Shown piece after piece: positions 1 to 64,000 of a stretch of 64,000 nucleotides of DNA. The notes beneath the pieces are model-generated. The model was not told the DNA's origin. It worked only from the letters and a program-made list of their open reading frames with translations, and made no database searches. Position 1 is the first letter of the stretch, and each line of letters begins with the position of its first letter. Source of the stretch: Jiangella alkaliphila (GTDB lineage: Bacteria; Actinomycetota; Actinomycetes; Jiangellales; Jiangellaceae); the NCBI RefSeq assembly GCF_900105925.1, contig NZ_LT629791.1:6728001-6792000 (forward strand), in the 5' to 3' direction. The position numbers and the translations under genes are program-made.

Positions 1-1
1 G

Positions 2-496
2 CGCTCGGTCACCATCCGAGCCGCCACGCCGCGCGACGCCGGTGACGTCAGCGCGATGCACGTACGGTGCTCCACCGAGACCGTCCGGCACCGCTACCAC
101 TCCGTCCCGTCGATGACCGGACGGTTCCTCTCCCAGCTCCTCGGCACCGACATCGCCCTGGTCGCCGTGGCGCCCAACCAGGCGATCGTCGCGCTGGCCA
201 ACCTGGGCCGCGACGAGGGCGACGCCGGCGAGCTGGCCGTCATCGTGGAGGACCGCTGGCAGCGGGCCGGCCTCGGGTCGATGCTGCTGGACCACCTGGT
301 CAGCATGGCCCGGCTGGTCGGCTACCGCGAGGTCTTCACCGTCGGGCTGCCCGGCAACCACTGGTACTGCCAGACGCTCGCCCGGCACGGCCGGGCCCGG
401 CTGGAGCGGTCGGACAGCTACGACGCGATGCGGCTGTCGCTGCGACCGGCGCTGGCCCGGCTGCCCGAGGAACTGGGCGCGACGGCGGCCGCGTGA
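2..496 (+). CDS. GNAT-family N-acetyltransferase (5' end outside window)
   Basis: The reading frame is open from the first bases of the window, so the gene is truncated at its 5' end. The visible N-terminus (SVTIRAATPRDAGDVSAMH) is the usual first strand and helix of a GNAT acetyltransferase. The acetyl-CoA-binding part follows in VEDRWQRAGLGSMLLDHLV, matching the R/Q-x-x-G-x-G/A loop, so an acetyl group would be moved from acetyl-CoA to an amine or protein substrate. The substrate cannot be told from sequence. The gene converges on the methyltransferase gene with only 4 bp between the stop codons. Confidence 0.8.
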   Translation, partial: RSVTIRAATPRDAGDVSAMHVRCSTETVRHRYHSVPSMTGRFLSQLLGTDIALVAVAPNQAIVALANLGRDEGDAGELAVIVEDRWQRAGLGSMLLDHLVSMARLVGYREVFTVGLPGNHWYCQTLARHGRARLERSDSYDAMRLSLRPALARLPEELGATAAA

Positions 497-500
497 GCCG

Positions 501-1451
501 CTACTCCGGCCGGACCGCCGTTACCGACACGTTGTAGAACAGCTCGCGCGGCACCACCCGGGCCAGCACGCGGTCGGCGGCCGAGAGCCGCAGCCAGCTC
601 TTGTACGCGAACATCGCCCAGCCCCAGCCCAGCCGGTCGGGGTTGACGGCGTGCTCGAGCGTGCGCACCGGCCAGCCGAACCAGGCCGCCGTCAGCTCCT
701 CGGTGACCGCCTTCGCGCGGGTGAACCCGGCCCGGGTGACCAGCACCGTCAGATCGCCGGGGTCGAACGTGTGCAGGTCGACGACGGACTCCAGCGCGGC
801 GGCGCGGGACGACTCGTCCAGCTCCTCCTGAGACCGCGCCCAGCCGGACAGGCCCGGCAGCCGGGTGGCGCGGGTCGCCGTCCACCAGGTGGCCCGCGAC
901 AGCGCGCGGGCGATCTTGTCGCCGTACTTCGTCGGCTCGCCGCAGATGACGACCCGCCCGCCCGGCTTCAGCACGCGCAGCATCTCGCGGAACGCCTGCT
1001 CGACGTCGGGCAGGTGGTGGATGACGGCGTGCCCGACGACGACGTCGAAGGTCTCGTCGGGGAACGGCAGCTTCTCGGCGTCGGCCACCTCGCCGGCGAT
1101 CTCGAAGCCGAGCTGACGGGCGTTGCGCTGCGCCGCCTCGACCATGCCCGGCGAGATGTCGGTGACGGTGACGTCGTCGAGCACGCCGGCCTGGCGCAGG
1201 TTCAGCGAGAAGAACCCGGTCCCGGCGCCGATCTCGAGGGCCCGCTCGTACGGCGCGAGCGGCGGGCCGGCGACGGCGGTGAACCGGTCGCGGGCGTAGG
1301 AGATGCAGCGATCGTCGAACGAGATCGACCACTTGTCGTCATAGGTCTGCGCCTCCCAGTCGTGGTAGAGCACCTGGGCGAGCTTGGTGTCGGACCAGGC
1401 CCGCTCGACGTCCTCCGCCGACGCCGGCTCGCGCGCGTCCCCCGTCATCAT
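501..1451 (-). CDS. Class I SAM-dependent methyltransferase
   Basis: A 316-residue protein with the Rossmann-fold methyltransferase motif I (ALEIGAGTGFFS) near residue 75, followed by motif II/III-like VTDISPGM and the post-motif LRVLKPGGRVVICGEP. This is the Methyltransf_11/25 layout, and it would transfer methyl from S-adenosylmethionine to an unknown small molecule. The C-terminal half is specific to the protein and unrecognised. Two consecutive ATG codons start at 1451 and 1448. The preceding enoyl-CoA hydratase stop overlaps them (ATGATGA), so the two are translationally coupled and probably work in one pathway. Confidence 0.85.
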   Translation of the reverse strand: MMTGDAREPASAEDVERAWSDTKLAQVLYHDWEAQTYDDKWSISFDDRCISYARDRFTAVAGPPLAPYERALEIGAGTGFFSLNLRQAGVLDDVTVTDISPGMVEAAQRNARQLGFEIAGEVADAEKLPFPDETFDVVVGHAVIHHLPDVEQAFREMLRVLKPGGRVVICGEPTKYGDKIARALSRATWWTATRATRLPGLSGWARSQEELDESSRAAALESVVDLHTFDPGDLTVLVTRAGFTRAKAVTEELTAAWFGWPVRTLEHAVNPDRLGWGWAMFAYKSWLRLSAADRVLARVVPRELFYNVSVTAVRPE

Positions 1452-2233
1452 CGGCCCTCGAACGCGGCCTTGCCGGGGCCGTTCTCGATGAACGAGCGCA
1501 TGCCGGTGGTGCGGTCGTCGGTGGCGAACAGCCCGGCGAACTGCTGGCGCTCCAGCTCCAGGCCGGTGTCGAGGTCGGTCGACAGGCCGCGGTCGATGGC
1601 CTCCTTGGCCGCCCGCAGCGCGTACGCGGGGCCTGAGGCGAACTTCGCCGCCCATGCGACGGCCGCCGCGTAGACGTCCTCCCCCGCGGGCACGACGCGG
1701 TCGACCAGGCCGATCGCCAGCGCCTCGTCGGCGCCGACCATGCGGCCGGTGAAGATCAGGTCCTTCGCCTTCGACGGGCCGACAAGCCGGGCCAGCCGCT
1801 GGGTGCCGCCGGCGCCGGGGATCAGCCCGAGCAGGATCTCGGGCTGGCCCAGCTTCGCGTCGGCGGCGACGAAGCGCAGGTCGCAGGCGAGCGTCAGCTC
1901 ACAGCCGCCGCCCAGCGCGTAGCCTGTGACGGCGGCGACGGTCGGCTTCGGGATGCGGGCGATCGCGGTGAACGCGGCCTGCAGCGCCACCGAACGGTCG
2001 ACCATGTCGGTGTAGGACCAGCGGGCCATCTCTTTGATGTCGGCGCCGGCCGCGAAGACCTTCTCGCCGCCGTAGACGACGACGGCGCGGACGTCGCGCC
2101 GCTCGGTCACCTCGGCCGCGGCCGCCAGCAGGCCGTCCTGCATGGCGGCGTCCAGGGCGTTCATCGGCGGCCGGTCCAGCCGGATGGTCCCGACGCCGTC
2201 CGCGACCTCCAGCCGCACCAGGTTCTCACTCAT
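1448..2233 (-). CDS. Enoyl-CoA hydratase/isomerase family protein
   Basis: A 261-residue crotonase-fold protein, the normal family length. The oxyanion-hole segments are visible as FAAGADIKEM (about residue 62) and ALGGGCELTLACD (about 105). The catalytic-Glu loop follows as LGQPEILLGLIPGAGGTQRL. These fit hydration of trans-2-enoyl-CoA, although the superfamily also holds isomerases and hydrolases. The ATG start at 2233 is 67 bp from the divergent glgX start. The stop overlaps the methyltransferase start by 3-4 bp. Confidence 0.88.
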   Translation of the reverse strand: MSENLVRLEVADGVGTIRLDRPPMNALDAAMQDGLLAAAAEVTERRDVRAVVVYGGEKVFAAGADIKEMARWSYTDMVDRSVALQAAFTAIARIPKPTVAAVTGYALGGGCELTLACDLRFVAADAKLGQPEILLGLIPGAGGTQRLARLVGPSKAKDLIFTGRMVGADEALAIGLVDRVVPAGEDVYAAAVAWAAKFASGPAYALRAAKEAIDRGLSTDLDTGLELERQQFAGLFATDDRTTGMRSFIENGPGKAAFEGR

Positions 2234-2300
2234 CCCGGCACCGTACCCCGACCCCGCGTCTAGCTGGACGAAGGGGAACTTGTCGGGACCATGAGCAACA

Positions 2301-4442
2301 ATGCCCCGCGTGGATGTCGCGATGGAGCCTTGGCCCGGTCACTGGACCCCGCTCGGAGCCACCTACGACGTGGCGGCCACGAACTTCGCCCTCTGGGCGC
2401 CCGACGCGGAGCAGGTCGAGGTCTGCCTGTTCGACGAGGACGGCGCCGAGACCCGGCTGGTGCTGCCCAACCGCACCTTCGACATCTGGCACGGCGCGGT
2501 CCCCGGCGTGCGCCTCGGCCAGCGGTACGGGTTCCGGGTGCACGGCCCGTGGGACCCCGCCACCGGCCGCCGGTTCAACCCCGCGAAGCTGCTCACCGAC
2601 CCGCACGCCCGCGCCGTCGACGGCGCGCTCACCGCGCACCCGGCGGTGTACGGCCACGTCCGCCCGTCCATGGAGGAGGGCGGCGACCACCGTGTCCGCG
2701 ACGACCGCGACTCCGCCCCGTACGTCCCGAAGTCGGTGGTCGTCGACGTCCACCCGTTCGACTGGCGCGGCGACGCTCCCCCGCGGGTGCCGTGGGCCGA
2801 GACCGTCCTCTACGAGACGCACGTGCGCGGCTTCACCATGCGCCACCCCGACGTGCCCGAGGAACTGCGCGGCACCTACGCCGGCCTCGCCCACCCGGCC
2901 GCCATCGAGTACCTCACCAGCCTCGGCATCACCACCGTCGAGCTGCTGCCGGTGCACCAGTACGTCAGCGAGCCCGACTTCCTGCACCGCGGCTCGCTCA
3001 ACTACTGGGGCTACAACACGCTGGCGTTCTTCGCGCCGCACAACGCCTACTCGGCGTCGGGCACGCGCGGCCAGCAGGTCGACGAGTTCAAGGCGATGGT
3101 CCGCGCGCTGCACGAGGCCGGGCTCGAGGTCATCCTCGACGTCGTCTACAACCACACCGCCGAGCAGGGCGACGGCGGCCCGACGCTGTCCTACCGCGGC
3201 ATCGCGAACGAGGCGTACTACCACGTCGACCCCGCCGACCGGTCCCGCTACCTCGACTACACCGGCACCGGCAACACCTTCCGCGTCGCCCACCCGCAGG
3301 TGCTCGGCCTGGTCATGGACTCGCTGCGGTACTGGGTCGGCGAGATGCACGTCGACGGGTTCCGCTTCGACCTCGCGTCGGCGCTGGCCCGGTCGATGCA
3401 CGACGTCGACATGCTCGGCTCGTTCATGACCGTCATCGGGCAGGACCCGGTGCTGCGCGAGGTGAAGCTGATCGCCGAGCCGTGGGACATCGGCCCCGGC
3501 GGCTACCAGGTCGGCGAGTTCCCGCACCTGTGGACCGAGTGGAACGACCGCTACCGCGACTCCGTCCGCGACCACTGGCGCGGCGCCGCGGCCGGCGTCC
3601 GCGACCTCGCCTACCGGCTGTCCGGCTCGTCCGACCTCTACGCCGACGACCGCCGCCGCCCGTACGCGTCCATCAACTACGTCACCGCGCACGACGGCTT
3701 CACCATGCGCGACGTCGTCTCCTACGACCGCAAGCACAACGAGGCCAACGGCGAGGAGAACCGCGACGGGACGAACGACAACCGCTCGTGGAACCACGGC
3801 GTCGAAGGCGACGCCGACGGGGCGCTGCGCGAGCTGCGGTCGCGTCAGGTGAAGAACATGCTGACGACGATGCTGCTGTCGACCGGCGTGCCGATGCTGC
3901 TCTCCGGCGACGAGCTGGGCCGCACGCAGCGGGGCAACAACAACGCGTACTGCCAGGACAACGAGATCAGCTGGATCGACTGGTCGCTGGCGGCCGAGTA
4001 CCCGGAGCTGCTCGAGCACGTCCGCCGGCTGCTGAGGTTTCGCCGCGCCCACCCGGTCGTCCGGCAGCGGCGGTTCTTCGAGGGCGTCCCGGTCGTCGAG
4101 GGCGGCCGCAAGGACATCGCCTGGTTCGCCCCGTCCGGCGCGGAGATGACCGAGGCCGAGTGGCACGACGGGTCGCTGCGCACGCTCGGCATGTACCTCA
4201 ACGGCGAGGGCATCCGGTCCCGCGGGGTGCGCGGCGAGCCGATCCTGGACGAGTCGTTCCTGCTGTACGTCCACGCCGGCGCCGACGACCTCGACGTGCG
4301 GCTGCCGGGCCGGTTCTGGGCGACGTCGTACGAGGTCGTGCTGGACACCGCGGCCGCCGGGACGGACGGCCGGCGGCACCGCGCAGCCGCCCGGGTGCGG
4401 CTGGCCGGGCGCAGCTGTCTGCTGTTGCGCGTGATCGACTGA
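2301..4442 (+). CDS. glgX: Glycogen debranching enzyme GlgX (isoamylase type)
   Basis: A 713-residue GH13 protein of the GlgX/TreX subfamily, which hydrolyses alpha-1,6 branches in phosphorylase-trimmed glycogen. Residues 1-150 form the N-terminal CBM48-like domain (TNFALWAPDAEQVEVCLFD). The barrel shows DVVYNHT, the nucleophile strand DGFRFDLASAL, the acid/base segment AEPWDIGPGGYQVG and the third carboxylate in TAHDGFTMRD. ATG 2301 is used; ATG 2322 (MEPWPGHW) is equally plausible because neither has a strong ribosome-binding site. It starts a region rich in alpha-glucan enzymes (glgP, treS, mak, glgB). Confidence 0.93.
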   Translation: MPRVDVAMEPWPGHWTPLGATYDVAATNFALWAPDAEQVEVCLFDEDGAETRLVLPNRTFDIWHGAVPGVRLGQRYGFRVHGPWDPATGRRFNPAKLLTDPHARAVDGALTAHPAVYGHVRPSMEEGGDHRVRDDRDSAPYVPKSVVVDVHPFDWRGDAPPRVPWAETVLYETHVRGFTMRHPDVPEELRGTYAGLAHPAAIEYLTSLGITTVELLPVHQYVSEPDFLHRGSLNYWGYNTLAFFAPHNAYSASGTRGQQVDEFKAMVRALHEAGLEVILDVVYNHTAEQGDGGPTLSYRGIANEAYYHVDPADRSRYLDYTGTGNTFRVAHPQVLGLVMDSLRYWVGEMHVDGFRFDLASALARSMHDVDMLGSFMTVIGQDPVLREVKLIAEPWDIGPGGYQVGEFPHLWTEWNDRYRDSVRDHWRGAAAGVRDLAYRLSGSSDLYADDRRRPYASINYVTAHDGFTMRDVVSYDRKHNEANGEENRDGTNDNRSWNHGVEGDADGALRELRSRQVKNMLTTMLLSTGVPMLLSGDELGRTQRGNNNAYCQDNEISWIDWSLAAEYPELLEHVRRLLRFRRAHPVVRQRRFFEGVPVVEGGRKDIAWFAPSGAEMTEAEWHDGSLRTLGMYLNGEGIRSRGVRGEPILDESFLLYVHAGADDLDVRLPGRFWATSYEVVLDTAAAGTDGRRHRAAARVRLAGRSCLLLRVID

Positions 4443-4475
4443 ATCCCTCCGGGGTGGTTGTTCGTACCAACTGAT

Positions 4476-5009
4476 ATGAACACTTCGTTTCACACCGGGT
4501 CCCGCCGAGCGCGCCTGATCGGCGTCGCCGCGGTGGCCCTGCTTGCACTGAGCGCGTGCGGCTCCGAGTCGTCCTCCGATTCCGGCGGCGACGACACGCA
4601 GACGGTGGACGGCATCGTCGGCACCCGGGAGATCCCGGACTTCGCGACCGTCCTCACCGACGCCGACGGCAACACGCTCTACACGACGGACGCCGAGGCC
4701 GACGGCACCATCCTGTGCGTCGACGGCTGCGTGGACTTCTGGCCGCCCCTCGAGATGACCGCCTCCGAGGTCCCGTCCGGCGTCGACGGCGTGGACGGCG
4801 AGTTCGGCGTGATCGCGCGGCCGGACGGCTCCGACCAGCTCACCCTCGACGGCCGCCCCCTCTACACCTTCGCCGACGACTCCGGCCCCGGCTCGTTCGT
4901 CGGCGACGGCTTCGAGGACGACTTCCAGGGCACCCACTTCGTCTGGCACGCCGTCACCACCGACGGCTCGACGTCCGACAGCGACCAAGGCGGCGGCTAC
5001 ACCTACTGA
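4476..5009 (+). CDS. Secreted repeat lipoprotein (PF03640-type)
   Basis: A 177-residue predicted lipoprotein: basic N-terminus (GSRRAR), hydrophobic core, and lipobox LSAC with the lipidated Cys near residue 28, followed by a Ser/Asp-rich linker. The mature part has two copies of the 'secreted repeat of unknown function' seen in COG4315 proteins (DADGNTLYTTD...C.DGCVDFWPPL and LDGRPLYTFADDSGPG...GTHFVWHAV). The family is widespread in actinobacteria and has no settled function. ATG 4476 was chosen over 4458 because it gives a normal signal peptide. Confidence 0.85.
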   Translation: MNTSFHTGSRRARLIGVAAVALLALSACGSESSSDSGGDDTQTVDGIVGTREIPDFATVLTDADGNTLYTTDAEADGTILCVDGCVDFWPPLEMTASEVPSGVDGVDGEFGVIARPDGSDQLTLDGRPLYTFADDSGPGSFVGDGFEDDFQGTHFVWHAVTTDGSTSDSDQGGGYTY

Positions 5010-5018
5010 CCGATCCCG

Positions 5019-5062
5019 GAGTGGCGGTTTGGTGGTGCCCTGACGCCAGTGAACCGCCACTC
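5019..5062. repeat. 44-nt palindrome, family copy 1 (imperfect stem)
   Basis: A left arm of 17 nt (5019-5035, GAGTGGCGGTTTGGTGG), a 10-nt spacer TGCCCTGACG and a 17-nt right arm (5046-5062). The outer 11 bp pair perfectly and three inner positions mismatch. Length, arm sequence and loop match the copies at 6172-6215 and around the IS4 element. It lies 10 bp after the lipoprotein stop and can act as a terminator. Confidence 0.75.
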
Positions 5063-5119
5063 AGGAGTTGTCCACAGGCGGCTTTTGGCGAGGCGCCGAA
5101 TTTCGCACAGGATCTCCTG

Positions 5120-6196
5120 GTGTCTCGTGAACGTGCGCTGGCCGTCGCCAAGAGCCAGGACGGCCTGATCACCCGCAAGCAGGCGCTGGCGGCCGGTCTC
5201 TCGCCCGACGCGATCCGGCACGCCATCCGGCCCGGCGGACCGTGGTCATCGGTGTTGCCTGGGCTCTACTCGGCGTCGAACGGGCCGCTCACGACGATCC
5301 AGCGGCTACGCGCCGCGGTCCTGCACTCCGGCGAGGACGCTCTCGTCACGGGTGCCTGGGGCTGCGACCTGGCCGGTCTTCGGTACGGTCCGCCCGCAGG
5401 CGACGAGGTCGACGTGGTGGTCGGCTGGGCCTCCGGGCGCCGGAGCCTCGGGTTCGTCCGGGTGCACCGCGCCAGACGGCGACCAGAGGCGCAGCACTGG
5501 GTCGACGACACGGGGATCGATGACTCCGGCCGGCCGATCGCCGACCTCCTGGACTCGCTGGACGCCGGCCCGGCGCCGGGTGTCATCCCGGTCGTCTCCG
5601 CGGCTCACGCCGTCGTCGACACGGTCGTCCGGACGGCGCTCCTCCCGCCGAGCTGGCGGCCGGCCTGCGCCCGCCGGGACGGCTGCCCCGACTGCTGGGA
5701 CGGGCCGGGGCACCGCGTGCTCGCGCTGCGCAACGTCCGCGCCCTGATGTGCGAGGTCGTCCAGCGGCGCCGCACCTCCCTGCCGGTGCTGCGGACCGAG
5801 GTGGCGGCCGCGCCTCATCGCGGCGGTGCGCTGGTCAGGCACGCGATGCGCGACATCGACGCCGGCTGCCGGTCGGCACCCGAGTGCGAGCTGCGCGACC
5901 TCGTCCGGACGAGCCGGGTACTGCCAGAACCACGCTGGAACCAAGCGCTCCCCGGCCAGCGTGGCATCTATCCGGACGCGTGCTGGGAACGAGCGCGCCT
6001 GGTCGCCGAGGTCGACTCGCGCAGCTTCCACGGCTTCGGCGACGCGCCCGAACGCACCGAACAACGCCGGGCCCGCTATGCCGCTCTCGGCTGGCGGGTG
6101 CTGCCGCTGTCGCCGGCCCGGCTGCGGGGCGAGCCCCAGGAGGTGCTGCGTGAGATCGAGTCGGCCTATCTGAGTGGCGGTTCGGTGGTGCCATGA
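5120..6196 (+). CDS. AbiEi-like N-terminal domain with DUF559-type nuclease domain
   Basis: A 358-residue protein from a GTG start (5120). The N-terminus (AKSQDGLITRKQALAAGLSPDAIRHAIRPG followed by W..VLPGLYS) is the winged-helix layout of AbiEi-type antitoxin N-domains. The C-terminus (IYPDACW, LVAEVDSRSFHG, RYAALGWRVLPL) matches the DUF559/Vsr-like PD-(D/E)xK fold, with D and E-x-D candidate catalytic residues. Such proteins are common in actinobacteria, usually without a partner toxin, and no AbiEii-like toxin is adjacent here. The final codons and the stop lie inside the palindrome at 6172-6215. The gene is flanked on both sides by copies of the same palindrome. Confidence 0.75.
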   Translation: MSRERALAVAKSQDGLITRKQALAAGLSPDAIRHAIRPGGPWSSVLPGLYSASNGPLTTIQRLRAAVLHSGEDALVTGAWGCDLAGLRYGPPAGDEVDVVVGWASGRRSLGFVRVHRARRRPEAQHWVDDTGIDDSGRPIADLLDSLDAGPAPGVIPVVSAAHAVVDTVVRTALLPPSWRPACARRDGCPDCWDGPGHRVLALRNVRALMCEVVQRRRTSLPVLRTEVAAAPHRGGALVRHAMRDIDAGCRSAPECELRDLVRTSRVLPEPRWNQALPGQRGIYPDACWERARLVAEVDSRSFHGFGDAPERTEQRRARYAALGWRVLPLSPARLRGEPQEVLREIESAYLSGGSVVP

Positions 6197-6215
6197 CCCC
6201 ACCGAACCGCCACTC
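6172..6215. terminator. 44-nt perfect palindrome, family copy 2, between convergent genes
   Basis: A perfect 17-bp stem (left arm 6172-6188 GAGTGGCGGTTCGGTGG, right arm 6199-6215) around the 10-nt loop TGCCATGACC. The upstream gene stops inside the loop (TGA at 6194-6196), and the glgP stop codon begins one base after the right arm. The placement suits a bidirectional terminator. It is near identical in design to the copies at 5019-5062 and at the IS4 insertion site. Confidence 0.8.
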
Positions 6216-8765
6216 TCACTCCGGGAGGGCGGCGAGGCCGAGCTCGCTGTCGTCCGAGAGGAGCGGGTGCTTGGGCACGACGCGGACGGTGTAGCCGAAG
6301 GCGCCGGTGCGGTCGAGCGGGACTTCGCCGTCGAAGCGGTAACCGCCGTCGTCCTGGCGCTCGCTCATGGTCATCGGGGTGACGGCGGGCTCGCGCAGGT
6401 TGTCGCCGTCGTCGACGGGGCCGTGGACGACCTGGACGGAAACGTCCGACGGCGTCAGCGTGCCCAGGGTGACGAAGGCGTGCACCTGGAGCGTCTGGCC
6501 GCGCTCGAAGGTGTCGACGGTGGTGGTCTCGACGTGGTCGACGCGGACGAGCGGCCAGGCGGCGCGGACCTGCTCCTTCCAGTCGGCCAGCGACACGGCG
6601 CCGTCGAAGTCGGAGTTCAGCGAGCGGCTGGAGTCGGCGGCCGGGGTGTAGAGCTGCTCGACGTAGTCGCGGACCATGCGGGTGGCCTGCACCTTCGGGC
6701 CGAGCGTGGTGAGCGTGTGGCGCAACTGCTCGACCCAGCGGCGCGGGATGTCGTCGCCGTCGACGTCGTAGAAGCGGGGGCCGATCTCGTTCTCGAGCAG
6801 CTCGTACAGCGCGGTCGCCTCGAGCTCGTCGCGGTACGACGGGTCGTCGACGCCCTCGGCCGAGGGGATGTCCCAGCCGTTGACGCCGTCGGACCACTCG
6901 TCCCACCAGCCGTCGCGGATGGACAGGTTCAGCCCGGCGTTGAGCGCCGCCTTCATGCCGGACGTGCCGCACGCCTCATACGGGCGCAGCGGGTTGTTCA
7001 ACCACACGTCGCAGCCGGGGTACAGCGCCTGCGCCATGCCGATGCCGTAGTCCGGCAGGAACACGATGCGGTGCCTGATCTCCGGGTCGTCGGCGAAGCG
7101 GACCATCTCCTGGATCATCCTCTTGCCGCCGTCGTCGGCCGGGTGCGCCTTGCCGGCGATGACGAACTGGACCGGACGCTCCGGGTGCAGCAGCAGCGCC
7201 TTCAGCCGGCCGGCGTCGCGCAGCATGAGCGTGAGCCGCTTGTACGACGGCACCCGGCGGGCGAAGCCGATGGTGAGGATGCCGGGGTCGAGGACGTCGT
7301 CGATCCAGCCCAGCTCGGCCTCGCCGGCGCCGCGGCCGTGCCAGGAGTAGCGCAGCCGCGTGCGGGCCGACTCGACCAGCCGAGCCCGCAGCGCGCGCTT
7401 CGTCGACCACAGGTCGGCGTCGGAGACGGTGGCCGTGGCGGCCTTCCAGCCGCCGCCGGCGATCGCCTTCTCCTCCAGCCGCAGGATCTCCGGCGCCACC
7501 CACGTCGGCGCGTGCACGCCGTTGGTGATCGACCCGATCGGCACCTCGCGCTGGTCGAACGACGCCCACAGCCCGGCGAACATGCCGCGGCTGACCTCGC
7601 CGTGCAGCGTGCTGACGCCGTTCGCGCGCGACGCCAGCCGCAGCCCCATGACGGCCATGTTGAAGACGGACCGGTCGCCGCCCTCGTAGTCCTCGGTGCC
7701 GAGCGCGAGGATCTGCTCGACCGGCAGGCCCGGGCTGGCGTTGTCGCCGCCGAAGTGCTGCTCGACGAGGTCGAGCGGGAACCGGTCGATGCCGGCGGGC
7801 ACCGGGGTGTGCGTGGTGAAGACGGTGCCGGCGCGGGTGAACTCCAGCGCCGCCTCGTACGTCAGCCCGCGCTCCTCGACCAGCTCACGGATGCGCTCCA
7901 GGCCGAGGAAGCCGGCGTGCCCCTCGTTGGTGTGGAACACCTCGGGCGCCGCTGCGCCGGTGATGCGGCAGTACGCCCGCACCGCCCGCACGCCGCCCAC
8001 GCCGAGCAGCATCTCCTGCAGCAGCCGGTGCTCGCGGCTGCCGCCGTAGAGCCGGTCGGTGACGTCGCGCTCGGCCGGGCCGTTGTCGTCGATGTAGGAG
8101 TCGAGCAGCAGCAGCGGCACCCGGCCTACCTGCGCCACCCAGACGGCCGCCGTGAGCACCCGCCCGCCGGGCATGCCGACGGTGATGTGCGCCGGCTTGC
8201 CGTCCGGCTCGCGCAGCCTGACCAGCGGCAGGTTGTCGGGGTCGACGACGGGGTAGCGCTCCTGCTGCCAGCCCTCGCGCGACAGCGACTGCACGAAGTA
8301 CCCGTGCCGGTAGAGCAGCCCGACGCCGATGATCGGCACGCCGAGGTCGCTGGCCGCCTTCAGGTGGTCGCCGGCCAGGATGCCGAGGCCGCCGGAGTAC
8401 TGCGGCAGCACGTGGGTGATGCCGAACTCGGGCGAGAAGTACGCGACGCCCCGCGGCGCGCGTCCGTCGTGGTCCTGGTACCAACGCGCCTCGGTCAGGT
8501 ACTGCTGGAGGTCGTCGTGGGCCGCCCTGACCAGGCCCAGGAAGGCGGGGTCGGCGGCCAGCTCGGCCAGTCGTTCGGGCCGCACCTCGCCGAGCAGCCG
8601 GACGGGGTCGTGTCCGACCTCGGCCCACAGCCGCGGTTCGACGGCGGAGAACAGTTCCTGCGTCGGCTGATGCCACGACCACCGCAGGTTCGTGACGAGA
8701 TCGCCGAGCGCGGCGAGCGGCTCGGGGAGGACGGTACGGACCATGAGTCGTCGAATCGCACGCAC
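6216..8765 (-). CDS. glgP: Alpha-glucan (glycogen/maltodextrin) phosphorylase GlgP
   Basis: An 849-residue GT35 enzyme of the actinobacterial alpha-glucan phosphorylase type, releasing glucose-1-phosphate from glycogen or maltodextrin ends. The N-terminal DUF3417-like part (DLVTNLRWSWHQPTQELF) precedes the phosphorylase core. The PLP lysine sits in the EACGTSGMKAALNAG segment, and HTNEGHAGFL and TTHTPVPAGID are other family landmarks. The GTG at 8765 (VRAIRRLMVRT) is preferred because family members start M/V-RAIRR; GTG 8774 or ATG 8744 are alternatives. In many actinobacteria this gene is divergent from glgE, which is absent here. Confidence 0.93.
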   Translation of the reverse strand: MRAIRRLMVRTVLPEPLAALGDLVTNLRWSWHQPTQELFSAVEPRLWAEVGHDPVRLLGEVRPERLAELAADPAFLGLVRAAHDDLQQYLTEARWYQDHDGRAPRGVAYFSPEFGITHVLPQYSGGLGILAGDHLKAASDLGVPIIGVGLLYRHGYFVQSLSREGWQQERYPVVDPDNLPLVRLREPDGKPAHITVGMPGGRVLTAAVWVAQVGRVPLLLLDSYIDDNGPAERDVTDRLYGGSREHRLLQEMLLGVGGVRAVRAYCRITGAAAPEVFHTNEGHAGFLGLERIRELVEERGLTYEAALEFTRAGTVFTTHTPVPAGIDRFPLDLVEQHFGGDNASPGLPVEQILALGTEDYEGGDRSVFNMAVMGLRLASRANGVSTLHGEVSRGMFAGLWASFDQREVPIGSITNGVHAPTWVAPEILRLEEKAIAGGGWKAATATVSDADLWSTKRALRARLVESARTRLRYSWHGRGAGEAELGWIDDVLDPGILTIGFARRVPSYKRLTLMLRDAGRLKALLLHPERPVQFVIAGKAHPADDGGKRMIQEMVRFADDPEIRHRIVFLPDYGIGMAQALYPGCDVWLNNPLRPYEACGTSGMKAALNAGLNLSIRDGWWDEWSDGVNGWDIPSAEGVDDPSYRDELEATALYELLENEIGPRFYDVDGDDIPRRWVEQLRHTLTTLGPKVQATRMVRDYVEQLYTPAADSSRSLNSDFDGAVSLADWKEQVRAAWPLVRVDHVETTTVDTFERGQTLQVHAFVTLGTLTPSDVSVQVVHGPVDDGDNLREPAVTPMTMSERQDDGGYRFDGEVPLDRTGAFGYTVRVVPKHPLLSDDSELGLAALPE

Positions 8766-8934
8766 GCGCCCCACGCTAGTGCCTGACTGTTACACGAGCC
8801 TTACCGACGGACGAGCGGACGGCGACCCCGGAGGGTCGGGCGAGGCCGGCGGCGAGACGGGGCCGGAGGTCCCATCGAAGTCGTCGGCGCGAGACGCAGG
8901 ACCCGAGTGCCCGTTCCTGGGGCTCGCCCAAGCC

Positions 8935-8970
8935 GACGAGCGGACGGCGATCGGTCGCCGTCCGCTCGTC
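8935..8970. terminator. Hairpin terminator with a repeated arm
   Basis: A 16-bp perfect stem (8935-8950 GACGAGCGGACGGCGA, and 8955-8970) with a TCGG loop, 12 bp beyond the stop of the leftward LVIVD-repeat gene. A third, direct copy of the same 16-mer lies at 8810-8825, near the start of glgP. The rest of 8766-8981 shows no gene. Confidence 0.75.
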
Positions 8971-8981
8971 TGCCGTGCGCG

Positions 8982-10493
8982 TCAGTAGACGGGTTGCGTC
9001 TGCGGGTTCAGCTCGTCGTCGCGCTGGCCCTTGGCCGGCGCGACCCTCGGATCACGCAGGTTGAAGACATCGAAGCCGCGCTGGATCTCGTTGGAGTAGA
9101 TGTAGCCGTTGTAGTAGTACGTCGACCACGCGCCGGCGATCGACTGACCGGTCCACGGACCCCGGTCGAACCAGGCGAACTCCGTCGGGTTGTAGGGGTC
9201 GGTGAAGTCGAACACCGAGATGCCGCCCTGGTACCACGCCTGGACGAAGATGTCCTTGCCCGGCACCGGGATCAGCGAGCCGTTGTGCGCCACGCAGTTC
9301 TCCGTGCTCGCCTGCTCGCGCGGGATCTTGTAGTACGACGCGAACTCCAGCGAGTCGCCGTCCCACGTGTAGATGGCGTTGGCGCCGCGGTTCGGACCGG
9401 TCGTCGGGTTGCAGGTCGCGCCGCTGCCGCCGCCCAGCTCGTCGGTGAAGATGATCGACGTGCCGTCGTTGTTGAACGTCGCCGAGTGCCAGAACGCGAA
9501 GTTCGGGTCGCGCACCTGGTCGAGGATCACCGGATTCACCGGGTCGCTGATGTCGAAGACGACGCCGTCACCCATGCAAGCGCCGGCCGCCAGGCCGAGG
9601 TGCGGGTAGGCGGTGATGTCGTGGCAGCCGGCGGTGTTGCCGCCCTGGTTGGCGGCGTCGGGGAAGAGCACCGGCTCGGCGACGACGGCCGCCGCCGTCG
9701 GCTCGTCGAGCGGGACGTCGATGATCGAGATCTTGTCGTGCGGCGGCTGGCAGTCGGCCAGCCCCACGTTGGGCCCGTACGAAGAGACGTAGATGTACAC
9801 GCTCTCCTCGGCCGGCACCAGGGTGTGCGTGTGCGAACCGCACTTGGTCTCGACCGCGGCGATGTAGCGCGGGTTGCGCACGTCGCTGATGTCGAAGATC
9901 TTCATGCCCTCCCAGTAGTCCCGCCCTGCCGTGTCGCTGATGTTGGGCAGGTTCGTCGCGCTGCAGGACTCGTCGGTCCAGCGCGAGTCGGTGGACAGGA
10001 AGAGCAGGTCGCCGTAGACGGTGATGTCGTTCTGCGAGCCCGGGCAGAGCACCTGGGTCACCTGCTCGGGCTTACGCGGGTTCGAGATGTCGTAGATCGT
10101 GAACCCGTTGTAGTTGCCCGCGAAGGCGTACTTGCCCTGGAACGCCAGGTCGGAGTTGAGCGCGTTGGCGGGCGTGAACGGACCCACCTTGGGCAGCGTC
10201 GACACGAGGCTCAGGTTGGGCGAGCCGGCCGTCTCGCCCGGCTCCAGGATGCTCGCCGCAGCCGGCGCCTCGGTGATCTGCGCCAACTCGGCCTCGGTGA
10301 GGCAGTTCTCCTCGAAGTTGTCGCCCAGGCCCTCGAGGGCTTCGGCGTTCGCGCACTCCTCCGCCGACGAGTCACGCAGCAGGTCGGCGTCGTCCGCGGC
10401 GGAGGTCCCGATCGCTCCGAGGGCCAGACCGCTGCTCACCAGGGCGGTCACGGCCAAGCCGGCCGCCGTCCTTCTCCAACGATGTCCGATCAT
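8982..10493 (-). CDS. Secreted LVIVD-repeat protein
   Basis: A 503-residue protein with a Sec signal (RWRRTAAGLAVTALVSSGLALG...TSAADD, cleavage near residue 35). The body contains repeated units ending in DISNPRKPEQV, DISDVRNPRYIA, DISDPVNPVILD and DFTDPYNPTEFA. This is the LVIVD repeat pattern, expected to fold as a surface or secreted beta-propeller. No catalytic motif was recognised. ATG 10493 has a GAGGTG ribosome-binding site 5 nt upstream. A TTGACC box with a weak TCTACC 17 bp later (minus strand, about 10517-10545) is a possible promoter. Confidence 0.82.
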   Translation of the reverse strand: MIGHRWRRTAAGLAVTALVSSGLALGAIGTSAADDADLLRDSSAEECANAEALEGLGDNFEENCLTEAELAQITEAPAAASILEPGETAGSPNLSLVSTLPKVGPFTPANALNSDLAFQGKYAFAGNYNGFTIYDISNPRKPEQVTQVLCPGSQNDITVYGDLLFLSTDSRWTDESCSATNLPNISDTAGRDYWEGMKIFDISDVRNPRYIAAVETKCGSHTHTLVPAEESVYIYVSSYGPNVGLADCQPPHDKISIIDVPLDEPTAAAVVAEPVLFPDAANQGGNTAGCHDITAYPHLGLAAGACMGDGVVFDISDPVNPVILDQVRDPNFAFWHSATFNNDGTSIIFTDELGGGSGATCNPTTGPNRGANAIYTWDGDSLEFASYYKIPREQASTENCVAHNGSLIPVPGKDIFVQAWYQGGISVFDFTDPYNPTEFAWFDRGPWTGQSIAGAWSTYYYNGYIYSNEIQRGFDVFNLRDPRVAPAKGQRDDELNPQTQPVY

Positions 10494-10686
10494 GCGCACA
10501 CCTCACCGGGGGTAGAGAGGATGACCCGATCATGGTCAAGGGTGACAATAACGACTAGCAACATGATTAGCCATACTTTTGTCACATTCCCGCGAAACAT
10601 CGACGTGTCCGTTTGATGACACCCTTTCGACTCCCTGTGATCCGGCCGTACGCTGGGCCGATCCACCCCGGCGACCAGGAGGAACG

Positions 10687-11355
10687 ATGCCCCGCGTGAC
10701 CATCGGCACGGCGGCGGCCGCAGCGGTCGCCGCCCTGCTCGCACTGGCCGGCTGCGGTGGCGACAGCGGCACCGGCCGCGGCGTCCCGGCCAGCACGACG
10801 ACGGCCACCTCGGACACCCGCGTCATCGAGCCCGGCCGGCCGGGCGAGACGGCGACCGTCATCGAGCCCGGCGAGGACATCGAGATCGTCGAGGGCGGCT
10901 ACAACGAGACCGACGTCCGGTTCGTGGAGCAGATGATCCCGCACCATCGGCAGGCGCTGGCGATGGCCGAACTGGCCCAGGAGCGTGCCCAGGACGAGCG
11001 GGTCATCCTGGTGGCGGACCGCATCGCGGCCGGGCAGGGCCCGGAGATCACCGCGCTCGAGGCCTGGCTCACCGACCGCGACCTGCCCGTGCCGCCGGCC
11101 GACACCGAGCACGACCACGGCCTGCCCGGCATGATCACGCCGCTGCAGCTGGAGCAGCTCGGCAACACCGAGGGCGCCGAGTTCGACGAGCTGTTCCTCA
11201 CCTACATGAGCCAGCACCACGCCGGCGCGATCGAGATGGCCGACGCCGCACTGACCGGCGGCATGGACCAGCCGGCGCTCGAGCTCGCCACCGATGTGAG
11301 CGTCACGCAGGGCATCGAGATCGACCGCATGAGCGAGCTCCTCGACAGCCTCTGA
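10687..11355 (+). CDS. DUF305 lipoprotein
   Basis: A 222-residue protein starting at ATG 10687 with an AGGAGGA ribosome-binding site. The signal peptide ends in the lipobox LAGC (Cys about residue 22), followed by a Thr/Ser/Asp linker. Two DUF305 half-repeats follow: FVEQMIPHHRQALAMAELA and LTYMSQHHAGAIEMADAA, each with the HH pair that suggests metal binding. The family is a ferritin-like four-helix bundle of unclear function, often linked with copper or stress genes. It lies in the space where glgE would often be found, but is not itself a glucan gene. Confidence 0.88.
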   Translation: MPRVTIGTAAAAAVAALLALAGCGGDSGTGRGVPASTTTATSDTRVIEPGRPGETATVIEPGEDIEIVEGGYNETDVRFVEQMIPHHRQALAMAELAQERAQDERVILVADRIAAGQGPEITALEAWLTDRDLPVPPADTEHDHGLPGMITPLQLEQLGNTEGAEFDELFLTYMSQHHAGAIEMADAALTGGMDQPALELATDVSVTQGIEIDRMSELLDSL

Positions 11356-11587
11356 CCAGCCCGGATGAGACGGGTTTGCACGGCCGCGCGGCAACTGGGA
11401 ACAATGGGACGAACCGCCCGGAACGGCAGCGTCGCCGACCTGCGCGCACCACTCATCGGCTCACGCGGCTGATCATCTCGCACCACCCACGTCCCCCGAC
11501 AACGACGTCACGAGAGGTCATCGTGCGTACCGAACCGAGCGCTGGGGCCGCCGTCTGCGCCGCCCTTACCATCGAAGGGTGCCGGCG

Positions 11588-13308
<1,721 letters not shown>

Positions 13309-13312
<4 letters not shown>

Positions 13313-14709
13313 CGCCGGACCAGCGGTTGTCCGAGGCGGTGGCGCTGCTGCCCGAGTGGCTGCGCCACCAGCACTGGTTCACCGGCGGGCGCACCGGGCC
13401 GCTGGGCGTGCGCCCGGTGGCGACGACGCTGCTGCACGACGGCGAGCCGCGGGTGTGGCATCTGCTGGCCGAGGTCACGCACGACGACGGCGCCGACGTC
13501 TACCAGGTGCCGCTGTCGGTGCACAGCCGGCGCTCGGACCGCCTCGACCACGTGCACCTCGGCCACACCGCCGACGGCCACGTGTACGACGCCCTGCACG
13601 ACAAGGAGGCGACAGCGGTCCTGCTGGACCACTTCGCCGACGACGCGGCGCCGGTCGAGGGCGTGCGGTTCCATGTGCGGCCCGACGTCAAGGTGCCCTA
13701 CGGCGAGTCGTCGCTGGTGCTGCCCGGCGAGCACCACAACACCAGCCTGGCCTACGGCGACTCCGCGCTGCTCAAGGTGTTCCGCCGGGTGCACTCCGGC
13801 CTGAACCCCGACGTCGAGCTGCACGAGGCGCTCAGCGACGCCGGCTGCACGCTGGTCGCGCCGCTGCTCGGCTGGATCGACGGCGACTGGACCGGCGACG
13901 ACGGCGGCAGCGTCACGGGCAGCCTGGCGATGCTGCGCGGCTACCTGACGACGGCGTCCGACGGCTGGGCGCTGGCCACGGCGAGCGTCCGCGACCTCTA
14001 CGCCGAGGGCGACCTGCACGCCGACGAGGTGGGCGGCGACTTCGCGGCCGAGGCGTACCGCCTGGGCATGTCCACGGCGCGGGTGCACGAGACGCTGGCC
14101 GAGGTGCTGCCCACCGGCACCATGGCGCCGGCGGACCTGAACGCCCTCGCCGACACGATGACCGGGCGGCTGGAGCGCGCCGTCGCCGTCGTCCCCGAAC
14201 TGGAGCGCTTCGCGGCCGGGCTGCGGGCGCACTACGACGTCCTGCGCGAGCGCCGCGACCCGGTCGCCGTCCAGCGCATCCACGGCAGCTACCACCTGGG
14301 GCAGGTGCTGCGCACCGTCCTGGGCTGGAAGCTGGTCGACTTCGAGGGCGAGCTGATGGCGCCGGTCGCCGAGCGGCGGGCCATGCACTCCCCCGTCCGC
14401 GACGCCGCGCAGATGCTCCGCTCGTTCGACTACGCGGCCAGGCACCTGCTGATCACCGACCACCCGCCGGAGGACCCCGCACACGACCAGCTCGCCTATC
14501 GCGCCCAGGAGTGGACCCAGCGCAACAGCGAGGCGTTCTGCAACGGCTACGCGTCGGCCTCGCAGCTGGACCCCCGCGACGAGCCGGAGCTGCTGGCGGC
14601 GTACGAGTCCGACACCGCGGTGTACGAGGTGGTCTTCGAGGCGCGCCGGCGGCCCACCTGGCTGCCCATCCCGCTGGCCGCGGTGGAACGGCTGGCGCGA
14701 CCGGTCTGA
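13309..14709 (+). CDS. mak: Maltokinase Mak (Pep2) with catalytic Asp replaced by Ser
   Basis: A 466-residue APH-fold kinase of the maltokinase family, which makes maltose-1-phosphate from maltose and ATP. The N-terminal cap (EWLRHQHWFTGG) and the signature region VQRIHGSYHLGQVLRT...WKLVDFEGEL are clear. In characterised maltokinases the motif is HGDxHLGQ, with Asp as catalytic base. Here the codon at 14287-14289 is AGC, giving Ser327. The metal ligands Gln332 and Asp344 keep their spacing. The GTG start overlaps the treS stop and has a GGAGGAG ribosome-binding site. Identity is firm; activity is doubtful. Confidence 0.88.
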
Positions 14710-14757
14710 GCGTCGAGGTAGGCTCTTCTCCGGGCACCTGACCTCGAAGGAGAGTGG

Positions 14758-16770
14758 ATGACGGAGTACGTGTCCGTCCACCCGGACCGGTTACGTGATC
14801 TTGCTCGCAAGCTGCAGGCTGCCGCGAGCACCGTACGTGAGAAGGCCCCTGGCATCGTCAGCGGCATCGAGGGCTGGGACGGGTCGTTCAGCGGTGCGAA
14901 GCTGACCGAGCTCGCCGACTGGCTCGACGACCAGTGGCAGCCGATGTTCGACCGCGCCGACCTCGCCACCACCGCGGCCAACCAGCCGTCGTACTCGACG
15001 CCCGGCAACGTGATGTACGCCGTCCCGTTCGACATCACCGAGCAGGACCTCGCCGAAGAGGGCCGCCAAGACGCCCTCGACCTGCACGAGGCGATGAACA
15101 GCGACGACGAGGCCATCCGCAACGAGGCGCAGCGCGAGGCCGCCGAGGCCATGGAGGCACACGCCGACGACCCCGCCTACCTGGAGGCGTTCTACAACAA
15201 CGGCGGCGCCGAGGTCATCACGACGATGAGCCGGCAGATCGCCGAGCAGGGCGTGCCGCCGTCGGAGCAGAACCAGAACCGGCTGCGGCTGTTCGCCACC
15301 GGTGTCGCCGCGGTGAGCCGGTTCTCCGAGAGCGGCGAGGTGACGCTGAATCAGGGGGCGCTCGACCCGCTGAGCTCGGTCGACAACACCCTCCAGAACG
15401 GCATCATGATGATGTACGGGCCGGGCGGCGACCAGTACGGCTCGGCGTTCCTGCGCACCGTCGCCGACAACGCGCTGCAGTGGCGCGAGGACAACGACCC
15501 GCCGCGGCCGTCCTACAGCGCGCCGATGGTGGCCGGCACCAGCTACGTGCCCGGTGGCTACGTCCAGAACGACGACGACTGGTGGACCCGCATCGGCATC
15601 GACGTCGACTACCTCGACAACAACATCGAGGACGCCGCCAACGGCATGGAGCTGATGCAGCAGTTCGACCCGGTCAACTCGATCCTGAACCGCACCGGGC
15701 AGAACCCCGAGGCGAGCCGGCAGCTGCTCAACGGTTCCGACGGCCTCGAGAACGCCCAGCGGCTGATCGACTACGACTGGCAGTCCCCCGGCGCCGTGCC
15801 GCACGACGACAGCGGCCCGGCGGCCAGCGTGCTGATCGCCGCCACCCAGGACCGCGGTGACGAGCAGGGCCAGGAGTCCGCGACCGCCGCCGCGAACATC
15901 TTCCAGGCCGGCTACGACCTCAGCACACGCGAGCGCGACGACTACGACAAGGAGCAGCTCCCGGGGTTGCCCTCGTCGCTGGCCGAGGCGATGTCGGTGG
16001 TCGCCACGGCGTACGCGCCGGACATGGCGAACTCGACCTCGCAGCCCAACGTCGACATCAACGAGGTCATCCGCAACGAGCAGGGCTTCTGGGTGGTGCA
16101 GAGCAACACGACCCTCATGAACGGCTTCCTGAAGACGTTCATGACCGACCCCGAGGCGGCGGGCGCCTTCCGCGGCTCGGTGCTGGCACAGATGACGGCG
16201 GCCGCCGAGCTGCAGTCCACCAACCCCGAGGCCGCCGACATGCTCACCGACTACGGCTACCTCAACGGCATGGTGTCGATCGCCTTCGCCGACCAGGACT
16301 TCACCGAGGCCGAGGCCCAGGACGCGGCCAACCAGCAGGCGCAGTCCTACTTCGACGCCGCGTCGGGCATCCTCGACGCCGTGCCGCTGGGCAAGGAGTC
16401 CTACGAGTTCATCCGCTCGGCCGCCGTCGCCTCGGCCGGGCTGAGCAAGGAGAGCCTGTTCCCCACCGACGGCGCACAGCAGGTCGAGAGCGAGGTCCAG
16501 CACACGATGCTGACGGACATCGCCGAGATGCGCACCTACGTCGCGCAGGGCTACGTCAACTCCGGCGCCTACCCGCTGCCGGAGGACGCGTCGTTCGCGA
16601 CCAACGGGATCATCGATCCGCAGGGCGACGCCGAGATGGCCGCGTTCGACGACTGGTGGAACAACCGGCCGCAGAACCTCCCGGCCGCCGACAACGCGCA
16701 GGAGGGCTTCGAGGACGCCACCAACGTGTTCGCGCCCAACGACGACCGCTTCGACGACCCGCCGAAATAG
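14758..16770 (+). CDS. Large protein with WXG100-like N-terminus, unknown function
   Basis: A 670-residue acidic protein with no signal peptide or membrane segment. The first 80 residues (VSVHPDRLRDLARKLQAAASTV...IEGWDGSFSGAKLTELADWL) look like an ESX/WXG100-type helical hairpin with W-D-G at the turn. The remaining 590 residues are helical, Asn/Gln/Asp-rich and not recognised; no toxin motif was seen. A strong AAGGAGAG ribosome-binding site precedes ATG 14758. The gene is 9 bp before a small WXG100 protein. That pairing suggests type VII secretion of one or both, although no secretion machinery lies in the window. Confidence 0.65.
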   Translation: MTEYVSVHPDRLRDLARKLQAAASTVREKAPGIVSGIEGWDGSFSGAKLTELADWLDDQWQPMFDRADLATTAANQPSYSTPGNVMYAVPFDITEQDLAEEGRQDALDLHEAMNSDDEAIRNEAQREAAEAMEAHADDPAYLEAFYNNGGAEVITTMSRQIAEQGVPPSEQNQNRLRLFATGVAAVSRFSESGEVTLNQGALDPLSSVDNTLQNGIMMMYGPGGDQYGSAFLRTVADNALQWREDNDPPRPSYSAPMVAGTSYVPGGYVQNDDDWWTRIGIDVDYLDNNIEDAANGMELMQQFDPVNSILNRTGQNPEASRQLLNGSDGLENAQRLIDYDWQSPGAVPHDDSGPAASVLIAATQDRGDEQGQESATAAANIFQAGYDLSTRERDDYDKEQLPGLPSSLAEAMSVVATAYAPDMANSTSQPNVDINEVIRNEQGFWVVQSNTTLMNGFLKTFMTDPEAAGAFRGSVLAQMTAAAELQSTNPEAADMLTDYGYLNGMVSIAFADQDFTEAEAQDAANQQAQSYFDAASGILDAVPLGKESYEFIRSAAVASAGLSKESLFPTDGAQQVESEVQHTMLTDIAEMRTYVAQGYVNSGAYPLPEDASFATNGIIDPQGDAEMAAFDDWWNNRPQNLPAADNAQEGFEDATNVFAPNDDRFDDPPK

Positions 16771-16779
16771 GAGTTCGCC

Positions 16780-17052
16780 ATGCCCGTCCCCTACGTCGAA
16801 GAGTGCAACACGTCGATGAGCCTCGTGCGCACAGCGGCCGGCGACATCGAGGAGGCCATCCAGGTGGTCCGCGACCTGCTCGGCACCGAGACGTGGACCG
16901 GCTCCCAGGCCACCGCCTGGGAGACCGAGTTCGACGGCTTCGCCACCCCGGCGACGAACAGCCTCGGCACCCCGCTGGACGAGGCGATCCAGACCTGCCG
17001 CGACAACGCCGCCGAGTGGCAGGCGGAGAGCGCGGGCACGGGCGCCCGCTGA
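16780..17052 (+). CDS. WXG100-family (ESAT-6-like) small protein
   Basis: A 90-residue protein of typical WXG100 length. The helix-turn-helix centre is TWTGSQATAWETEF, with W-T-G at about residues 45-47, between two amphipathic helices, so it is a predicted ESX substrate or chaperone-like partner. It follows the large WXG100-like gene by 9 bp with a GGAG ribosome-binding site and is surely co-transcribed. The pair separates mak from glgB, which are commonly neighbours in actinobacteria. Confidence 0.75.
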   Translation: MPVPYVEECNTSMSLVRTAAGDIEEAIQVVRDLLGTETWTGSQATAWETEFDGFATPATNSLGTPLDEAIQTCRDNAAEWQAESAGTGAR

Positions 17053-17061
17053 CGCCGGCCG

Positions 17062-18075
17062 TCAGGGCAGCGGCAACTGGAGCAGGCTGCTGCAGACCTG
17101 GTCGGCGACGACCAGCCGCTCCTGCCAGACGGCGACCGCGATCGGCAGCGCCAGGTGCGCGGCCGTGGCCTCGGTGTCGGCGTCGTCGCAGTCCGTGTCG
17201 TCGCCGTCCGGGCGCGCCCCGGCGGCGAGCAGGTCGACACCGTCGGGCGTGATGTGCACGACCCCGCCGCCGTCGGAGGCCGCGGTGGCCGTGGTGGCAT
17301 AGAGCCCGTCGGCGCCGTCGCCGACGACGGCGGTGAGCGTCTGGCCGTCCAGCTCCGGGGGCAGCGACCACGAGGACCGGCCGGTCTCCTGGAGCGACTC
17401 GTCGAGCAGCACCAGCTCGGTGTCCGTGAGCACGGCGACGCCGGCGTCCGTGCGGGCGCTGGCGACGATGCCCTCGACCGGCGGCGTCGACGGCTCGGCG
17501 CCGGTCGGGTCGGCGGCGCCGCCGGTGATCGTCCACCAGGTGCCGGCCCACTGGATGTAGGTGGCGTCAGGCAGCTCGAGCAGGCCGGACACCGGCACGT
17601 TCTCGACGCCGTCGGTCAGGGTGGCGACCTCGGTGAAGCCGCCGTCGTCGAGGCTGACGGTCCCCAGCGTCGCGGTGTCGGTCTCGTCGACGAGCACCAG
17701 GACGGTCTCGTCGCCGGCGAGCGCGGTGACCGGTGCGTGCCAGGGCCGGTCGCCCTCGTCGCCGAGCGCCTCGGCGGTGCCGCCGGGCGCGAGCGTGAAC
17801 AGGCTGCGGCGCCACTGGCTGCCCAGCAGGTCGCCGCCGGGCTCGACGGTCAGGAAGACGGGCAGCGCCACGGGGGCGCCGGGGACCGGCTGAGTGCCGG
17901 TCAGCGGCTCGCCGGTGCCGTCGCCGAGGAGCCTGGTCAGCCGGCCCTCCTGGGGCTCGGGCAGACCGGACGACGTCGGGCTCGGCTCGTCGCCGTCACC
18001 CCCGCCGTCGCATGCTGCCGTCGTCGCCGTCAGCAGGATCGCGGCCATGACCGCCGTCACTCTCGCAGCACGCAC
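17062..18075 (-). CDS. Predicted lipoprotein, beta-propeller-like, unknown function
   Basis: A 337-residue protein from GTG 18075 with a short lipoprotein signal (RAARVTAVMAAILLTATTAAC, Cys about residue 22). A Gly/Asp/Ser-rich linker follows, then repeated beta-rich stretches such as DETVLVLVDETDTATLGTVS, DATYIQWAGTWWTI and DTELVLLDESL that suggest a propeller. No enzyme motif is visible. It is divergent from glgB (43 bp between starts) and converges on the WXG100 pair, 9 bp away. The start could also be GTG 18060 or ATG 18048. Confidence 0.7.
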   Translation of the reverse strand: MRAARVTAVMAAILLTATTAACDGGGDGDEPSPTSSGLPEPQEGRLTRLLGDGTGEPLTGTQPVPGAPVALPVFLTVEPGGDLLGSQWRRSLFTLAPGGTAEALGDEGDRPWHAPVTALAGDETVLVLVDETDTATLGTVSLDDGGFTEVATLTDGVENVPVSGLLELPDATYIQWAGTWWTITGGAADPTGAEPSTPPVEGIVASARTDAGVAVLTDTELVLLDESLQETGRSSWSLPPELDGQTLTAVVGDGADGLYATTATAASDGGGVVHITPDGVDLLAAGARPDGDDTDCDDADTEATAAHLALPIAVAVWQERLVVADQVCSSLLQLPLP

Positions 18076-18118
18076 GAGACACAACGCTATAGCGTCGGCG
18101 GCCCGATAGGCTCGGCGG

Positions 18119-19987
<1,869 letters not shown>

Positions 19988-19988
19988 T

Positions 19989-20008
19989 CGTGAGGGGCGG
20001 TTTGCTGG
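19989..20008. terminator. Left arm of palindrome copy 3, split by IS4
   Basis: A 20-nt arm directly after the glgB stop. It pairs perfectly with 21563-21582 on the other side of the insertion sequence. The original loop was TGCTATAGCC, now present twice as the target duplication (20009-20018 and 21553-21562). Before insertion this was a 50-nt bidirectional terminator-like hairpin between convergent glgB and the subtilase gene. Confidence 0.85.
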
Positions 20009-20018
20009 TGCTATAGCC

Positions 20019-21552
20019 CAATGCCGTTAAGTTAGGGCGGTTTTGCTGGCCCGGCGAACTTTGATCTTGTGGGTGGCGTGGCTGGGTGGGCGGGTCTGGT
20101 CTCGTCGTTTGGCTTTGAAGGTGTTCCGGGGTGGTTTCTTGACGCGCTGCGTGACGCGGGCTCGTCGTGGCGGGTTGAGGTCGCTGCTGATGGCGGCGAT
20201 GGCCAGGACGCGCGTGTTCTGGTCGAGTCGGCCGGCGGTGATGGTGTCTCGGGTGACGCGGATGGTGATGGTGAAGGAGATCCGGCGCGGGTCCACGCCG
20301 ACGGTGTCCGCGGCGTCGGTTCTCAGGGTGCAGAGGGCTTGGTAGGTGACGAGCAGGGCGTAGATCTCCTGATCGACGAGGTCGGGTGACTTCGAGCGCA
20401 GGATGAACCCGGCGCCACGCAGTCGGGTCTTGAGTTCCTGGTAGCTGTTCTCCGATTCCCACCGCTGGTGGTAGGCCTCGGCGACGGCTCGGGCGGGCGC
20501 CTCGGCCGGGTCGAGCAGGGTGGTGACGAGCCTGATATCGCTGATGGTGACGGTATCGCCGACGTGGGTGGTGACTCGGTAGTCGACGATACGCACCGGG
20601 TGCCCGGGCATCGGAGGCTCCGGCCAGCCCCGCCGGGCGGCGGTGCGCCAGCGCTTCTTGTAGCGTTGCGCGGTGATCACTGACAGGTAGGAGCCGTCGT
20701 CGAGGATCTTCATGGCGGGGAAGTCGGCGTTGCCCTTGATCCGCCAGATCAGGTCCGCGCCGGTGCTGGTGGCGATCTGGGCGAACAACCGGTGACCGAA
20801 GTTGCGGTCGGCGAGCACCAGCATCCCCGGACGCATCGCACCGATCAGCCGCTGGGTCAGTTCCTGCTCGCTGTGCCGGCACGCGTCGAACACCGCGTCG
20901 ATGATCGCGTGGGTGGCGCATTCGATCAGCGCGACCAGCCGCACCTGTGCGAACCCCGAGGGCGTGCCGATGTGGCCGAACGCGGCCACGTTGGCCGCGG
21001 TGTCGGCCAGGTCCAGGGCGGTGCCGTCGAAGGCGACCAGCCGCCGCCCGAACAGCCACGCTCCCGCCGCGTCGGGCGCCGCGCGTGGGCCTCGGACCCG
21101 GTCGAACAGCAGCCGCAGCGGCGTGACGCCCAGGCGTTTGCGGGCCTGGCACAGCGCCGACGCGCTCGGCACGACCAGCCCCCGCAGGTACCCGAACGTG
21201 CTGGTCAGCCAGCACATCACCATGCGGTATCCCGGCGGGGAATGCGAGTCGGCGCCGCAGAACACGCATAACCCGAGCACGAAGACCATCACCGTCCGGG
21301 CCGGCAACAGCCGCCGCCGCTGCTCGCGCACACCGGCCTGCTCGATCACCTCGTCCAGCAGCTCCGGACAAAGATCACTTTCCAGTGCGCCCAGACTCAC
21401 CTCGCCCGATCGCCACGTGGCAGACTCAGAACTCACAGGGCCCTCCGGCAGACGATGATCTTCGACAATCACCGTTCTAACGGAGGGCCCTGCCCACGAA
21501 CCCCACCGACACGCCGCTGACCAGCACAAACCGCCCTAACTTAACGGCATTG
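20019..21552. mobile_element. IS4-family insertion sequence, complete
   Basis: A 1534-bp element with perfect 25-bp terminal inverted repeats (20019-20043 and 21528-21552, outer sequence CAATGCCGTTAAG). It has a 10-bp target duplication TGCTATAGCC on both sides (20009-20018, 21553-21562). A duplication of about 10-13 bp is the norm for IS4. One transposase gene fills the element. Its stop codon lies within the left inverted repeat. The copy looks intact and so probably recent or active. Confidence 0.93.
20027..21436 (-). CDS. IS4-family DDE transposase
   Basis: A 469-residue transposase. The N-terminal IS4 helper domain (LDEVIEQAGVREQRRRLLPARTVMVFVLGLC) is followed by the RNase-H-like core with D in VAFDGTALDLAD, D in LVLADRNFG, and the IS4 Y-(2)-R/Q-E signature region HQRWESENSYQELKTRLRG holding the catalytic Glu. 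The C-terminus is strongly basic (RVKKPPRNTFKAKRR). GTG 21436 is preferred because GGAGG lies 5 nt upstream; the frame is open to 21529. No frameshift or stop interrupts it. Confidence 0.93.
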   Translation of the reverse strand: MSSESATWRSGEVSLGALESDLCPELLDEVIEQAGVREQRRRLLPARTVMVFVLGLCVFCGADSHSPPGYRMVMCWLTSTFGYLRGLVVPSASALCQARKRLGVTPLRLLFDRVRGPRAAPDAAGAWLFGRRLVAFDGTALDLADTAANVAAFGHIGTPSGFAQVRLVALIECATHAIIDAVFDACRHSEQELTQRLIGAMRPGMLVLADRNFGHRLFAQIATSTGADLIWRIKGNADFPAMKILDDGSYLSVITAQRYKKRWRTAARRGWPEPPMPGHPVRIVDYRVTTHVGDTVTISDIRLVTTLLDPAEAPARAVAEAYHQRWESENSYQELKTRLRGAGFILRSKSPDLVDQEIYALLVTYQALCTLRTDAADTVGVDPRRISFTITIRVTRDTITAGRLDQNTRVLAIAAISSDLNPPRRARVTQRVKKPPRNTFKAKRRDQTRPPSHATHKIKVRRASKTALT

Positions 21553-21562
21553 TGCTATAGCC

Positions 21563-21582
21563 CCAGCAAACCGCCCCTCACG
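21563..21582. terminator. Right arm of palindrome copy 3, split by IS4
   Basis: This arm is complementary over all 20 bases to 19989-20008. It ends 17 bp before the stop codon of the leftward subtilase gene. The arm alone cannot form the original hairpin, so terminator function for both flanking genes is probably lost or replaced by structures in the insertion sequence. Confidence 0.85.
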
Positions 21583-21599
21583 CCTTCGGTGCCGGCCGG

Positions 21600-24365
21600 T
21601 CAGTTCCGGTCGACGACGACGACCGGGGAGTCCCAGGTCTCGACGTGGTCCGGGTTGGACGGGTCGCCCAGCGGCTTGGTGGCCGTCAGGCGCAGGACGT
21701 AGCGGCCGTCGGGCACGGGGACCCGGCGGTCGGTGCCGGACCCGCGCGGCCGGGTGCCGTCCCAGGTGTAGGCGTTGAACGCGGTCGCCGTGCTGCTCCG
21801 GCCGACGAAGTCCTCGGAGAAGACGGTGTTCCACCGGCCGTACGGGCGGCCGGCCGTGCCGTCGGCCTTGGCGTGGAACAGCTGCAGCGACACGTTCTGC
21901 GGCGCGTGCTCCAGGTGCGCGAGGACCACCGGGTAGTCGCCCTCGGTCATCGAGAACGTCGCACCCTCGGGCAGCAGATCGTACACGCCACCCATGGTGC
22001 AGTTGACGCCGATGTAGCGGCCGCAGGCCGTGACGTCGCCCAGGGACGGCAGCCCGGCCCCGGCCGGCGTCAGGATCGGCAGCTGCTGGTAGTCGCCGGC
22101 GAAACCGGCGAACGGCACCCGCAGCGGCTGACCGTCGGCGGGCGTCAGGACGACCCAGCCGCCGTACTGCCCGAGCGCGGGCTCGGCCGGCGCGGTCACC
22201 GTCACGTCGACGGTCGCCGACCCGCCCGCGGGCACCGTCACCGACGGCGCCGAGAACGCCACCGTCGCGCCGCCCTCGAAGAACTGCGGGTTGTTCGGCG
22301 CGCCCGCGGTGCTGATGCCGTCGGTGTGCGACAGCTCGTACGTCACCGGCGCGTCGGCGTCGTTGGTGAGGGTCAGCGTCCGGGTCGACGGGCCGGCCTC
22401 GCTCTCGCCGAGCGACAGCTTGCCCGGCGTCACCGCCGTCGACGCCAGGATCGCGTCGTCGATGTCGAGCATGCCCGCGCCCTGCCGGTGCGCCGGCTCG
22501 ACGTACCCGGCGTCGGGGATCAGCGACCAGTCGGCCGGGTCGGCGCTGTTCTGCAGCAGGTCGCGAACCTGCGCCGGAGTGAGCGACGGGTGCGCCTGCA
22601 GCAGCAGGGCGACCGCGCCGGCCACGTGCGGCGACGACATCGAGGTGCCGGAGACGACGGCGTACCCGTCGTCCTCGAGCGGGTAGGTCGAGCGGATCAG
22701 CCCGCCCGGTGCGCCGAGATCGGGCTTCAGCGACAGGTCCGACGCCATGCCGTAGGAGCTGAACGACGAGATCAGCCCGGCCGTCGTGTTCTCGATGGTG
22801 GTCGTCTCGTCGGTCCAGGTCAGCGTCGTCGTGCCGGCCGCGATGCGGTTGTTCAGCTCGACGCCGTCACCCTGCGAGAGCGCGACGACGGGGATGGTGA
22901 TCGGCGGGTCGGCCGGCGACGGCGGGGCCACCGTCGGCGCGAGCGCGCCGGGCACGTTGTTGTAGAGGATGACGGCGGACGCGCCGGCCTGCTGCGCGTT
23001 GCGGGCCTTCTCGTAGAACGGGCAGGTCCCGCGCTCGATCAGCGCGACGGTGCCGCTCAGGTCGGGCAGCGGCCCGGCCGCGGTGCACGCGTCCTGGGTC
23101 GCGTCGGGTGTGCCGGTGCGCGACAGCGGCAGGTCGCCTGACGTCGGTGCGCTCGGCGCGCCGGTCGCCTCGGCGTAGCCGAACTCGCGGCCGTCCGGGG
23201 TGACGGTGAACATCCGCGCGTCGTACTCGAGGTTGTCGAACGACGCGACGCCGATGACCTTGTCCCCGACGCCGGGGGCGCCGGCCGACCAGGTGCCGGC
23301 GGCGCCGTTGTTGCCGATCGAGGCGACCACGACGACGCCGTCGTCGACGAGCGCGTCGCTGGCCGTGGCCGTCGGGTACTCCGGCCAGGTGACGAAGCCG
23401 GCGCCGAGGCTCATGTTGACGACGTCCATGTCGTCGGCGTGCGCCTGCTCCAGCGCGGCGAGGATGATGTCCGACGTCGTCGAGCCCGCGCAGCCGAACA
23501 CGCGGTAGGCGCCGAACTCGACGTCAGGCGCCACACCGAGCACGCCGCCGGCCGCGCTGTCGCCGTCCGCTCCGACGATCCCGGCCACGTGACTGCCGTG
23601 TCCATAGCAGTCGTCCGGATTGTCGTCGGGGTGCGGCGTGGGCTGGTAGCCGGCCGAGCTGTCGTCGGCGTTGTAGTCGTCGCCGACGAAGTCGTACCCG
23701 GCCACGACCCGCTCGGTCGGGAACGCCGTCCCGCCGGGCGTGCCGCCGCCACCGAGGTCGGGGTGGTCGATGTCGATGCCGCTGTCGACGATGCCGACCT
23801 TGAGGCCGTCGCCGGTGAAGCCGAGCTCGCTCTGCGCGATGTCGGCGCCGGTCATGCCGAGCGCGGAGTCCATCGCGGGCTCAGACGTCGCCGGGTCGGG
23901 CGCGTCGATGGTCACGACGGGGTACACCGCGGCGACGTCGGCCGAGCCGGCCAGGCTGCTGATGTCGGTCTCGGACGCGGACACCGAGAAGCCGTTCCAC
24001 AGCCGGTCGTAGGTGTAGCGGACGTCCAGGTCGGCGCCGAGCGCGTCTGCCTCCGCGAGCACGCGGTCCTGCTGGCGCCGGGCGGCCGCGCTGGTGCCGC
24101 CGTCGGCGACCGGCTTCGCGGTCAGCTCGACGAACCACGCACCGGTGGGCTCGTGGACCAGCTCGTCAGACGGCTCCGGCAGCCCGGCCAGCTCCGACAG
24201 CGTGCCCAGGTAGCCGTCCTCCGCCGCGGCGGTCGTCGCGGGTGCGGCGGAGCCCGCGGCGACGGTGCCGAGCGTCCCGGCGGCCAGGGCGACCGCGGCG
24301 GTGGCGGCGAGTCCGGCGCGCCGGGTCACGGCCCGCCTCCCCGGCGCTCTCGATGGTCGTGTCAT
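21600..24365 (-). CDS. Secreted S8 subtilisin-like serine protease with PA domain
   Basis: A 921-residue secreted protease. A twin-arginine-containing signal region (RRAVTRRAGLAATAAVALAAG) precedes an inhibitor-like propeptide (about 70-150). The catalytic triad is Asp194 (GIVDSGIDIDHPD), His256 (YGHGSHVAGI) and Ser575 (GTSMSSPHVAG). A PA insert lies between His and Ser (LIERGTCPFYEKARNAQQAGASAVILYNN), the C5a-peptidase/vpr-like layout. The C-terminal 300 residues are beta-sandwich (FN3-like) domains. ATG 24365 has a GGAG ribosome-binding site. The IS4 element interrupts the palindrome just downstream. The gene is divergent from the M14 peptidase. Confidence 0.93.
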   Translation of the reverse strand: MTRPSRAPGRRAVTRRAGLAATAAVALAAGTLGTVAAGSAAPATTAAAEDGYLGTLSELAGLPEPSDELVHEPTGAWFVELTAKPVADGGTSAAARRQQDRVLAEADALGADLDVRYTYDRLWNGFSVSASETDISSLAGSADVAAVYPVVTIDAPDPATSEPAMDSALGMTGADIAQSELGFTGDGLKVGIVDSGIDIDHPDLGGGGTPGGTAFPTERVVAGYDFVGDDYNADDSSAGYQPTPHPDDNPDDCYGHGSHVAGIVGADGDSAAGGVLGVAPDVEFGAYRVFGCAGSTTSDIILAALEQAHADDMDVVNMSLGAGFVTWPEYPTATASDALVDDGVVVVASIGNNGAAGTWSAGAPGVGDKVIGVASFDNLEYDARMFTVTPDGREFGYAEATGAPSAPTSGDLPLSRTGTPDATQDACTAAGPLPDLSGTVALIERGTCPFYEKARNAQQAGASAVILYNNVPGALAPTVAPPSPADPPITIPVVALSQGDGVELNNRIAAGTTTLTWTDETTTIENTTAGLISSFSSYGMASDLSLKPDLGAPGGLIRSTYPLEDDGYAVVSGTSMSSPHVAGAVALLLQAHPSLTPAQVRDLLQNSADPADWSLIPDAGYVEPAHRQGAGMLDIDDAILASTAVTPGKLSLGESEAGPSTRTLTLTNDADAPVTYELSHTDGISTAGAPNNPQFFEGGATVAFSAPSVTVPAGGSATVDVTVTAPAEPALGQYGGWVVLTPADGQPLRVPFAGFAGDYQQLPILTPAGAGLPSLGDVTACGRYIGVNCTMGGVYDLLPEGATFSMTEGDYPVVLAHLEHAPQNVSLQLFHAKADGTAGRPYGRWNTVFSEDFVGRSSTATAFNAYTWDGTRPRGSGTDRRVPVPDGRYVLRLTATKPLGDPSNPDHVETWDSPVVVVDRN

Positions 24366-24626
24366 CGGGGCTCCTCGTTCAGTCGTACGGCATGACAAGA
24401 CCCCGCCGGTCAGACGGGGTAGACCCGTAACCTATGGCCGTTTTCGCCTCGATTGGAAGACTTGACGGCAAGTCGGCCGGGCGAGTCACCGTGAATCGGG
24501 AGAAATCACACCGGGATCGACCGGCTCATACCGGACGGATCTTGCCGCCCGCAACCTCTTGTCACCGCCCGCCCCGAGACGACAGGATGACCAGCACCTC
24601 AGCCCGCGCACGCCCCGGGAGGCCGT

Positions 24627-27155
24627 ATGTGGACTCGCACGCTGCCCGCCGCCGGTCTCGCCGGAGCCGTGTTGACGATGTCCATGGCGCTGTCCGCGCC
24701 GGCGGCGCCTGACGACCTGCGCGGCCCGGTGCTGCGCGAACCCGAGGACCGCACGCAGGCGTCCTCGCTGACGCCGTCGGTCGACGCGCCCGGCGCCGGG
24801 GCGCTGCTGTCGCCGTTCTCCGTCACGACCGCCGACCTGCCCGGCAAGCCGCGCGACGACGTCATCGTCGACGTCCCGGTGAACCCGAACGACGCGTCGA
24901 TCCCGATGAACCTGACGCCGTACCACGCGATCGCGCCGGCGCTGCGCGCGCTGCAGGAGAGCGACCGGGTCAGCGTCGAGATCATCGGCCAGTCCGCCGG
25001 CGGCCGCGACCTGCACCTCGTCGTCGTCACGTCGCCGATGACCGACGCCGAGTGGGCCGAGTGGCAGCGGCTGTCCGACCTGCGCACCGAGGACCCCGAC
25101 GCCGCGCTCGCCGCGCTCGAGGCCGGCGAGTACGACGACTGGAAGTCGCCGCTGTTCGTCAACAACAACATCCACGGCAACGAGTGGGAGGGCACCGACG
25201 CGTCGCTGCAGGTGCTCGACGACCTCGCGTTCTCGGACGACCCCGAGACCGTGGAGCTGCTCGACCAGCACGTCGTCGCGATGGTCGTCACGAACAACCC
25301 CGACGGCCGCATCGCCGGCACTCGCGCCAACGGCAACGGGTTCGACATCAACCGCGACTACATCACCACCTCGCAGCCCGAGTCGCGCGCCGTCCGGTCC
25401 CAGCTGATCCGGTACGAGCCGCTGACCATGCTGGACGAGCACGGCTACACCGAGGTCACCCTGATCGAGCCGACCACCGGCCCGCACGGCGAGAACTACG
25501 AGTACGACCTCTACATCCGCCAGGCGATCCGCAACGGCCTGGCGATGGAGCAGGCAGTGCTCGCGCTCGGCGAGCCGAGCGTCACCGAGGTCGACATCCC
25601 ATGGCGTGACTTCGAGAGCGGCTGGGACGACTGGCCGCCGATCTTCACCCCGATGTACGCGATGTACCACGGCGCCGTCGGGCACACCGTCGAGATCCCG
25701 CACGACCCGCGCGACCCCAGGCTGACGCCGGCGCAGCGGCACGAGCTGACCCGCATCAACACCGCCGTGTCCCGGGCCAGCATCGAGGCCAACTTCGCGT
25801 GGGCGCACGAGAACCGGCTGAGCCTGCTCGCCGACCAGCTGGAGATCTTCCGGCGCGGTGAGGCCGGCGAGTCGTCCCGGCCGATCGACGACGAGCTCGC
25901 CCTGTCGCTCGCGCTCGGCGAGAACGGGAAGACGCTCCTGCAGGACTACCCGCGGGCCTACGTCATCCCGGCCGAGCGGCGCGGAGACTCGGCCGCCGCG
26001 CGACTGGCGCAGTTCCTCCTCGACAACGACGTCGAGGTGCACCAGGCGCGGCGGCCGTTCACCGCCGGTGGCGAGCGGTACCCGGCCGGCTCGTACGTCG
26101 TCGACATGTTCCAGGCCAAGCGCGGCCTCGCGAACACCATCCTCGACGTCGGCGCCGACGTCACGACGACCTTCCCGACCATGTACGACATCTCCGCGTG
26201 GAGCCAGGGCAGTCTCTGGGGCGCGACGGTGGAGACGGTGGCCGCCGGGGGTTCGCTGGAGACCCGGGCGCTGTCCGAGCTGGACGCGGTGGCGCCGACG
26301 GGCTGGGTGGCGCCGGGGCGGCCCGCGCACTACGGCTTCGACGCCGCCACGCTGGCCGGTATCCAGGCGGTGAACGCGTTCGTCGCGGCCGGTGTGCCGG
26401 TGCGGCGGACCGCCGCCGGCGTCTTCACGGTGCCGGGCTCGGCCCGGGCGCTGGTCGAGGACGCGGCGGCGACGTACGGGCTGGAGTTCTCGGCCTTGAC
26501 GGGCGCGGCGGTGCGCGGCGCCGTCCCCGTCGGCATCGGCCGGGTCGGTACCAGCGCACCCGCCGACGAGCTGCACGCGCTGGCCCGCATGGGCTTCGCG
26601 ACCACGAACGTCAACGCGGCCGGGTTCAACGCCGGGACGTACGCCTTCGCCGACTTCGACGCCTTCTACGTCTCGACCACCGGGTTCAACCCGCAGCAGC
26701 TGAACGCCACCCAGCAGGCGGCGTTCACGGCGTGGCGGGCGGCCGGCGGGACGATCGTCGGGCGCGGCGCCAGCGGCTGGACGTTCAGCGACCGGGCCGA
26801 CCTGCTGGACGTCGGGCTGGTGAACCCGACCGACTGGAACATGGCCAACGGCATCGTCGCGGTCGACAACGACCCGGCCTCGCCGGTGACCGGCGGCGCG
26901 TCGCCGTCGTCGTTCGTCAGCAACCCGCAGCACTTCACCACCCCGGGCGCCGGCGTCCGCGTCGACCAGCGACTGGGCGGTGGGGACTTCTTCCTGGCCG
27001 GCCACTGGATCGGGCAGGAGGCGGCAGCCGGTCAGCCGGTCGTCGTCAGCGGCGTGGCCGGCGGCGCCGACGTCACGCTGTTCGCCACCGAACCGCTCTA
27101 CCGATCTCATCCGGAAGGCCTGTTCCCGCAGGTTGCGAACGCCCTCTGGCAGTAG
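24627..27155 (+). CDS. Secreted M14-family zinc carboxypeptidase
   Basis: An 842-residue secreted metallopeptidase. A signal peptide (RTLPAAGLAGAVLTMSMALSAPAAP) precedes the M14 domain. Zinc ligands are His183 and Glu186 in NNIHGNEWEG and probably His353 in VGHTVEIPHD, with Glu356 a candidate active-site residue. The C-terminal half (from about 440) contains a class-I glutamine-amidotransferase-like fold often attached to large M14 proteins, but no nucleophile was identified. GGGAGG lies before ATG 24627. It is divergent from the S8 protease; the 261-bp gap shows no clear operator. A strong terminator follows at 27170. Confidence 0.9.
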   Translation: MWTRTLPAAGLAGAVLTMSMALSAPAAPDDLRGPVLREPEDRTQASSLTPSVDAPGAGALLSPFSVTTADLPGKPRDDVIVDVPVNPNDASIPMNLTPYHAIAPALRALQESDRVSVEIIGQSAGGRDLHLVVVTSPMTDAEWAEWQRLSDLRTEDPDAALAALEAGEYDDWKSPLFVNNNIHGNEWEGTDASLQVLDDLAFSDDPETVELLDQHVVAMVVTNNPDGRIAGTRANGNGFDINRDYITTSQPESRAVRSQLIRYEPLTMLDEHGYTEVTLIEPTTGPHGENYEYDLYIRQAIRNGLAMEQAVLALGEPSVTEVDIPWRDFESGWDDWPPIFTPMYAMYHGAVGHTVEIPHDPRDPRLTPAQRHELTRINTAVSRASIEANFAWAHENRLSLLADQLEIFRRGEAGESSRPIDDELALSLALGENGKTLLQDYPRAYVIPAERRGDSAAARLAQFLLDNDVEVHQARRPFTAGGERYPAGSYVVDMFQAKRGLANTILDVGADVTTTFPTMYDISAWSQGSLWGATVETVAAGGSLETRALSELDAVAPTGWVAPGRPAHYGFDAATLAGIQAVNAFVAAGVPVRRTAAGVFTVPGSARALVEDAAATYGLEFSALTGAAVRGAVPVGIGRVGTSAPADELHALARMGFATTNVNAAGFNAGTYAFADFDAFYVSTTGFNPQQLNATQQAAFTAWRAAGGTIVGRGASGWTFSDRADLLDVGLVNPTDWNMANGIVAVDNDPASPVTGGASPSSFVSNPQHFTTPGAGVRVDQRLGGGDFFLAGHWIGQEAAAGQPVVVSGVAGGADVTLFATEPLYRSHPEGLFPQVANALWQ

Positions 27156-27169
27156 CGACCTGCTCCGGC

Positions 27170-27206
27170 GGGGAGTCGTCATCCACTGCGGAGGTGACGA
27201 CTCCCC
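27170..27206 (+). terminator. Rho-independent terminator after the M14 peptidase gene
   Basis: A 12-bp perfect GC-rich stem (27170-27181 and 27195-27206, GGGGAGTCGTCA and its complement) with a 13-nt loop, followed by GTTTCTT. It begins 15 bp after the peptidase stop. Confidence 0.88.
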
Positions 27207-27262
27207 GTTTCTTCCGGCTCTGCAAGGGGACGCCAACGGCCGGGCTGGGCAGTGACCTTCCG

Positions 27263-27347
27263 GGGTGAGATCGCTGCGCAAACGGTGCGGCTCCGCTGTG
27301 GTCCAGACAGCAGCGAACTCACACCGTTCGGCGCGCCGATCTCACCC
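27263..27347. repeat. Long imperfect hairpin in the peptidase / PrmC-like intergenic gap
   Basis: The outer arms 27263-27273 (GGGTGAGATCG) and 27337-27347 are perfectly complementary over 11 bp. An inner pair, AACGGTG (27281-27287) with CACCGTT (27322-27328), extends the stem with a bulge. It could end transcription of the 14-kb leftward operon, or be an independent repeat. The remainder of 27207-27430 shows no gene. Confidence 0.6.
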
Positions 27348-27430
27348 GTTCGCCAGGTGGTGCGTATCGGTACTCATTGCAAAGGCCGCTTGCCCCCGCG
27401 GCCCCGGCCCGGCGTTCGGGTAGGCCCGAG

Positions 27431-28195
27431 CTAGCCGCGCTGACCCGTCACGACGGTCGACTCGCCGTCGTCGTCGTGGTGTTCCTCGTCGGCCAGGCCG
27501 GCGTCCTTCACCGCGTCGACGGCGGCCGCGGCCTGGGCGGCGCTCAGCTCCAGCAGCACCACGCCGCCGGTGGCCAGCCAGCCGGGCGCGCCGGCGGCGA
27601 TCCGTCGCACGAGACCCAGCCCGTCGCCGCCGCCGTCGAGGGCGGTGCGCGGCTCGTGGTCGCGGGCCTCGGGCGGCATCAGCGCGATGGCCGCGGTCGG
27701 CACGTACGGCGGACTCGCCAGCAGCACGTCGACCCGCCCGCGCAGCCCGGCCGGCAGCGCGGCGTACAGGTCGCCCTGGTGGACGCGCCCGGCCGGCTCG
27801 ACGTTGCGGCGCGCGCACGCGACCGCCGCCGGGTCGACGTCGGCGGCGTGCAGCTCGACGCCGTCCAGGCGGCGCACGACGGCGAGGCCGAGCGCCCCCG
27901 TCCCACAACACAGGTCGACGACCACGGCGCCAGGCCGCACCCACCGCCGGGCGAGGTCGACGAGCAGCTCGCTGCGGTGCCGCGGGACGAACACCCCGGG
28001 GCCGACCTCGACCCGCAGCCCGGCGAACTCCGCCCAGCCCAGGACATGCTCGAGCGGCTCACCGGCGACCCGGCGGACGATCATCGTCTCGGCCTCGGCC
28101 GGGCTACGCGCGGTCTCCCCGATCAGCCGCGCCTCGTCCTCCGCGAACACACACCCCGCCACCCGCAACCGCGCGACGACCCCCTGGTCCACCAC
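27431..28195 (-). CDS. PrmC/HemK-like protein N5-glutamine methyltransferase (TIGR03704-type)
   Basis: A 254-residue methyltransferase related to release-factor methylase PrmC. It has the helical N-domain, motif I as VVDLCCGTGALGLAV (about residue 92), GVFVPRHRSELLVD before it, and the catalytic-loop motif as ASPPYVP. Canonical PrmC has N-P-P-Y; the S-P-P-Y form and the ending ARDHEPRTALDGGGDGL fit the 'PrmC-related' group, whose substrate is not established. The GTG start is 9 bp after the lyase stop, so it is probably the last gene of the big operon, although its role need not be related. Confidence 0.82.
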   Translation of the reverse strand: MVDQGVVARLRVAGCVFAEDEARLIGETARSPAEAETMIVRRVAGEPLEHVLGWAEFAGLRVEVGPGVFVPRHRSELLVDLARRWVRPGAVVVDLCCGTGALGLAVVRRLDGVELHAADVDPAAVACARRNVEPAGRVHQGDLYAALPAGLRGRVDVLLASPPYVPTAAIALMPPEARDHEPRTALDGGGDGLGLVRRIAAGAPGWLATGGVVLLELSAAQAAAAVDAVKDAGLADEEHHDDDGESTVVTGQRG

Positions 28196-28204
28196 ACTGC
28201 GACT

Positions 28205-29026
28205 CTAGAGGGGCACCCGGGCGGCGAGGGCGAGCACCCGGCGGGCCTGCTCGACCATCGCGACGTCGACGAAGCGGCCGCCGGGGAGGACGGCGACGCC
28301 GCCGGCCCCGACAGCGGCGATCACCTCGGTGGCGTGGGCGACCTCGTCCGGCGACGGGCGGAAGGCGGCCTCGATGACCGGAAGCTGCTTCGGGTGGATC
28401 GCGGCGCGCCCCACGAAGCCCAGCGCCCGCCCGGCCCGGGACGACTCGGCCAGGCCGTCCAGGTCGGCGAGGTCGGTCCAGACGGCCATGGCCGGCGGCG
28501 GCAGCCCGGCCGCCCGCGCGGCGACGACGAGTCGCTGCCGGCACCACGTCAGCCCGGCCTCGACGCCGTCGCCGGACAAGCCCAGGTCGGACGCGAGGTC
28601 GGCCTCGCCCAACGCGACCGACGCCACGCCCGGAGCCAACGCGATCGCATAGGCCGCCTCGACCCCGGCGGCCGTCTCCAGCAGCACGTGCACCGGCCGG
28701 CCCCCAAGCACCGACCGCACGGCCGCGACGTCGGACAGCGAGGACACCTTCGGCACCCGCACCGACACCGACGGCGGCAGCCCGGCGACCAGCGCGAGGT
28801 CGTCGGCGCCCCACGGCGTCGACGGGGCGTTCACCCGCACCTGCACGTCCCGGCCCGGGTCGGCGGCCAATACCGACGCCGCTCCGTCCCGGGCCGCGGC
28901 CTTCGCCGACGGCGCCACCGCGTCCTCCAGGTCGAGGATCACGACGTCGGCGGACGACGCCAGCGCCTTCTCGGCGCGGTCCGGCCGGTCGGCGGGCACG
29001 TACAACAGGGTCAGGACCAGGCTCAT
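28205..29026 (-). CDS. HpcH/HpaI aldolase family CoA-ester lyase (CitE-like)
   Basis: A 273-residue TIM-barrel protein of the CitE/malyl-CoA/citramalyl-CoA lyase group. It shows LLYVPADRPDRAEKALASSADVVILDLEDAV, the Glu-containing strand in VHVLLETAAGVEAAYAIA, and the metal-site region SVALGEADLASDLGL. Such enzymes cleave 3-hydroxyacyl-CoA diesters to acetyl-, propionyl- or glyoxylate-type products. The ATG overlaps the CoA-transferase stop (ATGA). Co-translation with a CoA-transferase suggests activation of an acid to its CoA ester followed by C-C cleavage; the acid is unknown. Confidence 0.85.
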   Translation of the reverse strand: MSLVLTLLYVPADRPDRAEKALASSADVVILDLEDAVAPSAKAAARDGAASVLAADPGRDVQVRVNAPSTPWGADDLALVAGLPPSVSVRVPKVSSLSDVAAVRSVLGGRPVHVLLETAAGVEAAYAIALAPGVASVALGEADLASDLGLSGDGVEAGLTWCRQRLVVAARAAGLPPPAMAVWTDLADLDGLAESSRAGRALGFVGRAAIHPKQLPVIEAAFRPSPDEVAHATEVIAAVGAGGVAVLPGGRFVDVAMVEQARRVLALAARVPL

Positions 29027-30210
29027 ACGACTCCCTCGGAGCGCAGCTCACCGATGTCGGCCACCGAATAGCCCAGTTCGCCCAGCAAACTATCAGTGTC
29101 GGCGCCGTGCGCCCGCCCGGTCCACCGCACCGCGCCCGGCGTCTCGGAGAGCCGGAACAGCACGTTCTGCATCGCCACCTCGCCGAGATCCGGATCGGCC
29201 GCCCGCAGCACCGTCCCCAACGCGGCCAGCTGCGGGTCCGCGACCAGGTCCGACGCGTCGTAGACGGGCGCGACGGCGGCCTCCGCCTTCTCGAACTCCG
29301 CGACCACCTCGTCCCGCGACCGCAAAGACACCCACGCCGCAACCGCCGCGTCCAGCTCCTCGACATGCGCGGCCCGGCCGGCACCGGTCGCGAACCACGG
29401 CTCGTCGACGACGTCGGGCCGGCCGACCAGCCGCATGACCCGCTCGGCGATGCTCTGCGAGCTGGTCGACACCGCGACCCATCGGCCGTCGGCGCACAGA
29501 TAGGTGTTGCGCGGCGCGTTGTTGGCCGACCGGTTGCCGGTCCGCGGCTGCATCGTCCCGAGCTGGTCCCACCGGGTCAGCTGCGGCCCGAGCACGGACA
29601 GCATCGGCTCGACGATCGCGAGGTCGACCACCTGCCCCCGCCCGCTCACCGACCGCGCGTGCAACGCGGCGGTGACGCCGAACGCCGTCGCCAGCGCCGT
29701 GATGCCGTCGGCGAGCCCGAACGGCGGCAGTGTCGGCGGGCCGTCGGGCTCGCCGGTCAGCGCGGCGAACCCGCTCATCGCCTCGGCCAGCGTGCCGAAC
29801 CCGGGCCGCCGCCGGTACGGGCCGACCTGCCCGAACCCGGTCACCCGCGCGAGGATCAGCCCCGGATTGTCGGCCGAGAGAACGGAGTACCCGAGGTTCC
29901 ACCGCTCCAGCGTGTCCGGCCGGAAGTTCTCGATGACGACGTCTGACTCGCGCGCCAGCCGCCGGAACACCTCCTGGCCACGCTCGTGCGACAGGTCCAG
30001 CGTCATCGTCCGCTTGTTCCGGCCGAGCGTCTTCCACCACAGGTTCTGCCCGTCCTTCGCCGGCCCGTGCCCGCGAGACGGGTCCGGCCGGCGCGGGTGC
30101 TCGACCTTGACGACGTCGGCGCCCATGTCACCGAGGTGCATCGCGGCGATCGGCCCCGCGAACAGCGTCGCGGCGTCGACGACCCGCAGACCGGCCAGCG
30201 GCCCGCTCAC
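29023..30210 (-). CDS. CaiB/BaiF family (type III) CoA-transferase
   Basis: A 395-residue family III CoA-transferase. It opens with [37 protein letters not shown], the standard N-terminus, and continues with [23 protein letters not shown] and [19 protein letters not shown]. The length is typical. It would move CoA from a donor such as succinyl-CoA to a carboxylic acid. The GTG 30210 overlaps the stop of the SUMF1-fused gene (GTGA) and the stop overlaps the lyase start (ATGA), so the three are made together. Confidence 0.9.
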
Positions 30211-32123
30211 GTCTTCACCCCCACGGCACAACGGAAGCCGATCGACGGCGACCGGTCCAGCCCAGCACCCATCAGCAGGTACTTCGCCGAGAACGACGGC
30301 GCCCGCTCGCCGCCGTCGAAGTACCAGTCCGACCCCGTCGGCACGAACGCCGACCCGCCCTTGAGGATCAGGAACCGGGTCCGGCCGTCGGTGTGCTCGC
30401 TCTCGGTCAGGTTCCAGACGGCGGGCGCGCCGCGCTCCAGCAGCCCGGCCTCGCCGGCGACCTGCCACTCGTCCTCCGTCGGCAGCCGCAGCCCGGCCCA
30501 TGCGGCGTAGGCGCGGGCGTCGGCGAGGTCGACGTACGTGACGGGGTCCGCGCCGCGCGGCTCGCCGTCGCGCCAGTGCGCCAGGAACCGCTCCGGCCGC
30601 ACCGGCCGGTAGCCGGTCGCGGCGAGGAACGCGGCGAACTCGTCGTTGGTCACCTCGGTCCGGCCGATGCCGAACGGCGTCAGCTCGGCCCGGCGGTGCG
30701 CGGTGCCGTCGGCGTGCAGCCGGCGCGGCAGCGGCTTCCACTCGTCGACGTACGGCGCCTCGTCGTACAGGCCGGTCTCGCGGACGCGGTACCGGACCAC
30801 CAGGTCGTACCGGCCGCCGTCGACCCGCACCATCCCCGGAGGGACGGTGTCGGCTTCGGCCTCGGCGGGACGCACGCGCGCGGCCGGCCGGCGCGGGAAC
30901 GTCGAGTCGGGGTCGACGACGGTGTCCCCCGCGGCAACCGAAGCGGCCAGCACCGCCGCGACCCCGCCCGCGGGCAACCGGCCGCCGATCACCGTCCGCC
31001 CGTCGTCGTCCTTGCCCACCGACAGCTCGGCACCGGTGGTGAGCTCGGTGAACGCGCCCGGCGCGTCGACGACCAGCCACGGCCCGGACCACTCCGCGTC
31101 GCTCCGGTTCACCACGGTCCACAAGGCCACGCCGTCATGGACCCACCGCGACGCGTACACCGGCGCACCACCGCCCGGATGGTCGGCCAGCGGCGTCCAG
31201 TCCTCGCTCTGCAGCCAGGCGCGGTATTCGCGCTGCACCCGGCGCATCGAGCGCAGCAGCGACCGGTCCCGCGCGCTCCAGCCCACCCAGACGCCGAACA
31301 CCGTCTCCCACACCAGGACGCCGGAGCCGTTCAGCCAGGCCGACTGCAGCTCCTCCAGATGACTGTGGTTCCAGCGGCGGGTGTGGTGCAGGACGTGCCG
31401 GCGCTCGAACCAGGTGCCACGGAGGACGCCCGGCACCGGCGAGTCGGCGAACCACTGCGCCCAGGACATCGTGTGGTCGTGCACGCGGGCCAGCGGCAAC
31501 CGCGACTCGCCCTCCATCGACAGCCCCGGCCGCAGCGCGTCCAGCCCGGCCCGGACCTCGGCGCTGCCCTCCTTCGAGCTGTCCAGGAAGACGCCGTCCG
31601 CGCCCAGCCGCTCCACCAGCGCGACGACCGACGCGGGGGCGGAAGCCTCCCACGGGTAGTACGACACGAACACCCGCACGCCGGCGGCCTGGAAGGCGGC
31701 GACGACGTCAGGCAGCTCGGGCACGTCGAAGAACGCGAACTGGTCCCGCTCGTCGATGCCCTCGTTCGGGTACGCGTGCCAGAGCACGACCCCGTCGAAG
31801 CCGCCGAACTCGCGCGTGGCCGCGGCCAGGTAGCCGTCGACGTCGAACCGGCCGGTCGCGTGGTCGTACAGCAGCTCGTCCCAGAGCCAGGCCAGCGCGA
31901 CGACGAACCCGTCGGTCCGCTCGGCGTCGTAGCGCGAGCCGTCGTAGCCGGCGCGGGCGCCGTCGCGCCAGCGCGTCAGCGCCGCCCGCCAGGCCGGCCA
32001 GTCCGCCGGGTCGTCCGGCGCGGCGAAGATCTTCGCTTCGTCCAGCACCGAGAGGTCGGCGGACGGGTCCAGCGGCACCGCCGCCGGCCGGTCGATCGGG
32101 CGCGGCACATACGGGTTGAGCAT
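30207..32123 (-). CDS. TIM-barrel-like hydrolase domain fused to a SUMF1/FGE-sulfatase domain
   Basis: A 638-residue cytoplasmic-looking protein without signal peptide. Residues 1-330 read like a glycosidase-type barrel ([41 protein letters not shown]). A beta-sandwich follows (about 340-430). The C-terminal 200 residues are a formylglycine-generating-enzyme-like fold ([68 protein letters not shown]). The CxxxxC copper-binding pair of true FGE is absent: the region reads KYLLMGAGL. The domain is therefore probably structural or sugar-binding. The start overlaps the ribokinase stop (TGATG). Confidence 0.72.
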
Positions 32124-33007
32124 CACGCCTCCGCCAGGAACGCATCGATCTCGCCGCGGTCAGGCATCGACGACGACGCGCCCGGCCGCTGCACGGACAG
32201 CGCGGCCGCCGCCGACGCCCGTCGCAGCGCGTCCGGCCACTCCAGGCCCGCCGCGAGGCCGACCGCGAGCACCCCGGCGAACGTGTCGCCGGCGGCCGTC
32301 GTGTCGACCGCCTCGACGGCGAACGCCGGCACGTCCGTGGTCGTTGCCCCGTTCACCCGGAGCGCCCCGCGGGCACCCAGCGTGACGACGACGTCGCCGC
32401 TCGCGGCCAGCGCGCGGGCCGCCGCCACCGGGTCGGCGACGCCGGCCAGCAGCACCGCCTCGTGCTCGTTCGGCACCAGGACGTCCACCGCGGCGAGCAG
32501 CGACGGCGGCAGCGGCACGGCCGGCGCCGGGGTGAGCATCACCCGCACGCCACGCGACCGGGCGTAGGCCGCCGCCTCCTCGACCAGCGGCAGCGGCAGC
32601 TCCAGCTGCAGCAGCACGACCTCGGCCGCGTCGATCGCCGTCCGGTGCGCGTCCGTCAGCCTCGCGACCGTCCCGTTGGCACCCGGCACGACGACGATCG
32701 AGTTGTCGCCGGTCCCGTCGACGGTGATGTGCGCGGTCCCGGTCGGCAGCTCGTTGACGGCCAGCCCGGACACGTCGACGCCGGACGCCGTCAGCAGCGC
32801 GGCGATGCGGCGGCCGAACTCGTCGTCGCCCACGGCGCCGAGGAGGGTGACGTCGCCGCCGGCCCGGGCGGCCGCGAGCGCCTGGTTGGCGCCTTTGCCG
32901 CCGGGGACGGTGGTGAACGTGCGGCCGGTGACGGTCTCGCCGCGTCCGGGCGCGCGGTCGACGGTGACGACCAGGTCCAGGTTGGCGCTGCCCAGGACGG
33001 CGATCAC
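32123..33007 (-). CDS. rbsK: Ribokinase (PfkB family)
   Basis: A 294-residue PfkB sugar kinase most like ribokinase. It has N-terminal [21 protein letters not shown], the first PfkB signature [17 protein letters not shown] with the ribokinase Asn, [12 protein letters not shown], and the second signature [20 protein letters not shown] with the catalytic Asp. Expected reaction: D-ribose plus ATP to ribose-5-phosphate. GTG 33007 overlaps the preceding ADP-ribosylglycohydrolase stop (GTGA). A ribose kinase directly after four ribosyl-bond hydrolase-like genes suggests that ribose is a released product. Confidence 0.88.
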
Positions 33008-34353
33008 GGCACGCTCACCGTCATCGTGCGGGCCGCGAGCGCGTCGAAGCCGATGCCGTCGAACCCGGCCAGTGTCGTGCTCACCCGGTTGCGCAGCGGC
33101 GCGATCCACCGCGACGGCAGGGCGGCGGCGCCGGTCAGCGCGCCGGCGATCGAGCCGACGGTGGCGCCGTTGGAGTCGGTGTCCCAGCCGCCGCTGACCA
33201 CGGCGGTGATCGAGCGCTCGTAGTCGCCGCCGCCGTGCACCAGCGCCGCGACGACCAGCGCGGCGTTGTTCAGCACGTGCACCCAGTGCAGGTGGCCGTA
33301 CCGCGCCTCGACGGCGTCGACGACGGCCTCCCAGTCGGGTTCGGCCGCGGCCGCCGACCGCGCGAACCGCACCGCCTCGGCGTACCGCGACGACGCCGGG
33401 ACGACCGACAGCCCGGCGTCGAGCACCTCGTCGACAGACGACGCGACCAGCGCGGCGGCGCAGGCGGCAGCCGCGAACAGCTCGCCGTACACGCCGTTGC
33501 GGGTGTGGCTGAGGACGGCGTCGCGCCAGGCCAGCGCGGCCGCGCCGGCGGGGTCGCCTGGACGGGCCCAGCCGAACACGTCGCCGCGGATCTGCGCGCC
33601 GATCCAGTCACGGAACGGGTTGCGCACCGTCGCGGTGGCCGGCGGCAGGTGGCCGAGCAGCAGGTTGCGGTACGCGACCCGCTCGGCGGTGAACACCCGG
33701 CCGGCCGGCAGCGACGCCAGCCAGGCCTCGGCGACGTCCTCGGTGGTGAAGTCGGCGCCGCGGGTCTCCAGCAGCGCGAGGTTGAGCATCGGGAAGTTGA
33801 GGTCGTCGTCCTCGGGCATGCCGTCGATGTTCTCGGCCAGGCTGGTCGTCGCGCTGCGCCGGTTCCACGGCCAGCGGGCGGCGACGTCGTCCGTCAGCCC
33901 CTTCGCCGTGAACCAGTCGTCGAGGGGCCAGCGGCCGGTCGCCTCGAGGATCTCCCGGATCCCGGCGCGCGACACCTTCTCCACCGGCTTGCCGAGCAGG
34001 CAGCCGGCCGCCCGGCCCAGCCAGGCGCCGTGCACGCGGTCGAACGACGGCGAGCCGGCGACGTGCCCGGCGGCGCGCCCGCCCGCCGGCCACGCCGCCC
34101 GCAGCTCGTCCAGCGCCGTCGGCTCAGACGCGTCGAACGGCGACGGCCGCGCGTCGACCTCGTCCAGCAACTCGGCGGCCAGCGCCCGCAGTTCCGGCGC
34201 CGGGACGTCCGACGCACCGGTGCGCACCGGTGCGTCGTCGCCGCCGGCCGCGGTCCAGCGCGAGCGCAGGTCGGCGACGTCCACCCCGTCCTCGGCCGCC
34301 TGGGCGAACGCGTGCCCGACCAGGTCCTCCGGCTGCACCCAGGTGAGCCGCAT
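33004..34353 (-). CDS. ADP-ribosylglycohydrolase family protein, paralogue 1
   Basis: A 449-residue member of the ADPRH/DraG family. An N-terminal extension of about 105 residues precedes the core, which begins DRVHGAWLGRAAGCLLGKPVEK. The first metal cluster is replaced by an acidic run GMPEDDDLNFPMLN. The second is intact as SGGWDTDSNGATVGSIAGALTGA. The family uses two Mg ions to cleave N- or O-ribosyl glycosidic bonds. This large form with the PEDDD site belongs to a bacterial subgroup rather than to classical DraG. The ATG overlaps the stop of paralogue 2 (TGATG). Confidence 0.87.
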   Translation of the reverse strand: MRLTWVQPEDLVGHAFAQAAEDGVDVADLRSRWTAAGGDDAPVRTGASDVPAPELRALAAELLDEVDARPSPFDASEPTALDELRAAWPAGGRAAGHVAGSPSFDRVHGAWLGRAAGCLLGKPVEKVSRAGIREILEATGRWPLDDWFTAKGLTDDVAARWPWNRRSATTSLAENIDGMPEDDDLNFPMLNLALLETRGADFTTEDVAEAWLASLPAGRVFTAERVAYRNLLLGHLPPATATVRNPFRDWIGAQIRGDVFGWARPGDPAGAAALAWRDAVLSHTRNGVYGELFAAAACAAALVASSVDEVLDAGLSVVPASSRYAEAVRFARSAAAAEPDWEAVVDAVEARYGHLHWVHVLNNAALVVAALVHGGGDYERSITAVVSGGWDTDSNGATVGSIAGALTGAAALPSRWIAPLRNRVSTTLAGFDGIGFDALAARTMTVSVP

Positions 34354-35498
34354 CAGGCCAGCCCTCCGAACGCCGTGTCAACAGCCGCTCGCCGGGCGGC
34401 GTCGGCCGCCCGCACCTGCGCCGTCACCGCCGCCAGCCGCTCGGCCGGCCCGACGATGTCCACCTTGCTCGCCGCCGCCACCGTCGTCACCAGGTCGGCC
34501 GGCACCGCCGCGCGCCCGCCGAGCGCGCCGGCGATCGCCCCGGCCATCGACGCGATCGAGTCGGAGTCGCGGCCGTAGTTGACGCCGCCGATGACGGCGT
34601 CGCGCCAGTCCCCGCCGGCGATGGCCAGGAAGCCGAGCGCGACCGGCAGTTCCTCGATGGTGTGCAGCCGGCTCGGCCGCCGGGCGCCGAGGCCCTGGTT
34701 GCGGTAGTCCTCGCCGACGGTGTCGTACGGCGCGACGGCGGCGCGCAGCTTGCCCGACTCGACCGCCTCGGTCCAGTGCCCGATCGAGCTCGCGGTGTCT
34801 AGCACGGCCTCGATGCCGGCCTTCGTCCCGTCCTTGGCCAGCCGGACGGCCGCGGCCAGCACGTCGTCGACCATCGCTCCAGGAGCCGCCGCCGCGGCCA
34901 CGCAGGCGGCCATGACGCCGGCCGCCTCGCGCCCGTAGGACGACTGGTGCGCGCCGGCGACGTCGACGGCCTCGGCGTAGGCGGCGTCGGGGTCGGCCGC
35001 GTTGACGACGCCGACCGGCGCGATGTACATCGCCGCGCCGCAGTTCACCGCGTTGCCGACGCCCGCCTCGCGTGGGTCGGCGTGCCCCCAGTGCAGCCGC
35101 AGCGCCATGAACTTCTCCGCCAGGAAGACCCGCTGCAGCGGCAGCGCCTCGGCCTCCAGCTCGGGGATCCAGACCTGCCGGCCGATCATCAGCGGCACCA
35201 GCCGCTCGGCCACGTCGTACGCGGTCAGGTGGGCGCCGGCCTGCTCGTACACGTCGACCATGAGGTGCGTCATCAGGGTGTCGTCGGTGATGTGGCCGTC
35301 GCCCTTGTGGTACGGCGCGATGGGCCGCGCGGTGCGCCAGTCCTCGTAGTACGGCGGCACGATGCCCTCGACCCAGCCGCCCCACCGTTCCCGGATCTGC
35401 TGCGGCGACCAGCCCTCCGTCGCACCACCGAGCGCGTCGCCGACGGCGGCTCCCGTCAGGCACCCGACCGCGGTATCGATGAGTGCGTCACCCGTCAC
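34353..35498 (-). CDS. ADP-ribosylglycohydrolase family protein, paralogue 2
   Basis: A 381-residue ADPRH-family protein with both metal-site motifs intact: GCLTGAAVGDALGGATEGW at the N-terminus, GHITDDTLMTHLM (first site) and NYGRDSDSIASMAGAIAGALGG (second site). It is probably catalytically competent. GTG 35498 overlaps the stop of paralogue 3 (GTGA). The substrate may be a ribosylated small molecule rather than a protein, given the importer and kinase in the same operon; that part is inference. Confidence 0.9.
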   Translation of the reverse strand: MTGDALIDTAVGCLTGAAVGDALGGATEGWSPQQIRERWGGWVEGIVPPYYEDWRTARPIAPYHKGDGHITDDTLMTHLMVDVYEQAGAHLTAYDVAERLVPLMIGRQVWIPELEAEALPLQRVFLAEKFMALRLHWGHADPREAGVGNAVNCGAAMYIAPVGVVNAADPDAAYAEAVDVAGAHQSSYGREAAGVMAACVAAAAAPGAMVDDVLAAAVRLAKDGTKAGIEAVLDTASSIGHWTEAVESGKLRAAVAPYDTVGEDYRNQGLGARRPSRLHTIEELPVALGFLAIAGGDWRDAVIGGVNYGRDSDSIASMAGAIAGALGGRAAVPADLVTTVAAASKVDIVGPAERLAAVTAQVRAADAARRAAVDTAFGGLA

Positions 35499-36598
35499 GC
35501 TGTTTTTCCTTTCCCTCGTTGGACTCGCCGCCGCCTGGAACCTCGCGGTCGGATTTGGCGGTCCCATTCCTCGATGGAGCCTGCCAGCTCGACCAGGTCG
35601 ATGCCGGCCAGATCGGGCGCGCAGCAGCCGGCGAGCCGCCGGCACCGCTCGACCCAGGTCGTGGGGAGCGCGTTCAGCCCGTGCGCCGCACCGGTGAGCG
35701 CGCCGGTCAGCGCGGGCGCGCTGTCGGCCAGGGTGGGCAGGCACGCGGCGGCGGTGATCGCGGCGATGGGCGGTTCGGCCGCGCGGCCGGCGGCGTGCGC
35801 GAGCGCGACGGCGACCGGCAGGGTCTGCGCGGCGGCGACGCCGTAGCTGTAGACGTGGCCGGCCGGCTCGTCCAGCAGCGGGACGGCGTCGGCGGCGCCG
35901 CCCGCGTCCTTCGTCGCGATCAGGGCGCGTGCGATGGCGTCGGTCAGCAGCCCGTCCTCCGGGAGGTGCGCGGCGGCCGCGGCCCAGGCGGCGGCCAGTG
36001 GCTCGCCGCGGACCAGCCGGGCGATCGTCTCGGCGACGACCTGCGCCGCGGCCACGCCGTCGCCGGCGTTCGTCACCTCGGCGTCCCAGCCGGCCAGCGT
36101 GGCGGCCTGCGCGGGGTCGGCGGCGACCAGCCCGATCGCGACTGCGCGCACCGCGGCGGCGTCGTCGAAGTGGTGCGGGTTGTCGTGCCCGGTGACCGGC
36201 GGGTCGACGTCCCGCCGCAGCGCGTCGGCCGCGGTGGCGACGCTGATCCGGCCGAGCGGCATGGCGCCCTCGGCGGCCGCCGTCCGCCAGTGCGCGTGCA
36301 CGTCCTCGCGGGTGAGCCGGCCGGGCGCGGCGGCGCCGAGCCACCGCAGCGTCCACGCCGCCCACTCCGCGTCGTCGCTCGGACCGAGCCGCAGCGCCGC
36401 CGTTGGCTGGTTCAGCGCGAACGGCACCGGCAGCGTCGTCACCTGCTCGTTCTCGGCGAACGCGTCCAGTTCGCGGTGCAGCCGGCGGGTCCACGGCGGC
36501 AACAGCCGGGCGCGGTGCCGGGCGGCGGGCCATCCCGCGGCGTCGCCGATGGCCAACCCGAGCAGCGCCCCGGCCGCACGGTTCTGCCGTTCGTTCAC
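35495..36598 (-). CDS. ADP-ribosylglycohydrolase family protein, paralogue 3 (degenerate site)
   Basis: A 367-residue family member recognised by RAAGALLGLAIGDAAGWP at the N-terminus. The first site is only partly kept (LGPSDDAEWAAW). The C-terminal D-x-D-[ST] site is lost: the equivalent stretch reads LPTLADSAPALTGALTGAAHG. The C-terminus is unusually basic (RPRGSRRRRVQRGKGK). Loss of metal ligands suggests a non-catalytic paralogue, perhaps a partner of the others. The GTG start overlaps the stop of paralogue 4 (GTGA). Confidence 0.8.
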   Translation of the reverse strand: MNERQNRAAGALLGLAIGDAAGWPAARHRARLLPPWTRRLHRELDAFAENEQVTTLPVPFALNQPTAALRLGPSDDAEWAAWTLRWLGAAAPGRLTREDVHAHWRTAAAEGAMPLGRISVATAADALRRDVDPPVTGHDNPHHFDDAAAVRAVAIGLVAADPAQAATLAGWDAEVTNAGDGVAAAQVVAETIARLVRGEPLAAAWAAAAAHLPEDGLLTDAIARALIATKDAGGAADAVPLLDEPAGHVYSYGVAAAQTLPVAVALAHAAGRAAEPPIAAITAAACLPTLADSAPALTGALTGAAHGLNALPTTWVERCRRLAGCCAPDLAGIDLVELAGSIEEWDRQIRPRGSRRRRVQRGKGKTA

Positions 36599-37551
36599 GT
36601 CGCCGTCTCCAGGTGGTCGGCCAGCCGGTCGGCGAGATCGAGCGGGTGCAGGCCAGCGACCACCTCGCCCAGGCAGCGGCCGGTGACCGGCCCGATCTGG
36701 TCCTGCCAGTCCGCCGGGACGGCGCCGAGGCCACCGAAGGCGCCCGCGAGCGCACCGGCGATCGCGGCCGTCGTGTCGGCGTCGCGCCCCATCGACACCG
36801 CGCCCGTCACAGCGTCCGCGAACGAGCCGGACGCGGCCAGGAAGGCGCCGAACGCCAGCGCGACCGCCTCCGGCGCCAGGTCCGTCCACGGATACGCACG
36901 GACGACGACCGCGTCCAGCAGCGCGGGCACGTCCCCGGCGTGCACCAGCGCCGACCGCAACGACCGCGCCGTCCACGAATCAGGAGGGACGGCGGCCAGC
37001 GCGGCGGCCGCGATCTCACCCACCGAAGCCGTCCCCGTCATCGCGACGGCGACCGCGGCGGCCACCGCGACACCGGCGTGCACGCCCTCACCGGAGTGGC
37101 TGACCGCGCCGTCGACGGCCGCCAGCCGCGCCGCCAGCGCCGGGTCGCCCGCCGCGTACACCCCGTGCACCGCGGACCGCATGGCCAGCCCGTCGCTCCA
37201 CGAGTGCAGGTGCCGCCCGCTGGCCGGCGGCCGCAGCCCGGCGCGCAGGTTCTCGATGGTGCCGAGCTCGCTGAACCCGGCGCCCGGGAAGCCGCCTTCA
37301 CGCCCGGCCAACTCAGCGATCCACGCGTCGGCCACGTCGTCGCTGGTCAGCGAGGCGCCGTGCGAGAGCAGCAGCAGCGCGCTGAACGCCGCGTACTCGG
37401 TGTCGTCGGTACCCGACGGCCGGTCGGTGAGGAACCCGGAGACCGTGCCCCAGCGGGCGGCGATCTGCTCGGCCGTCAGGTTCTCCGCGGGGGCGCCCAT
37501 GGCGTCGCCGATGGCGAGCCCGAGCAGGCACCCCCGCGCGCGGTCCCTCAT
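36595..37551 (-). CDS. ADP-ribosylglycohydrolase family protein, paralogue 4
   Basis: A 318-residue protein, close to the minimal DraG length. Motifs are RARGCLLGLAIGDAMGAPAENL, SGTDDTEYAAFSALLL (first metal site) and SMGRDADTTAAIAGALAGAFGG (second metal site), all intact. It is the first of four consecutive paralogues in transcription order. The ATG 37551 overlaps the stop of the binding-protein gene (TGATG), so hydrolase synthesis is tied to that of the importer. Confidence 0.9.
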   Translation of the reverse strand: MRDRARGCLLGLAIGDAMGAPAENLTAEQIAARWGTVSGFLTDRPSGTDDTEYAAFSALLLLSHGASLTSDDVADAWIAELAGREGGFPGAGFSELGTIENLRAGLRPPASGRHLHSWSDGLAMRSAVHGVYAAGDPALAARLAAVDGAVSHSGEGVHAGVAVAAAVAVAMTGTASVGEIAAAALAAVPPDSWTARSLRSALVHAGDVPALLDAVVVRAYPWTDLAPEAVALAFGAFLAASGSFADAVTGAVSMGRDADTTAAIAGALAGAFGGLGAVPADWQDQIGPVTGRCLGEVVAGLHPLDLADRLADHLETAT

Positions 37552-38855
37552 CAGCGCTGGTAGCGCTCGAGGACCGCGTTGCCCTCGTCGACCAGCTTCG
37601 CGCCCAGCTCCTCCAGCGAGATCTGGTCGCTGAAGTACTCCTGGAACGCCGGGTTGGCGATCCGCGACTTCCATTCCTCGAACCCCTTGACCTGCTGGAA
37701 CGGCGCCATCTCCAGGTCGGCGGCGGTGGCCGTCGCGACGTCCCAGCCGGTGGCCGGGTCGTTCAGCTCCGGGCTCTGCGCCGCCTCCTGGCTGGTCGGC
37801 AGCAGCCAGTCGCCGGCGGCCAGCTGGACCTGGTTCTCGGCATTGAGGAAGTACTCGATGAACTGGACGGCCTCCTCCGGGTGCTCGGTCTCGGCCGACA
37901 CGGAGAGGGTCTGGCTGACGGCGCCCTGCGCGCTGCTGTCGCCCTCGAGCGCGGGCAGCGTCACCCAGTCGAACCCGTCCGGCGCCTGCTCGATGATCTG
38001 CTGGCGCAGCCAGATCGCGCCCGGCAGCATCGCGTACTGGCCGGCGAAGAAGCCGGGCAGCGCGTCGGCCGACGACATGCCGACGCCGTCCGGCGCGGCG
38101 GTGTTCTCGGTGTAGAGCATCTCGTGGATGCGCCGCGGCACCTCCTGGTCGGCCTCGTCGAAGACCGCCTGCACCTCGCCCGTCGGGTCGGTGAAGTAGT
38201 CGCCGCCGAAGTTGCGGGCCAGGTTGAGGATGCGGTTGGCCGGCGCGTTCAGCGGGACGACGGCGCCGAACTGGCCCTCGGTGGTGAGCTGCGCGGCGAC
38301 GTCGGCGAACTCGTCCCACGTCCACGGGTCGTCGACGGTCGGCAGCGTGACGCCGGCCGCGTCGAGCAGCGTCCGGTTGGCGAACACGACCTGCGACTCC
38401 TGCAGGAACGGCACGCCGTAGACGGCGTCGCCGAACGTCGCGGTGTCCCAGGCGCCTGCGCGGATGTCGTCGCGGATCTCGTCGGACAGGTACTCCGACA
38501 GGTCCAGGACGTTGCCGCGGTCGCCGAAGTCCTGCAGCACCGTGGACTCGTAATGGAATACGTCCGGCGCGGTGCCGCCCTCGAACGACGTCATCAGCTG
38601 GTCCTGGACGTTGTTCCAGTCGCCCTGCAGCAGCTCGACCTGGATGTCCGGGTTCGCCTCGTTCCAGGCGGCGACGATGGCCTCGTTGGCCTCGACGCTC
38701 GCGGTCTGCCAGGCCAGCGTCTGGAAGGTCAGCTCGACCGGCTCGCCGCCGCTCCCGCTGCCGCCGTCGCCGCCGGTCTCGTCGTCACCGCCGCCGCACG
38801 CCGCGAGCACCAGGCCCGCGGCCGCCGCGAGGGCGACGATTCGCATCGAACGCAT
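37551..38855 (-). CDS. ABC transporter substrate-binding lipoprotein (MalE/UgpB type)
   Basis: A 434-residue cluster-1 (carbohydrate) binding protein. The lipoprotein signal is MRSMRIVALAAAAGLVLAAC with the Cys at residue 20, followed by a Gly/Asp-rich linker. SBP_bac_1 features follow: LTFQTLAWQ, IVAAWNEANPDIQVELLQGDW, GTAPDVFHY and AMLPGAIWLRQQI. A strong AGGAGGAGG ribosome-binding site before ATG 38855 suits high-level synthesis. The gap from the permease gene is 28 bp, the widest inside the core operon. Confidence 0.92.
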   Translation of the reverse strand: MRSMRIVALAAAAGLVLAACGGGDDETGGDGGSGSGGEPVELTFQTLAWQTASVEANEAIVAAWNEANPDIQVELLQGDWNNVQDQLMTSFEGGTAPDVFHYESTVLQDFGDRGNVLDLSEYLSDEIRDDIRAGAWDTATFGDAVYGVPFLQESQVVFANRTLLDAAGVTLPTVDDPWTWDEFADVAAQLTTEGQFGAVVPLNAPANRILNLARNFGGDYFTDPTGEVQAVFDEADQEVPRRIHEMLYTENTAAPDGVGMSSADALPGFFAGQYAMLPGAIWLRQQIIEQAPDGFDWVTLPALEGDSSAQGAVSQTLSVSAETEHPEEAVQFIEYFLNAENQVQLAAGDWLLPTSQEAAQSPELNDPATGWDVATATAADLEMAPFQQVKGFEEWKSRIANPAFQEYFSDQISLEELGAKLVDEGNAVLERYQR

Positions 38856-38883
38856 GGGGTTCCTCCTCCTCGAGGTCCTTGAT

Positions 38884-39720
38884 TCAGGACTTGACGGCTC
38901 CGCCGAGCAGCCCGCCGGTGAGCCGGCGCTGCATGAAGGCGAAGAAGATCAGGCTGGGGATGGTCGCGACCAGCGACGCCGCCGCCAGCGGGCCCAGCCG
39001 GGCCACGCCCTCGGCGCCGATGAACTTCACCAGCGTCAGGGACAGCGTCTGCAGCTCCGGGTCGCGGATCAGCACGAGCGCGAACAGGAACTCGTTCCAG
39101 GCCGATACGAACGCGAACAGCCCGGCCGCGACGACGCCCGGCGCCAGCAGCGGCGCGATGACGCTGCGCAGCGTCCGCACCTTCGACGCCCCGTCCATGG
39201 ACGCGGCCTCCTCGAGCTCGATCGGGATCGTCTCGACGTAGCTGCGCAGCATCCAGAGTGCGAACGGCATGCTCCAGACGACGTAGACGGCGATCAGCCC
39301 GATGTAGGTGTCGTACAGGCCGAGGTCGCGGAGCAGCAGGAACAGCGGGATGATCACCAGGATGAACGGGAAGATCTGGCTGAGCAGCACCCAGACCAGC
39401 GTCAGCCGGCTCAGCACCGACCGGTACCGGGCCATCACGTACGCCGCCGGGATCGACAGCACCACCGTCACCAGGCACGACACCCCGGCGACCAGCAGCG
39501 TGTTGAAGATCGACCGGACGATCGGCTGCTCGTCGAACGCGGCCCGGAAGTTCTCGAACGTGATGTCGTTCGGGATCCATGTCGGCTCGATCAGCGCCAG
39601 CTCCTGCGGCGTCTTCAGCGCCGTCGAGACCAGCCAGAACAGCGGGAACGCCAGGAACACCAGGTAGGCAGTGAGCGCGAGGTACTTCAACGTCGTCGCG
39701 ACGGGCGTGGAGCGGTTCAT
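38884..39720 (-). CDS. Carbohydrate ABC transporter permease (MalG type)
   Basis: A 278-residue inner-membrane permease with about six hydrophobic segments. The EAA loop that contacts the ATPase is IELEEAASMDGASKVRTLRS (about residue 185), and the start ALTAYLVFLAFPLFWLVSTALKTPQEL is typical of MalG/AraQ. ATG 39720 overlaps the MalF-type stop (TGATG). No ATPase gene is present in the operon. Import must use an ATPase made elsewhere, as with the shared MsiK-type ATPases of streptomycetes. Confidence 0.92.
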   Translation of the reverse strand: MNRSTPVATTLKYLALTAYLVFLAFPLFWLVSTALKTPQELALIEPTWIPNDITFENFRAAFDEQPIVRSIFNTLLVAGVSCLVTVVLSIPAAYVMARYRSVLSRLTLVWVLLSQIFPFILVIIPLFLLLRDLGLYDTYIGLIAVYVVWSMPFALWMLRSYVETIPIELEEAASMDGASKVRTLRSVIAPLLAPGVVAAGLFAFVSAWNEFLFALVLIRDPELQTLSLTLVKFIGAEGVARLGPLAAASLVATIPSLIFFAFMQRRLTGGLLGGAVKS

Positions 39721-40658
39721 CAGGCGTTCGCCTCCCGGACCCGCTGGCGCAGATAGAAGACGACGAACACCGCGATCACGACGACCATCGCGTTGCCCAG
39801 CGCCGCCGCGTAGCCGTAGTTGCCGTACCGGAACGCCTCCTCGTAGGCGAACAGCAGCGGCAGCCGCGTCTCGCCGCCCGGCCCGCCCTCGGTCAGGACG
39901 TAGACCAGGCTGAACGAGTTGAAGTTCCAGATGAAGTCGAGCGTCGTCATCGCGATGACCACCGGCTTGATCGCCGGCCACGTCACGCTGCGGAAGCGCT
40001 GCCAGACGTTGGCGCCGTCCATCGCGGCCGCCTCGTGCAGCTCCTTCGGGACGCTCTGCAGACCGGCCAGCAGCACCACCGTCGTCTGCGGCATGCCCGC
40101 CCAGACGCCGACCACGATCACCGCGGGCAGCGCCACCGAGAACGACGACAGCCAGTCGACGTTCTCGTCGATGATGCGCAGGTCCAGCAGGACGTCGTTG
40201 AGGATGCCGGCGTTCGGGTGGTACACCAGCCGCCACATGATGCCGATGACGACCGGCGGCATCGCCCACGGCACCAGCGCCAGCGTCCGCGCCAGCCAGC
40301 GCAGCCGGAGCTTCTGGTTGAGCAGCAGCGCAAGGCCGAGGCTGGCGAAGAACTGCAGGATCGTGACGGAGAACGCCCAGATCAGGCCGATGCGGAACGA
40401 GTCCCAGAAGTACGAGTCGTCGAGCAGGTTCTGGTAGTTCTCGAAGCCGGTGAAGCTGACCTCGGCGTTCGCCCCGGCCTGCGCGTCGGTGAAGCCCAGG
40501 TAGATGCCGCGCAGCAGCGGGTAGACGCTGAAGAGCACGACCGGGATCAGCGCGGGGACCGCGAGCATCAGGCCGTCGCGGTCCAGGCCGAGGACGCGGC
40601 GCGGCTTGCGGGCCGGGCGGGTCGGCTGCGGCCGCTCGGTCAACGTCGTGGCGCTCAT
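39720..40658 (-). CDS. Carbohydrate ABC transporter permease (MalF/UgpA type)
   Basis: A 312-residue permease: basic Pro/Arg cytoplasmic tail (TRPARKPRRVLG), then LMLAVPALIPVVLFSVYPLLRGIYLGFTD and about six membrane spans. The EAA loop is KELHEAAAMDGANVWQRFRSV. It pairs with the MalG-type protein downstream. ATG 40658 overlaps the lacI stop (ATGA), placing regulator and transporter in one transcript. Confidence 0.92.
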   Translation of the reverse strand: MSATTLTERPQPTRPARKPRRVLGLDRDGLMLAVPALIPVVLFSVYPLLRGIYLGFTDAQAGANAEVSFTGFENYQNLLDDSYFWDSFRIGLIWAFSVTILQFFASLGLALLLNQKLRLRWLARTLALVPWAMPPVVIGIMWRLVYHPNAGILNDVLLDLRIIDENVDWLSSFSVALPAVIVVGVWAGMPQTTVVLLAGLQSVPKELHEAAAMDGANVWQRFRSVTWPAIKPVVIAMTTLDFIWNFNSFSLVYVLTEGGPGGETRLPLLFAYEEAFRYGNYGYAAALGNAMVVVIAVFVVFYLRQRVREANA

Positions 40659-41659
40659 CGGCTGCTCTCCCGGACGGTCAGCGACGGCGGGACGGTGACC
40701 CGCTCGGCCGGCGCGTCGTCGCCCTCGAGGCGGCGCAACAATAGCTCCGCGGCGATGCGGCCGCGGTCGGCCGAGCCGAGCGAGACGCTGGACAGCGGCG
40801 GGAAGCTGGTCGCGGCCAGCGGGGTGTCGTCCATGCCGACCACCCGCACGTCGCCGGGGACGTCGCGGCCCAGCTCGCGCAGCGCGTGCAGGACGCCCAT
40901 CGCGATGAGGTCGTTCGCGCCCAGCACGGCGTCGATGCCGGGGTGCACGGTCAGCAGTTCGCGCGCGGCCTTGCGGCCGGCGTCGAACTGGAAGTCGGTG
41001 AACCGGACCAGTGCGTCGTCCTCCGGGAGGCCGGCGGCGGCCAGTCCGCGGCGATAGCCGTCGTAGCGGGCCCGGCCGGGGACGGTGTCGAGCGGGCCGT
41101 CGATGAACGCGATGCGGCGTGCGCCGGCCTCGGCGAGGTGCTCGACCGCCAGCCGCGCCCCGACCCGCGAGTCGGCCCGCACGTTGTCGACCGGGACGTC
41201 GTCCGGCAGCAGGCCGATGACCACGACCGGGACGGCGGTCTGCCGCAGCGCCTCGACGTGCCGGTCGGTGACCCGCAGCGGGCACAGGATCAGCCCGTCG
41301 ACGTAGTTCTGGCTGAGGCTGGCGAGCACGCCGAGCTCGTCCTCGACGTCGGCGCCGGTGCTGTGCAGCAGCAGCCGGTAGCCCTCCTCGCGCAGCGTCG
41401 GCTGGATGCGGCGCACCATCTCCAGGTAGGCGGCGTTGCCGATGTCCTCCATGGCGAACGCGACCTGCCCGGTGTGCCGCGTCTTCAGCGACTGCGCGAC
41501 CACGCTCGGGACGTAGCCGACCTCCCGCACGGCCGCGTTGACCCGGGCAACCATGTCCGCGTTGGAGGTGTTGCCGTTGAGCGCCCGCGACACCGAGGAG
41601 ATCGAGACCCCGGCAACCCTGGCGACCTCGTGAATGGTCGGCCGGCGGCGCATCGTCAC
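40655..41659 (-). CDS. LacI-family transcriptional regulator
   Basis: A 334-residue repressor. The N-terminal helix-turn-helix and hinge are TIHEVARVAGVSISSVSRALNG, followed by a periplasmic-binding-protein-like sensor domain (GVDGLILCPL-type strand, FIDGPLDTVPGRARYDGYRRGLAAAG, DAVLGANDLIAMGVL). GTG 41659 is preferred over ATG 41653 because GGAGG is about 10 nt upstream. It is the first gene of the operon and has two GGAAACGTTTCC-like operators just upstream, so autoregulation with induction by the imported sugar or its product is likely. Confidence 0.92.
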   Translation of the reverse strand: MTMRRRPTIHEVARVAGVSISSVSRALNGNTSNADMVARVNAAVREVGYVPSVVAQSLKTRHTGQVAFAMEDIGNAAYLEMVRRIQPTLREEGYRLLLHSTGADVEDELGVLASLSQNYVDGLILCPLRVTDRHVEALRQTAVPVVVIGLLPDDVPVDNVRADSRVGARLAVEHLAEAGARRIAFIDGPLDTVPGRARYDGYRRGLAAAGLPEDDALVRFTDFQFDAGRKAARELLTVHPGIDAVLGANDLIAMGVLHALRELGRDVPGDVRVVGMDDTPLAATSFPPLSSVSLGSADRGRIAAELLLRRLEGDDAPAERVTVPPSLTVRESSR

Positions 41660-41689
41660 GGTGTGTCCACCTCCTTGTGGCATCGGGGT

Positions 41690-41703
41690 CGGAACCGTTT
41701 CCG
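41690..41703. promoter_or_regulatory. LacI-type operator O1
   Basis: CGGAACCGTTTCCG, a palindrome with one mismatched pair, matching the LacI/CcpA-family consensus core. It lies 31 bp upstream of the lacI GTG start and 33 bp centre to centre from O2, about three helical turns. Confidence 0.75.
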
Positions 41704-41722
41704 AGTGACATCGTGATAGAGA

Positions 41723-41736
41723 GGGAAACGTTTCCG
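41723..41736. promoter_or_regulatory. LacI-type operator O2
   Basis: GGGAAACGTTTCCG contains a perfect 12-bp palindrome GGAAACGTTTCC. It is the stronger of the two sites before the lacI operon and would overlap the promoter region. Confidence 0.8.
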
Positions 41737-41824
41737 GGATGGGTGACATTGGACCGCGCCCGCCCCGGTCGCGTCAAGTACCGATACGAACCCGTGACCC
41801 CACCGGCCCCGCACCCCCGCCCGC

Positions 41825-41896
41825 GTTGATCTTGGAGTTGTGCGGCAATTGCCGTCCGCTTCGCCCGATAGATGGCCGAACAACTCCAAGATCAAC
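41825..41896. repeat. 17-bp-stem hairpin (GTTGATCTTGGAG type)
   Basis: Perfectly complementary 17-nt arms at 41825-41841 (GTTGATCTTGGAGTTGT) and 41880-41896 are separated by 38 nt. It lies between the divergent lacI operon and esterase gene, so it could insulate the two promoters. A hairpin of the same stem length with a related GTTGAT core is at 47825-47880. The rest of 41660-42036 holds only the operators and promoters. Confidence 0.8.
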
Positions 41897-41995
41897 TTCG
41901 GAGGGGTGCGCGGGCGGTCTTGACGGGGTGTCGGGGGGCGTGCTGGAGTAGCGCCGATTCCCGGATCGCGACCGCGGGCCGTTCTCGGCACGACG

Positions 41996-42009
41996 CGGAA
42001 ACGTTTCCG
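41996..42009. promoter_or_regulatory. LacI-type operator O3, before the esterase gene
   Basis: A perfect 14-bp palindrome CGGAAACGTTTCCG, 27 bp upstream of the esterase ATG. It is the same core as O1 and O2, so the divergent esterase gene is very probably in the same LacI regulon. O2 to O3 is 273 bp, which would allow a repression loop. Confidence 0.8.
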
Positions 42010-42036
42010 AGGTCCACGGGCGCAAAGGAGCGGCAG

Positions 42037-44163
42037 ATGGCGGGATGGAATCGGGCCGGCACGGTGGCGGCGGCATCGTTGCTGCTCGCGGCGGTGCACG
42101 TCGCCGGATCGGGCTCCGCTCCGGAGCCTGACGATGCCGCCAGAGCCACCACGCCGGCCGCCGAGCCGGCCCGAGGGACCGTCGTCACGGGGACGGCGCC
42201 GGCGGGGGCGGCGGGCGTGCCGGTCGAGTACGCCGCCTACCTGCCCGCCGGCTACGACGACGGCACGGAGGAGTACGCGACGATCTACCTGCTGCACGGC
42301 CGCGGCGACACGATGGCCGCCTGGCAGCAGGTGACGGCCGACCTCGACCAGCTGATCGCCGACGGCGACGTGCCGCCGGTCATCGCGGTCATGCCGGACG
42401 CGCCGTGGAGCGAGCGCGGCAACTGGTACGTCGACTCCCAGCACGTCGACGGCGCGGCTGTCGAGACGGCGCTCGCCACCGACCTCGTCGCCCATGTCGA
42501 CGCGACCTACCGGACGGTCGCGGACCGGGACGCGCGGGCGGTCGGCGGCTACTCGATGGGCGGCTACGGCGCGCTGCGGTACGCCCTGGCCCACCAGGAC
42601 GTCTTCGCCGCCGGCATGGTGCTCAGCCCCGCGGTGTACGTGCCGCTGCCGCCGGCCGACTCGTCGACGCGGGAGTTCGGCGGCTTCGGCGTCGGCGACG
42701 CGCTGTTCGACGACGCCAGGTACACGCAGCTCAACTACCCGGCGCTGCTGGACGCCGCCGACCCGGAGTTGCCGACGCACCTGTTCATCGCGGTCGGCGA
42801 CGACGAGTGGGCCAACCCCGCGCCCGAGGACGCCGACCACGACATCGACTTCGAGTCCGCCCGCCTCTACAACGCCGCCCGCCGCGTCGACGGCGTCACC
42901 GCGGAGCTGCGGATCCTCGACGGCGGGCACGACTGGGACGTCTGGCGCCCGGCGTTCCGCGACGGCCTGACCGACCTCGCCGGCCACCTGCGCACCACCG
43001 ACCCGCTCCCCCTGCCCGGCGACGTCACCGGCACCGAGGCGGACGACCGCGCCGGCGGCGTCGCGGTGACCGGCACCAGCACCGTGACGGCGGTCAACCA
43101 AGGCGCCGACGCCGTGCTCACGGCGGACGGAGAGCAGGGCTGGACGCTGCCGCTCGCGAGCCCCGCCGCCGACCGCGTCTACGGCCTGCACACCGGCCCG
43201 GACGGCGACCTCTATACGGCCGGCTACACCCGCGGCGACCTCGACGGACAGCACCCCGGCAACGCCCGTGACGACGCCTTCACCGCCCGCGTCACCAGCA
43301 CCGGCGAACGAGTCTGGCTGACACAGTTCGGCGACCCGGCAGCGGCCGATCGCGCCTACGCGAGCGTCCCCGCACCCGATGGCGGCCTGTACGTCGCCGG
43401 CTACACCAGCGGCAGCGTCGGCGGCACCGCGAACGCCGGCGACAAGGACGCCCTGCTGGCCCGGCTCGGCCCGGACGGCGAGCTGCTGTGGACCCGCCAA
43501 CTCGGCGGCGCCGGCGAGGACAAGGCACTGGCGGTCACGATCGGCGCCGACCGCCGCGTCTACGTCGCCGGCGTCACCTCACAGGCGATGCCGGGCGGGA
43601 CGGCCAACGGCGGGCTGGACGCGTGGGTGGCCCGGTTCGGCGCCGACGGCAGGCAGGACTGGCTGAGCCAGTTCGGCACCACCGAGTCCGACCAGTTCAC
43701 CGCGCTCGCGCCGCTCCCGACCCAGGGCGTGGTCGCGGCCGGCCACACCGGCGGGACCCTCGGCGTGGCGAGCGCCGGCGGCAACGACCAGCTGGCCGTG
43801 GCGGTGACGTCGAGCGGCCGGGCCCGCTGGCTCACCCAGGACGGCACCGACGGCGACGACCGCGCCGCCGCCGTACATGTCGCCGACGACGGCACGATCA
43901 CCGTCGCCGGGCACACCGACGGCCGTGTCGGAGTGAGCGCCGGCGGCGTGGACGTCGTCGTCAGCACACTGGGCAGCCGCGGCCAGGTGCGCGACCGGAC
44001 CCAGTTCGGCACGCCGGAACGCGACGGCGCCGACGAGTGGGACGAGTCGAACCTCTACCTCGGCGGCGACGGCGCGGGCGGCCTGCTGATCACCGGCCTG
44101 ACGTTCGGCGGCGGCCGCGGGCTCGGTGACGTGTTCACCGGCCCGCTTCCGCCAGTCAGCTAG
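42037..44163 (+). CDS. Secreted esterase-D-like hydrolase fused to a beta-propeller (SBBP-like repeats)
   Basis: A 708-residue protein with a signal peptide (RAGTVAAASLLLAAVHVAGSGS). Residues 50-330 are an alpha/beta hydrolase of the esterase D/Fes type: IYLLHGRGD, nucleophile Ser173 in GGYSMGGYG, and His298 in LDGGHDWDVWRP. Residues 370-708 contain repeated units such as DALLARLGPDGELLWTRQLGG and DAWVARFGADGRQDWLSQFG, the SBBP-type propeller pattern. It would act on extracellular esters, perhaps freeing a substrate for the LacI-regulated importer. AAGGAG precedes ATG 42037, with operator O3 just upstream. Confidence 0.85.
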   Translation: MAGWNRAGTVAAASLLLAAVHVAGSGSAPEPDDAARATTPAAEPARGTVVTGTAPAGAAGVPVEYAAYLPAGYDDGTEEYATIYLLHGRGDTMAAWQQVTADLDQLIADGDVPPVIAVMPDAPWSERGNWYVDSQHVDGAAVETALATDLVAHVDATYRTVADRDARAVGGYSMGGYGALRYALAHQDVFAAGMVLSPAVYVPLPPADSSTREFGGFGVGDALFDDARYTQLNYPALLDAADPELPTHLFIAVGDDEWANPAPEDADHDIDFESARLYNAARRVDGVTAELRILDGGHDWDVWRPAFRDGLTDLAGHLRTTDPLPLPGDVTGTEADDRAGGVAVTGTSTVTAVNQGADAVLTADGEQGWTLPLASPAADRVYGLHTGPDGDLYTAGYTRGDLDGQHPGNARDDAFTARVTSTGERVWLTQFGDPAAADRAYASVPAPDGGLYVAGYTSGSVGGTANAGDKDALLARLGPDGELLWTRQLGGAGEDKALAVTIGADRRVYVAGVTSQAMPGGTANGGLDAWVARFGADGRQDWLSQFGTTESDQFTALAPLPTQGVVAAGHTGGTLGVASAGGNDQLAVAVTSSGRARWLTQDGTDGDDRAAAVHVADDGTITVAGHTDGRVGVSAGGVDVVVSTLGSRGQVRDRTQFGTPERDGADEWDESNLYLGGDGAGGLLITGLTFGGGRGLGDVFTGPLPPVS

Positions 44164-45095
44164 AACAGCGCGCTGGCCAGCGCCGACCGCGCCTTGACGA
44201 CGCGCGGGTCGGCGCCGCCGACGATGTCGAACAGCTCGACCACGCGGGCGCGGACCCGCTCGCGGTCGTCGCCGAACACCCGGCGCACGGTGCCGATGAG
44301 CCGGTTGAACGCCTGGTCGACCCGGCCCGACACCACCTCGATGTCGGCGGCCAGCAGCTGGGCGTCGAGGTCGGCGGGGTCGGCGTCGGCGGCCGCGACG
44401 GCGGCGCCGGGGTCGCTGCCCGACGTGCGGCGCAGCAGCTCGACCTGGGCCAGCCCGGCCTTCGCCTCGGCGTCGGCCGGGGCCTCGGCCAGCACCTGCT
44501 GATAGGCCGCGGCGGCCTTGTCGAAGTCGCCGGCGTTGATGGCGTCGTAGGCGGCCTCGAACCGCGGGTCGATCGGCTCTTCCTCGACTTCAGCTTCTGG
44601 CGCCCCTTCAGCCTGCTGCGTTGCGCCCGGTATCGGGTCGGACCGGCCGGCCACGCCGTTGGCGACGGCCATCTCGAGCAGCTGGTCGAGGACCTGCTTG
44701 ACCTGCGCCTCGGGGATGGCGCCCTGGAACATCGGGACGAGCTGCCCGCGCAGCACGGCGACGACGGTGGGGATGCTCTGCACCTGCGCGGCCTGCGCGA
44801 TGGCCTGGTTGGCGTCGACGTCGATCTTGGCGAGGACGAACCGGCCGTCGTACTGCGTGGCCATGCGCTCGAGGATGGGCGAGAGCGTCTTGCAGGGCTC
44901 GCACCAGGTGGCCCAGAAGTCGATGACCACGGGCACCGACATGGACCGGGTGAGCACCTCGGACTGGAACGTCGCCTCGCTGACGTCGATGACGAAGCCG
45001 CCGCCGGCGGCGCCCGGCGCGGCCTGCGGCTGCCCGCCGCCGTTCAGCGCGGACAGGTCGATGGCGCCGGGGCGGCTGAAACTCTGCGAGCTCAT
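44160..45095 (-). CDS. Thioredoxin-TPR protein (CnoX/YbbN-like)
   Basis: A 311-residue protein with an N-terminal thioredoxin fold (residues 35-145) having the active site WATWCEPCK, an acidic linker (EAEVEEEPIDP), and a C-terminal TPR-like region (FEAAYDAINAGDFDKAAAAYQQVLAEAPADAEA). This layout matches CnoX/YbbN chaperone-redoxins. The C-x-x-C is intact, so redox activity is possible. Its TAG stop overlaps the esterase TAG stop on the other strand, leaving no room for a separate terminator. Confidence 0.9.
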   Translation of the reverse strand: MSSQSFSRPGAIDLSALNGGGQPQAAPGAAGGGFVIDVSEATFQSEVLTRSMSVPVVIDFWATWCEPCKTLSPILERMATQYDGRFVLAKIDVDANQAIAQAAQVQSIPTVVAVLRGQLVPMFQGAIPEAQVKQVLDQLLEMAVANGVAGRSDPIPGATQQAEGAPEAEVEEEPIDPRFEAAYDAINAGDFDKAAAAYQQVLAEAPADAEAKAGLAQVELLRRTSGSDPGAAVAAADADPADLDAQLLAADIEVVSGRVDQAFNRLIGTVRRVFGDDRERVRARVVELFDIVGGADPRVVKARSALASALF

Positions 45096-45141
45096 GCCCC
45101 TATCCTCCCCCGATCATCCGCGCACGTGCCACACGGGTGGC

Positions 45142-45321
45142 TCAGTCCCAGTAGGCGCTGTTCCAGTGCCGCGCGTCGACGGCGTGCGTGCGGGGCAGCG
45201 GGACGAGCGGTGCGGACGCCGCCGGCCGGGCGGGCTCGTCGGCACCGGCCCGGCGACGCAGCAACCATCCGAGCGCCAGCAGGACGGCGATCATGGCGGC
45301 CAGCAGGATCGGCACCAACAT
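45142..45321 (-). CDS. Small single-span membrane protein, 59 residues
   Basis: A short open frame beginning MLVPILLAAMIAVLLALGWLL, then RRRAGADE and a Pro/Ala/Arg tail ending HWNSAYWD. GGGAGG lies 5 nt before ATG 45321. One N-terminal membrane helix followed by a positive patch predicts an N-out, C-in protein. It sits between the mutase gene (68 bp) and the thioredoxin-TPR gene (46 bp), all leftward. Function unknown; the good ribosome-binding site and clean topology argue that it is real. Confidence 0.65.
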   Translation of the reverse strand: MLVPILLAAMIAVLLALGWLLRRRAGADEPARPAASAPLVPLPRTHAVDARHWNSAYWD

Positions 45322-45389
45322 GCGGCCTCCCTGGTCGGAGCGCTGTTGCCCGCATGGTGACAGATCACCGGCGGGCCGTCCACCCCACC

Positions 45390-47099
45390 TCAGAACCGGG
45401 CGGGTTCGGAGTAGACCCCCCATTCCGCGCGCAGGACGTCGCAGATCTCGCCCAGCGTCGCCTCGACCCGGACCGCGTCGAGTATGGCCGGGATGATGTT
45501 CTCGTCGGAGCGCGCGACCTCGACCATGGCGGCCAGCGCGGCCCGGACGGCGGCGTCGTCGCGCGCGGCGCGCCGCTGGGCCAGCACGTCGCGCTGGGCG
45601 TCCTCGACCTCGTGCGACACCCGCAGGATGTCCAGCGCGCCGGTGACGGTGTCGGTGTGGACGTTGACGCCGACGACGCGCTTGTCGCCCTTCTCGACCC
45701 GCTGCTGGTGCTGGAATGCCGACTCGGCGGTCTCGCCGGTGAACCAGCCGTCCTCGATGCCGCGCAGGATGCCCGCCGTCATCGGGCCGTAGGCGTCGTG
45801 CCAGCGGCGGTCCCGCTCGCCCATGGTGCGGATGCGGTCGAAGATCTCCTCGGCCTCGGCCTCGAGCCGGTCGGTGAGCGCCTCGACGTACCACGAGCCG
45901 CCGAGCGGGTCGGCGACGTTGGCGACGCCGGTCTCCTCCATCAGCACCTGCTGGGTGCGCAGCGCGATCTCGGCCGAGGACTCCGTCGGCAGCGCCAGCA
46001 CCTCGTCGAGGGCGTTGGTGTGCAGCGAGTTCGTGCCGCCGAGCACCGCGGCGAGCGCCTCGACCGCCGTGCGGACGACGTTGTTGTACGGCTGCTGCCC
46101 GGTCAGCGAGACGCCGGCGGTCTGGGTGTGGAAGCGCAGCCACTGCGCCTTCTCGGTCTTCGCGCCGTAGACGTCGCGCAGCCAACGGGCCCAGATGCGG
46201 CGCGCCGCGCGGAACTTGGCGATCTCCTCGAAGAAGTCGACGTGCGCGTCGAAGAAGAACGACAGCCCGGGTGCGAACACGTCGACGTCGAGGCCGCGCG
46301 ACAGCCCCAGCTCGACGTAGCCGAACCCGTCGGCCAGCGTGAAGGCCAGCTCCTGCGCGGCCGTCGACCCCGCCTCGCGGATGTGGTAGCCCGACACCGA
46401 CAGCGGCTTGTAGTCGGGCACGTTCGCCGCGCTGTACTCCATCAGGTCGCCGATCAGGCGCAGGTGCGGCTCGGGCTCGAACAGCCACTCCTTCTGCGCG
46501 ATGTACTCCTTGAAGATGTCCGTCTGCAGCGTCCCGTTGAGGTCGCCGACGGCGACGCCCTGCCGCTCGGCCGCAACGACGTACATGCAGAAGATCGGCA
46601 CCGCCGGCCCGCTGATCGTCATCGACGTGGTGACGTCGCCCAGCGGGATGCCGTCGAACAGCTCGTCCATGTCGGCCGCGGAGTCGATGGCGACGCCGCA
46701 GTGGCCCACCTCCCCGAGGCTGCGCGCGTCGTCGGAGTCGCGGCCCATCAGCGTCGGCATGTCGAACGCGACGGACAGCCCGCCGCCGCCGGAGCGCAGG
46801 ATCATCTTGTAGCGCTCGTTGGTCTGGCGGGCGTTGCCGAACCCGGCGAACTGGCGGATGGTCCACGTCCGCCCGCGGTACCCCGTCGAGTAGAGGCCGC
46901 GGGTGAACGGGTACTCGCCCGGCCAGCCGATGCGCTCGAACCGCGGGTCGTCGGCGCCCTCGGGCGGCCCGTAGACGGGGTCGACCTCGGTGCCGGACAG
47001 CGTGGTGAAGTCGGCGTCGCGCACCTTGCCGGCCGCGATGGCGGCGTCGAGGCGGGCCTGCCAGCGCTGACGGCCCTCGGCGATCTGGGAGGCATCCAT
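45390..47099 (-). CDS. icmA: Acyl-CoA mutase large subunit, isobutyryl-CoA mutase-like (no B12 domain)
   Basis: A 569-residue protein of the methylmalonyl-CoA mutase large-subunit family, ending before the cobalamin-binding domain, so it needs a separate B12 subunit that is not in this window. The substrate-pocket positions that are Tyr and Arg in methylmalonyl-CoA mutase are Phe84 (RQFAGFG) and Gln202 (EYIAQKEW) here. Phe plus Gln is the pattern of isobutyryl-CoA mutase, which interconverts isobutyryl- and n-butyryl-CoA. The length equals that of streptomycete IcmA. It is divergent from an Rrf2 regulator. Confidence 0.85.
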   Translation of the reverse strand: MDASQIAEGRQRWQARLDAAIAAGKVRDADFTTLSGTEVDPVYGPPEGADDPRFERIGWPGEYPFTRGLYSTGYRGRTWTIRQFAGFGNARQTNERYKMILRSGGGGLSVAFDMPTLMGRDSDDARSLGEVGHCGVAIDSAADMDELFDGIPLGDVTTSMTISGPAVPIFCMYVVAAERQGVAVGDLNGTLQTDIFKEYIAQKEWLFEPEPHLRLIGDLMEYSAANVPDYKPLSVSGYHIREAGSTAAQELAFTLADGFGYVELGLSRGLDVDVFAPGLSFFFDAHVDFFEEIAKFRAARRIWARWLRDVYGAKTEKAQWLRFHTQTAGVSLTGQQPYNNVVRTAVEALAAVLGGTNSLHTNALDEVLALPTESSAEIALRTQQVLMEETGVANVADPLGGSWYVEALTDRLEAEAEEIFDRIRTMGERDRRWHDAYGPMTAGILRGIEDGWFTGETAESAFQHQQRVEKGDKRVVGVNVHTDTVTGALDILRVSHEVEDAQRDVLAQRRAARDDAAVRAALAAMVEVARSDENIIPAILDAVRVEATLGEICDVLRAEWGVYSEPARF

Positions 47100-47115
47100 G
47101 ATGGGATCTCCATTT

Positions 47116-47131
47116 AGTTGGACGTCCTAGT
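47116..47131. promoter_or_regulatory. Candidate Rrf2 operator between icmA-like gene and regulator
   Basis: AGTTGGACGTCCTAGT has a perfect central GGACGTCC with partly symmetric flanks. It lies 17 bp upstream of the mutase start and 40 bp upstream of the Rrf2 start, so it could control both. Inferred from position and symmetry only. Confidence 0.4.
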
Positions 47132-47170
47132 AACTGGCTCCATCGTACCCGCAGTGGGATGATCGGGCTC

Positions 47171-47626
47171 GTGCACATCACAGCGCGCGCCGACTACGCC
47201 GTCCGGGCGGTGGTCCAGCTGGCCTCACTGCAGCCGGCGTCGGCCACCCGGCAGCAGCTGGCCGAGGCGCAGGACATCCCCGGCAAGTTCCTCGAGACCA
47301 TCCTCGGCGACCTGCGCCGGGCCGGCATCCTCGACGCCCAGCGCGGCGCGACCGGCGGCTACCGCCTCACCAGACCCGCGGCCGAGATCACCCTCGCCGA
47401 CATCGTCCGGGCCACCGAGGGCCCGCTGGCCGCCGTGCGCGGCATGCCGCCCGAGGACACCATCTACCCGGGCCCGGCCCAGCCGCTCACCCGCGTCTGG
47501 GTCGCCGTCCGGGCCAGCCTGCGCGAGGTCCTCGAGCAGACCACGGTGGCCGACGTCATCGCCGACCACCTTCCCGACAACGTCGTGGAACTCCAGAAGC
47601 GCCCCGACTCCTGGACCCGCCGCTGA
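47171..47626 (+). CDS. Rrf2-family transcriptional regulator lacking cysteines
   Basis: A 151-residue winged-helix protein with the family start HITARADYAVRAVVQLASLQ, recognition region ATRQQLAEAQDIPGKFLETILGDLRRAGIL and the wing QRGATGGYRLTRPAAEITLADIVRATEG. Fe-S members (IscR, NsrR, RsrR) carry three Cys after the wing; this protein has none. It therefore cannot hold a Cys-ligated cluster and must sense something else or act as a plain repressor. GTG 47171 matches the family N-terminus; ATG 47159 is in frame. It is divergent from the mutase gene. Confidence 0.88.
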   Translation: MHITARADYAVRAVVQLASLQPASATRQQLAEAQDIPGKFLETILGDLRRAGILDAQRGATGGYRLTRPAAEITLADIVRATEGPLAAVRGMPPEDTIYPGPAQPLTRVWVAVRASLREVLEQTTVADVIADHLPDNVVELQKRPDSWTRR

Positions 47627-47724
47627 CACCCTTCCACCGAGACTCGTCGATCGATCCGTGGAGCCGGGTCGGGTCGCTCGGCGAACTGGTTCGCCTCACT
47701 GTGCTGTTGGCCTGCTGGTCTGGT

Positions 47725-47805
47725 GTCACGTCCTGGTCTCTTGTCACGTTCGCGGGCCGGAATCCGGCGTTTCGCGCGACACAGACCCAGGACGCGCCTG
47801 ACACC
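47725..47805. repeat. Dispersed palindromic repeat, copy A
   Basis: It contains GTCACGTCCTGGTC at 47725-47738, which recurs exactly at 55767-55780. It also contains a 21-mer at 47785-47805 (ACCCAGGACGCGCC...) that matches 55716-55736 at 20 of 21 positions. The two parts are partly complementary to each other, so this copy can fold into an imperfect hairpin. No gene lies in 47627-47960. Confidence 0.75.
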
Positions 47806-47824
47806 CAGGGCGCCAACCCCATTC

Positions 47825-47880
47825 CCATGATCATCAACCTTTCTGGCTGCCATCACGACACGGAAGGTTGATGATCATGG
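47825..47880. repeat. 17-bp-stem hairpin (GTTGATGATCATGG type)
   Basis: Perfect 17-nt arms: 47825-47841 and 47864-47880 (AAGGTTGATGATCATGG), loop 22 nt. Stem length and the GTTGAT..TGG core resemble the hairpin at 41825-41896. It lies downstream of both the Rrf2 gene and the leftward membrane-protein gene, so it may terminate both. Confidence 0.78.
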
Positions 47881-47960
47881 AGCGGGGCAGCCGAGCCAAC
47901 GCGGCGAACCAGACGCGGACGACCCACGGATCCGGTCCGAGAGCCTCCGATGATCAGGTG

Positions 47961-48968
47961 TCAGCGAGCGGGGGCGAACGACACCTGCTCCACGACGTCG
48001 GCGTCACCGCCGCCGGCCGTACGCGCCTGGGCGCGCCGCGAGCCGGCGGCTGCGAGCAGCAGGCCCAGCAGCACCCACCCGGTCAGGACGAGCAGCGGCT
48101 GGGCCGCGGCCGCCCCGTCGAAGAACGACGTCGACCGCAGCAGCGTCCCGCCCGCGCCGGGCGGCAGGTACTGGCCGAACGTCCCCCAGCCGGACGGCAG
48201 CAGCTCCGGCGCCGACGTCACGCCGGACAGCGGGTTGCCGACGATCAGGAACAGCAGCGCACCCAAGCCGACCGCGGCCGTGCCGATCAGCGAGTGCAGC
48301 CCGATGATCGTGAGCGACACCGCCGCGATGGTCAGGGCGAACGCGCCGGCGTTGGCCACCCAGTCGCCCTCCAGCACGCCGAGCCACGTCTGCATCACCA
48401 GCATCGCCGCCGTGGCGCCACCGGCGGCGGCCAGCAGGGCGCCGAGCACCCGCCGCCAGACGCCGGTCACGAGGAGCGTCATCGCGACACCGACCGCGAG
48501 GCCGCCCATCACCATCGGCAGCGCGCCGGAGCTGAACCCGCTGCCCCGTGGGTCGCCGGAGGGCAGCGGTGCGACGTCCTCGACGACCGGTCCGGCGGGC
48601 TCGGTGCCCGACGAGCCGGCCGCCATCGACGTCGCCACGCCCTGCAGCAGCTGCGCCACCAAGGGGCCGGCGGCCGACGCCGTCAGCACGGACGGCGGGC
48701 CGGACGGCGCCAGGACCACGGCGCCGTAGACGTCGCGGTCGGCGATCGCGTCGCGCGCCTCCTGCTCGGACGCCACGGCCTCGACGGAGAAGCCGCCGGG
48801 CACGGCCTGGTCGAGCTGGTCGGACACCTGGGCGACGGCCTCGGGCGGTCCGGCGACGGCGACGGGGACGTCGCGGGGCGCGATCTCGGAGCTCGGCCAC
48901 ACGAATGCGGTGACCAGGACCCCGAGGACGACGGACAGGCCCAGCGCGATGCCGATGACCCTGCGCAT
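47961..48968 (-). CDS. Multi-pass membrane protein (ABC-2/YhgE-like), TetR-regulated
   Basis: A 335-residue protein with one N-terminal span (RVIGIALGLSVVLGVLVTAFVWP), an external domain of about 110 residues (DVPVAVAGPPEAVAQVSDQL, DRDVYGAVVLAP), then five or more spans (from GALPMVMGGLAVGVAMTLLVTG). This resembles ABC-2 permease or YhgE/Pip-type proteins, without an ATPase nearby. ATG 48968 has GGAGG 8 nt upstream. Two identical TetR-type operators lie in the gap to the divergent TetR gene, so it is the likely target: an exporter or stress-related membrane protein. Confidence 0.72.
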   Translation of the reverse strand: MRRVIGIALGLSVVLGVLVTAFVWPSSEIAPRDVPVAVAGPPEAVAQVSDQLDQAVPGGFSVEAVASEQEARDAIADRDVYGAVVLAPSGPPSVLTASAAGPLVAQLLQGVATSMAAGSSGTEPAGPVVEDVAPLPSGDPRGSGFSSGALPMVMGGLAVGVAMTLLVTGVWRRVLGALLAAAGGATAAMLVMQTWLGVLEGDWVANAGAFALTIAAVSLTIIGLHSLIGTAAVGLGALLFLIVGNPLSGVTSAPELLPSGWGTFGQYLPPGAGGTLLRSTSFFDGAAAAQPLLVLTGWVLLGLLLAAAGSRRAQARTAGGGDADVVEQVSFAPAR

Positions 48969-48989
48969 GGCTTTCCTCCACTGTAAAAC

Positions 48990-49001
48990 GAACGACCGTT
49001 C
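48990..49001. promoter_or_regulatory. TetR operator, copy 1
   Basis: GAACGACCGTTC, a near-perfect palindrome (only the central dinucleotide is asymmetric), 21 bp upstream of the membrane-protein start. It is identical to copy 2 and flanked by an AAAAC tract on the outer side. Confidence 0.82.
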
Positions 49002-49042
49002 TCCTACACCTCCACTGTGCCGACGACGCGCCCGCGTGTCAA

Positions 49043-49054
49043 GAACGACCGTTC
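49043..49054. promoter_or_regulatory. TetR operator, copy 2
   Basis: The same 12-mer, 16 bp upstream of the tetR GTG. The extended sequence around copy 2 is close to the reverse complement of that around copy 1. The centres are 53 bp apart, about five helical turns, which favours binding on one DNA face and joint control of both divergent genes. Confidence 0.82.
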
Positions 49055-49070
49055 GTTTTATGATGAGTTC

Positions 49071-49679
49071 GTGCCCCGTGTCTCCGAAGCCCACCTCGCC
49101 GCTCGGCGCCAGCAGATCCTCGAGGCCGCCTGGCGCTGCTTCAGCCGCCAGGGCTTCCACGCCACCTCCATGCAGGACGTCTTCGCGGAGTCGGGCATGT
49201 CGGCCGGCGCGGTCTACCGGTATTTCCCCAGCAAGGCCGACCTCGTCCGCACGACCGCCGAGGGCATCGCAGGCATCGCCGAGGACGCGTTCCAGGAGCT
49301 GCTGGCCGAGGACCCGGTGCCCCGGCCGGACGAGTCGCTGCGCCGCGTCCTCCTCCACGTCACGCAACTCACCACGTCGCATGAGCTCGACCGCACGAAG
49401 ATCGCGCTGCACGTGTGGTCCGAGGCGGTCCGCGACCCGGAGATCCGCGGCATCGTGACGATCGTCGCCGACCGCATCGCCGACCGGTGGGCACAGCTGG
49501 CCCAGCGCTGGCGCGACGCCGGCTACCTCCCCGCCGACGCCGACACCCGGCAGGTCGCCCGCACGATGTACGGCGTCATGATCGGCTTCGTCGCGCAGCG
49601 GCACATGATCGGCCTCGGCATCGACGACTACCTCGACGGGTTCGCCGCACTCACCAGGCCGCCGGTCCTCAGTCGCTGA
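49071..49679 (+). CDS. TetR-family transcriptional regulator
   Basis: A 202-residue regulator. The helix-turn-helix is in QQILEAAWRCFSRQGFHATSMQDVFAESGMSAGAVYRYFPSKADLVRTT, followed by an all-helical ligand domain with ALHVWSEAVRDPEIR. GTG 49071 is chosen because it gives the normal spacing to the DNA-binding helix and leaves operator copy 2 upstream. It is divergent from the membrane-protein gene. Its 3' end overlaps that of the MarR gene on the other strand by 11 bp. Confidence 0.9.
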   Translation: MPRVSEAHLAARRQQILEAAWRCFSRQGFHATSMQDVFAESGMSAGAVYRYFPSKADLVRTTAEGIAGIAEDAFQELLAEDPVPRPDESLRRVLLHVTQLTTSHELDRTKIALHVWSEAVRDPEIRGIVTIVADRIADRWAQLAQRWRDAGYLPADADTRQVARTMYGVMIGFVAQRHMIGLGIDDYLDGFAALTRPPVLSR

Positions 49680-50175
49680 AGTCGCCCGCGGCCACCCGCA
49701 GCCCGCGCAGGATGTCGAACACCTGCTTGCGGTCGTCGCCGCCGAGCGCGCGCAGGCCGAACTCGGCCTCCATCAGCTCGGTGGTGACCCGGCCGACTGC
49801 GTCGCGGCCGGACTGCGTGATGCGGGCCAGCGTGCCGCGGCCGTCGCGCGGGTTGGGCTCGCGGGTGACGAAGCCGGCGCCCTCGAGCCGCTGGATGGTG
49901 TTGGTGACGCTGGTCGGGTGCACCATGAGCCGCTCGCCGATCTTGGCCATCGGCAGCGCGCCGGTGCGGCTGAAGCTGAGCAGCACCAGCGCCTCGTAGC
50001 GGGCGAAGGTGAGGCCGTAGGGCCGGCAGATGCGGTCGAACTCACCGATCAGCAGCTGCTGCACGCGCATGATCGAGGTGGCCGCGGCCATGGCCTCGGA
50101 CGGGCCGAACCGCTCCCGCCAGATCGACGCGGCGCGGTCGATCGGGTCGAAGTCCAGGTCCAATGGCTCCGCCAT
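49669..50175 (-). CDS. MarR-family transcriptional regulator
   Basis: A 168-residue winged-helix protein: dimerisation helix (AAATSIMRVQQLLIGEFDRICRPYGLTFARYEALVLLSF), recognition helix MAKIGERLMVHPTSVTNTIQRLEGAGFVTR and wing NPRDGRGTLARIT. No target site was found. ATG 50175 lies 11 bp from the end of the PH-domain gene on the same strand, so the two may be co-transcribed. Confidence 0.88.
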   Translation of the reverse strand: MAEPLDLDFDPIDRAASIWRERFGPSEAMAAATSIMRVQQLLIGEFDRICRPYGLTFARYEALVLLSFSRTGALPMAKIGERLMVHPTSVTNTIQRLEGAGFVTREPNPRDGRGTLARITQSGRDAVGRVTTELMEAEFGLRALGGDDRKQVFDILRGLRVAAGDFSD

Positions 50176-50186
50176 GGGCACCCAAC

Positions 50187-50885
50187 CTAGTAGACGCCCT
50201 GGCGGCGGCGAGCGCTGGCCGGTCCCGGGCTGCGCGGATGGTCCGGACGTCGCGGGTTCTTCTTCTTGGGCTCCTCGGCCGCCGGCGCCGACGCGCCGGT
50301 GGCCTCGCGGCGCAGCGCGTGGATGACGCGGGCGACGTCGTTGGGCCGCGGGATGTAGTGGATGTCGCGGACGCCCTGCTCCTGCGCGGCGTTCTCGAGC
50401 ACCAGGTGGCCGGAGCGAAACGGCCGCAGCCACCACGGGCGCACGACGGTGATGTCGAGCAGCCGGACGATCTCCATCTCGGCCTCGTTGAGGGAGAACA
50501 GCCCCCACACGCGGAACACCCGGGAGTCGGTGACGACGAACCGGTCGCGGGCGACGTACAGCGACTTGATCAGCGCCCAGCCGAGCAGCCCGGCGGCGGC
50601 GGCCAGCGGCAGCCAGGCCGTGCGGGCCTGCATGAACGGCGCGACGACGAGCATGAGGATGCCGCCCAGCGCGGCCGCCGCGGGCAACGCGTACAGGATC
50701 GCGCTGTGCTTGCACTCGGCGACGATCTCTTCGCCGGCCACCAGCTTGCGCTTGACCAGCCGGTGCCCGAACCACGAGGTGAAGTTGCGCCAGAACAGCC
50801 GCAGTAGGCCGTCCTCGGCGACGCGGTCGAGCCAGCGGACGAACCCGTCGGTGAGCCCGTCGACCGACCTCCTGGGGGTCCACAT
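50187..50885 (-). CDS. Membrane-anchored bacterial PH-domain protein
   Basis: A 232-residue protein. Two hydrophobic segments (ILYALPAAAALGGILMLVVAP and LPLAAAAGLLGWALIKSLYV) precede a bacterial PH-like domain (ARDRFVVTDSRVFRVWGLFSLNEAEMEIVRLLDITVV...LENAAQEQGVRDIHYIPRPNDV). The C-terminal tail is rich in Lys, Arg and Pro. The role of this family is unknown. A 50-residue membrane protein is encoded 10 bp upstream and is probably its partner. Confidence 0.8.
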   Translation of the reverse strand: MWTPRRSVDGLTDGFVRWLDRVAEDGLLRLFWRNFTSWFGHRLVKRKLVAGEEIVAECKHSAILYALPAAAALGGILMLVVAPFMQARTAWLPLAAAAGLLGWALIKSLYVARDRFVVTDSRVFRVWGLFSLNEAEMEIVRLLDITVVRPWWLRPFRSGHLVLENAAQEQGVRDIHYIPRPNDVARVIHALRREATGASAPAAEEPKKKNPRRPDHPRSPGPASARRRQGVY

Positions 50886-50895
50886 GGCCCAGGAC

Positions 50896-51048
50896 TCAGA
50901 ACAGCTCGGTGAAGAACGTCATGACGCCGTCGAAGAAGTCGGCGATGCCGCCGCCGAGCTCACTGAGCAGGTCGGCGAGACCCTCGGGCTCGGTGAGCAC
51001 GAAGTACACCAAGAACGCGATACCCAGGATGATGAGCGCTTTCCTCAC
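50896..51048 (-). CDS. Small membrane protein, 50 residues
   Basis: The frame from GTG 51048 reads RKALIILGIAFLVYFVLTEP as the membrane helix, then GLADLLSELGGG and a hydrophobic C-terminus with VMTFFTELF. AAAGGA lies 7 nt upstream. It is 10 bp before the PH-domain gene on the same strand. The pattern (short helix, L-T-x-P turn, amphipathic tail) resembles small actinobacterial membrane proteins usually annotated as hypothetical. Function unknown. Confidence 0.7.
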   Translation of the reverse strand: MRKALIILGIAFLVYFVLTEPEGLADLLSELGGGIADFFDGVMTFFTELF

Positions 51049-51150
51049 TGCATCATCCTTTCAAACCGGGGCGCGCGGACGAGGCCCGCCACGCGCTGCT
51101 TCCTGACTTTGTACCTCACCTTGCCCCAAAGACCCCAGCGCCACGCCGGA

Positions 51151-52113
51151 TCATGACACGGCCGCGACGATCTTCTCCGCCGCGGCGTACGGGTCCAGTT
51201 CGCCGGCCAGGACCCCGCGGGCGAGGTCGTCGAGCCGTTCGTCGCCGTGCAGCCCGGCGAACCGGCGGCGCAGGTCGGTGACGGCGATCGCCTCGATCTC
51301 GTCGCGGGCGCGGCGCACCCGGCGGCGCTGCGCCTCGCCGCTCTCGCGGGCCCAGTCGCGGTGCGTGGCGATGGCCTCGACCAGCTCGTCGATGCCCTCA
51401 CCGCGGGCGGCGACGGTGCTGAGGATCGGCTCGCGCCAGTCCCCCGGCGCCCGCTGGGCCAGCCGCACGGTGCTGCGCAGATCGCGGACGACCTGGTCGG
51501 CGCCGTCGCGGTCGGCCTTGTTGACCACGAACACGTCGCCGACCTCGAGGATGCCCGCCTTGGCCGCCTGGACGCCGTCGCCCATGCCGGGCGCGAGCAG
51601 CACCAGCGTGGTGTCGGCGAGCGCGGCGACCTCGACCTCGGACTGCCCGACGCCGACGGTCTCGACCAGCACGACGTCGCAGCCGGCGGCGTCGAGCACC
51701 CGCACCGCCTGCGGCGTCGCCCACGCGAGCCCGCCGAGGTGCCCGCGCGTGGCCATGGACCGGATGAACACGCCGCGGTCGGTCGCGTGGTCCTGCATGC
51801 GGACGCGGTCGCCCAGCAGGGCACCGCCGGTGAACGGCGAGGACGGGTCGACGGCCAGCACGCCGACGCGCAGGCCCTGCGCGCGGTACGCGCCGACGAG
51901 CGCCGACGTGATGGTGGACTTGCCGACGCCGGGCGCTCCGGTGATGCCGACGACGGCCGCCGAGCCGGCGTGCGCGACCAGCTCGGCGGTCAGCTCGCGC
52001 AGGTCGGACGCGCCGTTCTCGACCAGCGTGACCAGCCGGGCGACGGCGCGCGGGTCGCCGTTCACCGCCCGCTCGACCAGGCCGGACGCGGACACCGCCG
52101 CCGAGCCCGTCAC
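51151..52113 (-). CDS. meaB: MeaB-family GTPase, chaperone of B12-dependent acyl-CoA mutases
   Basis: A 320-residue G3E P-loop GTPase. It has Walker [18 protein letters not shown], switch-like [35 protein letters not shown] (Walker B region) and the base-recognition motif [10 protein letters not shown]. It guards loading and rescue of cobalamin in methylmalonyl- or isobutyryl-CoA mutase. The GTG start overlaps the stop of the acetyl-CoA acetyltransferase (GTGA). The likely client is the mutase encoded about 4 kb away or one outside the window. Confidence 0.93.
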
Positions 52114-53279
52114 GGCACCCGCAGCACCAGCGCGTCGCCCTGGCCGCCGCCTCCGCACAGCCCCGCGGCGCCGACCCCGCCGCCGCGGCGGCCCAGCTCC
52201 AGCGCCAGGTGCAGCACCAGCCGCGCGCCGGACATGCCGATGGGGTGGCCGAGCGCGATGGCGCCGCCGTTGACGTTGACCCTGCCAGGGTCGATGCCCA
52301 GCTCGTGGGTGCTGGCGATGCCGACCGCCGCGAACGCCTCGTTGATCTCGACGAGGTCGAGGTCCTTCGGGTCGATGCCCTCCTTGGCGCACGCGACCCG
52401 GATGGCGTTGGCCGGCTGGCTCTGCAGGGTGGAGTCGGGGCCGGCGACGACACCGTGCGCGCCGACGTGCGCGATGGGTGTGACGCCCAGCTCGGCCGCC
52501 TTCGCCTCACTCATGACGACGACAGCGGCGGCGCCGTCGGACAGCTGCGACGCCGAGCCGGCGGTGATGGTGCCGTCGGGCCGGAAGCTCGGCTTGAGCC
52601 GGGCCAGCGTCTCGGCGGTGGTGTCGGCGCGGATGCCCTCGTCACGATCGACGACCAGCGGGTCGCCCTTGCGCTGCGGCACCTCGACCGCGACGACCTC
52701 GTCGGCGAACAGGCCGTTCTTCCACGCGGCGGCCGCGCGCTGGTGCGACGCGGCCGAGAACTCGTCCTGCTCCTCACGCGTCAGCGTGCGGTTCGCCGAC
52801 TCCGTCAGCGCGCCCATCGCCTGGTCGGTGAAGACGTCGTACAGGCCGTCGTAGGCCATGTGGTCGAGCAGCGTGACGTCGCCGAACTTGAAGCCCTGCC
52901 GCGACTTGGGCAGCAGGTGCGGCGCGTTCGTCATCGACTCCATGCCGCCGGCGACGACGACGTCGAACTCGCCGGCCCGGATCAGCTGCGCGGCCAGCGC
53001 GATGGCGTCGAGCCCGGACAGGCACACCTTGTTGATGGTGAGCGCGGGCACGGTCATCGGGATGCCGGCCTTGACCGCCGCCTGGCGCGCGGTGATCTGG
53101 CCGCCGCCGGCCTGCAGCACCTGGCCCATGATGACGTAGTCGACCTGGCCGGGCGCGACGCCGGAGCGCGCCAGCGCGGCCTCGATGGCGAACCCCCCGA
53201 GGTCGGTGGCCGAGAACCCGGACAGCGATCCCAGCAGCTTCCCGATCGGGGTGCGTGCCCCACCGGCGATGACGGCCAT
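52110..53279 (-). CDS. Acetyl-CoA C-acetyltransferase (thiolase)
   Basis: A 389-residue thiolase with all catalytic landmarks: nucleophile Cys in [16 protein letters not shown] (about residue 86), His in [17 protein letters not shown] (about 347) and Cys in [14 protein letters not shown] (about 377). It makes or cleaves acetoacetyl-CoA. It is coupled to meaB by a 4-bp overlap and follows the epimerase gene by 28 bp. The group fits short-chain acyl-CoA flux. Confidence 0.93.
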
Positions 53280-53307
53280 GCGTCCTCCTCGACGTCGTTG
53301 CTCTCGA

Positions 53308-53742
53308 TTATCCCCGGACCGGCTGGACCGGCTGGACCAGTTCGACCAGTACGCCGCCGGCGTCCTTCGGGTGCACGAAGTTCACCAGCGAGCCGGCGGT
53401 GCCGCGGCGGGCGGTGTCGTAGAGCAGCCGCAGCCCCTGGGCGCGCAGCGTCGCGGCCGCGGCCTCGACGTCGTCGACGCGGTAGGCCAGCTGCTGGATG
53501 CCCGGTCCGCGGGTGTCGAGGAACTTCGCGATGGCGGAGTCGGGACGCAGCGGCGCGAGCAGCTGCAGCCGTGGTCCGTCGTCGCCGCCGGACACCCGCA
53601 GCATGGCCTCGCGCACACCTTGTTCCTCGTTGCGCTCCTCGTGCTCGAGCTCCATGCCGAAGTGCTCGCGGTACCACTCGACTGCGGCGTCGAGGTCGGC
53701 GACGGCCACCCCGACGTGGTCGATCGTCGTGAACAGCGCCAT
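53308..53742 (-). CDS. mce: Methylmalonyl-CoA epimerase
   Basis: A 144-residue vicinal-oxygen-chelate protein with two beta-alpha-beta-beta-beta units. Metal-site positions are seen in [13 protein letters not shown] (His), RLQLLAPL (Gln), [17 protein letters not shown] (Gln where some family members have His) and GVLVELV (Glu). It interconverts (2R)- and (2S)-methylmalonyl-CoA. It is the first gene of the mce-thiolase-meaB group. Confidence 0.92.
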
Positions 53743-54089
53743 GTCCAGAAGGTTACGGCGACGGCCGTCCGGACGAGAATTCGGCGGATCTGTCCCAACC
53801 GGTGGTGAGTTCGCATTTGGACAACTAACGTGTGCTCCTTGGAGGCCAGAGGTCGACCTCCGGAGGGATGCCCCAGCCCGACTACCCCACCGAACCCCTT
53901 AGAGCCGTCAGCCCGCGGTGTGCGGACGTCCACCGCCATCGGCACTGACGCAGTTTCGGAGTACTCTGCGTTGCTATCCGAGGGGCTCGGCGTCCGTGAC
54001 GGGGAAGACCCGGGCAAGCACCTCGACGGATTTCGACAACCAGTGACGTGTGCCTGCCCCTCGGGGTGGCACCCCCTATGAGGGAGAAC
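53743..54089. other. Gene-free stretch before the coiled-coil gene
   Basis: 347 bp upstream of the coiled-coil gene and divergent from the epimerase gene. It contains a 12-bp palindrome GAGGTCGACCTC at 53850-53861 and presumably both promoters, but no convincing -35/-10 pair or riboswitch could be identified. A short open frame from 53830 has no coding character. Confidence 0.5.
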
Positions 54090-55361
54090 ATGAGCGAGGT
54101 TAGGGAAGTGGCGGTCAGGGAGACGGGCGCGGACGGCCTGTCGATCTTCGACGGCTCGCCGACGGGCGGGTTCACCATCGCGATGCGTGGCTACGACCGG
54201 GTCCAGGTCGAACAGCACGTACGGCAACTTGAGGCGACGCTCGCGCAGACGCGCGGCCGCGCCAACGAGCTCGACAAGCAGGTCGTCCGGCTCCGTCAGG
54301 AGCTGGCCGAGGCCAGCACCGAGCTCCGCGAGGTCGAACGTCCGACCTACTCCGGACTCGGGGCCAGGATCGAGCAGCTGCTCCGTCTGGCCGAGGAGCA
54401 GGCCAGCGAGCTGATCGCCCAGGCCGACGCCGAGGCCAGCGAGACCCGCGCCGAGGCGCAGGTCATCGCCACCGAGCTGCGCACCGCCGCCGAGAACGAG
54501 GCGAGCGAGCTGCAGGCGAACGCCAAGCGCGGCGCCGACGAGCTCATCGACGAGGCGCGCATCGAGGCCGAAGAGGTCCGCTCGGCGGCCAACCGCGAGG
54601 CGTCGAACCTCGTCGAGACCGCCAAGCGCGAGGCCGCCAAGGTCCGCTCGGCCATCGACCACGAGACCAGCGAGCGCCGGGCGCAGGCCGAGCGCGAGCT
54701 CAGCCGGCTCCGTGCCGTCGCCGAGCGCGAGGTCACCGAGATGCGCGCCACGGCGAAGCGCGAGGTCGACGACCAGCGCACCACCGCCAAGCGCGAGGCC
54801 GAGACCATGCGCGCCAAGGCCCAGGCGATCCTCGACGAGACGCAGCTGAAGGCCGAGAAGGAGAACACCGAGCACGAGCTGCGCCTGGTCGCCAAGCGCG
54901 AAGAGCTCGAGCGCGAGATCAACGAGCGCTACGAGGCCTCCGTGGCCGAGACGCAGAAGCTGGTGCACGACGCCGAGAACCGCGCCACCGACGCCGAGGC
55001 CCGTGCGGCCGCTGCGCACGATCGCGCCGAGAAGGTCCGCCGCGAGGCCGACGAGCAGGCCAAGGCCCTGGTGGCCGGCGCCAAGCGCAACGCCGAGCAG
55101 CTGGTCGGCGAGGCCAAGGCACACGCCGACAACACGGTCTCCGAGGCCAAGTCCGAGGCGACGTCCACGCTGACCGCCGCCAAGCGCGAGGTCGCCGAGC
55201 TCAACCGGCAGCGCGACAGCATCACCGCGCACCTCAGCCAGCTGCGCAGCCTGCTGGGCGGCCTGGCGCCGGTCGACCCGACCCCCGCGGTCGGCGGCTC
55301 CACCAAGTCCGACGACGTCGTCGACGCCGAACTGGTCGACGACCCCGCTGGGGACAAGTAA
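54090..55361 (+). CDS. Long coiled-coil protein with DivIVA-like N-terminus (Scy/FilP/cellulose-binding type)
   Basis: A 423-residue protein. The segment GGFTIAMRGYDRVQVEQHVRQLEATLAQ (residues 30-57) is the DivIVA-like membrane-targeting and first coiled-coil motif. From about 60 to 385 it is almost unbroken Ala/Glu/Arg/Lys coiled coil with repeating AKREA units. The C-terminal 40 residues are acidic and disordered. Actinobacterial relatives form polar or filamentous scaffolds for growth. ATG 54090 follows AGGGAG; ATG 54078 is also possible. A hairpin terminator follows the stop. Confidence 0.85.
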   Translation: MSEVREVAVRETGADGLSIFDGSPTGGFTIAMRGYDRVQVEQHVRQLEATLAQTRGRANELDKQVVRLRQELAEASTELREVERPTYSGLGARIEQLLRLAEEQASELIAQADAEASETRAEAQVIATELRTAAENEASELQANAKRGADELIDEARIEAEEVRSAANREASNLVETAKREAAKVRSAIDHETSERRAQAERELSRLRAVAEREVTEMRATAKREVDDQRTTAKREAETMRAKAQAILDETQLKAEKENTEHELRLVAKREELEREINERYEASVAETQKLVHDAENRATDAEARAAAAHDRAEKVRREADEQAKALVAGAKRNAEQLVGEAKAHADNTVSEAKSEATSTLTAAKREVAELNRQRDSITAHLSQLRSLLGGLAPVDPTPAVGGSTKSDDVVDAELVDDPAGDK

Positions 55362-55374
55362 CCAGAACGACCAC

Positions 55375-55422
55375 CGACGGCCGGGCGCGTCCTCTTTCGA
55401 GGCAGGACGCGACCGGCCGTCG
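55375..55422 (+). terminator. Terminator hairpin after the coiled-coil gene
   Basis: A two-part stem: CGACGGCCGG (55375-55384) pairs with 55413-55422, and CGCGTCCT (55386-55393) pairs with 55404-55411, separated by one mismatched pair. The 10-nt loop is CTTTCGAGGC-like. It begins 13 bp after the stop codon. Confidence 0.8.
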
Positions 55423-55648
55423 TGCTGCGTTGGTCGGGGGTTTCGCCGAGTTGGGCGTCCCCCCGCTGCCCATTCTCTTAGCCGCGCACGCGCGCCTCAA
55501 GCGGACTGATGGGCGCTTCGCGCCGTCGATGACCGCTTGACCCGCGGGTCCGCCCCCGGCCCAAGGGCGCTATCAGGGGGACGGGGAAGAACCGGGCACA
55601 GCCCGGACCGTTCGCGCCGTTCGCCCGATTTGCGGCGTTGGCTTCCTG

Positions 55649-55736
55649 GGTGTGAGGCGCGTCCTGGGTCTCACGCGCGCCGAAACGGCGAAACGGGCCC
55701 GGAAACGCGCCTCACACCCAGGACGCGCCTCACACC
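55649..55736. repeat. Hairpin with perfect 21-bp stem, dispersed repeat copy B
   Basis: The arms 55649-55669 and 55716-55736 are exact reverse complements over 21 nt and enclose a 46-nt loop that itself carries GAAACGGCGAAACGGG. The right arm differs at one position from 47785-47805. The same sequence therefore occurs three times in the window, once inverted. Confidence 0.85.
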
Positions 55737-55750
55737 AGGTTGGTAAGCGC

Positions 55751-55856
55751 CGGGTCCTGGTCTGCCGTCACGTCCTGGTCCCCCGTCACGCCGCCAGCCC
55801 CGAATCCGCCATTTCGCGTAACCGCAGACCACGACGTCACACCAGACCAGGACCCG
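55751..55856. repeat. Palindromic repeat with 13-bp arms, dispersed repeat copy C
   Basis: CGGGTCCTGGTCT (55751-55763) pairs with 55844-55856. The interior repeats GTCACGTCCTGGTC (55767-55780), identical to 47725-47738. A following CCGAATCCGCCATTTCGCG resembles a stretch at about 47758-47776. Together these define a longer repeat unit shared by the two intergenic regions. Confidence 0.72.
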
Positions 55857-56002
55857 CACCGCCGTCCTCGATGGCAGAAACCGTCCTCGCACCCCATCCA
55901 AGACGGTCACCGACATCGAAGACGGCCGGCGCCATCGACGTCGACTCATCCCCCACGCGGACCGTGCCCGCTCTTCCCCCGTCACCCTGATAGCTGCCAG
56001 TA

Positions 56003-56098
56003 CTTAGACCGCGAGGGTCCGGGTCAAGTCCAAGCCCGGAAGCACAGCGAACAATGAACAGCAGAGGCGCGGACTTGAGGCGGGCCCTCGCGGCTAAG
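56003..56098. repeat. Long imperfect inverted repeat ending at the IS1380 insertion point
   Basis: The left arm 56003-56031 begins CTTAGACCGCGAGGG. The right arm 56071-56098 ends CCCTCGCGGCTAAG. They match over 25 of 28 aligned positions plus one gap, with a 39-nt loop. The last five bases, CTAAG, are the target duplication of the IS1380 element, so the element inserted exactly at the edge of this palindrome. Confidence 0.78.
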
Positions 56099-57763
56099 CC
56101 TCGATCCACCGACAGGTGGAGTGTCGTGGTAGGGCGTGGGAGCGTGAGAATGCGCTTCTGAGCTGGGAGGATACGACTTGTCTAAGGCACGTATCGCCAG
56201 CTCAAGAAGGGCATCTCGTAGATGCAACTCTCTCACACCCGACCGGTCGTCTCGGCGGCCTTCGATGAGCCCAACCTCGTGTCGTCGGCGGGCCTGGTCC
56301 CGGCGATGGCCCTGGCCGGCGAGGCACGGCTGCGCGAGCTGGGCGATGAGCACCTGAGCGTGCCGACGGACAAGGGCGCCAACGCCGGGCTGAAGCTGTC
56401 GGGCCTGGTCGCCGGCATGACCGCCGGCGCGGACAGCATCGACGACATGGCCCTGCTACGCCACGGCGCGATGGGGAAGGTCTTCGCCGGCATCTACGCC
56501 CCCTCCACACTTGGCTCGTTCCTGCGCGCCTTCACCTTCGGCCATGTCCGCCAAGCCGACGCGATCGCCTCTCGGTTTCTGATCAACCTGACCCAGCGCA
56601 CGGCCCTGCTGGGCGAGACCGCAGACACCGCGACGGTGATGGTCGACATCGACGACACCATCGTGGAGGTACACGGCTATCAGAAGCAGGGCGCGGGGTT
56701 CGGGTACTCCGGGGTGCGGGGCCTGAACGCCGTGCTGGCCACCGTTTCCAGCCAGACCTTCGCGCCGGTGATCGCCGCCCAGCGCCTGCGCAACGGCTCG
56801 GCCGGGTCCCCACGCGGGGCGACGCGTCTGGCCACCGACGCCCTCGCCCTGATCCGCCGCACCCACCTGGCCGGCCGAGACGTGCTGGTCCGGGCGGACT
56901 CGGCGTTCTACTCCCACGCCCTGGTCACCGCAGCGTTGAAGGCCGGCGCGAACGTCTCGATCACCGTGCGGATGGACCCGGCGGTCAAACGCGCCATCGC
57001 CGGCATCGCCGAGACCGCCTGGACCACGATCAAATACACCGACGCCGTCTACGACGAGACCACCAGAACATGGAACTCTCGTGCCGAGGTCGCCGAGGTT
57101 CCCTTCACCGCGTTCACCTCCAAGAACAAGACCGACCAGATCCCCGGCCGGCTCGTGGTCCGCCGTATCCCCGATCTCAACCCCCGCAACAGCGAAGGCC
57201 AGGACACGTTGTTCGATTCCTGGCGCTTCCACGCCTTCTTCACCACCACCGACACCACCGAGATGGACACCGTCGCCGCGGACCAGACCCACCGGGCCCA
57301 CGCGGTCATCGAGAACGTCCACGCCGACCTCAAGGCCTCCGCGCTGGCCCACCTGCCCTCCGGGGTGTTCAACGCCAACGCGGCCTGGCTCGTCTGCGCG
57401 GTCATGGCGTTCAACCTCACCCGCGCCGCCGCGACCCTGACCAAGACCCCCACTCTGACCAGGGCGACCACCGCGACGATCCGCCGCAAACTCATCACCG
57501 TCCCCGCCCGGATCGCCACCTCCGCCCGGCGTCTGACCCTGCACCTGCCGACCAACTGGCCCTGGCAGACCGCGTGGTCCACGCTCTACAACGCCCTCTT
57601 CCCCCGGCCCGCCACGACACACACCTGACCACCAGCCCCCGCCGGCACGAGAAGGAACCCCAGTGGAAAGCCGGGCAGACCGGCAACTCACTCACACCCA
57701 ACGTGATCACAACCACCTCGCCTGAAACCAGACGACGTCACCAAGCTGGTCGGTGGATCGAGG
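56099..57763. mobile_element. IS1380-family insertion sequence, complete
   Basis: 1665 bp with perfect 15-bp terminal inverted repeats CCTCGATCCACCGAC (56099-56113 and 57749-57763). It is flanked by the 5-bp duplication CTAAG (56094-56098, 57764-57768). Size, CCT ends and a 4-5 bp duplication agree with IS1380 (for example ISEcp1). One uninterrupted transposase gene is inside, so the copy appears intact. Confidence 0.92.
56222..57628 (+). CDS. IS1380-family DDE transposase
   Basis: A 468-residue transposase. It has the IS1380 N-terminus with LSGLVAGMTAGADSIDDMALLRHG, first catalytic Asp region TVMVDIDDTIVEVHGYQKQGAGFGY, second Asp in VLVRADSAFYSHALVTAAL, and the C-terminal Glu region HAVIENVHADLKASALAHLPSG followed by NAAWLVCAVMAFNLTRA. 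The frame is unbroken from ATG 56222; GAAGGG lies about 10 nt upstream. Confidence 0.93.
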   Translation: MQLSHTRPVVSAAFDEPNLVSSAGLVPAMALAGEARLRELGDEHLSVPTDKGANAGLKLSGLVAGMTAGADSIDDMALLRHGAMGKVFAGIYAPSTLGSFLRAFTFGHVRQADAIASRFLINLTQRTALLGETADTATVMVDIDDTIVEVHGYQKQGAGFGYSGVRGLNAVLATVSSQTFAPVIAAQRLRNGSAGSPRGATRLATDALALIRRTHLAGRDVLVRADSAFYSHALVTAALKAGANVSITVRMDPAVKRAIAGIAETAWTTIKYTDAVYDETTRTWNSRAEVAEVPFTAFTSKNKTDQIPGRLVVRRIPDLNPRNSEGQDTLFDSWRFHAFFTTTDTTEMDTVAADQTHRAHAVIENVHADLKASALAHLPSGVFNANAAWLVCAVMAFNLTRAAATLTKTPTLTRATTATIRRKLITVPARIATSARRLTLHLPTNWPWQTAWSTLYNALFPRPATTHT

Positions 57764-57849
57764 CTAAGACCATGGGCAGCAGGGGGACGGCCAACTCGGC
57801 AGTCTCCCCCGCTACAACTCCTGGCACTCTCCCTCCGGGGCGGGGGTGG

Positions 57850-59616
57850 TCAGAGGAGGAAGGCGGAGGCGAACTCCCAGCCGGAGCCGGCCGGTTCGCG
57901 AGCGGTCCACGGGTCGGTGGCCGTGGCGCCGTCGTGCGGGTGCAGCCACAGGTCGCCGGCGGCGTCGCGGCTGACGAGGTCGGGCCGGCCGTCGCCGGTG
58001 ACGTCGCCGGCGGCCAGCACGTCGGTGTCCGACCAGTCGCCGCCGATCCGGACCGGCGCGGCGCCGCTGGTCGGGTAGACCCACAGCGTGCCGTCCCGCT
58101 CGTGGTCGACGAGGTCGGGGCGGCCGTCGCCGTCGACGTCGGCCAGCTTCAGCGTCGCCGCGGTGGACCAGCCGCTGCCGGCCCAGCGCCGGGTGACGGT
58201 CCACGGGTTCGACGACGTCGAGCCGTTGTGCGGGTAGATCCACAGTTCGCCGCGCCGGTCGCGGGCCAGGACGTCGGGGCGTCCGTCGCCGGTGAGGTCG
58301 CCCAGGACCAGCTCGGTGACGGTGTTCCAGCCGGTGCCGGCGAAGTACCGGGGCGCCGTCCACGGGTCGGCGTCGGTGGCGCCGGTGTTCGGGTAGATCC
58401 AGAGCGTCCCGTTGGTCGCGGCCCGGTCCCGCGCGAGCAGGTCCGGCCGGCCGTCGCCGGTCAGGTCGCCGAGCAGCAGCGCGTTCTCGAACGCCCACCG
58501 CGTGCCGGCGGCGAACCGCTCCGGCCACGGCCCGCCGGGGGCGTCGGCGTCGGTCGGGTACACCCACAGGTCGCCGGCGTGTGCCCGCCCGAGCAGGTCG
58601 GCGCGGCCGTCGCCGGTGACGTCGCCGGCCAGCAGCGCGTCGGACGCGTCCCAGCCGGTCCCGGCGGCGTAGCGGGGGACGGTGTACGGGTTGGTCCCGG
58701 CGGCCGCCCCGCTGTGCGGGTACACCCACAGCGCGCCGGACCCGTCACGGATCACGACGTCGGGCCGGCCGTCGCCGGTCGCGTCGGCGGTGAGCAGGAT
58801 CGTCGCCAGGTTCCAGCCGGTGCCGGCGCCGTAGCGCGACGTGTACGGGTTGGCGGTGGTGGTGCCGTTGTGCGGGTAGACCCACAGCGCGCCGCCGCCG
58901 TCGCGCACCACCATGTCCGCGTGGCCGTCGCCGGTGACGTCGGCCGGGGTCATGACGGTGGCGAGGTTCCAGCCGGTGCCGGCCCAGTACCGCGGCCGGG
59001 TCCACGGGTTCCCGGCGGTCGTGCCGTTGTGCGGGTGGATCCACAGCGTCCCCGCGGCGGCGCCGGGCTCGCGGGTCAGCAGGTCCGGCCGGCCGTCGCC
59101 GGTGACGTCGCCGAGCTGGATCTGGTCGTAGGTGTTCCAGTTCGTCCCGGCCGAGACGCGCGACGGCCACGGGTCGGACCCGCCGGAGCCGTCGTTCGGG
59201 TAGATCCACAGCGTGCCGTTGCCGGCGTCGGGGTCGCGGGCGACGACGTCGGGCAGGCCGTCGCCGGTGACGTCCGCCAGCTGCAGGACGTCGGCGTAGT
59301 CCCAGTCGCCGCTGGTGACGTCGAACGACGGCCACGGGTTGGCGCCGGCCGGGCTGCCGTCGTGGGCGTAGACGCGCAGGCTGCCGCTGTCCGGGCCGGG
59401 GTCGCGGACGACGGCGTCGGCCAGCCCGTCGCCGGTGACGTCGCCGGGCGCGGGGACGGCGAGCGCCCGCGCCGCCTGGGGTCGCGCCGAGGCCGACCAG
59501 GCGACGTCGAGGTCGGCGACCCGGTGCGGGCGCAGCCGGGGCGCGGCGGACGACGGCACGGCGGCGGCGCCGAGCATCAGCACCGCGGCGAGCGCCAGCG
59601 GGAGGGAACGTCTCAT
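57850..59616 (-). CDS. Secreted FG-GAP/VCBS-repeat protein
   Basis: A 588-residue protein with a Sec signal (RRSLPLALAAVLMLGAAAVPSSAA). About ten repeats of roughly 48 residues follow, each with a calcium-loop-like D-x-T-G-D-G-x-x-D (for example GDVTGDGLADAVVRD, LGDLTGDGRPDLLARD) and a W-I/V-Y-P-H-N-G strand, predicting an integrin-alpha-like propeller. No enzyme motif is visible. The start is 9 bp after the glycosidase stop, so the two secreted proteins are co-transcribed and the propeller may bind the same glycan. Confidence 0.88.
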   Translation of the reverse strand: MRRSLPLALAAVLMLGAAAVPSSAAPRLRPHRVADLDVAWSASARPQAARALAVPAPGDVTGDGLADAVVRDPGPDSGSLRVYAHDGSPAGANPWPSFDVTSGDWDYADVLQLADVTGDGLPDVVARDPDAGNGTLWIYPNDGSGGSDPWPSRVSAGTNWNTYDQIQLGDVTGDGRPDLLTREPGAAAGTLWIHPHNGTTAGNPWTRPRYWAGTGWNLATVMTPADVTGDGHADMVVRDGGGALWVYPHNGTTTANPYTSRYGAGTGWNLATILLTADATGDGRPDVVIRDGSGALWVYPHSGAAAGTNPYTVPRYAAGTGWDASDALLAGDVTGDGRADLLGRAHAGDLWVYPTDADAPGGPWPERFAAGTRWAFENALLLGDLTGDGRPDLLARDRAATNGTLWIYPNTGATDADPWTAPRYFAGTGWNTVTELVLGDLTGDGRPDVLARDRRGELWIYPHNGSTSSNPWTVTRRWAGSGWSTAATLKLADVDGDGRPDLVDHERDGTLWVYPTSGAAPVRIGGDWSDTDVLAAGDVTGDGRPDLVSRDAAGDLWLHPHDGATATDPWTAREPAGSGWEFASAFLL

Positions 59617-59625
59617 GAGGAACCC

Positions 59626-62115
59626 CTAACGGCCGGGCTTGAGGACGATGACGTCATCGGCGGCGTAGCGCTGCCGGTTGACCAGGACCCACTTCAGGCC
59701 GGGCAGCGCCGGCGGGTGCAGCAGCGTGCGGCGCGGGCCACGGTCGACCCAGTCGCCTTCGTAGGAGACGGTGAACGACTGGCCGTCCGCGGACAGCCTG
59801 AACCGCAGCGACACCGGGCCGTGCAGCGTCGGCATCCGCTCGAACGTCGTCTCGTGGTCGGCACTCACCCAGGCCAGCGGGCAGAGCCGGAGCAGCTGGA
59901 TCTCGTCGTCGACGAGGCTGTCGTCGATGACGGCGTGCCGGGCGGCCCAGGTGATCAGCGGCTGCACGAACAGCGACCCGTACATCGCGTTGCGGTGCTC
60001 GCCGGAGATGTACGTGTCCGGCGAGACGGCGCCGCTGATCAGGCCGTACATGCCCTCGAGGAACCGGTCGCGGTCGCCGAGCTGCCAGGTGTGGAACAGG
60101 TTCCAGCTGTAGCAGGGCTCGCCGCTGCTCTGCTCGTGGTCGAGGACGACGCGGTCCAGCGCGGTGTGGTGGTGCGGGTCGAAGACGCGGGTGTTCGGGC
60201 CGACCCGGAAGAACTCGACATACGAGCGCATCAGCGGGTCGGCGGCGGGCAGCAGGCCGGCCCAGACCGCCGTCAGCGCGCCGGTGTCGAACGCTTCCAG
60301 GAACGGCCACGGGCTGTCCGGCCCGGTGAACTTCGTCGGCAGGATCGGGTGCTCGGCGCCGCCGGGATCGGTCCAGGTCGGCGCGTCAGCGGCGGCGGCC
60401 CGCAGAGCGTCGCCGAACGCCGTCCGGAACCGGTCGGCGACGGCGGCGAACTCGTCCGCCCGGGGGTGGCCGAGCCGGCGCAGCAGCCGGACGGAGCTGG
60501 CCAGGCCCTTGTAGTTCCACGCCTGGATCCAGATCGACTGCTGCTCGACGCCGGTGTCGTTGGACGCCGCCGCGGGCATCAGGCCGTGGACGCCGTCGTG
60601 CCCGGTGTGCTCGCAGGCACGCTTGATGAAGTCGCAGGCGGCGACGATCGGGTCCAGCCAGCGCTCCAGGAACGCGTCGTCGTGGCTGAGCAGCGCGTGC
60701 CGGGCGGCGCCCTCGAGGATCGCGCCGTGATCGCCGAGCCAGTCGAACGACTGCAGCGACAGCGGCGTCGCGAAGAACCCGTCGGTGGGCAGCTCGCGGT
60801 AGGCCGCGCCGGGCGGCTGCCGCACGCCCTGCACCGCACGGAACAGGTCGGTGTGCCGGTCGACCACCTCGTGCCGGCCGAGCAGGTCGAGGAACATGTG
60901 GCTGACCATCGACGTCGGCGTGCTCCACAGCAGGTCGTAGCCGAACGACCCGGTGAGGAAGGTGAACTGCCCGGTGTCCGGGCTCTTCTCCGCGATGATC
61001 TCGGCCAGCTGGACGCTGCGCCGGAAGAACTGGTCGACCTGGTGCTCCCCCGTCGAGATGGCCGACGCCGTCGGCGGCCGCGGCGACCAGAACGCCTCGC
61101 ACTCGGCCAGCGCGCCGTCCCAGCCCAGCGCCCACTCGGCGTCGGCGTCGGCGACCGGCTGGGCCAGCATCGGCAGCAGCACGTCGAGATGCGTCCCCTC
61201 GACGGCCGGGACGGACAGCCGCAGGTCGTAGACGCCGGGGTGGCCATCGGCCTCGACCAGCGCGATGGTGGCGCCGGCCGGCGTCTCGACGACCATCCGC
61301 ACGGCGCCGGTGTCGTCGTAGACGCGGACGGTGAGCGGCCGGCCGTCCGGGTTCCAGATGCGGTCGGTGCGCAGCGGGCCGGCCAGCGGCGCCGCGGCGG
61401 GTGTCGCCTGGATGGTGACGAACGCCTCCTGCTGCTCCGGCGGGCCGATGAAGTGCTGCAGGTAGACCCGGCTCAGGCGCAGCGCGAACTCGAAGGTGTC
61501 CGGCCGGTCGTGCGCGTCGACCCACTCGACGGCGTAGCGCTGCCAGGCGTGGATCGGGCCGCCGGGCTCGTCGATCGGCTGCCCGCCCGGCACGTGCGCG
61601 AACGCGTACTGGCGCAGCACCAGGCCCTCCTGGCGGCGCCACTCGGTCCACAGGACCGGCGTCTCGGTGTCCTCGCGCCAGCCCTGGATGCCGACGCCGA
61701 AGTCGGAGCGGTGCAGGTAGGACGGCTCGTCGGCCAGCGGCGGGATGCCGCCGCCGGACGGCAGCACCGGCGTCACCTGGAAGTCCTTGCCGCGGTACTG
61801 GGCGAGGTACGGCTTCAGCGTCGGTGCCCCACTCGGCGGCAGCGCGATGGCCGGTTGGCACACCGTCGTGCCGTTGTAGAACACGTCGAACCGGAAGAGG
61901 TGTCCCTTCCAGCCGATCGGGGTCCAGACCTGGCGCTGCGGCGTCCACCAGGTCCTCGCCTCCGCGGCGGTCGGCTCGCCGGAGCCGTGCGGCCCGGCGG
62001 CGGTCGCCGGGGCCGGGCCAGGGGCGGCCGTGGCCACCCCCGGGTTCGCGATCAGGCCGCCGGCGAGAGCACCGCCGAGCGTCAGAGCCGTCCTTCGGGT
62101 CACGTGTGGCGCCAC
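59626..62115 (-). CDS. Tat-exported six-hairpin-glycosidase-like protein
   Basis: An 829-residue protein with a twin-arginine signal (HVTRRTALTLGGALAGGLIANPG). Residues 45-360 are beta-sandwich. Residues 370-760 have the repeated helical pattern of an (alpha/alpha)6 glycosidase, with acidic stretches such as GFFATPLSLQSFDWLGDHGAILEG, MPAAASNDTGVEQQSIWIQAWNYKG and DHEQSSGEPCYSWNLFHTW. I cannot assign a GH family or identify the catalytic pair with confidence. GTG 62115 has GGAG 5 nt upstream. It is probably regulated by the nearby IclR gene. Confidence 0.75.
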   Translation of the reverse strand: MAPHVTRRTALTLGGALAGGLIANPGVATAAPGPAPATAAGPHGSGEPTAAEARTWWTPQRQVWTPIGWKGHLFRFDVFYNGTTVCQPAIALPPSGAPTLKPYLAQYRGKDFQVTPVLPSGGGIPPLADEPSYLHRSDFGVGIQGWREDTETPVLWTEWRRQEGLVLRQYAFAHVPGGQPIDEPGGPIHAWQRYAVEWVDAHDRPDTFEFALRLSRVYLQHFIGPPEQQEAFVTIQATPAAAPLAGPLRTDRIWNPDGRPLTVRVYDDTGAVRMVVETPAGATIALVEADGHPGVYDLRLSVPAVEGTHLDVLLPMLAQPVADADAEWALGWDGALAECEAFWSPRPPTASAISTGEHQVDQFFRRSVQLAEIIAEKSPDTGQFTFLTGSFGYDLLWSTPTSMVSHMFLDLLGRHEVVDRHTDLFRAVQGVRQPPGAAYRELPTDGFFATPLSLQSFDWLGDHGAILEGAARHALLSHDDAFLERWLDPIVAACDFIKRACEHTGHDGVHGLMPAAASNDTGVEQQSIWIQAWNYKGLASSVRLLRRLGHPRADEFAAVADRFRTAFGDALRAAAADAPTWTDPGGAEHPILPTKFTGPDSPWPFLEAFDTGALTAVWAGLLPAADPLMRSYVEFFRVGPNTRVFDPHHHTALDRVVLDHEQSSGEPCYSWNLFHTWQLGDRDRFLEGMYGLISGAVSPDTYISGEHRNAMYGSLFVQPLITWAARHAVIDDSLVDDEIQLLRLCPLAWVSADHETTFERMPTLHGPVSLRFRLSADGQSFTVSYEGDWVDRGPRRTLLHPPALPGLKWVLVNRQRYAADDVIVLKPGR

Positions 62116-62219
62116 GGCGTCTCCTCAGAAGTCGAATCGATCTTTCCAAATATCGAAGTTATCTTCTGAATAACCGAGACAATAGCGACGAACGACGGAC
62201 CCGACAAGGGGTCGGCGGG

Positions 62220-62684
62220 TCAGCGCACGCGGATCAGCGCCTCCACCTCGACGGGGCTGCCGGTGGGCAGTTCGGCGACGCCGATGGCCGCGCGCGCGTG
62301 CTGCCCGGCCTCCGCGCCGAGCACGTGCTGGACGTAGGCGGTGGCGGCGTCGGCGACCAGGTGCTGCTCGATGAAGCCGGGCGCGCTGGCGACGTAGACG
62401 GTCAGCTTGACGACCTCCGCCACCTGCTCCAAGCTGCCCAGTTCGGCGCGGACGGTCTCGAGCACGTTGGCGGCGCACTGCCAGGCGCACTGCCGTGCGG
62501 TCTCGAGATCGACCTGGTCGCCGACCCGGCCGGACGCGATCAGCGCGCCGTCCGGCCCGTTGGCGGTCTTGCCGGACGTCACCAGCAGGTCACCGAGCCG
62601 GCGGGTCGCCGCGATGGACGGGCGCTGCGGGCCGGCCGGCGGCGGGGTGGCGGGTGCGGACGCGTGGCGGTAGTCGCTGGTCAC
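62220..62684 (-). CDS. RidA/YjgF family protein
   Basis: A 154-residue protein, slightly longer than the usual 125-130 because of an N-terminal Ala/Pro extension. The core has LGDLLVTSGKTANGPDGALIASGRVGDQVDLETARQCA, VVKLTVYVASAPGF and the C-terminal AAIGVAELPTGSPVEVEALIRV. Some members deaminate reactive enamines; the C-terminal subgroup seen here often sits in catabolic clusters with unknown substrate. GTG 62684 has AAGGAG 8 nt upstream. It is divergent from the IclR gene. Confidence 0.85.
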   Translation of the reverse strand: MTSDYRHASAPATPPPAGPQRPSIAATRRLGDLLVTSGKTANGPDGALIASGRVGDQVDLETARQCAWQCAANVLETVRAELGSLEQVAEVVKLTVYVASAPGFIEQHLVADAATAYVQHVLGAEAGQHARAAIGVAELPTGSPVEVEALIRVR

Positions 62685-62788
62685 GTAGACGGCTCCTTCA
62701 GACTGTCGAACTTGACTACGGCAAACAGAAGATAGAGTGACACGGGGCAGATCCCGTAGGCTCGGGGCCTCGGACGCAGGGAGCACGA

Positions 62789-63601
62789 ATGCCGGGCAAT
62801 GACGTCAACGAGGGCACCGCGGGCCAGGACCGCGCACCGTCGCCGGCGGTCGCACGGGCGTTGACCGTGCTCGAGACGCTGGTCGAGTCCGACGAGGGCA
62901 TGACCCTCACCGCCCTGGCCAAGCGCACGAACATCCCGCTGGCCACCTGCGCCTCCATCGTCTACACGCTCGAACAGCGCGGCTACGCGCAGCGCCGGGT
63001 GGTCGGACGCAGCCACTTCTGGCGCCCGACGCTGCGGCTGTACGGCCTGGCGACGCAACTGGTCCGCAAGGTCGACCTGTCGTCGGTGGCGCAGCGCGAG
63101 CTGCGCGAGCTGGCCGACGTCGTCGGCATGCCGGTGCACATCGGCGTCCTGACCGGCGCCTCGGTGGTCTACGTCGCCAAGGCGGCCACGCCCGGGTTCA
63201 TCCAGTTCGACACCTACCCGGGCAAGGTCGCGCCGTTCAACCTCACCGCGCTGGGCAAGGCGATCGCCGCCCACCTGCCCGAGCGCGACCTCGAGCCGCT
63301 GCTGACCCAGCTGACGCCCGGCCGCGGCCCGCGCGCCGCCGAGCCGACCCGCGAGGCGTTCCTCTCCGAGCTGGCCGGGGTCCGCAAGCGCGGCTATGCC
63401 GTCGAGGACGAGGAGGAGCAGGCCGAGATCGCCTGCGTCGCCGCGCCGTTCTTCGACGCCGGCGGGCTGGTCGGCGGCGCGGTCGGCGTCACCGGGTTCT
63501 CCCGCGACCTCGCCGGCCAGCGCCGCAAAGAGGCCATCGCCGGCGTCGTCGAGATCGGCCGGACGGTCTCGCGCAAGCTCGGCTTCGACGACCTGCGCTG
63601 A
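62789..63601 (+). CDS. IclR-family transcriptional regulator
   Basis: A 270-residue regulator: winged helix (SPAVARALTVLETLVESDEGMTLTALAKRTNIPLATCASIVYTLEQRGYAQRR) and the C-terminal IclR effector domain (ELADVVGMPVHIGVLTGASVVYVAKA, PFNLTALGKAIAAHLPERDL, GVTGFSRDLAGQRRKEAIAGVVEIGRTVSRKLG). It lies between divergent ridA and the co-directional oxidoreductase gene. It probably controls these and the secreted glycosidase operon. Confidence 0.9.
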   Translation: MPGNDVNEGTAGQDRAPSPAVARALTVLETLVESDEGMTLTALAKRTNIPLATCASIVYTLEQRGYAQRRVVGRSHFWRPTLRLYGLATQLVRKVDLSSVAQRELRELADVVGMPVHIGVLTGASVVYVAKAATPGFIQFDTYPGKVAPFNLTALGKAIAAHLPERDLEPLLTQLTPGRGPRAAEPTREAFLSELAGVRKRGYAVEDEEEQAEIACVAAPFFDAGGLVGGAVGVTGFSRDLAGQRRKEAIAGVVEIGRTVSRKLGFDDLR

Positions 63602-63660
63602 CGTCGCGTCCTCTTGCCCGGGTGCGATGCGGTGCCCTATCTTCGTATTCGCGTTTATAG

Positions 63661-63676
63661 TTTCGATATAGCGAAA
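63661..63676. promoter_or_regulatory. Candidate IclR operator upstream of the oxidoreductase gene
   Basis: TTTCGATATAGCGAAA is an inverted repeat TTTCG-N6-CGAAA, 18 bp before the oxidoreductase ATG. The half-motif ATATCGAA (here on the minus strand at 63662-63669) also occurs at 62150-62157 upstream of the glycosidase gene. Both spots are A+T-rich against the surrounding sequence. Confidence 0.5.
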
Positions 63677-63693
63677 CCTTGACGGGAGGGACG

Positions 63694-64000
63694 ATGGTCG
63701 CGGTCGCGCTGGTCGGCCTCGGTGACATCGGCCTCGGCGCGCACCTGCCTGCGCTGCTGCGCTCCCCCGACGTGCGCCTGGTCGCCGTCGCCGACCCGGT
63801 CGCCGCACACCGCGAGGCCGTGACGCCGCTGGTGGGCGACGGTGTCACCGTCGGCGCGAGCCTCGACGACGCGCTGGCCGCCGCCCCCGACGGCGTCGTG
63901 CTGGCCACACCGCCGTGGGCCACCCCCGAGCTGGCCATCGCCGCGCTGCGGGCCGGCCGGTTCGTCCTCGCCGAGAAGCCGGTCGCCACGTCGGTCGCGG
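63694..64000 (+). CDS. Gfo/Idh/MocA family oxidoreductase (3' end outside window)
   Basis: The first 102 residues of a Rossmann-fold oxidoreductase: VAVALVGLGDIGLGAHLPALLRSPDVRLVAVADP (GxGxxG dinucleotide site), then VVLATPPWATPELAIAALRAGRFVLAEKPVATS, where E-K-P holds the family Lys. These enzymes oxidise or reduce sugars and inositols with NAD(P). GGGAGGG precedes ATG 63694. The gene is truncated by the window edge. Confidence 0.88.
   Translation, partial: MVAVALVGLGDIGLGAHLPALLRSPDVRLVAVADPVAAHREAVTPLVGDGVTVGASLDDALAAAPDGVVLATPPWATPELAIAALRAGRFVLAEKPVATSVA

Follow-up and report, generated by a model that had tools for sequence, protein, structure and literature searches.

Glycoside operons of Actinobacteria that are controlled by LacI and served by CUT1 importers combine an autoregulated LacI repressor, a binding protein, two permeases, cytosolic hydrolases and a sugar kinase. 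Itaconate degradation (Ict-Ich-Ccl or RipABC) places a CaiB-type CoA-transferase beside a CitE-type lyase. The Bacteroides rus loci, reportedly described by Glowacki in 2020, are said to scavenge ribose with ribokinases and ribosyl hydrolases, which in some relatives include ADP-ribosylglycohydrolases; they reportedly use a SusC/SusD outer-membrane system, and neither LacI nor a CUT1 importer nor a CoA arm is part of them. In E. coli, the yegTUV genes encode a predicted ADP-ribosylglycohydrolase, a putative sugar kinase and a putative nucleoside transporter, with GgaR/YegW as a one-target repressor, according to the excerpted text of PMC10819704. Excerpts of two papers on Streptomyces coelicolor name SCO2028-2030 as DraG/ARH homologues (PMC5087735) and SCO2028-2031 as uncharacterised DraG/ARH homologues (PMC9411070).

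Here we analysed a window of 64,000 nt of DNA of the soil bacterium Jiangella alkaliphila (GCF_900105925.1, NZ_LT629791.1, 6,728,001-6,792,000, forward strand), to which all coordinates refer. Twelve genes on the minus strand (28205-41659) form an operon; at 10 of its 11 junctions neighbouring genes share 1 or 4 bases, and at the eleventh they are separated by a gap of 28 bases. Each gene is backed by Pfam (LacI, two BPD_transp_1, SBP_bac_1, four PF03747, PfkB, an FGE-sulfatase domain, CoA_transf_3 and HpcH_HpaI), and every gene named in the first-pass annotation of this DNA is present on that strand and at the coordinates it gave (Table 1). We consider it likely that the locus is a catabolic regulon under its own repressor, serving the breakdown of a riboside-like compound that bears an ester; the operon probably imports and dismantles a ribose-bearing compound.

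Table 1. Operon genes, operators and divergent esterase gene (window coordinates; loci counts refer to 80 related loci)
Feature	Position	Strand	Evidence
LacI-family repressor, operon gene 1	40655..41659	-	Pfam LacI/Peripla_BP_3; orthologue in 72/80 loci
ABC permease, MalF-like position	39720..40658	-	PF00528; in 73/80 loci
ABC permease, MalG-like position	38884..39720	-	PF00528; in 73/80 loci
Extracellular solute-binding protein, CUT1 type, lipoprotein-like start (by eye)	37551..38855	-	PF01547; in 73/80 loci
A4, ADP-ribosylglycohydrolase-family protein	36595..37551	-	PF03747 177 bits
A3, degenerate ADP-ribosylglycohydrolase-family protein	35495..36598	-	PF03747 102 bits
A2, most conserved ADP-ribosylglycohydrolase-family protein	34353..35498	-	PF03747 166 bits
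A1, ADP-ribosylglycohydrolase-family protein	33004..34353	-	PF03747 170 bits over residues 109-415
Ribokinase-like PfkB kinase	32123..33007	-	TIGR02152 298.5 bits; in 69/80 loci
Glycoside-hydrolase-like TIM barrel and beta sandwich fused to FGE/SUMF1-like domain (accessory)	30207..32123	-	PF03781; low-confidence models
Class III (CaiB/BaiF) CoA-transferase	29023..30210	-	PF02515 396 bits
CitE-like (HpcH/HpaI) acyl-CoA lyase	28205..29026	-	PF03328
LacI-type operator O1, contains GGAACCGTTTCC	41690..41705	.	Among only three GGAAMCGKTTCC places in genome
LacI-type operator O2, contains GGAAACGTTTCC	41723..41738	.	Operator pattern
LacI-type operator O3, before divergent esterase	41996..42011	.	Operator pattern
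CE1-type esterase, apparent signal peptide (by eye), beta-propeller-like C-terminal part; divergent	42037..44163	+	PF00756

The best NCBIfam model for the repressor was RbsR, at a score far below its cut-off. Palindromic operators lie upstream of lacI and are rare elsewhere in the genome, as in a local, autoregulated LacI-type regulon. GGAAMCGKTTCC has three sites in the genome of 7.7 Mb, two before lacI and one before the esterase gene, and the reversed control has none. In each of 15 loci (the window and L039-L052), a pair of operators 33-36 bases apart lies ahead of lacI, and the palindrome preceded lacI at 66 of the 72 loci checked. Among the six loci that gave no palindrome in this check is L061, from the same organism as L051, whose operators emerged on closer look. 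When 19 further genomes were searched for GTAAACGTTTAC, it was present in 18; the exact pattern had no match in genome G034. Outside the operon we found only four sites, one in each of the four Nonomuraea genomes, just upstream of an orthologue of the esterase (50-53% identity) located far from the operon. One of these four copies (L151) is 5'-truncated, with a start at about codon 75 and no signal peptide. At L051 the third operator is present and an esterase match is absent. The esterase gene lies beside the operon in 6 of the 80 loci; the search for it elsewhere covered Nonomuraea. Its product matches PF00756 with 77.4 bits over residues 63-313 (cut-off 22), and the C-terminal part resembles CylK. 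The esterase belongs to the same LacI regulon as the operon, and the first-pass member list, which missed this gene, was incomplete.

To describe conservation, we used 80 related loci that are the closest matches to A2, a choice that overstates the figures given here: in 79 of the 80, whichever members occur are arranged as lacI-perm-perm-SBP-A4-A3-A2-A1-ribokinase-(FGE fusion)-caiB-citE. The loci span Jiangellaceae, Streptomycetaceae, Streptosporangiaceae, Thermomonosporaceae and Pseudonocardiaceae. All four PF03747 genes occur together in 73 of the 80 loci (70 of the 73 whose flanks are long enough, all except L069, L121 and L131), which argues that the grouping is not due to chance. A ribokinase match was absent at 9 of the 74 loci with sufficient flanking sequence, and 11 of the 80 have the FGE-fusion gene in the corresponding position. 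Two Streptomyces loci (L136 and L131) retain A-genes and caiB with no adjacent lacI, transporter or kinase.

All four PF03747 proteins pass the curated cut-off of the family (26.2 bits, whole-protein score). The first-pass annotation described them as four tandem paralogues. Four adjacent genes there are, but they are not recent copies: mutual identity is 26-33% where alignable, and on sequence A1-A4 are old, separate subfamilies. Nor can all four be regarded as equivalent hydrolases, since the two-metal signature (Glu, T/D-D-D, D-x-D-T/S), whose conserved residues we take to bind metal, is intact in A1, A2 and A4 and degenerate in A3. It comprises E23, T48-D49-D50-T51 and D257-A258-D259-T260 in A4 (conservation of at least 97% among 74 sequences), and E28, T71-D72-D73-T74 and D311-x-D313-S314 in A2 (at least 97%, 81 sequences). 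Across 15 sequences from the order, the alignment columns of A2 average 88% identity. A1 carries about 100 additional N-terminal residues and has D182-D183-D184 in place of TDD, its signature being at least 97% conserved in 75 sequences. In A3, the Glu and the first Asp are lost, and only D75-D76 and D292-S293 remain conserved (75 sequences); the other A3-type protein of the genome is likewise without the first Asp on inspection by eye.

The published naming of the S. coelicolor homologues, together with the classical TDDT and DxDT/S signatures of A2 and A4, could mean that the four proteins remove ADP-ribosylation, as DraG/ARH erasers, from proteins, nucleic acids or small molecules, with the transporter genes as incidental neighbours. 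We find this quite improbable. None of A1-A4 reached the equivalog cut-off of DraG (TIGR02662, 337 bits; 34, 29, no match and 50 bits, A3 having no match at E 0.001) or of Tri1 (NF041672, 490 bits; 19, 39, 27 and 43 bits), their genes share one LacI operon with an importer and a kinase, and no operon gene matches an ADP-ribosyltransferase family in Pfam. In the excerpted text of PMC13036486, SCO2028 and SCO2030, which correspond by position to A4 and A2, had no activity on U-alpha-ADPr; a single negative substrate is weak evidence, and the result fits a non-signalling role without proving it.

The first-pass proposal that a ribosylated compound is imported and split, and its ribose phosphorylated, gained support from several sides. 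The gene order is strict, and the LacI regulon is confined to the locus. A1-A4 have no evident signal peptide, and their genes adjoin that of the lipoprotein-like sugar-binding protein (by eye). The genome holds 10 PF03747 genes, 9 of which sit in four clusters, each with a ribokinase-like gene; a second cluster contains three of the subfamilies. The ribose step is thus suggested by association. The SBP_bac_1 binding protein and two BPD_transp_1 permeases make up a CUT1 importer, for which the operon contains no ATPase gene. The kinase falls about 1 bit short of the D-ribokinase equivalog cut-off (298.5 against 299.65 bits), the runner-up sugar-specific model scoring 105 bits; its GGKGANQA stretch and D241, presumably functional, are conserved in 70 sequences.

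The usual cargo of CUT1 importers is an oligosaccharide or a glycoside, and many binding proteins for sugars and oligosaccharides, including one for arabino-oligosaccharides, show weak similarity to the binding protein of the operon. The nearest solved structure to the catalytic part of the esterase is a ferulic acid esterase, and the accessory fusion has a glycoside-hydrolase-like fold in low-confidence structure models. These features would suit another furanose with cis-hydroxyls (e.g. apiose or arabinofuranose) carried by a plant glycoside with acyl groups, in which case the PfkB enzyme would phosphorylate that sugar or its ketose. This seems unlikely to us, however, given the ribokinase scores of the kinase and the lack of an isomerase gene in the operon (Pfam); moreover, to our knowledge, those PF03747 enzymes whose function is established attack ribosyl bonds.

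The aglycone had been proposed to be an acid that is activated to CoA and cleaved. The CoA-transferase matches PF02515 with 395.9 bits (cut-off 23.3) and has D168, which we take to be catalytic, conserved in 48 sequences; the seven NCBIfam models listed for it all scored below cut-off. The signature residues of the lyase, presumably functional, are conserved, and its best NCBIfam model is RipC (itaconate C-C-lyase, NF038242) at 154.4 bits against a cut-off of 375. Among the 74 loci with 5 kb or more on the right-hand side, caiB is present in 46 and citE in 45. In the four Nonomuraea genomes the pair is located elsewhere, beside a gene reading as a GntR-type regulator, and no LacI operator was found in the 18-kb regions around it. 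The pair is therefore separable from the operon, and there is a substantial, though less than even, chance that the operon degrades a riboside while caiB-citE, a pair that joined it, degrades an acid independently and handles no product of that riboside. A CitE-type lyase with no hydratase gene, which suggests a free hydroxy-acid substrate, would agree with this. Against it, the pair occupies the same downstream position in many genera of several orders, its genes overlap by 4 bases in J. alkaliphila, and A2 and caiB alone lie side by side in S. kronopolitis (L131). The acid arm of the proposal is thus less well supported than the ribose step.

In the pathway that we favour, catabolism of an ester-bearing, riboside-like compound, the presumably secreted CE1-type esterase would trim the compound extracellularly, and the ABC importer would bring in the glycoside with an ATPase presumably supplied from elsewhere in the genome. 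Cytosolic A4, A2 and A1 would hydrolyse ribofuranosyl bonds, A3 being perhaps a weakly metal-binding partner or a pseudo-enzyme, and the ribokinase-like enzyme would phosphorylate the freed ribose, or the riboside ahead of cleavage. Where present, the CaiB-type transferase may form the CoA thioester of a hydroxy-dicarboxylic acid resembling malate or citramalate, which the CitE-type lyase may then split into acetyl-CoA and a 2-oxo acid. LacI would keep operon and esterase off until an inducer binds.

SCO2028-SCO2033 appear to be the same A4-A3-A2-A1-caiB-citE block, judging from gene order and numbering beside trpA-trpB, via the S. albospinus locus (L136); trpX is SCO2038 in the excerpt of PMC5036795. 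More speculatively, and with considerable doubt, SCO2028-2031 and their relatives might be catabolic ribofuranosidases and not ADP-ribosylation erasers, three of them active with differing linkage preferences and one a degenerate partner. They would open a riboside, widespread but so far overlooked, in which an acid resembling malate or citramalate is ester-linked, the sugar leading to ribose 5-phosphate and the acid to acetyl-CoA. The operon provides a coherent catabolic context for genes that the ADP-ribosylation field treats as uncharacterised hydrolases in model Streptomyces: enzymes so far classed as protein-modification erasers probably serve catabolism here, and we predict that assays on ADP-ribosylated targets will go on failing. 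It also defines a testable regulon of a 12-gene operon and one esterase with mapped operators, in which inducer, importer ligand and enzyme order are directly approachable. The locus points to a soil compound with a ribose-like sugar and an ester, of which the excerpted open-access literature matches listed held no description as a bacterial food source; in agreement with the first-pass annotation, they held no described pathway for the gene set either.

The operon shares with LacI-CUT1 glycoside operons LacI autoregulation, the importer set, cytosolic hydrolases and a sugar kinase. It differs in that four ADP-ribosylglycohydrolase subfamilies replace the usual glycosidases, a CoA-transferase/lyase pair lies downstream and the esterase is the sole other target seen. 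Compared with itaconate degradation, it has no MaoC-type hydratase gene, and its lyase scores 154 bits against 375 for RipC. As is said of ribokinases and ribosyl hydrolases in the rus loci, a ribokinase-like gene and genes of putative ribosyl hydrolases occur together, with an ABC importer and no SusC/SusD-type match among the operon's Pfam matches. In S. coelicolor, the DraG/ARH homologues within SCO2028-SCO2033 figure in the excerpts of PMC9411070 and PMC5087735 only as uncharacterised ADP-ribosyl hydrolase homologues, and the S. albospinus locus linked to them is, unlike the Jiangella operon, without adjacent lacI, transporter and kinase. E. coli yegTUV, as excerpted from PMC10819704, differs by an MFS symporter, a single hydrolase, a GntR repressor and no CoA arm, but it likewise unites a predicted hydrolase, a putative sugar kinase, a putative transporter and a dedicated repressor.

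We conclude that the operon and the divergent esterase gene make up a real, widely conserved and undeciphered regulon, predicted to be catabolic. The gene set named in the first-pass annotation was recovered complete, with a Pfam match for each gene, from a source genome that consists of one contig of 7.72 Mb. Of the 11 gene junctions, ten are overlaps of 1 or 4 bases and the remaining one is a 28-base gap. HemK was left out of the operon because it is present in only 7 of the 80 loci compared below, every one of them from Jiangella. Terminator and promoter scans gave one terminator-like site (2.3 expected) and zero promoter-like sites, and were uninformative. The operators of lacI and that of the esterase are separated by a long inverted repeat, whose 35-base arms are 83% complementary and which could represent either an interspersed repeat or a terminator.

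Coordinates of the operon, its neighbours and the related loci
Feature	Stretch	Position	Strand	Remark
LacI-controlled operon	window	28205-41659	-	12 genes
HemK gene	window	27431-28195		directly past citE; not counted in operon
SBP and permease with two versions	window	37551-39720
Inverted repeat	window	41815-41906
Esterase gene	window	42037-44163	+	divergent from lacI
PF03747 cluster with A1, A3 and A4 types	L001, source genome	1878-10528		genome 6281877-6290527
PF03747 cluster with 651-residue protein	L001, source genome	13014-19505
PF03747 cluster with A1 type	L002, source genome	6860-11916
Truncated esterase gene	L151, Nonomuraea thailandensis	6802-8693

Of 22 genomes from the organism's order, 19 gave matches in a search with A3, one of the four PF03747 (ADP-ribosylglycohydrolase-family) genes A1 to A4. 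Fourteen of the 15 regions retrieved, from 14 of these 19 genomes, cover the operon, and all keep the order lacI, permease, permease, solute-binding protein (SBP), A4, A3, A2, A1, ribokinase-like gene (rk), (FGE), caiB, citE, the FGE/SUMF1-fused gene being present in nine; the fifteenth (L053) has an FGE relative only. Scanning named genomes with an A2 alignment yielded at least 543 stretches encoding a relative, of which the best 80 were retained; these were thus picked for closeness to A2, and their genomes are partly the same as in the 15-region set. The order of the members present was kept in 79 of these best 80, the exception (L128) having additional lacI, kinase and esterase genes upstream. 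With losses at contig ends included, A2 was present in 80, A3 in 79, A1 in 77, A4 in 75, the permeases and SBP in 73, lacI in 72, rk in 69, caiB in 47, citE in 46, FGE in 11 and the esterase in 6. All four PF03747 genes occurred in 73 of the 80 loci. Counting only the 73 loci whose flanks are long enough, 70 have all four; the exceptions, L069, L121 and L131, lack at least one. The organisms represent five orders. An even draw of the phylum placed A2 in 8 of 296 genomes: the source genome and seven more from a single genus.

Among the Jiangella members of the set formed by the window and L039-L052, the SBP occurs in two versions, 56-58% or ≥91% identical to that of the window, and one permease likewise (78-79% or ≥91%). 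Most other operon genes beside them vary less, which suggests that the transporter part has been exchanged.

Three copies of a LacI-type palindrome separate lacI from the esterase gene. The pattern GGAAMCGKTTCC was found in exactly three places genome-wide, all of them in this interval (reversed control, 0). Each of the 15 loci compared (the window plus L039-L052) has two operator copies upstream of lacI. Six of the 15 have an additional copy, and five of these six carry the esterase; the sixth, L051, has no esterase match. This is Phytoactinopolyspora endophytica (L051/L061), in which no esterase gene was found adjoining the third operator. The palindrome lay upstream of lacI in 66 of 72 loci checked, outside Jiangellaceae mostly as GTAAACGTTTAC. 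This exact pattern was found in 18 of 19 other genomes searched (6 + 13; missing from G034), each with at least one site within the operon locus by coordinates. Sites outside the locus occurred in four Nonomuraea genomes only, one per genome. All four lie just upstream of a gene orthologous to the window esterase (50-53% identity), at distances of about 99 kb to 2.5 Mb from the operon locus. In one of these genomes, Nonomuraea thailandensis (L151), the esterase gene is 5'-truncated by roughly its first 75 codons, so that the signal peptide is absent, and the operator directly precedes the remaining part, at about codon 75. The placement of operators before the esterase argues that it is a member of the regulon in both Jiangella and Nonomuraea, a prediction we consider well supported. 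The protein has a PF00756 domain; among solved structures, the catalytic part is nearest to ferulic acid esterases and the C-terminal part is CylK-like.

Ten PF03747 genes were found in the source genome. Nine are spread over four clusters, each of which also has a ribokinase-like gene: the window accounts for four, two L001 clusters for three and one, and L002 for one. The tenth (L003) has no ribokinase-like gene within the stretch read. The window kinase scored 298.5 bits against a ribokinase cut-off of 299.65, and comparison of the SBP indicated no ligand. Import, riboside cleavage and a kinase step are the likely predicted functions. The first L001 cluster contains a ribokinase-like gene, two permeases, an SBP, an A1-type gene and LacI, with divergent A4-type and A3-type genes; neither A2 nor the CoA arm (caiB-citE) was seen there. 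In the other, genes for a ribose-type ABC transporter and a ribokinase are followed downstream by one for a PF03747 protein of 651 residues. It starts with an apparent signal peptide (signal peptides were assigned by eye throughout), and the family may thus also work outside the cell. L002 provides a third association, of an A1-type hydrolase with an SBP, LacI and a ribokinase-like gene.

By BLASTP, the window pairs A1-A2, A1-A4, A2-A4 and A3-A4 align at 26-33% identity, and A1-A3 and A2-A3 gave zero matches at E 0.001. Orthologues outside Jiangellaceae are more similar (A2, 63-74%; A1, 54-69%, plus 43% for one cut gene; A4, about 49-64%; A3, 34-63%), and a recent tandem duplication was rejected on these figures. 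Relatives of A1 (41%), A4 (50-53%) and A3 (39-40%) occur in the second cluster of the same genome, on L001. In a tree of 78 rows, to be read with caution owing to a long-branch warning from the tool, A1, A2 and A3 each formed a clade (bootstrap 99-100), and A4 reached just 75/36; A3 may derive from A4. A Glu, a T/D-D-D run and a D-x-D-T/S run, which we take to be metal ligands, are kept across loci in A1, A2 and A4, and in part in A3. None of the four reached the DraG or Tri1 equivalog cut-offs.

The FGE fusion occupies the same position in its 11 loci, Pseudonocardia, Actinomadura and Allokutzneria among them. Low-confidence models (mean pLDDT 54.8 for the whole protein, 62.6 for the barrel part) suggest a TIM barrel plus a beta sandwich of glycoside-hydrolase type. 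Structural comparison matched the protein to numerous enzymes of the alpha-amylase clan and to other TIM-barrel enzymes, in most cases at large rmsd; models and matches of this kind do not fix a catalytic family.

CaiB and CitE matched their expected families, and neither reached an acid-specific cut-off. The best model for CitE was RipC, a C-C-lyase of the itaconate pathway. A complete itaconate pathway was rejected because the score is far below the RipC cut-off and a hydratase gene is absent from the Pfam matches of the operon. With no hydratase gene adjoining caiB-citE, the simplest candidate substrate would be a free hydroxy-dicarboxylic acid. Four Nonomuraea genomes (L160-L163) carry a stand-alone caiB-citE pair away from the operon, divergent from a GntR-type gene as read, and no LacI operator was found in these regions; the acid arm is therefore separable. 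The acid arm may act on the same compound as the import, cleavage and kinase steps. In L160-L162 the pair is also near an apparent CUT2-type sugar transporter. Genome G030 has an extra caiB copy (61%, L164) with no adjoining citE match, and S. kronopolitis (L131) has A2 and caiB together, without other members.

In S. albospinus (L136), A4-A3-A2-A1-caiB-citE is followed, as read by eye, by lgt, a DsbA-like gene, trpA and trpB, the last being a PALP protein in a family check. Counted against S. coelicolor numbering, these genes run from SCO2028 to SCO2037, and passages of one paper identify SCO2038 as trpX (PMC5036795). By gene order and locus numbering, rather than alignment, A4-A3-A2-A1-caiB-citE would correspond to SCO2028-2033. 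Parts of the literature list SCO2028-2031 (PMC9411070) and SCO2028-2030 (PMC5087735) among uncharacterised DraG/ARH homologues, and excerpts of another paper report that SCO2028 and SCO2030 were inactive on U-alpha-ADPr (PMC13036486). Among the matches listed in the open-access literature there was no description of the gene set, and a word search of the main text of a paper on LacI regulons gave zero matches for ADP-ribosyl or Streptomyces. E. coli yegTUV, itself without an assigned function, likewise combines a predicted ADP-ribosylglycohydrolase with a putative sugar kinase and a putative transporter (PMC10819704).
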